Positions 1 to 23,335 of a stretch of DNA of 23,335 bases are shown in pieces. Position numbers and translations under genes: made by a program. This stretch comes from a virus. The stretch's first letter is position 1, and every line of letters starts with the position of its first letter. The stretch spans positions 1 to 23,335 of IMG/VR virus record IMGVR_UViG_3300030520_000112, one strand, 5' to 3'. A model generated the notes under the pieces. It had not been told where the DNA came from, ran no database searches, and was given only the letters and a program-made list of their open reading frames with translations.

Positions 1-1733
1 TCGTTGATCTGGAGGTCGGCCAGCACGTTGCTTCCGCGCCACCAAAGGTTTTCGATGCCGTGGGTCGCCGTGATCTGCGTATTGCTGTGATACGTCCCTC
101 CCGCGTTGCACTCAAGCGTGAACCCGGAGTAAGAGAACTGCTTCGAGACGGTATTGCCCGCGTAGAGCGCGGCTTCGCAAGGCACGCCTCCGCAGTTGTT
201 CGGGAAGAGAATCGAGCTCATCAAGGGGACACCCTTGATCGATACACCGAGCGGGATCTCCGGCTGAACGAACATGGAGTTGAGGGTCAACCCAGCGAGT
301 GGCGGGAGGACAAGCAAATGCCCGTTCCCTCCGGTTGTCGCGGCTGTCACACTGTCAGCCAACATCGGCGTGATGTTTAGGCCGGGATAGTGGATGCCGT
401 CGTACTCGGTGTCGCCATTGACGCTGTATACCGAAGCCGTCCCGCCCTGCTGCACACTCGATGCCAGCACTGCGGCGGCAGCACCCGATGGGTCACTCGC
501 GGCCTGCGCGGCAGCAGCTGCGCCAAGCGCATCGTAGGCACCGGACGCGGCCGCCGCGAATGCGGACCAGAAGCCCGATCCGGAGCCGGGTGTATTTCCC
601 ACGTTCCCGGCGGACTGCGACTCCCAGACGATGCCACCGGAAACCACCAACGCATATTGCGCGTAGGTAGTCCCGCTCGACCATGTGGTGGGAGTCGTGA
701 TCGCGCCACTGCCGGCCGGGCCTGTTGGGCCTGTTGGGCCAGCAGGACCAGTTGGGCCAGCAGGGCCGGTCGCACCCGTCGCACCCGCTGCGCCAGCGGA
801 TCCGGTTGCACCCGTGGGGCCGGTCGGTCCCGCCGGGCCGGTTGCGCCCGTTGCACCTGTCGGGCCAGCGGGGCCTGTTGGGCCTGTCGGTCCGGCAGTC
901 CCCGCGCCGCCCAGGAGCTGCCAGTCCGAGGGACTGGTTGCGGGCGTGTTGCCCGTGTTGGTGCCGATGCCCGCGAGGACAGAGATGTAGTTCAGCGCGG
1001 ACGTCCCGGTGCCGACCGTAACGAAGTCGTTGGCGGAGTATGCGGTCGAAGAGTTCCACACGCCCTGGTCCTTGATCGAAGCCAGGATACGCGCGTCGTT
1101 TCCGGCCGCGATCGTTCCGGGCGTGGTGCCGACTGTCGGTGCAGTCCCGGTGGGCGCGACGTAGATGCCGCCGTTGCAGACCAGGATGGAAGAGCTTCCA
1201 GGCTCCGTCCAGAGCGACGGGCTTGAGCAGCTCGCGGGAACGCTGCTGCCATAGCCGAAAGTGTTCGAGAAGGGAACGATCGCGGTGGCGGGCGGAGCGT
1301 AGTTATCGAGGACGAACGTGGTGCCGGTGACGCCGGGCACGGAGTTGTAGAGCGTGACGGGCGAGCTCATGGCTACGCCGCTCGAATTGGTGAGCTGCAG
1401 CGTGATGTTGTAGTTGATCGGCGAGGCGAGATTGGTGTGGAACGCATCCGGTACCGGGATGCCGCCTGAGACCGCGCCCGCGACCACGTTCGCGCAGAAG
1501 GCCGAGTTCCTGCTGATGACGCCCCATGTGTTCTCGCTGTAGGTGATCGGGTTGCTGTACTGGTCCGATCCAATGGCGCAGAGCTGGCCGTAGGGCACAA
1601 GCGCACCGTTCAGGTAGACCTTGGCCAGCGTGATGTTCGTGGTGTAGGTGGTCTGCGCGAAGGCGGCCGGCGCGGGAAGCAGTGTTACGAGAGCGGCGAG
1701 ACTGGCGAACACGAGGCGGCGGAAGAAGCGCAT
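1..1733 (-). CDS. Exported collagen-like / tailspike-like protein, C-terminus outside window
   Basis: The reading frame is open from ATG at 1733 to the window edge (577 codons). It begins with a Sec signal peptide (RR, a hydrophobic stretch, then AFA-Q near residue 27). A Gly-X-Y collagen-like stalk (units such as [10 protein letters not shown]) is encoded at about 711-906. On each side of the stalk is a stretch like chitin-binding type 5/12 modules: W-N-S-S-T-A-Y before it (ending SPSDWQLL) and [10 protein letters not shown] after it. The last part ([26 protein letters not shown]) looks like the start of a pectate-lyase-type right-handed beta-helix. These modules suggest a surface or secreted carbohydrate-binding fibre. 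The signal peptide is not expected in a phage tail fibre, so this may be a moron or host gene; however, a copy of the putative late promoter lies just upstream. The start follows a weak ribosome site (GGCACC). Confidence 0.8.
711..906 (-). repeat. Collagen-like Gly-X-Y repeat tract
   Basis: About 65 codons in the minus frame read as Gly-X-Y triplets, mainly GPT, GPA and GAT. The repeated GGNCCN codons make the opposite strand also read as Gly-Pro-Val, which creates a spurious plus-strand collagen-like frame. Such tracts form triple-helical stalks and vary in length by slippage. Confidence 0.85.
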
Positions 1734-1739
1734 GGTGCC

Positions 1740-1787
1740 ACTATGTGTTCGCGCGCGAGCAATTCAGTTTGGTTATGGCCTACGGGC
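1740..1787 (-). promoter_or_regulatory. Putative third late promoter (diverged activator box)
   Basis: On the minus strand 1787-1767 matches the activator box of the two other putative late promoters at 15 of 21 positions, ending in the same CAAAC. After exactly 21 nt comes CATAGT (1745-1740), in the same place as TAGTCT in the other two. Six nt later is the ATG of the exported collagen-like gene. The match is weaker than between the other two copies, and I infer function from spacing and position only. Confidence 0.5.
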
Positions 1788-2346
1788 GAAGGGTGACGGG
1801 GGTTCGGGCAGTCATGGCGTGTAGGCGCGCGATGTAGCGATCGAGAGACGGCTCATGAATGCGCCAGTGACCGAGGACGTTGTCCGTCAGGAACTTGTAC
1901 GCGACCAGGTCTCCCGACTCGATCAGCTGCAAGACGACAGTGCCGCTGCACTCCAGCCGCTTCATCGCGTCCGCGACGAAGATGGTCTGCAAGAACGGGA
2001 ACGGGAGCAGGTCCTCGTCGCGGCGGCGCTTGTGACCAGGCGGCAACTGGGCGCGGCTGTCTGAGATGCCGTAGCGCACGCGCAGGCTGTCGCAGTACTC
2101 GACGATCGAGGTGTATTCAATCTGCCAGATCTTCTTGCCCCGGTTATAGCAGTAGCTGCGCAGCAGGGCGCGCTCACACATCCGCAGCACAGTGCGCAGC
2201 GACACATGCAGGATCGCCGCCGCGCGCCGCGAGTCGATCGTGTTGCTCTTCTGAATCGGCAGGCCGAGCTTCGGCGCAGGACAGACTTCGGGAATGAAGT
2301 CCGCAAACAGCTCGATCTGGTCGTCGCGATCACAGTGTGGGCGCAT
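1780..2346 (-). CDS. Double helix-turn-helix protein, candidate late-gene activator
   Basis: This 188-aa protein is the last gene of the early operon, 3 nt after gemA, with GAGGAG in front of its ATG. It holds two excisionase/MerR-like HTH segments: one near residues 38-95 (SRRAAAILHVSLRTVLRM, then a basic wing ending in an EY-C-D-S-L-R helix), another near 120-178 (FVADAMKRLECSGTVVLQLI, then a GHWRIHEPSLDRYI wing and helix). In Mu the gene right after gemA is mor, the middle activator, followed by C. This protein does not look like Mor/C, but position and DNA-binding character make it the best candidate to act on the repeated boxes at 1767, 14470 and 22728. That role is inference. Confidence 0.75.
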   Translation of the reverse strand: MRPHCDRDDQIELFADFIPEVCPAPKLGLPIQKSNTIDSRRAAAILHVSLRTVLRMCERALLRSYCYNRGKKIWQIEYTSIVEYCDSLRVRYGISDSRAQLPPGHKRRRDEDLLPFPFLQTIFVADAMKRLECSGTVVLQLIESGDLVAYKFLTDNVLGHWRIHEPSLDRYIARLHAMTARTPVTLRP

Positions 2347-2349
2347 TGG

Positions 2350-2883
2350 TCACAGCTCCTCGGGCGCGACGGGTTCGCCTGGCTTCGCGGGGCGCGTCAC
2401 CATGCGTTTCAGCGCCCAGTACACGCGGTTGGCGTCACCCACCGTGCGGATCTGTATCCTTCGCGCGTTGGGGCCGCGCGGCGAGGCCAGAAACGCCTCC
2501 AGGCGGCGCTGGTCCCATCCCAGGCGCTGCATCTCCCGTTGCACGCGGCGGATGTCTGTGTCGCCCACCAGCGTGCTGTCGCGATGCTTCTGGTCATGCC
2601 TGCCTTCGGTGCCAGCCTTCTCCGCCTCGCGGCGCGACTTGCGCGGCCGCTGCGTCTGTTGAGGTAAGGCGACGCCCATCGCGCGCTGCAGGCCGTCGAT
2701 CAGCTTGCGCGCCTCGTCCAGGGTGAGATCGCGGAAGCTGCGGATCGTCCGGCCGGTTGCCTTCGACGCCCAGGCGATCCGCGCCTCGCGGCCGCTGCCG
2801 GCGTCGAGCGAGCGCCGCTCGAACTGACCGTAGAGAACCTGCAGGCGCTTCAGCTGCGCGGGCGTGATGTCGGTAGCGATCAT
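2350..2883 (-). CDS. gemA: GemA-like regulatory protein (DUF1018, Mu gp16)
   Basis: The 177-aa protein begins with ITPAQLKRLQVLYGQF and continues with a DLTLDEARKLIDGL segment, the layout of the GemA/DUF1018 family of Mu-like phages. A charged linker follows (QTQRPRKSRREAEKAG), then a second helical part (VQREMQRLGW, then RVYWALKRMV). In Mu GemA affects host DNA supercoiling and gene expression; that is family knowledge. The ATG at 2883 overlaps the stop of the preceding gene (ATGA), so an upstream extension to 3033 is not needed. Its place near the end of the early operon matches Mu. Confidence 0.8.
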   Translation of the reverse strand: MIATDITPAQLKRLQVLYGQFERRSLDAGSGREARIAWASKATGRTIRSFRDLTLDEARKLIDGLQRAMGVALPQQTQRPRKSRREAEKAGTEGRHDQKHRDSTLVGDTDIRRVQREMQRLGWDQRRLEAFLASPRGPNARRIQIRTVGDANRVYWALKRMVTRPAKPGEPVAPEEL

Positions 2884-3710
2884 AGCCGCACCTCGGAAGG
2901 GGAGACATCGCACCGCCAGAGCTGCTGCACGAAGTTCAGACGGCAATGATCGTGCAGCCTGACTACGCGGCCCCGAATCACGCAAACATAAGTGTCGAGG
3001 AAGCCGATCAGGCTGTTTCCGCAAGAGCCGCATCTGGGCGGAAAATCGTCGCTGCGTTCAAAGCTCAGGTCGATAAACGCCCGCGAACCACTCGATGCTT
3101 CCCAGGCTTCGATGCAAGTCTTGGAACAAAACCAGTGGCCGTGGATGAGCAACGCCATAGGATCCAGAGGGCCAAGACACTGCCCGCAACTCTGCTTACT
3201 TAGGTGGTCTTCCACGCCGTTTGCTGCATTTGCCATCGCAGAGCGGGCAGAGACATCCGGTGATTCCGCGCTTGGCGATGAGCTCCCTCGCCGCGGAGAG
3301 CACCTCTCGCTTGTGCTGCTCGGCGGCGGCGCGGCGGCGCTCGTTGTAGTCGGCACGGCTGCACTTGACGGTTGCGAAGCGGGCTGTGCCTTTGGTTCTT
3401 CTTCCGCATCCGCACTGGCAGACCCGCATGGTGCTTCCCTCTTTTCGTGTAGCCCTGCGCCGAGCAGGCCGTAGCCCGCGATATCTCTGTAAGGCGATTC
3501 GCCAAAGGCGTCGCGATCGGTGGCGATCCGCATCTGCTTGTCGAAGATGCGAACCAGCAGCAGCGCATCGTCCTCGCGCCCTGGCGGAATGCCCGTGGGC
3601 CACAGCATCCGGAGAAAGTCTCCGGCCTTGGCGAATGAGCTGCCGTAGGCCGCGTTCTTCTCGGTCACGAGATCTCCGATCTCCGCGCCCAGCTTTGTAT
3701 AGTCCGTCAT
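2880..3710 (-). CDS. MazG-like N-terminal domain with zinc-binding-like C-terminal region
   Basis: One open frame of 276 codons starts at an ATGA overlap. Residues 1-90 (YGSSFAKAGDFLRMLWP, a DALLLVRIFDKQMRIA helix, then SPYRDIAGYGLLG) resemble phage MazG-like/DUF1599-type nucleotide pyrophosphohydrolases. Residues about 95-158 are low-complexity Ser/Pro/Ala and look like the shadow of the gene at 3196-3429 on the same strand. The last 118 residues look real again, with Cys pairs (CGQC, FCSKTC, CGSC) of a zinc-binding protein, and have their own ATG at 3236. It may be a true fusion or two genes whose intervening stop was lost. No function can be given for the C-terminal part. Confidence 0.6.
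   Translation of the reverse strand: MTDYTKLGAEIGDLVTEKNAAYGSSFAKAGDFLRMLWPTGIPPGREDDALLLVRIFDKQMRIATDRDAFGESPYRDIAGYGLLGAGLHEKREAPCGSASADAEEEPKAQPASQPSSAAVPTTTSAAAPPPSSTSERCSPRRGSSSPSAESPDVSARSAMANAANGVEDHLSKQSCGQCLGPLDPMALLIHGHWFCSKTCIEAWEASSGSRAFIDLSFERSDDFPPRCGSCGNSLIGFLDTYVCVIRGRVVRLHDHCRLNFVQQLWRCDVSPSEVRL
3196..3429 (-). CDS. Small cysteine-rich basic protein nested in another frame
   Basis: A 77-aa frame starts at ATG 3429 behind AGAGGGAAG, a good ribosome site. It has N-terminal cysteines (CQCGCG, then KCSRADYNERRR), a charged helix, and a second cluster (CLCPLCDGKC) before a basic tail. Its codons are almost all G or C at the third position, unlike the overlapping frame here, so I take this as the coding frame of 3196-3429. 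Paired cysteines suggest zinc binding, probably with nucleic acid. It lies inside the longer MazG-like ORF and overlaps the possible start at 3236 by 41 nt. Confidence 0.65.
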   Translation of the reverse strand: MRVCQCGCGRRTKGTARFATVKCSRADYNERRRAAAEQHKREVLSAARELIAKRGITGCLCPLCDGKCSKRRGRPPK

Positions 3711-3994
3711 ACCTTCTCCTTGCGCTTACGCTTCGCCTTCAGAGCTCTTGCCTTTTTCTCTAGCCTGCGGATCTCCGACAGATCCGGGTCGGTCTGGCGG
3801 AGCTTGAGCCGACGAATGAAAGCATCACGCTTGCCGAACTCCAGCGCTTCCACTGCGTAGCTGAGCATCTGCTCGCGAGGTACTTGATTGATAAACGCCA
3901 GCAGGTCGACCAGATAGATCAGGCCAGACTTAGAGCACTCGTCCATCTTTGCCTGCCAAGAATCCTTAGGTTGGTAGCTGAATAGCGCGCTCAT
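3707..3994 (-). CDS. Hypothetical protein with basic C-terminal tail
   Basis: This 95-aa protein starts at an ATGA overlap with the gene before. The first part is mixed helical (GLIYLVDLLAFINQVP, then EQMLSYAVEALEFGKRDAF), and the end is strongly basic (RRLEKKARALKAKRKRKEK), as in many small nucleic-acid-binding phage proteins. I recognise no family. The overlap at both ends shows it is part of the early operon. Confidence 0.65.
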   Translation of the reverse strand: MSALFSYQPKDSWQAKMDECSKSGLIYLVDLLAFINQVPREQMLSYAVEALEFGKRDAFIRRLKLRQTDPDLSEIRRLEKKARALKAKRKRKEKV

Positions 3995-4227
3995 GCCCGT
4001 CTCCTCATCTCTCGGACGGCATACTCGCTGGCCGCCGGCTTCCTGCGTTTCGCCATGCTTGCGATCTCCGCCTCGCGCTCTCGCAGCGCGAGACGGAGGT
4101 GATCGACGATGTGCTGCAGACCATCGCGCTCTTCCGCGATCCGCTCGGCGCGAGCGTGGTCCGCGTTGGCCAGCTCGCGCCAGTAGGCGGAGAGAGTGCA
4201 GCACGTCGAGTTGCAGGGCTTGCTCAC
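3991..4227 (-). CDS. Hypothetical coiled-coil protein
   Basis: This 78-aa frame is bounded by ATGA overlaps on both sides. It has an N-terminal cysteine cluster (CNSTCC), a long charged helix rich in Arg and Glu (ERIAEERDGLQHIVDHL and on) that should form a coiled coil, and a basic end. No known function. Confidence 0.6.
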   Translation of the reverse strand: MSKPCNSTCCTLSAYWRELANADHARAERIAEERDGLQHIVDHLRLALREREAEIASMAKRRKPAASEYAVREMRRRA

Positions 4228-4667
4228 GTCCGCTTGCCTCCGAGGGTGTCGATCTGCCAGCGCAGCTGGTTCCCGGCGGTGATCATCTCGTCTCGCAAGT
4301 CCTCGCCCTTGAGGCCGGCGCGCCAGCTCAACGCGTTTATGCCGTCGTCGTAGAGCGCGACAACTGCGCGGGCGTGGGTGGTTTCTAGCACCGTGCCTAC
4401 AGCTGCCTCCCGTGTGCCGCGCGTATCGGCCGCCCGGTCTTTGCTCCTGAAATCCTCCCGCTTTGGGCAGGTTGCCCAGTGCGGGGTGACGTTCACATCC
4501 TTGTCGAAGTGCTCGTCCGAGATGTTCTCGTTGTATGGCATACTCCTGCCGTTATTGGTGCGCCACCATTCGAGCGTGGCACCACAGCCCTTACATGCAG
4601 CCCGGCTGCGGAAGGTGTAACCCGCGCGCAGCATCTCGCGCTTCGTCTCTATCTTGTTGCCGCTCAT
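4224..4667 (-). CDS. Hypothetical zinc-ribbon-like protein
   Basis: The 147-aa protein carries CKGCGATLEWWRTNNGRSMP near residues 25-44 and HWATCPKR near 63-70. This is a Cys2 plus His/Cys arrangement seen in small phage zinc-ribbon proteins. The rest is polar and helical. It starts at an ATGA overlap and ends in one. A nucleic-acid-binding role is likely from the ribbon but not shown. Confidence 0.65.
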   Translation of the reverse strand: MSGNKIETKREMLRAGYTFRSRAACKGCGATLEWWRTNNGRSMPYNENISDEHFDKDVNVTPHWATCPKREDFRSKDRAADTRGTREAAVGTVLETTHARAVVALYDDGINALSWRAGLKGEDLRDEMITAGNQLRWQIDTLGGKRT

Positions 4668-5113
4668 CGTTTCTCCTGTTGAGGCTCTGCGTTCAGTACG
4701 AGCGCGATTTGTCCAAGTAGTTCAACTTCATCGTGGCGGCCGCCGCGCAGGGCGATACCCGCGCGGATGATGGCGACGCCTTGGCTTATAAGCTGCTGGC
4801 TAGCGGTCACCGCGTCTTGCTCGTCGTCCATCAAGTAGTAGCCACCATCGGCACTTCGCGAGCTCCCTATCTGGCAGGCAAAGTTGAGTCTCAGGTTGTG
4901 AACCATCTCGCGTATCGCGCGGTCAGAAACCTTCAGCCGGTCGACGAGCTGCTGACGCGTCTTTGTCTGTTTCACCCCACGCGTGCCCAGCAGCGCCCTC
5001 AGCAGCGACTTCTCGTCTTCACTGGCGGCCCAGTGGCAGTTGCGGTTGTTCAGCACCTCGTCGACGCGCAGACGCACGCGATCGCCGAAGGTGGAGAAGA
5101 GGTCGAGGCTCAC
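4664..5113 (-). CDS. Winged-helix DNA-binding protein
   Basis: I place the start at GTG 5113, which overlaps the previous stop (GTGA) as in most junctions here, giving 149 aa. The middle (KTRQQLVDRLKVSDRAIREM, then NLRLNFACQIGSSR and GGYYLM) has the look of a winged helix with a beta wing. The C-terminal third is helical (SQQLISQGVAIIRAGIALRG). It is probably a regulator or replication accessory of the early operon; no family name is certain. Confidence 0.65.
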   Translation of the reverse strand: MSLDLFSTFGDRVRLRVDEVLNNRNCHWAASEDEKSLLRALLGTRGVKQTKTRQQLVDRLKVSDRAIREMVHNLRLNFACQIGSSRSADGGYYLMDDEQDAVTASQQLISQGVAIIRAGIALRGGRHDEVELLGQIALVLNAEPQQEKR

Positions 5114-5544
5114 AGCGTCACCCCTTCTGGCAGCTTCCACAGGCCGAGTGCGCCACGCATCGGCACCGGTGGGTCGAGATGACGGACATACTCTAATGCC
5201 CAGGCGAATCGGCCCTCAGCAAAGTCACCGAAGGGAATCTCCTCCGCGCTCGCGCTGAAGTTGATGGCCTGCAGCTTGTGGAGCGCGGTCGTCGGCACAC
5301 AGGCGACGAGATTCACGATGCAGAGCGCTTGCGCCGTGGGCAGCGCTTCCATGTCGGAGAGAGGGCCGAGCGCCTTGCGGAAGTGCGGCTGCCATGCCAG
5401 ATTCCGCGCCCACACGGGGTAGCCTTTGGCCGCGTGAATCAGCAGCTCGCCGCGATAGCTCGTGTACCAGCTCCGAGTCTCAAGCTTCTTCTTCTGGAGG
5501 TCGACGAGCGAAGCCCACGGTTGCGTGAGCGTGAGTGCCTTCAT
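5110..5544 (-). CDS. ASCH-domain protein
   Basis: The 144-aa protein starts MKALTLTQPWASLV and continues with KKLETRSWYTSYRGELLIHA, the classic ASCH (PUA-like beta-barrel) pattern with its conserved QPWA and ETR segments. It ends with a strand reading GALGLWKLP. ASCH domains bind RNA or modified nucleotides and are frequent in phages; the exact substrate is unknown. The ATG at 5544 overlaps the preceding stop, so the longer frame to 6051 is not the gene. Confidence 0.85.
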   Translation of the reverse strand: MKALTLTQPWASLVDLQKKKLETRSWYTSYRGELLIHAAKGYPVWARNLAWQPHFRKALGPLSDMEALPTAQALCIVNLVACVPTTALHKLQAINFSASAEEIPFGDFAEGRFAWALEYVRHLDPPVPMRGALGLWKLPEGVTL

Positions 5545-5792
5545 CGCGCGATCTCCTCGCCAAACAGGTTCCCGGTAGTGCCGGTCAGCGGATGGTGTGG
5601 GCAGTAGTCCAGATCCGGGCCTACGTTCACCGCGTGGGTATCGCAGAGCGGTGCGTCGCACCGGCGACCCCCCGGATGCACGTAGTCGCACAGCTTGGTC
5701 GAGACAAAGCCGCACCTGCTGCAGCCCTTGATCTGGCTGCCGCGCGTGCAGATGTGAGCGACGGTGCCGTCCTGCATTTTGAGCCAGGGCAT
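5541..5792 (-). CDS. Small cysteine/histidine-rich zinc-finger-like protein
   Basis: The 83-aa protein has many potential metal ligands: CTRG, then CSRCGF, CDYVH, RRCDAPLC, DTHAV and YCPHHP. The spacing fits two small zinc knuckles. The start shares its A with the previous stop (TGATG). Such proteins are common in phage accessory regions; the function is not known. Confidence 0.65.
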   Translation of the reverse strand: MPWLKMQDGTVAHICTRGSQIKGCSRCGFVSTKLCDYVHPGGRRCDAPLCDTHAVNVGPDLDYCPHHPLTGTTGNLFGEEIAR

Positions 5793-6127
5793 CAGTTCGC
5801 CTCCCTGGCCGGCTTGCCGTGCGCGTCGAGCGCCATGCTGTTGAGCGCGGCAACAGTGTTGGCCACGCGCCTGGCTTCGGCCAGGATTCCCTCGGCCGCG
5901 CGCAGCCTGACGAACGAGTTGGCGACAGGATCCGCTTCAGGCTCGACCGCCTCCAGCTCGCGCTCGTAGAGGTCTGCCTTCTGGTGTGGCTCAAGGCTGG
6001 CCCACCAAGTGTCGAGCTGGCCCTCTTCAAGGCAGTGAACGTTGTGGTCATCGCTGACGATAGTTAGGATCGTCTGCGGCCGCCTGGTTGCGCGGCTGTG
6101 GGCGTGGAGGCGCTTCGCGGTAGTCAT
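5792..6127 (-). CDS. Hypothetical helical protein
   Basis: This 111-aa protein starts at ATG 6127, overlapping the previous stop by ATGA, and has a basic N-terminus (TTAKRLHAHSRATRRPQ), then LDTWWASLEPHQKADLYERE and a long helix rich in Ala and Glu. No family recognised. Placement within the coupled operon supports that it is translated. Confidence 0.6.
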   Translation of the reverse strand: MTTAKRLHAHSRATRRPQTILTIVSDDHNVHCLEEGQLDTWWASLEPHQKADLYERELEAVEPEADPVANSFVRLRAAEGILAEARRVANTVAALNSMALDAHGKPAREAN

Positions 6128-6414
6128 GCTGTCACCTTCGGTTCGCACGATTCGCCTTCGTCGCAGATCGCGACCAGGCGCGGGTTATCGGGATGATGAA
6201 GCAGGAGCCAGCGAGATTCGAGATACCCGATCTCCATCTCCAGATCGACGTCGGATGAGTCCAGGTCATACCAGCCCGTCAGATCGTCATCGCCCTCGGG
6301 ATGTTCATGGACGCAGCTGCTCTCGATCGCGCCGGCCGCTCGTTCGTAGGCCAGGCTCATCTCGACGCCGCGATCGACTTCTCTTGCTATTGGCGTGCTG
6401 ATTGGATCACTCAA
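6124..6414 (-). CDS. Hypothetical acidic protein
   Basis: I choose TTG 6414 as start: it overlaps the upstream stop as TTGA, matches the coupling used along the operon, and GGGGGTGA lies 3 nt before it. This gives 96 aa; the first ATG would give a shorter form. The protein is acidic (EGDDDLTGWYDLDSSDVDLE) and could be a small inhibitor or DNA mimic, but that is only suggested by charge. Confidence 0.55.
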   Translation of the reverse strand: MSDPISTPIAREVDRGVEMSLAYERAAGAIESSCVHEHPEGDDDLTGWYDLDSSDVDLEMEIGYLESRWLLLHHPDNPRLVAICDEGESCEPKVTA

Positions 6415-6719
6415 TGGCTCACCCCCGAGTGCGCGCTGACGTGCATCTGTTGCACGTTGAAGCCGAGGCGGCCGGCGAGGGCCAGGGAGTCTCTCTCCAG
6501 CGCGTAACCGTCGCCGCCATACAGCCTGTGAAGACATGCGATCAACTCGACAGCCTTGGAAGCACCGGCCTCCGCGTCGCCGAGGTCGACCGACTTTTTG
6601 AACGCCTGAAGGTTCTTGGCGCAAGAGAGGAGTACTCCGACGAGACGCGCGTGCTGCTGCTCCATCTCAGTCATCTCGCGCTGGTCCGGCCGTGATGGTT
6701 GAAGGTCGATAACAGGCAT
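6411..6719 (-). CDS. Hypothetical helical protein
   Basis: A 102-aa frame starting at TGATG with the previous gene. It is mostly helical (EMEQQHARLVGVLLSCAKNL and ASKAVELIACLHRLY). No known domain is apparent. Coupling at both ends places it in the early operon. Confidence 0.6.
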   Translation of the reverse strand: MPVIDLQPSRPDQREMTEMEQQHARLVGVLLSCAKNLQAFKKSVDLGDAEAGASKAVELIACLHRLYGGDGYALERDSLALAGRLGFNVQQMHVSAHSGVSH

Positions 6720-6925
6720 CAGTCTTCCCCCCGATCTCTCATCCCGTCCATGCAGGTCGGGCAGTAATCGCCACCGTTGACGCGTCCCCAGCCAGCGGCC
6801 TTCGCCGCTTTGCGAAGAACCCGCGCGTTGCAGTACTTCGGGTCGAAGATCTCGTCTTCCGGAAAGAAGACATCGCCAAACCCGTGCTCTTCGTTGCACG
6901 CCAGGCGAACAGCCTTGTGAACCAT
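6719..6925 (-). CDS. Small zinc-binding-like protein
   Basis: This 68-aa protein starts at ATG 6925, sharing an A with the previous stop. It contains LACNEEHGFGDVFFPEDE, then YCNARVLRKAAKAAGWGR and ends with DYCPTCMDGM. The paired cysteines suggest a zinc ribbon. Function not known. Confidence 0.6.
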   Translation of the reverse strand: MVHKAVRLACNEEHGFGDVFFPEDEIFDPKYCNARVLRKAAKAAGWGRVNGGDYCPTCMDGMRDRGED

Positions 6926-7449
6926 CACGCCGCCGCCTTTGCAGGGCGCGGCTTCTTCGCGGGCTTCTCCGCCTTGATGACGCTGACACTGAGGCTCGGC
7001 TCGGCGGTCTTCACATCGAAGCACTGGCCGAAGAGCGAGAGTATCTTCTCCAGCCTGCGCTCCGGCAGATCGAGAGCCTTGATCGCGTCGGCCGCGCCTT
7101 TGACCAGCGAATGTTTTGTGGTCGGTGTGAACAGCCGCTTGAAGAGGCCAGGGATATTCGCGATCGCAATGGCCAGGATCTGTACGGCACCCTCCTTCAC
7201 TGTGACGCTGCTGCCGCGCGTGACCGTGGCCGTGTTGCGCAGGCCGTCGAGCCGTTTGGACTGCGGCGCGTTCGCCGGGCAGTAGCCGAAGTTATCGACC
7301 AGGAAGATCACCCGCTGCTTCGCGGCATCGGCCAGCAGCGTCGCCTGTTTCGCCGCTGCCTTGGCATACTCGTACCCGGCGATCGAGTTGTCGATGTCGA
7401 CGTTCGATGGCGGCAGGTTCGGTGTTTCGTTCTTGATTTCAGCGTCCAT
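6925..7449 (-). CDS. Hypothetical early protein, positional counterpart of Mu Gam region
   Basis: The ATG at 7449 follows AGGAGA at good spacing, one of the few genes here with its own strong ribosome site, giving 174 aa. It has a helix (YEYAKAAAKQATLLADAAKQ), a central part (RLDGLRNTATVTRG) and a Lys/Ala/Pro tail (KAEKPAKKPRPAKAAA). Its position after the transposition genes is where Mu carries gam, but I see no Gam motif, so no symbol is given. Confidence 0.65.
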   Translation of the reverse strand: MDAEIKNETPNLPPSNVDIDNSIAGYEYAKAAAKQATLLADAAKQRVIFLVDNFGYCPANAPQSKRLDGLRNTATVTRGSSVTVKEGAVQILAIAIANIPGLFKRLFTPTTKHSLVKGAADAIKALDLPERRLEKILSLFGQCFDVKTAEPSLSVSVIKAEKPAKKPRPAKAAA

Positions 7450-7457
7450 CGATTCTC

Positions 7458-7757
7458 CTAGAAGAGGTAAGCGGTTAGCTCCTGCTCGGTGTGTCCCGAC
7501 GCGGAGGTGCGGAGTTTGTGCGCGGCGTTGAAGCCGCGCGTGTGCAGGAAGCGTTCCACCAGGACCAGCGCCGCGCCCTGGCCGCAAGCGAGCACCGTGC
7601 CTGGGCGCTCATACTCCATCTCGCCGTAGCGCTCCGGCTTCGTCAGCACCAGGTCGCCGACGCCGTCGATGTGCAGCGCCAGCCAGTTGGCGTCGAGCGT
7701 CTGCATGCGCATGCACGCATGGCAATAGAGCTGCTTTGGTTCGGCTGTCACGATCAC
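7458..7757 (-). CDS. Hypothetical protein with N-terminal CxxC
   Basis: The 99-aa protein overlaps its upstream neighbour by ATGA. The N-terminus has LYCHACMRMQ, like half of a zinc site, and the rest is a compact alpha/beta sequence (LALHIDGVGDLVLTKPER, GAALVLVERFLHTRGF). No family identified. Confidence 0.6.
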   Translation of the reverse strand: MIVTAEPKQLYCHACMRMQTLDANWLALHIDGVGDLVLTKPERYGEMEYERPGTVLACGQGAALVLVERFLHTRGFNAAHKLRTSASGHTEQELTAYLF

Positions 7758-8152
7758 CGGCCGCTCCGGAGAAGCTCACCGCCCTGCGTCCAGACGACGT
7801 AGCAGATTGCGGTGCCGATCAGGAAGGCCACATAGAAGCAACAAATGCAGACGAGTACCCCGAAGAAGCCGCGCACCAGCTTGTCGTATAGCTTCCAGTT
7901 GCGCGCCGTGATCCAAGCCTCGTAGACGTCCAGGCGATCGAAGCAGCGCTCAACCAGGGTGAGGCAGCCTTCGGTGAACCAGTAGACTGCCAGCCGGAAG
8001 GGCATCCAGGATTGATGGAGGTCGATGTGATCGAGGCACCGCTCGATGAGCTTGCAGAAGCCCTCGGCGAGCCAGTAAAGGGAAAGCCTGAACGGTTTGG
8101 ATTCGGCCTCGGGTGTGTGGACTGCATCGGCGTAGGGTTTGTAGTGGGTCAT
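7754..8152 (-). CDS. Membrane protein with internal tandem duplication
   Basis: The ATG at 8152 overlaps the MuB stop (ATGA), giving 132 aa. Two adjacent segments of about 30 residues are copies of each other: FRLSLYWLAEGFCKLIERCL and FRLAVYWFTEGCLTLVERCF, each followed by an acidic D-x-I/L-D-x-x stretch ending in AW or SW. One transmembrane helix follows (GFFGVLVCICCFYVAFLIG). The repeats look like amphipathic helices lying on a membrane. It might be a superinfection or membrane-targeting accessory protein, but no function is known. Confidence 0.65.
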   Translation of the reverse strand: MTHYKPYADAVHTPEAESKPFRLSLYWLAEGFCKLIERCLDHIDLHQSWMPFRLAVYWFTEGCLTLVERCFDRLDVYEAWITARNWKLYDKLVRGFFGVLVCICCFYVAFLIGTAICYVVWTQGGELLRSGR

Positions 8153-9150
8153 GCGACAACGTCCTCTCTTAGTTCCGGTGTCTGCTTGAGTTGAATGCTC
8201 TCGATCGCGTTGAAGAGATCGCGGGCGGAGATGTAGGTGAACTTCTTTGCGACGCGCGTGCCGTCCTTCTCCTCGGTGCGCTGGCCGGTCGACATGCAGC
8301 GGGCGATGAACCCTTCGCACTGCGCATCCGTCAACTGCGCGCCCAGCTCCGCGCGGAGGATCTGCGATGCCTCCGCCTTCGAAGGGCCGTTGAGGTAGTG
8401 CGTCTTGCGCAGCCTGCTGCGCCACTGCTCCATCTGCCAGTGGCTCAGGCGCTGCGTAAGATCGTGCGAACCCGCCAGGATGACGCCGAAGTGCGGGGGC
8501 AGGTCGAGTAGCTGGCGGAGTACTTCGAGACCCTTCCGGCAAAGGTGCTGCGCCTCGTCGACCATGAGGAGCGTGCGCTCATTCGCCAGAAAGAACCGCA
8601 GCTTGCGAAGCATCATGTCGATGTCGCCCCGGCTAGGCAGATCGGCGGCGATGCAGCACTCGCGGAGGAAGTTCTGCGGCGAGTGGTCGATGCGGGCATA
8701 GACATAGACAGCGCGGCCAAGCTGCTTCTCTTTGACCTCCCGCTCGATCTGGCGCAGCGTGTAGGTCTTCTCCGTGCCCGGCGGCCCGTCGACCAGGTAC
8801 GCCGCGCCCTGCTCAAGCGCGGTCAGCGCAGATGCGCGAATCTCCCGGTAAGCCTTCGTCTTGTGCTGGCGTGCCTTGAAGGTGAACTCCGCCGCCATGT
8901 CGTGCATGTCCATGAACTCTTTCGCGGCGGCGCGCATGGCGAGCGAGTTCGACTCCACGGGATGATGCGCGTCGTAGCTGCCGCGCAGAAACATGCCCAT
9001 CGCGGCATAGGAGTAACCGATCGCGCGGCCCATCTCCTCCGTGTTCAATCCCGCGCGCAACATGAAGCTGCGGATCCGCCGCCGCATATCGTCTTCGGGT
9101 TCGAGAGCCATTGCCGCGAGTTCTGTCTTGCGTGCTACCGAGAGTGCCAT
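8149..9150 (-). CDS. MuB-like AAA+ ATPase, transposition target protein
   Basis: This 333-aa protein follows the transposase without a gap (TAG then ATG). An N-terminal HTH (LRAGLNTEEMGRAIGYS) precedes an AAA+ domain with Walker A at residues 122-129 (GPPGTEKT) and Walker B at about 194-199 (LLMVDE), then AQHLCRKGLEVLRQLLD and a sensor-1-like LAGSHD. This is the MuB/TniB layout. In Mu, B binds ATP and DNA, chooses target sites and stimulates the transposase. Odd here is Glu at 127, where the P-loop normally has Gly before Lys; the codon is GAG at 8770-8772. Confidence 0.9.
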   Translation of the reverse strand: MALSVARKTELAAMALEPEDDMRRRIRSFMLRAGLNTEEMGRAIGYSYAAMGMFLRGSYDAHHPVESNSLAMRAAAKEFMDMHDMAAEFTFKARQHKTKAYREIRASALTALEQGAAYLVDGPPGTEKTYTLRQIEREVKEKQLGRAVYVYARIDHSPQNFLRECCIAADLPSRGDIDMMLRKLRFFLANERTLLMVDEAQHLCRKGLEVLRQLLDLPPHFGVILAGSHDLTQRLSHWQMEQWRSRLRKTHYLNGPSKAEASQILRAELGAQLTDAQCEGFIARCMSTGQRTEEKDGTRVAKKFTYISARDLFNAIESIQLKQTPELREDVVA

Positions 9151-11220
9151 CTATACGGTCCCCTGCTGTGTCTGGCGGTACCAGTCAGCGATGTCGTCTG
9201 AGTGAAAGTTCTTGCTCTCCGCGACCTCTGAGTGCGAAGCCGGAGCGCGATGTACGGTTGAATCGCCGACGGCGGCCGGCAGCTGCGCGAGCTGGCGTAA
9301 TGCAGCCTCGGCCGAGATGTTGGCCCCGGTCGCGGAGACCCGCTCCCGAAGGGCGCGGGCAGACTGCTTTACCGCCTTCGCCAGGCCGTTGCGGTTCTGC
9401 ATGAACGTCGCGACATCTCCGCGCGTCTGCGCGTCTGGCGACATCCGGTAGAGCTGCTCGTGCTCAAGCCGACACACGAAGTGCATGTCGCGATCAAGGA
9501 CTGCGGCGAAGCTGGGTTCGAGCGGATCGTAGGCGACGACAACTTCGCGGCCGCTGAGTTCGTGCATTTGCAGTTGCGCTGCCATGTCCTGAATGTTCGG
9601 GACCAGGCGAACACCGCCGAGGGTGATGGCGCAGTTCTGAACCTTGCGCGTCGTGCGCTCGGCGAGCAGCATGGTCAGCATCTCCGGCTCGGGAGCCAGG
9701 CGACGCTCAGGCGATCCGTGCGCGGGAAGCTCGTCCATAAAGCACTGCAGAGGCGTGCGACCGTCCATGCCTTCGCCGCCGTGCGGCTGCCGGTGATACC
9801 ACTGCTCCACCCAGGTCTCGGCGATGTGGATGTACTCGCTCGCCAGCGGAAGGGCGGAGTACTGACCCTGGCCCATCTGCAACAGCTTCGAGTGACGGGC
9901 GAGCGCTTCCGTGGTGTGGTCAGGCCGCAGATGCGTCGCGCCGCCGGTGTAGGTGCGGAACGCCTTGTCGACGCGCTCATGGAACGTCCGGTGATACCGC
10001 TCGATGTGCTTGGACTGCGGGTGGTATGGCTGGCAGAAGGTGACCGGAACTCCGAGGCGTTTCATCACTGAGCTGTTGAGATCGGACCAGCTCGCCTGGT
10101 GCAGCTTGCCCAACGCTTCGAGCTCGTGACGCTCAGCGCCGCCGGCGATCTTCCGGTAGTCCTTGCCGTTGTCGCAGTAGAAGCCTTGCGGGATGCCGTA
10201 CCGCGTGAGCGCCCGTAGCAGCGCGCGCTTGATGCTGTTGCTGCTGCCTTCCTCACAGAAGGCGACGCCGACGACGTAACGCGCACAATGGTCGAGCAGC
10301 GTAGTCATCCGGAGCCGCATGTGCCGCAGATCCCGCGCTCCGAAGAGATCGTTCTGAACCAGCGTGTCCACGATCGCGTGATCGGAGATCCACATGTGGT
10401 TCGCCGGTTCCGTGTAGCCGCGTTTGATGTAAGGGGCGAATTGGGCGTCGTACCGCTTGCGTCCTTCGCGACCCATCACCCGCATCGATGGAGAGACCTC
10501 CTGGGGGTTGTCCAGGAAGCGGCGGATCGTGTGATAGCTGGGCTCCGGCACGCCCAGACTCTTAGCTCGCTTACAGGCCATCTCCCAGGCAACGGTCTTC
10601 GATTGGGACGGGGAATCGGGCGTGCCGATGTAGACCGATGCGGCGATGTCGGCCAGCTCCCGGTTCTCCGCCGCCCAGCTCGACTTGCCTTTGCCCTCGC
10701 GTACCTTGCGCACCAGGCCGAATCTTCCGTCTTTATCGAAGGCCTGCTTCCACCGCCAGATGGTAGCGCGGTGGATGCCGTGCGTCTCGGACAGGTAGCA
10801 GCTCATCAGCTCGCTGGTGGTGACGTTCCGGCCGTCCTTGAGTCTGAGCTGCGCGAAGCGATCGCGCGTGGTTGGGTAAGACACATAGTCGATGAGCGGT
10901 TGCAGGACCTCCAGCTTCTTGGCCGCCTCCAGTTCCTGCTCCGGCGTCATCGCTACGCGAACGAGCTGGCCAGCACCAGCAGGCATGTTCGAGGTGCCCG
11001 CGAAGAGGGGCGTAAGAGACAGTGGAGTCCCGGCGGGGCGCTTGTTCAGGTGCTCTTCTTCGGTGCTGGCCAGCTTGGCACGCTCTCCTGGGGTAAGGGA
11101 GGCGGCGGAATATCGGGTCGCGCCGTTGAGCGCCTGCGACGGTATACGACGGCGGAAGAATGTGCGGCGGGAGATGCATGCCGCCTGGCAGTACTCGTCA
11201 AGGGAGAGCCACTGTTTCAT
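9151..11220 (-). CDS. MuA-like DDE transposase
   Basis: The 689-aa protein is the length of Mu A (663). Residues 1-45 form a Mu-type winged-helix end-binding domain (MKQWLSLDEYCQAACISRRT). A second HTH region near 105-245 includes THGIHRATIWRWKQAF. The RNase H-like core has the acid triad D280 (WISDH), D350 (YCDNGKDY) and E407 (HPQSKHIERYH), with spacings of 69 and 56 residues, close to Mu A. The C-terminal part includes the Mu-transposase beta barrel (GGVRLVPN, EVVVAYDPLEP). It cuts phage ends and joins them to target DNA. Its start overlaps the preceding stop (ATGA). Confidence 0.95.
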   Translation of the reverse strand: MKQWLSLDEYCQAACISRRTFFRRRIPSQALNGATRYSAASLTPGERAKLASTEEEHLNKRPAGTPLSLTPLFAGTSNMPAGAGQLVRVAMTPEQELEAAKKLEVLQPLIDYVSYPTTRDRFAQLRLKDGRNVTTSELMSCYLSETHGIHRATIWRWKQAFDKDGRFGLVRKVREGKGKSSWAAENRELADIAASVYIGTPDSPSQSKTVAWEMACKRAKSLGVPEPSYHTIRRFLDNPQEVSPSMRVMGREGRKRYDAQFAPYIKRGYTEPANHMWISDHAIVDTLVQNDLFGARDLRHMRLRMTTLLDHCARYVVGVAFCEEGSSNSIKRALLRALTRYGIPQGFYCDNGKDYRKIAGGAERHELEALGKLHQASWSDLNSSVMKRLGVPVTFCQPYHPQSKHIERYHRTFHERVDKAFRTYTGGATHLRPDHTTEALARHSKLLQMGQGQYSALPLASEYIHIAETWVEQWYHRQPHGGEGMDGRTPLQCFMDELPAHGSPERRLAPEPEMLTMLLAERTTRKVQNCAITLGGVRLVPNIQDMAAQLQMHELSGREVVVAYDPLEPSFAAVLDRDMHFVCRLEHEQLYRMSPDAQTRGDVATFMQNRNGLAKAVKQSARALRERVSATGANISAEAALRQLAQLPAAVGDSTVHRAPASHSEVAESKNFHSDDIADWYRQTQQGTV

Positions 11221-11450
11221 CGCTTGGCCCCCTCATGCCGATCTGTTCGCAGCAGCGCATCTGCGCAGATCGCTTCAATGTCTTTCAGGGCGAAGTGCTT
11301 GTTCACTACGATTGCGGTAGTGCGCCCCTTCCGGGCAGACGCTTTGACCATTCCGAGAACTTCGCGAAGGAAGGCGACCTCGCCGGTCAGGTGCTCTGCT
11401 ACGCAGGTGATGTCGTCGAGGAGATTGGGGTCGTACTTACGAAGGCTCAT
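11217..11450 (-). CDS. Small hypothetical protein between regulators and transposase
   Basis: The 77-aa protein starts at ATG 11450, overlapping the previous gene by ATGA; the longer frame to 11570 is not needed. It reads as alternating helices (LDDITCVAEHLTGEVAFLRE) and a strand (RTTAIVVNKHFALKDIEAI). I recognise no family. It sits where some Mu-like phages carry a small accessory gene before A. Confidence 0.6.
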   Translation of the reverse strand: MSLRKYDPNLLDDITCVAEHLTGEVAFLREVLGMVKASARKGRTTAIVVNKHFALKDIEAICADALLRTDRHEGAKR

Positions 11451-12130
11451 AGGGAACCGCCGATCAGCCGTAGTTCCCGCCGTTTCAGGTCTGCATAGCT
11501 GCGCCCAAGATCGAGGAGCAGCTTCTCCTCTTTGGTGATGACGAATAGGCCTGCCCGGACTATGCGGCATGTCATCAGATCGCTGCTTCCCGTCGCCAGG
11601 CAGAACGCGCGCTCTAGTTCAGCTGGGAATCGAACGTCCTCTCGGCAGTCCGCCGCGTAGCAGTTGAGCATCCGCTCGGTGACTTTGCGGCCCGCAAAAG
11701 TAGTCATCTCCTGCGCGACGGCGGCGCGGCTTTTCTTGCAGCGCTTGAGAGAGCGGACGATCACCCGTCTGATCAGCGTGGCGTCGTCCGCGCTCTTCAG
11801 CCCTGCATTCTTGTTCGTGACGACAGCGGGGCGACGAGGCTTGCGCTGGGTTCGGGTGGTGGGGACCCCCGCTGCCTCAAAGAAATAGAGTGCCTCGGGC
11901 CGACCCTGAAGAAGGTTGGCCAACTTCACCAGGTGCTCTGTTTCCGGGCGCAATAGGTCCTTTTCCCACCGCGATACGTTGCTTTGGCTCACCTGGAGAA
12001 GAGAGGCGAAGGCCGACTGGCTTAGCTTGAGGACATCTTCCCTGACACTTTTCAGGTGCCGAGATAGGCGCATCTCAGATGTCGCCCCGCCCACAGGTGT
12101 GCTTCCATGCTTCAATCCGGGCAAGCTCAT
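11447..12130 (-). CDS. XRE-HTH regulator fused to a paralogue of its neighbour
   Basis: The 227-aa protein has an XRE helix-turn-helix at about residues 25-75 (KLSQSAFASLLQVSQSNVSR). From about 105 on it has a domain shared with the gene upstream: KKSRAAVAQEMTTFAGRKVT, ERMLNCYAADCREDVRFP, then ELERAFCLATG and a C-terminal LLLDLGRSYADLKRRE. This domain recurs in Mu-like phages near the transposase and is probably DNA-binding. The start overlaps the previous stop by ATGA. The XRE part suggests control of early transcription, alongside the Ner-like protein. Confidence 0.75.
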   Translation of the reverse strand: MSLPGLKHGSTPVGGATSEMRLSRHLKSVREDVLKLSQSAFASLLQVSQSNVSRWEKDLLRPETEHLVKLANLLQGRPEALYFFEAAGVPTTRTQRKPRRPAVVTNKNAGLKSADDATLIRRVIVRSLKRCKKSRAAVAQEMTTFAGRKVTERMLNCYAADCREDVRFPAELERAFCLATGSSDLMTCRIVRAGLFVITKEEKLLLDLGRSYADLKRRELRLIGGSL

Positions 12131-12612
12131 AGCTTCTTGCCCTCCAACCGACGCTCTATGTCCGCCAGTTCCGCCTCGGAACGCTTGCGGATCAGGTACT
12201 GGCGGCCCAATTCCAGGAGTTCCAGGCCGGCGTTGTCGACGACGTGCAGACCCGCCGCCGTAGGGCCACTGGTCAAAAGCCTGGTGTCGCCCACCGCGAA
12301 ACAGAAGGCACGCTGTAATTCAAGAGGAAAGCGGTTATCTTCCCGTGATTCAGCGGCATACGCATTTAGCATTCTTTCCGTTACTTTGGTGCCCGTGAGG
12401 TGACTCATCTCATCCGCAATGGCGGCGCGGCTTTTCGGGCACTTCTTCATGGCGTCGACGATTACCGATCGCACTGCCGCTGCGTCGTTCATCGTGCCCG
12501 CAATTTCCGGCGAAAGGCTCGAACTGGGCACGTCGGCGGCAAAATTTAGTTCGCGATTTGCCGATGACGAAGAGCCGCTTATGCTGGCAATCTTTGGGCG
12601 TGAAGAACTCAT
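12127..12612 (-). CDS. Phage regulatory-type protein, paralogue of next gene
   Basis: This 161-aa protein has a Ser-rich N-terminus without domain features, then CPKSRAAIADEMSHLTGTKV, TERMLNAYAAESREDNRFP and LELQRAFCFAVG, closely parallel to the C-terminal half of the gene at 11447-12130. Both end with a Leu-Gly-Arg-x-Tyr motif and a charged helix. It lacks the XRE domain. It is coupled by ATGA on both sides. It is likely a DNA-binding early protein; the exact role is unknown. Confidence 0.7.
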   Translation of the reverse strand: MSSSRPKIASISGSSSSANRELNFAADVPSSSLSPEIAGTMNDAAAVRSVIVDAMKKCPKSRAAIADEMSHLTGTKVTERMLNAYAAESREDNRFPLELQRAFCFAVGDTRLLTSGPTAAGLHVVDNAGLELLELGRQYLIRKRSEAELADIERRLEGKKL

Positions 12613-12824
12613 GCAGCACGCTCCGCATCGCCAGCCTTACGCTGTTGCTGCCGAATCTTCTTCTCAAGGGCTTTCATTACTCGCTGCGAGGTGCTCAGGC
12701 CGAGAAACACCCTCCGAACATGCTGCGGGGTCACATTCAATTCGCGCGCAAGTTCCGAGAAGTTTGGGCGGAGCTTCTGCGCTTTTCGGATCTGCGCAAT
12801 TACGGGGCTAAAATGGGTGCTCAT
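12609..12824 (-). CDS. Small HTH protein, Ner-like, first gene of early operon
   Basis: The 71-aa protein starts at ATG 12824 behind GAGCGAGG. Residues 20-45 (NFSELARELNVTPQHVRRVF) are a helix-turn-helix. Its size, first place in the operon and divergence from the repressor match Ner of Mu, which turns down early and repressor transcription. The longer frame to 13049 runs across the repressor gene and is rejected. Its 5' end overlaps the proposed repressor start on the other strand by 12 nt. Confidence 0.75.
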   Translation of the reverse strand: MSTHFSPVIAQIRKAQKLRPNFSELARELNVTPQHVRRVFLGLSTSQRVMKALEKKIRQQQRKAGDAERAA

Positions 12825-13571
12825 ATTGAAACCTCGCTCCACCCAGAACACTATTACGATCCGACTCAAGAGGTCAACAAAATTATTACGAATGAAGTCA
12901 ACGCGAAGCCGCGCCCCAAAATACGCGAAGCGTTGTTGTCTCTTCGTGATCGCCTGAATTTCACGCAAAGGCAGATGGCTGAAATACTTGGCGTCTCCCA
13001 GGCGCAGATAGCGAAATGGGAAAACGAGAGAGCCGTTCCTCCCGGCCAATTCTTTGCGAAGCTCTCGGAGTACGTCCCCGAGGATGAGAAGAGCTGGTGG
13101 CTTGAGATGGCTGGGTTCAGAGTTCAGCCGGAGCCCGTGGAACAGCGGACGCGGCTGATACCCCTACTCCGCGACCCCGCTGCAGCAGGTACTCCGAGGG
13201 CGCTCGAAGCGCGTGAGACATCGGACTACCTTTCGCTGCCACGACAATGGATGCCAGAGGGCGGAACGCTGCAGGCGGTCGAAGTGAAGGGGCACTCGAT
13301 GGAGCCGATTCTGTGCGAAGGGTTCATTGTGATTGTCGATGTGGATCAGCGGGCCGCAGCGAGACTGATCGACCACATGGTGCTGGCTCGCGTGGGAGGC
13401 GGTGTTACGGTCACATGGTTGCGGAAGTCAGGCACGACGCTGATGCTCGTTCCACAGAACATGAACACAGACAATCCTGTGCAGCTGATCCAGGCGGGAA
13501 TGGACATCCAATTGATTGGTACGGTCGTAAAGTGGATCGGCCAGCCGACGACGCCGAAGAAGAGAAAGTGA
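12813..13571 (+). CDS. Phage repressor, XRE HTH plus S24 LexA-like domain
   Basis: The 252-aa protein has an HTH at residues 47-72 (LNFTQRQMAEILGVSQAQIA) and an S24 domain from about 118: possible cleavage pair A125-G126, catalytic Ser162 (GHSMEP) and the LVPQN strand. The catalytic Lys of LexA-type proteins is replaced by Thr201 (VTVTWLRK; codon ACA at 13413-13415). It should keep the prophage silent by binding between itself and the early operon, but may not self-cleave. The start is uncertain: ATG 12813 has only a weak ribosome site and would make the N-terminal 30 residues overlap the early promoter region; TTG at 12933 or 12936 is the alternative. Confidence 0.85.
   Translation: MGAHIETSLHPEHYYDPTQEVNKIITNEVNAKPRPKIREALLSLRDRLNFTQRQMAEILGVSQAQIAKWENERAVPPGQFFAKLSEYVPEDEKSWWLEMAGFRVQPEPVEQRTRLIPLLRDPAAAGTPRALEARETSDYLSLPRQWMPEGGTLQAVEVKGHSMEPILCEGFIVIVDVDQRAAARLIDHMVLARVGGGVTVTWLRKSGTTLMLVPQNMNTDNPVQLIQAGMDIQLIGTVVKWIGQPTTPKKRK
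12851..12901 (-). promoter_or_regulatory. Candidate leftward early promoter and operator region
   Basis: On the minus strand TTGACC (12877-12872) is followed after 15 nt by TAATAG (12856-12851), then the Ner-like ATG 27 nt on. A second TTGACT lies at 12901-12896. On the plus strand the two sites read as A(G/A)GTCAAC direct repeats 24 nt apart, which could be operators. The tract is clearly more AT-rich than its surroundings. Spacer length is short for a sigma-70 promoter, so this is a moderate call. Confidence 0.45.
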
Positions 13572-13584
13572 GAAAAAGCTGAAT

Positions 13585-14181
13585 ATGAATAAGTTTCTAA
13601 TCGCGATGACGGGCCTAATGGTTTGCGGGTGTGGGCGTGCGATACCGACCCAGCCTGTCCCTGTGGCCAGCTTCGAGCAGCTTATGGAATCGCCTGGCGG
13701 CCCGTCCATCATCACGGAGACTACTGCCGGCAAACTCGTTGAATTGCTTGAGCCGAAATATAAGGAGCTTGACCCAGCATCGGTCATCGTTCATGGCGAC
13801 AGTGTGGCAACTGACGGGGTGACAACCCGCGGAGTTCGCGTGGTTCTCATTGCAAATGCGAGTTCAGCTAACGACCGGAAGGCCTCGAACGTAGCGAATT
13901 TCTACATGGAGGAGACCGAGGTGCATGCGTGTAGCGCGGCGGTGAAGACGGAGATAGCATTTGCAGACACCGAATCGAAGAACCCGCCGCAAGCGCAGAA
14001 GGATATTCGCTGGGCAAGCAAGGACGGGATGGTCATGTTTTCAGGGTTTTCCGATGGGCAGCCTAGCTATTCAATTTCAACGATGAGGGCCGGCGGCCCT
14101 ATTCTAGGTCTTCAAAAAGATCAATTCGCAAAATTTGGGGAACTGCTGGACGCAGCGCTCAATTCAACCAGAAGCAATTAG
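13585..14181 (+). CDS. Lipoprotein, likely prophage moron
   Basis: The 198-aa protein lies 13 nt after the repressor in the same direction, so it is probably made in the lysogen. It starts with a lipoprotein signal (MNKFLIAMTGLMVCGCG, a short hydrophobic stretch then Cys). The mature part has no recognised domain; it contains a repetitive polar alpha/beta sequence (SVIVHGDSVATDGVTTRGVR). Base composition is less GC-rich than the structural genes. A lysogenic-conversion or superinfection-exclusion role is plausible from position only. Confidence 0.7.
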   Translation: MNKFLIAMTGLMVCGCGRAIPTQPVPVASFEQLMESPGGPSIITETTAGKLVELLEPKYKELDPASVIVHGDSVATDGVTTRGVRVVLIANASSANDRKASNVANFYMEETEVHACSAAVKTEIAFADTESKNPPQAQKDIRWASKDGMVMFSGFSDGQPSYSISTMRAGGPILGLQKDQFAKFGELLDAALNSTRSN

Positions 14182-14234
14182 GCCGGAGATTTACGGCAAC
14201 GTGTGGACGGCTCGTAGCCCCTTCTCCTGAAACC

Positions 14235-14266
14235 CTGTCTCGCCTGATAGACTTCGGCTGAGACAG
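14235..14266 (+). repeat. Inverted repeat around TAGACTTC element A
   Basis: CTGTCTC (14235-14241) and GAGACAG (14260-14266) form a perfect 7-bp inverted repeat, extended by GCC/GGC with one bulged base. TAGACT (14248-14253) lies in the loop. A similar, weaker arrangement (CTGTG at 14363, TAGACT at 14381, CACAG at 14397) occurs 133 nt downstream. Could be an operator dyad or an RNA hairpin. Confidence 0.5.
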
Positions 14267-14272
14267 CTCTGC

Positions 14273-14306
14273 AACTCCTCGGCCCGGGGGGCCGGGGAGT
14301 TTTTTT
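14273..14306 (+). terminator. Rho-independent terminator after repressor-lipoprotein operon
   Basis: AACTCC and CGGCC pair with GGCCG and GGAGTT around a short loop, and the hairpin runs straight into seven T residues (14300-14306). It closes the rightward transcript from the repressor and lipoprotein. Confidence 0.85.
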
Positions 14307-14380
14307 GGTCGACCTCTTCTTCGAGTTAGCCCACCCATCACACAACAGCCCGATTGATCAAGCTGTGTAACACCCTCTGC

Positions 14381-14449
14381 TAGACTTCCGCTGAACCACA
14401 GGTATCTCCTAATTCCCCCCCCGGCGGGCCACGCCGGGGGGCTTTTTTT
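14381..14449 (+). ncRNA. Possible short RNA unit: TAGACTTC element plus terminator
   Basis: TAGACTTCCGCTGA (14381-14394) repeats, with one change, the element at 14248. If it is a -10 box, a transcript starting near 14393 would end at the terminator about 55 nt later. No ORF lies in between. The unit is the second of two like it in tandem. No transcript evidence exists, so this is a low-confidence proposal. Confidence 0.3.
14415..14449 (+). terminator. Second rho-independent terminator, upstream of late promoter
   Basis: CCCCCCGGCG and CGCCGGGGGG form a 10-bp stem with a GGCCA loop, followed by C and seven T residues (14443-14449). It lies between any rightward lysogenic transcript and the lysis genes and probably shields them from read-through. 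Confidence 0.85.
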
Positions 14450-14469
14450 GTCTCTGCAAACGCCCGCTC

Positions 14470-14530
14470 CCCGCCAAGCTGACCCCGAACGCCAGATGCA
14501 AACAGGTATCCGGCACGGCTCTCTTAGTCT
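14470..14530 (+). promoter_or_regulatory. Putative late promoter before lysis genes (Plys-like)
   Basis: 14470-14503 matches 22728-22761 at 32 of 34 positions, including an identical stretch ending GCCAGATGCAAAC. After 21 nt comes TAGTCT (14525-14530), as at the other copy. There is no good -35 hexamer, as expected for an activator-dependent promoter: the box would cover roughly -56 to -35. In Mu, C-activated promoters stand before lys and before I; the two copies here stand in the same two places. Confidence 0.7.
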
Positions 14531-14623
14531 TCGAGTCGTGGCGGAAGCCGCGCACCTCCCATTCTTTTCCATGAAAGGAGTGGGAGGATTCCAGAGCAGG
14601 AAGGGCCACACGACAAGCGCCTC

Positions 14624-15187
14624 ATGGGTGGCAAGTCGAGTGGCCTTCCACCCTCTCTCCGCGCGCCTCAAGCCGCTCGGAGATCAGCTTTGGCCACGCC
14701 CCAAGAACTCGACAACCTGCAACACACCGTCGTCCCCGCGCAGCTGGCCATGCACAAGTGGCTGGTGCCGGCTTCGGTGACGCTCGCACAGTGGACCGCC
14801 GAATCCGCATGGGGACTCTCCCAGCTCGCCCGCCGCGCGAACAACTTCTTCGGCATCAAGGCAGTGCAGGGTCAGGAATACATGGAGTTCTCCACGCGCG
14901 AAGTGGTGCGCGGCCGCAGCGTGATGGAGCTGGCTGACTTCGCCCGCTATCCGTCGCCGATCGAGAGCTTCGATGCACACGGCAAGCTGCTGGCCACGCT
15001 TACGCGATACCAGCCGGCAATGCGCGTGCGGCAGGACATCGCCGCTTTCTGCGCCCAGCTTTACATCGACGGCTACAGCACAGAGCCGGAGTATGCAGAC
15101 CGCCTGCTCACGCTGATCCGCGAGCACAACCTCACCCGGTACGACGTAACCCCGCAGCCGGATAAGCCAGCTGCGGTCGCAGCTTAG
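14624..15187 (+). CDS. Endolysin, glucosaminidase family
   Basis: The protein (187 aa from ATG 14624) has the glucosaminidase/FlgJ-type core: AQWTAESAWG with the likely catalytic Glu60, then ARRANNFFGIKA, FARYPSPIESFDAHG and the C-terminal GYSTEPEYADRLLTLI. It should cut the peptidoglycan glycan strands at lysis. It has no signal peptide, so it needs a holin. The start is not settled: ATG 14624 lacks a close ribosome site, while TTG 14690 has GGAG 6 nt before it and gives a neat start right before the domain. It is first in the late lysis cluster, 94 nt after the putative promoter. Confidence 0.88.
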   Translation: MGGKSSGLPPSLRAPQAARRSALATPQELDNLQHTVVPAQLAMHKWLVPASVTLAQWTAESAWGLSQLARRANNFFGIKAVQGQEYMEFSTREVVRGRSVMELADFARYPSPIESFDAHGKLLATLTRYQPAMRVRQDIAAFCAQLYIDGYSTEPEYADRLLTLIREHNLTRYDVTPQPDKPAAVAA

Positions 15188-15217
15188 AGCAGTTTGAATC
15201 AGCATCACGGAGGCAAC

Positions 15218-15841
15218 ATGATTTTTAGCAACCTGAAGATGAACCCAGGCTCAGCGATCGCGCTGGTCCTCTGCGTAACGATGTTGGCCCTCAGCACAAC
15301 CGGCTGCACGCCGGCACAACAGCAAGACGCCAAGGCAATCGTCGCGAAGGTCGCAGCCTATGAGCCTTCTCTCGTCACTGCGGTAGACACGCTGGCTTCG
15401 ACCGTCGCACTGTTTGTGCCCACCGACGCCGCGCTGATCACGGCATCGCAGGCGATCTTCGACGCGTCCGCCGCCCAGCTGCAGACGCTGTGCGCCGCTT
15501 ATGCCGCGACCCCGACTGCGAGCACGCTAGCAACGATCGAGAGTGTGCTGACGACGTTGTTGAACACGAACGCCGCTCAGTTCCTTGCAGCCGCGCACAT
15601 CAGCAATCCTGCCTCCGTCGCTACGGCGAAGCTGGCGATCGGTGGAGTCCGCACGATCCTGCTGCTGATGGATGCAGCGCTGCAAGGGACTCAGACTGCT
15701 GCGCAGACCGCAGCTTCGCAACAGGCTCGGCTAATGAAGCTTCATGACTTTGTGCCCTATCTCGACAAGCACCAGGTCGAGCAGGCGACGGGTGTCCCCT
15801 TCCGCGTGGCTGTGGGCTTTGAGGAAGCGCGGGGCTTCTAA
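15218..15841 (+). CDS. Lipoprotein in lysis cassette
   Basis: ATG 15218 follows CGGAGG at 4 nt, better than the TTG at 15194; this gives 207 aa. The N-terminus is a lipoprotein signal: AIALVLCVTMLALSTTGC, with lipidation at the Cys. The mature part is Ala/Thr/Leu-rich and almost all helical, with a hydrophobic segment (GGVRTILLLMDAALQG). It could be an outer-membrane spanin analogue or other lysis accessory protein because it follows the endolysin, but it shows no spanin signature. Confidence 0.7.
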   Translation: MIFSNLKMNPGSAIALVLCVTMLALSTTGCTPAQQQDAKAIVAKVAAYEPSLVTAVDTLASTVALFVPTDAALITASQAIFDASAAQLQTLCAAYAATPTASTLATIESVLTTLLNTNAAQFLAAAHISNPASVATAKLAIGGVRTILLLMDAALQGTQTAAQTAASQQARLMKLHDFVPYLDKHQVEQATGVPFRVAVGFEEARGF

Positions 15842-15871
15842 GTAGTTGCGGACATGCGCACAGGCGGGCGC

Positions 15872-15920
15872 GCCCTGCCGGCCGCTGTACTCGGATGGAA
15901 TCTGAGGTCAACGGCAGGGC
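15872..15920 (+). repeat. 9-bp inverted repeat between two late genes
   Basis: GCCCTGCCG (15872-15880) pairs perfectly with CGGCAGGGC (15912-15920) across a 31-nt loop. It ends 33 nt before the Acb2-like start codon. There is no T-run, so it is not a typical terminator; it could be an mRNA processing or stability hairpin. Confidence 0.4.
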
Positions 15921-15953
15921 ACCGCAACCCAACCAGGCAACAGGAGCAGGACG

Positions 15954-16208
15954 ATGGCGGAACTCACCGAACGGCAACTCGAAGATCTCGATCACGCCTA
16001 TGGGTATCACGCCCCGACGCGTGACCAGATCGCGCAGTACCAGGCCATCAACGAGGCGGCCAAGAACTTCGAGCGGGTTGTCCTGGAGAGCTGCCCGACA
16101 AGCGCAGACCGCACCTTCGCCACAAGGCAGATCCGCGACGCCAGGATGACGGCAAACCGCTCGATCGCGCTCCACCGGCCGGACAGGCCGGGCGGCATCC
16201 TCGGATGA
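15954..16208 (+). CDS. Acb2/Tad1-like small protein, candidate cyclic-nucleotide sponge
   Basis: The 84-aa protein starts at ATG behind AGGAGCAGGAC. It has the helical-hairpin pattern of the phage Acb2/Tad1 hairpin family as I know it: HAPTRDQIAQYQAINEAAKN as first helix, then a turn with CPTSADR and a second helix reading RQIRDARMTANRSIAL (residues 58-73). Known Acb2 and Tad1 proteins bind the signalling nucleotides of CBASS and Thoeris defence and so protect the phage. Its place in the late region beside the lysis genes fits a phage accessory gene. I assign family from sequence pattern only; ligand and activity are inference. Confidence 0.65.
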   Translation: MAELTERQLEDLDHAYGYHAPTRDQIAQYQAINEAAKNFERVVLESCPTSADRTFATRQIRDARMTANRSIALHRPDRPGGILG

Positions 16209-16323
16209 CGGGGTGGTGGGTTAGTACCAACTAAATGCACCGCAGCCCTGCACGGTATTTTCCGGCGCGAGGGCGGGGCGGTCTACAGCAGGGTCGGGCT
16301 GAGAGTTTGACGGGAGTTTGGGC

Positions 16324-16743
16324 ATGGCGAAGTGGCTGAGCGGAAAGAAGACTTACATCCTTGCAGCGGTTATGTTCCTGGTGCTGATCGTCTTGCTGGC
16401 GCTGGGCAGGCTCTCGGTGGAGCTGGCCTTCGAGGTGCTCGTCTTCGCCGCGCCGTGCTTCGCCGCCACCTACCGCGACGCCCTGCAGACGCACCATAGT
16501 CAGGTGATGGACGTGCTGCTCGACGCGGTCGACGCTGGGGTTGCGCTGCGAGCTCACAACTATGCAGCGATCGAGGGGATCGCGCTGAAGGCCGCTCCGG
16601 ATGCTGAGTCTCTGGTCGTCGCGCTGACCCCTGCGCAGGCAGCCCAGACGGCCGTCCTAATACCGACGGGACCGGCAGGCCCACAAGGACCACAAGGACC
16701 GGCAGGCATCTCCGCCGTTTCGCCGGCGACGGGAGGGGCTTGA
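16324..16743 (+). CDS. Two-helix membrane protein with collagen-like tail, holin candidate
   Basis: ATG 16324 lies 7 nt after GGGAG (a TTG at 16318 is possible), giving 139 aa. Residues about 8-30 (KTYILAAVMFLVLIVLLALG) and 33-50 (ELAFEVLVFAAPCFAATY) are membrane helices, followed by a helical cytoplasmic or periplasmic part. The C-terminus holds a short Gly-X-Y tract (PTGPAGPQGPQGPAG). Two membrane helices near an endolysin fit a holin; the collagen-like tail is unusual for one. Confidence 0.6.
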   Translation: MAKWLSGKKTYILAAVMFLVLIVLLALGRLSVELAFEVLVFAAPCFAATYRDALQTHHSQVMDVLLDAVDAGVALRAHNYAAIEGIALKAAPDAESLVVALTPAQAAQTAVLIPTGPAGPQGPQGPAGISAVSPATGGA

Positions 16744-17258
16744 TGTTCCTGGCACTGAAGAAGCTCTTCGAGGAAGAGCGGCAGTCGATGTGGGGCAAGC
16801 TCTTCCAGGGCGCTGGCCTGAGCGCGGGCGGCGTGGCCGTCTATGAGTTCGCCGAGTTCTTCAAACAAAACCCCGTGGCATCGCTTGCCGTCGTGCGGGA
16901 GTTCGGGCCGATCTTCGCGCTGGCCGTGCTGCTTACGGCGCTGGTGAACCGGCTGATCGGCGTGCTCGATAAGTTCGCGACATCGAGCCAGGAGACGGCG
17001 GACGCAATCAAGCTGATCGCCACCAAGGACGATCGCCAGGCGGAGCGCTTCGAGCTGTTGACGCAGTACAGCGCGCAGACCAGCGAACAGGTCGCGGAGG
17101 CGATGAAGGGATTCGCCGCCCAGCAAGCGTTGCAGAACAGTGCTCTCGACCGGATCGAACGGAGACAGAGCTTGATGCAGGAGAAGTTCGATCAACTTTC
17201 GACCGCGCCCGCGCCCGCGCGACCGGCGCTCGTCGTGGATAAGGGGGCAGCACAGTGA
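16743..17258 (+). CDS. Membrane plus coiled-coil protein, DUF2730-like position
   Basis: The 171-aa protein starts at a TGATG junction with the previous gene. It has one clear membrane helix (FGPIFALAVLLTALVNRLIG), a weaker one before it (LSAGGVAVYEFAEFF), then a long charged coiled coil ending in a Pro/Ala tail. Mu-like phages have a one-helix coiled-coil protein (DUF2730, Mu gp25 region) at this place, before the terminase genes. It might instead take part in lysis as a second holin component. Confidence 0.6.
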   Translation: MFLALKKLFEEERQSMWGKLFQGAGLSAGGVAVYEFAEFFKQNPVASLAVVREFGPIFALAVLLTALVNRLIGVLDKFATSSQETADAIKLIATKDDRQAERFELLTQYSAQTSEQVAEAMKGFAAQQALQNSALDRIERRQSLMQEKFDQLSTAPAPARPALVVDKGAAQ

Positions 17259-17566
17259 GCATGAGCGCGACCCACATGAAGCGGTACCGGACGGTGTTGC
17301 TGCAGCTGCTGAACGCGAACCACCGGGCGCAGCACGCCCGCATGGATCACGTAATGCTGGCGATGGCAATGCGCGGCGTGGGCTGCGGCGTGGGCGAGAA
17401 TGATGTGCTGACGCTGCTGCAGGACCTGTGCGATCGCAGCTTCGTGCGCTACAACGAAAAGAAGAACCGCCTCACGCACGATACCGAGATCTCGCAGATT
17501 GAGATCACGGCAGCCGGCCGGGACATCCTGGAAGGGACGCGCACCGACGGAGCGGTCGAGCTGTGA
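17255..17566 (+). CDS. Winged-helix-like protein before small terminase (Mu gp26 position)
   Basis: GTG 17255 overlaps the previous stop (GTGA); ATG 17261 is an in-frame alternative. The 103 aa look like a small winged helix: RYRTVLLQLLNANHRAQHAR, then NDVLTLLQDLCDRSFVRY and an ITAAGRDILEGT ending. Similar approx. 100-aa proteins lie between the DUF2730 and DUF3486 genes in many Mu-like phages. The role in packaging is not known. Confidence 0.7.
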   Translation: MSMSATHMKRYRTVLLQLLNANHRAQHARMDHVMLAMAMRGVGCGVGENDVLTLLQDLCDRSFVRYNEKKNRLTHDTEISQIEITAAGRDILEGTRTDGAVEL

Positions 17567-18327
17567 ACGGGGCGGCGGCCGGGCCGCGCAAGTCTGCGAG
17601 CAAGCCCCGGCCGCGCACGGGCGACAAGCGCAAAGCGAATCAACCATTGAAGATCGACAAGCTTCCCGTCGAGGTGCGCGACGCAGTTCTCTATCTGCGC
17701 AACCAGGGCTTGAAGACGTGGATGGAGATCGAGGAGCTCTCCGCGCTGAAGTACGAGCCGAAGTGGAAGGGTACGCTGGGCGGCTTTGTGGATTGGAACT
17801 CGCTGCCGCTGCATCTGCTCGAACTCTTTCCCGACATGCGGCTGCCGCATACAAGCATCCATCGCTGGTACGATCTGCGCTTCGACCAGGTGCGCCGTGA
17901 GGTGACGCAGCGCAGCGATGCCGCGCGCAAGATCGCCGAGGCATTCGCCGCCTCGGCCGTGGACAACGCCGACGAGGCCGTGATCAACGCCGCGCGGGAC
18001 ACGTTGATGTCCATCCTCGCTGAAGACGGCTCATCCGACAGCCGCATCGTCGCGACCAAGGGACTGTTGAAGCTTAGCGAGGTGATGTCGAAGGCGCGGA
18101 CGAACGAGATCCGCGAGCGCATCGTCTCCGTCGACGAGCGCCGTGTTGCGCAGCTTGAGAAGGACGCAGAGCTGCGCCGCAAGCGTATGGAGGTCGAGAC
18201 CGAGACCGTTGCGAAGAAGATGACGCGCGGCGAGCTGACCCTGGAAGACATCAACAAGCTGCGCCGCAACACCTTCGGCCTTCCGCCGCTGCCGTCTGAG
18301 CCCGCTGCCGCTGCACGGGCGGTGTAG
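17563..18327 (+). CDS. DUF3486 protein, Mu gp27-like small terminase
   Basis: Starts at GTG 17563, overlapping the previous stop (GTGA). After a basic N-terminus it has the family start KIDKLPVEVRDAVLYLRNQG, an HTH-like part ending in RLPHTSIHRWYDLRFDQV, a helical middle, and a long coiled coil (ERRVAQLEKDAELRRKRMEV). The ending is Pro/Ala-rich. The family acts as the small terminase, recognising phage DNA for headful packaging. The gene directly before the large terminase is where Mu has it. Confidence 0.85.
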   Translation: MNGAAAGPRKSASKPRPRTGDKRKANQPLKIDKLPVEVRDAVLYLRNQGLKTWMEIEELSALKYEPKWKGTLGGFVDWNSLPLHLLELFPDMRLPHTSIHRWYDLRFDQVRREVTQRSDAARKIAEAFAASAVDNADEAVINAARDTLMSILAEDGSSDSRIVATKGLLKLSEVMSKARTNEIRERIVSVDERRVAQLEKDAELRRKRMEVETETVAKKMTRGELTLEDINKLRRNTFGLPPLPSEPAAAARAV

Positions 18328-18329
18328 GC

Positions 18330-19796
18330 GTGAGTCTCCCTGCAGTTCTCCAGCTTCGCCCATACCAGCAGCGTTGGATCGACGACGAGTCGCGATTCAA
18401 GCTGGCAGTGAAGTCCGCACGTATCGGCTACAGCTATGCGACCGGGCTCGAGGCCATCTTCGATTGCCTCCGGCATCCCAAATCGACCTGGACGGTGCTC
18501 AGCGCTTCGAAGCCTCAGTCCGTCGAGTTTGTGCAGACATGCAAGGACAACATCGAGCTGATGGGCGCGACGGCGCAGCTCTTCCAGGATGAGGACTTCG
18601 ACGACAACCTGAGCCTGACGCTCGGCTCCATCGTGGGTATCGTGCAGCGGATCTCGTTTCCGAACGGTAGCCGCATCATGGCTCTCCCCGCCAATGCCCG
18701 CACCGCGCGCGGATACCCTGGCAACGCGGTGCTCGATGAGTTCGCCCATCACGAGGACAGCTATGCGATCTGGGCGGCGGTGATACGGCAGACAGCGCTC
18801 GGCAACAGTAAGCTGCGCGTGCTCTCAACTCCCAACGGGGAGCAAGGTAAGTTCTTCGACCTGGCGACCAGGCTGAAGCTGACGGATGGGGTCGCTCCTG
18901 ACCCGAACCCAGTTCATGACGGCCCGTGGACTGGACATTGGATCGACGTTCACCAGGCCGTGGCCGAGGGCTGCCCGATCAACATCGACGAGATGCGTTC
19001 CGGCGTCGACGACGACGACACCTGGCGGCAGGAGTTCTGCTGCGAGTTCCTGAAGGCCGCTGGTGCCTGGCTGCCGTTGGAACTGGTGAGCAGTAATGAG
19101 CATGACGACGCAACCACCGAGATGCTGCCCAGCTTCCAGTCTCGCGGTCCTCTGTATGGCGGCATCGACGTCGCCAGGCATCACGACGCAACCGTGATGT
19201 GGATCGACGAGAAGATCGGCGATGTCTATTGGACGCGCATGGTGCTGTATATCTATGCCGCCACCTTCCCGGACCAGTACAAGCGTCTCGACCCCTTCGT
19301 GAAGATGTGCGACCGCGTGGCGATCGACGCGACAGGCATGGGTATCGCGCTTTACGACCTGTTGAACCAGACGAACGAGGGTCGCATCGTCGGTATCAAC
19401 TTCGCCGGCACCAACCAGGCCGTGAAGCAGGACAAGACCGTGCAGTCTACCAAGCACGACGCGGAGAACACGAGCGTGCGCATGAAGGTGGATCTAGCCA
19501 TGCGCATCAAGAAAAAGCTGGAACTGGGCAAGAGTCGCCTGCCGCGCAACGCCCAGGTGCGCACGGAGCTGATGGCTGTGAAGCGCGAGGCCACGGCGAC
19601 CGGCGTTACCTTCGACGCTCCGCGGATCGAGGTTGACTCCGCCGTAGCCGGCGGCGGCAAGAAGAAGCGCTACGCCCACGCCGACGCTTTCTGGGCGAAG
19701 GCGCTGTGCGACTGGGCGGCAGCAGGGAACGGGCCGGTACTCGGTATGACGAAGAGCGAGAAGCCCAGTATGCAAAGCCTGATGAAAGGGTTCTGA
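18330..19796 (+). CDS. Large terminase subunit, Mu gp28-like
   Basis: The 488-aa protein starts at GTG 18330, 2 nt after the previous stop. The ATPase part has a Mu-type P-loop variant at 28-39 (KSARIGYSYATG) and Walker B at 133-138 (AVLDEF). The nuclease part has an RNase H-like fold with acidic residues D280 (YGGIDVARHHDAT), D333 (RVAIDATGMGIA) and a C-terminal D in YAHADAFWAKA. It should pump and cut DNA during headful packaging together with the small subunit and portal. Confidence 0.93.
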   Translation: MSLPAVLQLRPYQQRWIDDESRFKLAVKSARIGYSYATGLEAIFDCLRHPKSTWTVLSASKPQSVEFVQTCKDNIELMGATAQLFQDEDFDDNLSLTLGSIVGIVQRISFPNGSRIMALPANARTARGYPGNAVLDEFAHHEDSYAIWAAVIRQTALGNSKLRVLSTPNGEQGKFFDLATRLKLTDGVAPDPNPVHDGPWTGHWIDVHQAVAEGCPINIDEMRSGVDDDDTWRQEFCCEFLKAAGAWLPLELVSSNEHDDATTEMLPSFQSRGPLYGGIDVARHHDATVMWIDEKIGDVYWTRMVLYIYAATFPDQYKRLDPFVKMCDRVAIDATGMGIALYDLLNQTNEGRIVGINFAGTNQAVKQDKTVQSTKHDAENTSVRMKVDLAMRIKKKLELGKSRLPRNAQVRTELMAVKREATATGVTFDAPRIEVDSAVAGGGKKKRYAHADAFWAKALCDWAAAGNGPVLGMTKSEKPSMQSLMKGF

Positions 19797-19798
19797 CA

Positions 19799-21244
19799 AT
19801 GGACGAAGAAATCGAAATCCCCGCACTGCCGCCCGCTGGCGAGATCGTATCGACGCAGGCGCTGCTGAATACGCAGATCTCGCTCTACCGCAACATGCTG
19901 GCGTTCAGCGGCACGCGTAACCCGTCGATCATCTGGGACCAGATGGTGCGCGACGACGGCTCCGCGATGCTCTACTACCGCGAGCTGGAGGAGAAGGACA
20001 CAGACGTTGCGAACGCGCTCGACACGCTGAAGGAGGCGGTGCTTGAACGCGACTATGCGATCGAGCCGTTCGACGACTCTGGCCCGGCGCAGGACGTCGC
20101 AGACTTCGTGAAGGCGCAGCTGGCGAACGTGCCGAACCTGGACGGCGTAGTGGACAACCTGCTCGATGCGCCGGGCTACGGCTTTAGCGTCGCGGAGGTG
20201 ATGTACGACGTGAGCATGGGTCAGGCCAACCTGGTGCGGATCGAGGACTGCCCGCAAGAGCTGTTTCTCTTCGGCGATCGCTTCACCCCGCAGATCGGGC
20301 CGATGCAATTCCTGAACTCGCCGTATGCCTCGAACGGCGTGCTGGTGCCGGAGCAGAAGTTCCTGATCTTCTCGCACCGGCCGCGCAGCCGCAACCGCAT
20401 GGGCAGGCCGCTGCTTCGCAGCATCTTCTGGTCGAGCTGGATGAAGCGCAACATCCAGCGGCTATGGATCCGCTTCGCGGAGAAGGGACCTGGCACGGCC
20501 GTGGTGCGCTATGCAGACGGCGACAATCCGGCGCTCGCGCAGCAGGCTGCGCAGCTCGCGCAATCGATCATCGAAGAGGTCGCAGTCGGCGTGCCGATGA
20601 ACTTCGAGTACGACAAGGAACTGCTGACGATCGCGCGCGCCCAGGATCCCGCTGTCTATGAACACTTCTTCGAAGCGATGCAACTGGACATCATCCGCCG
20701 CATCCTGGGCGAGACGCTGACCAGCTTCGGCGGCGAGAAGGGCACCGGCTCGAAGGGCATGGGAGACACCCACAGCGACACCAAGGACACGAAGGCGGTG
20801 CGACTGTGCAAGATGACGCAGGGCGTCATGAACGATCAATTGATTCGACCGCTGGTGCTGTGGAACTTCGGGCCGAAGGCTCCCATGCCGCGCTGGCAGT
20901 ACGACGTGAAGGAGCAGGAGGACCTGACGAAACGCCTGGTGATCGATTCGGGCGTGCAGCGCCTGGGCCTGGCCCTTACTGAGAGCTACGTCCGCGGCAA
21001 GTACCAGGTACCAGCTCCCGACGCCGGAGATGTGGTGCTGCAGCCGAACGTGAACGCGGCGCAGGTCGCGATCGCGGACACGACGACGGCCAGCTTCGCA
21101 GAAGGGGCGGCGCTGGCTGAACAGGAGATGGCAGAGTATGACCGCGTGCTCGATGAGCTGCGGGCGGATTCGACCCGCATCTTTCGCAACCGCATCAACC
21201 AGGTCGCGAGCGCGGTGACTCCGCCTGCCGGGGTAGTGAAGTGA
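19799..21244 (+). CDS. Portal protein, DUF935 family (Mu gp29-like)
   Basis: Start ATG 19799 lies 2 nt after the terminase stop; the frame extends back to 19706 within the terminase gene but this extension is a shadow. The 481 aa hold DUF935 features: LYRNMLAFSGTRNPSIIWD, VANALDTLKEAVLERDYAIE, YGFSVAEVMY and GRPLLRSIFWSSWMKRNIQR. It forms the dodecameric ring through which DNA enters. Order terminase-portal-F is as in Mu. Confidence 0.93.
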   Translation: MDEEIEIPALPPAGEIVSTQALLNTQISLYRNMLAFSGTRNPSIIWDQMVRDDGSAMLYYRELEEKDTDVANALDTLKEAVLERDYAIEPFDDSGPAQDVADFVKAQLANVPNLDGVVDNLLDAPGYGFSVAEVMYDVSMGQANLVRIEDCPQELFLFGDRFTPQIGPMQFLNSPYASNGVLVPEQKFLIFSHRPRSRNRMGRPLLRSIFWSSWMKRNIQRLWIRFAEKGPGTAVVRYADGDNPALAQQAAQLAQSIIEEVAVGVPMNFEYDKELLTIARAQDPAVYEHFFEAMQLDIIRRILGETLTSFGGEKGTGSKGMGDTHSDTKDTKAVRLCKMTQGVMNDQLIRPLVLWNFGPKAPMPRWQYDVKEQEDLTKRLVIDSGVQRLGLALTESYVRGKYQVPAPDAGDVVLQPNVNAAQVAIADTTTASFAEGAALAEQEMAEYDRVLDELRADSTRIFRNRINQVASAVTPPAGVVK

Positions 21245-21435
21245 ATGTGAAGGCCCATCGCGCGCTGCTCCGTCTCAACAGCCTTCTGCTGTGGCAAAAC
21301 ATAAAGCTGCGCAGAACGATCTCGCGGCTACATAGGTTGCGGCTGGAAGAGCTGAGGCGTGGCGTGCGCGTAGCGTGCGCACCGCGCGCGCCGCTGCTGT
21401 GTATCGCACCACCGAGCAACAAGGAGCAGCTATGA
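21241..21435 (+). CDS. Small basic hypothetical protein
   Basis: A 64-aa frame coupled to the portal stop by GTGA and to the next start by ATGA. It is Leu/Arg-rich (LLRLNSLLLWQNIKLRRTI) with a basic helix. No family. Only the tight coupling on both sides argues it is translated. Confidence 0.5.
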   Translation: MNVKAHRALLRLNSLLLWQNIKLRRTISRLHRLRLEELRRGVRVACAPRAPLLCIAPPSNKEQL

Positions 21436-21632
21436 GCAACCCGAACCATGACATCATCATTCACGCCGCGCGCCGCCTGCTCAACGAGCTCGACCGGCAC
21501 AGCGTTCCCGAAGTTCTGACCAGCGACGCCGCGCGGAACGACATTGAAAACGCGATCAAGCAAGTCAAGTATGCATTCCAAACGATCGACGATGGAGATC
21601 GCTCCAACGCCGGCCACGGGCAGGTGCAGTGA
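21432..21632 (+). CDS. Small helical hypothetical protein
   Basis: The 66-aa protein starts at ATG 21432 behind AAGGAGCAGC, a good ribosome site, overlapping the preceding stop. It is helical and acidic/basic mixed (HDIIIHAARRLLNELDRHSV, then ARNDIENAIKQVKYAFQTI). No known function; it lies in an insertion of small genes between portal and F. Confidence 0.6.
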   Translation: MSNPNHDIIIHAARRLLNELDRHSVPEVLTSDAARNDIENAIKQVKYAFQTIDDGDRSNAGHGQVQ

Positions 21633-21872
21633 GTGAGTAAGCGAGACTGGAAGCCTATCTCCGAGCAGGCTGCAGCTGCCGCAACGCAGCTCGGCCATAC
21701 GCTCGGAGAGTTCACTCATCCGTACCGGAACGCGACCATGAAGCGTGCAGATTGCCCAACATGTCGGGGAGTCTGCTGGGTCTACTTCACGCGTACGAGG
21801 GGATTCACTGCTGGAGGCTCTGCCTTGAGGTTCGGCTGCACTAACTTTCGCCCTGCGGAGAATCGATCATGA
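21633..21872 (+). CDS. Small hypothetical protein with Cys motif
   Basis: GTG 21633 directly follows the previous stop; the 79-aa frame ends in an ATGA overlap with the head gene. It contains CPTCRGVCWVYFTRTRG and a later FGCTNF, a possible zinc site. No family recognised. Confidence 0.55.
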   Translation: MSKRDWKPISEQAAAAATQLGHTLGEFTHPYRNATMKRADCPTCRGVCWVYFTRTRGFTAGGSALRFGCTNFRPAENRS

Positions 21873-22717
21873 TCCATCACGCGAGCAGCGACCAGGAGAA
21901 GATCGGCGATCTGCTCGCGCGCCACCTCGCTGCGGAGAACCTGCTGGGCCGCACGCAGATCGTGCGCGACGTGCATCGCAAGACGGGCAAGGTTGTGCCG
22001 ATCTCGATGGGCTCGCGCTTCAAGAGCACGCTGAAGCACACCCAGTTCGACGACGGCGACCTGGTTGACGACGACGATATCGATGCGTCGATCGGCTTCA
22101 GCCTCAAGCTTCCAGCCAATGGCAGCGCGAACTATCTTCGCAGCCTTACACCGGTCACCAAGGATATCTACGACGGGCTCTCCGCGCAGTACAAGCGCGA
22201 CGCCTTCACCATCGCAGGCGTCACCGATCGGCGGCTGATCGAGAAGGTGCGTGACGAGCTGGCCGACGTGATGGAGAAGGGCGGTACGCGCGCGGACTTT
22301 GAGAAGGCCGTCGCTAAGATGACAACGGAAGCCGGCGCATCGCAGATCACGGCCTTCACGCTCGATACCGTCTTCACGACGAACATGCAGAAGGCGTACT
22401 CGCTTGGCCGCTACGAGCAGATGACGGAGCCGGAGGTCGCGGAGGCGCTCCCTTTCTGGCAGTACATGACCGTGGGCGACGATCGCGTGCGGCCTGAGCA
22501 CGCAGTGCTCGATGGCTTCCAGGCGCGCGTGCAGGATCCCGTGTGGAACAAGATCTATCCGCCCAATGGATTCAACTGCCGCTGCATCGTGATCGCGCTG
22601 CTGGCCAGCGAAGCGGATGACAGCGCGAACGAGCCGGGCTACGCGCGCCTCCCGCTGCTCGCGCAGCTGAAGGTGCCTACGCCTGGCTTTGCCAAACCGT
22701 TCCCGGTCGCGGCATAG
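21869..22717 (+). CDS. Phage head morphogenesis protein, Mu F-like
   Basis: The 282-aa protein has the hallmark of the Mu F / SPP1 gp7 family at residues 204-240: DDRVRPEHAVLDGF, then DPVWNKIYPPNGFNCRC. Before it is a helical part (TAFTLDTVFTTNMQKAYSLG). The family is a minor head component needed for capsid assembly. It is shorter than Mu F (about 430 aa), lacking much of the C-terminal part. The N-terminus has an acidic run (DDGDLVDDDDID). Start coupled by ATGA to the gene before. Confidence 0.9.
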   Translation: MIHHASSDQEKIGDLLARHLAAENLLGRTQIVRDVHRKTGKVVPISMGSRFKSTLKHTQFDDGDLVDDDDIDASIGFSLKLPANGSANYLRSLTPVTKDIYDGLSAQYKRDAFTIAGVTDRRLIEKVRDELADVMEKGGTRADFEKAVAKMTTEAGASQITAFTLDTVFTTNMQKAYSLGRYEQMTEPEVAEALPFWQYMTVGDDRVRPEHAVLDGFQARVQDPVWNKIYPPNGFNCRCIVIALLASEADDSANEPGYARLPLLAQLKVPTPGFAKPFPVAA

Positions 22718-22727
22718 CCCGCCATCT

Positions 22728-22788
22728 CCCGCCAACCTAACCCCGAACGCCAGATGCAAACCCCTTTATAGATACAGCCCTTTAGTCT
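22728..22788 (+). promoter_or_regulatory. Putative late promoter before gene I (PI-like)
   Basis: 22728-22761 is the second copy of the 34-nt box (32 of 34 identical to 14470-14503), with the same 21-nt gap to TAGTCT (22783-22788). Seven nt later is the GTG start codon of the protease gene, so the message may be leaderless. The copy lies in the short intergenic gap after F, the place of PI in Mu. Confidence 0.7.
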
Positions 22789-22795
22789 CCGTGCT

Positions 22796-23335
22796 GTGAG
22801 CAAGCTGGCCAACAAGTGGATCGATATCTTCCGCGTGGGTAACTACGGCGAGAAGGGCAACTTCACTGAGGCCGACATCGATCGCGTCGTGCAGAACTAC
22901 GATCCCGCAGCGCACGAAGCTCCTGCAACGATCGGGCACCCGAAAGACAACCTTCCGGCGTATGCGTGGGTATCGGCGCTTCGGCGATCGGGCGATCTAC
23001 TGCAAGCGCAGTTCAGCCAGGTAGATCCGGACTTCGAGTCGATGGTCTCGCAAGGCAAGTTCAATAAGCGTTCCGCATCGCTCTACAAGCACCCGGAGAC
23101 GGGCAAGGTTGTCGGACTTCGGCATGTGGCGTTCCTCGGTGCGCAGCCGCCCGAGGTCAAGGGTCTTAGACCGATTCAGTTTCACGATGCAGGACAGGTG
23201 TCGGCCGAGGTCGACTTCCAGGAGGTTTCAATGTCGCAGGAAAATCAGAGCTTGTTTGAACGCTTCATGGCCAACTTCGAAGAGAAGTTCGGTAAGAAGG
23301 AGACCACGAACTTCACCGAAGCACAGGTGAAGGAG
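22796..23335 (+). CDS. Mu I-like capsid protease/scaffold, C-terminus outside window
   Basis: The frame is open from GTG 22796 to the edge (180 codons). The N-terminal part (KWIDIFRVGNYGEKGNFTEA, then YDPAAHEAPATIGHPKDNLP) and LRHVAFLGAQPPEVKGL are typical of Mu gpI-type prohead proteases, with a candidate His in IGHPKD and Ser in KRSASL. It processes head proteins during maturation. From residue 146 a scaffold-like helical part begins, with its own ribosome site and ATG. No ribosome site lies before the GTG, in line with a leaderless message. Confidence 0.85.
   Translation, partial: MSKLANKWIDIFRVGNYGEKGNFTEADIDRVVQNYDPAAHEAPATIGHPKDNLPAYAWVSALRRSGDLLQAQFSQVDPDFESMVSQGKFNKRSASLYKHPETGKVVGLRHVAFLGAQPPEVKGLRPIQFHDAGQVSAEVDFQEVSMSQENQSLFERFMANFEEKFGKKETTNFTEAQVKE
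23220..23335 (+). CDS. Nested in-frame scaffold start (Mu Z-like), C-terminus outside window
   Basis: AGGAGG (23220-23225), the best ribosome site in this part of the window, stands 5 nt before ATG 23231, which is codon 146 of the protease frame. The product would begin MSQENQSLFERFMANFEEKF. In Mu, the scaffold gpZ is made from such an internal start in gene I. That the strongest site is inside the gene suggests scaffold is made in excess of protease. Confidence 0.7.

Follow-up and report, generated by a model that had tools for sequence, protein, structure and literature searches.

Matched direct-repeat boxes ahead of the lysis and protease genes point to a BldC-like late activator in a Mu-like transposable phage

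The late genes of the Mu-like phage analyzed here are likely to form a regulon in which a phage-coded, BldC-like activator binds direct repeats head to tail and drives two promoters, Plys ahead of the endolysin gene and PI ahead of the protease I gene. The likely activator is the product of the last gene of the early operon (Table 1). The window, by which we mean the whole stretch of DNA analyzed (23,335 nucleotides of an IMG/VR virus record), is that of a Mu-like transposable phage, as it carries Mu A/B-type transposition genes along with Mu-type head genes; terminase and portal genes are also present on the plus strand.

Table 1. Coordinates of the features of the window discussed in the text
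Feature	Position	Strand	Remarks
Candidate late activator gene	1780..2346	-	Tandem BldC/excisionase-like winged helices; last early-operon gene, just after gemA
GemA-like gene	2350..3033	-	Weak Pfam match (E 0.014); kept in relatives; upstream neighbor of candidate activator gene
Mu-like transposition genes	8149..11220	-	B 8149-9150, A 9151-11220
Regulator-like genes	11447-12130 and 12127-12612		
cI/S24-like repressor gene	12558-13571		
Intrinsic terminator, strong	14417..14441	+	Just upstream of box 1
Box 1 (lys promoter)	14470..14503	+	18-bp direct repeats at about 14472-14489 and 14490-14507
-10 TAGTCT, lys promoter	14525..14530	+	Predicted start about 14537; TANNNT at same spacing in relatives
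lys leader RNA	14538..14689	+	Hairpin 14555-14587, CCAGAGC 14591-14597, hairpin 14599-14649
Endolysin gene	14690..15187	+	First late gene past box 1; has a glucosaminidase domain
Mu F-like minor head protein gene	21869..22717	+	PF04233; upstream neighbor of box 2
Box 2 (protease I promoter)	22728..22761	+	18-bp units at about 22730-22747 and 22748-22765
-10 TAGTCT, I promoter	22783..22788	+	Start predicted at about 22795-22796, on the GTG or beside it
Protease I (head maturation protease) gene	22796..23335	+	phrog_976; runs off the window

A preliminary description of this DNA had noted two 34-bp boxes in noncoding DNA, one before the endolysin gene and one before the protease gene, each followed by TAGTCT at a distance of 21 nt and neither accompanied by a -35 hexamer, and all of these observations were borne out. 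The boxes are identical at 32 of 34 positions. Box 1 follows the terminator, with box 2 taking up the 78 nt from the stop codon of the F-like gene to the GTG of protease I. The box core, 21 nt and TAGTCT occur in this arrangement exactly twice on the two strands of the window, versus none expected in shuffled sequences, and a sigma-70-like promoter pair was found at neither box. One might suppose that the boxes are operators through which a repressor, such as the product of the S24/cI-like gene located 0.9 kb upstream of box 1, silences the late promoters in the prophage. We consider this very improbable, as each box is a site upstream of a -35-less promoter, where an activator would be expected, and the repeats are direct, with a 9/18-bp period, rather than inverted; cI-type dimers usually use inverted repeats.

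In both copies a GTG, missed in the preliminary description, is positioned exactly 7 nt past TAGTCT (14538 and 22796). Since the GTG start codon of protease I comes right after the -10 element and has no Shine-Dalgarno sequence, the protease I message is probably leaderless, a feature that appears to be conserved in the clade of the window. Two features agree with the transcription starts predicted earlier: a conserved leader begins at the one near 14537, and the apparently leaderless GTG lies at the one near 22795. A GTG located 7 nt after the -10 element and lacking a Shine-Dalgarno sequence also begins the I genes of L018, L019, L024-L026, L028, L031 and L032. In lys promoters of phages that have the single-domain form of the candidate activator (see below), a GC-rich inverted repeat, perfect or nearly so and with a 3-nt loop, lies between the box and the -10 element (L051:9814-9830, L079:152-174, L065:9652-9674, L088:9789-9805 and L062:9797-9815).

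About 40 phages have a conserved leader between lys and its promoter. In order, it consists of a small 5' hairpin, a second hairpin that carries GAAAGGAG near the loop, a near-invariant CCAGAGC and a third hairpin. Copies include those of L018 (about 9550-9680) and L019 (about 2505-2650), and others precede lys in L049, L060, L066, L088 and further phages. The second hairpin covaries in 25 leaders (score 0.429 versus 0.164 in shuffles, 0 of 500; at most 0.134 when slid), which were picked for a recognizable stem, a choice that favors the paired percentage. When 40 leaders were aligned by MAFFT with no anchor, RNAalifold reported no structure; with the second hairpin as anchor it did report one. 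No Rfam family matched the leader at or above its gathering score. Conservation of the leader supports the predicted start site of the lys promoter, and the leader may have a role in antitermination or in translational control of lysis timing. Two other readings of the leader were dropped: a leader peptide, which reads well in L018, L019 and L033 and whose frame is lost in the window and other phages, and a hammerhead-type ribozyme, whose core is not conserved. The endolysin probably starts at the TTG at 14690, which is preceded by GGAG and is preferred by inference from homologues; a longer open reading frame from 14624 is less likely. Further along the late region, a small protein encoded at 15954-16208 (plus strand) has an Acb2/Tad1 hairpin domain (PF24729, E 2.4e-11) and is likely an anti-CBASS/anti-Thoeris nucleotide sponge.

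Because copies of the exact box are nearly absent elsewhere, relatives were gathered from viral metagenomes through the F protein and endolysin, and the resulting records are mostly fragments. A search for CCCGAACGCCAGATGCAAAC, which the preliminary description had proposed for related genomes, returned one near-identical contig from viral and genome collections and otherwise single near-chance matches; the exact letters are thus not shared, but the pair, the spacing and the period are conserved. In relatives, the box is located about 51-57 nt ahead of a TANNNT-like -10 element. The I promoter of the nearest clade has a YCAAGCT-like motif, TANNNT 51 nt from the start of the motif and, after 7 nt, usually GTG, and the box of L018, L025, L029, L031 and L032 is divergent, yet the spacing of -10 element and start codon is kept. 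Counted from the start of the -10 element, the conserved columns are CAA (-50 to -48), T (-45), C (-42), T (-37) and CA (-32, -31). The pattern YCAASYT-N44-TANNNT had nine matches in 14 full relative records, all at lys or I promoters, and the reversed control pattern had three in the same 14 records. Scattering of the repeat had been named as an observation that would count against a regulon, and in the records searched the pattern was confined to these two promoters. Neither the strict pattern nor a weight-matrix scan found a third comparable site in the longer records of relatives. Of the boxes expected before lys, I and P homologues, those before lys and I were found, and no further site, such as one before P or mom, appeared in those longer records; the window itself ends before P.

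The box before lys and the box before I match one another within each phage. In seven genomes, the true pairing of lys and I boxes was the best of 5040 permutations at -56 to -28, and the same test on the flanks (-90 to -62 and +13 to +41) was not significant. Over 25 genomes, the match averaged 15.6 within a genome versus 9.1 between genomes (0 of 20,000 permutations), these pairing statistics being computed without tree correction for kinship. Among the 25 are members of a second group that is more distant and whose boxes are quite different; in L106, a member of this group, two of the 37 nt preceding lys differ from those preceding I. An xAxxxT hexamer precedes I at exactly the lys spacing in 16 of the 25 genomes (chance about 1/16), and the hexamer departs from this simple rule in the other nine, in two of them by 1 nt; GAAGAT or a similar hexamer is used in the I promoters of the second group. 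Given the within-genome matching and the hexamer spacing shared by lys and I, the promoter architecture is kept as the recognized sequence changes, which is the behavior expected of a site that tracks its own regulator. That 34 bp are nearly identical within one genome could also suggest a side effect of a recent duplication, of recombination or of packaging, such as a module-exchange boundary or a cos/pac-like site. This is extremely unlikely, however, given that 25 genomes have such pairs at these two genes, each time with a different sequence, at a fixed distance to the -10 element and with flanks that do not match.

The putative regulator is a protein of two fused HTH_17 winged helices of the BldC/excisionase type. 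An AlphaFold model of the product has two winged helices (pLDDT 84, pTM 0.71), and a Foldseek search with a single domain gave a probability of about 1.0 to BldC chains, and similarly to Pukovnik Xis, with whole-chain E-values that were not significant. The HTH_17 winged helix with its BldC-type fold places the product among BldC-like DNA-binding proteins. L019 and L024 likewise have a tandem winged-helix gene behind gemA, and 25 of 31 records contain homologues, which have either a tandem form (about 185-196 residues where fully read) or a single-domain form (85-89 residues in the cleanest cases). There was no match in L091, a 35-kb record carrying the lys leader, nor among 50,697 named phage records, and no late activator of this kind was found in the literature searched, which was mostly open access. 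Its position and its correlation with the boxes point to this product as the presumptive activator. Directly downstream of its gene is a tail fiber gene (3-1733, minus strand), which has a collagen-like repeat region with 9-bp DNA repeats at 711-898; in Mu, the tail fiber gene instead closes the late region.

Repeats within the boxes give autocorrelation peaks at 18 and 9, and the period differs with the form of the candidate activator. Lys boxes of tandem-activator phages have a signal at lag 18 (z 7.2) and not at lag 9 (z -1.0), with a smaller extra peak at lag 20 (z 3.3), and lys boxes of single-domain-activator phages have a signal at lag 9 (z 8.6; 18 appears as a multiple). The flanks of the boxes had no 9/18-bp signal in either class. 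Label permutation reproduced the association of tandem form with 18-bp period and single form with 9-bp period in 10 of 20,000 trials (p = 5e-4), a test for which some boxes had been inspected before it was formally set up and which carries no tree correction for kinship. After similar boxes were removed, 10 tandem and 5 single genomes were left, and z was 5.7 and 5.6, respectively. Of the copies before I, those of single-form phages agree with this split (z 5.6), and those of tandem-form phages show the 18-bp period weakly (z 2.6). The boxes of four genomes were read from stand-ins (L079 for L078, L056 for L104, L058 for L059, and L022, which is the L019 record), and the duplicate filter applied at the leader end had retained L079, L056 and L058. 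The phages with a single-domain form may belong to one lineage, in which case domain number and box period would not be fully independent. BldC binds 9 bp per subunit on direct repeats, head to tail (PMC5859096), and a period that tracks domain number would be expected if, as in BldC, 9 bp are recognized per domain. The periodicity is thus consistent with targets that are direct repeats of 9 bp per domain.

A further possibility is that the late promoters hold as described and that they are activated by another phage protein, such as a different regulator from the early operon or the repressor region, or by a very divergent Mor/C protein, with the HTH_17 gene being excision-like or involved in replication control. 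The window does have more regulator-like genes, and HTH_17 proteins are frequently annotated as excisionases, but we find this reading unlikely, as the period of the boxes tracks the number of winged helices and a Mu-like phage that moves by transposition does not evidently need an excisionase. Moreover, the candidate gene occupies the place of the activator genes of Mu, which sit after gemA. The Mor/C family profile (PF08765) had no match in the window or in 27 relative records, and pure membership in the Mu C regulon was therefore rejected. The likeness to Mu Plys and PI that had been proposed stands by analogy, as an activator-type site shared by lys and I promoters with a non-consensus -35 region, but does not extend to a Mor/C activator.

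We thus return to the BldC-like protein as the probable activator. In the early phase the long leftward operon would be read, and its last gene would make the activator. Each winged-helix domain would read about 9 bp, and two tandem protomers, with four domains, would lie head to tail over about 36 bp of each box, from about -65 to -30. A site at -56 to -35 had been suggested previously; an upstream site of the activator type fits, although its predicted extent is somewhat longer. The bound activator would help host RNA polymerase to use the -10 element TAGTCT without a -35 element at Plys and PI. Plys would then start expression of the lysis and DNA-packaging genes, and PI that of the protease and downstream virion genes. 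One-domain activators would pair with boxes of 9-bp repeats, and two-domain activators with boxes of 18-bp repeats. RdfS, which has the same fold, is known to activate transcription (PMC11963761).

On balance, we favor a history in which this large and diverse group of uncultured Mu-like phages swapped Mor/C for BldC-like activators, domain duplication re-coded the operators from 9 to 18 bp, and each phage came to have a private specificity at exactly two late promoters. Such a late-gene switch would serve environmental Mu-like phages that have no detectable activator of the Mu type, and these phages would provide a natural series of a rare kind, where the period of an operator reveals how many DNA-binding domains its regulator has. 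Having two matched sites and one candidate activator per phage may allow BldC-like specificity to be decoded from sequence. If the proposal is true, the phages would hold private and possibly mutually orthogonal activator-promoter pairs.

The system is like the C-dependent regulon of Mu (Plys, PI, PP and Pmom) in that the lys and I promoters have a poor -35 region and share a site, which in Mu is a match of 10 bp common to these two promoters (PMC4461284), and in that the activator gene, here a candidate, closes the early/middle block. Unlike in Mu, the candidate activator has one BldC-like winged helix or two in tandem, no Mor/C homologue was detected, its putative site is made of direct 9/18-bp repeats with a specificity that varies from phage to phage, only two promoters were found, and the protease message is apparently leaderless. 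RdfS and Pukovnik Xis (PMC11963761, PDB 4j2n) have a fold in common with the candidate, both oligomerize on DNA and RdfS activates promoters; these proteins are, however, recombination directionality factors of elements with tyrosine integrases, whereas the phages described here carry Mu-like transposases. The candidate resembles Streptomyces BldC (PMC5859096) in its winged-helix fold, its 9-bp direct repeats and its presumed head-to-tail arrangement. BldC is a developmental regulator of its host that has one domain and AT-rich repeats, whereas the candidate is phage-coded, often has two fused domains, pairs with GC-richer repeats, and is placed as an activator of late genes.
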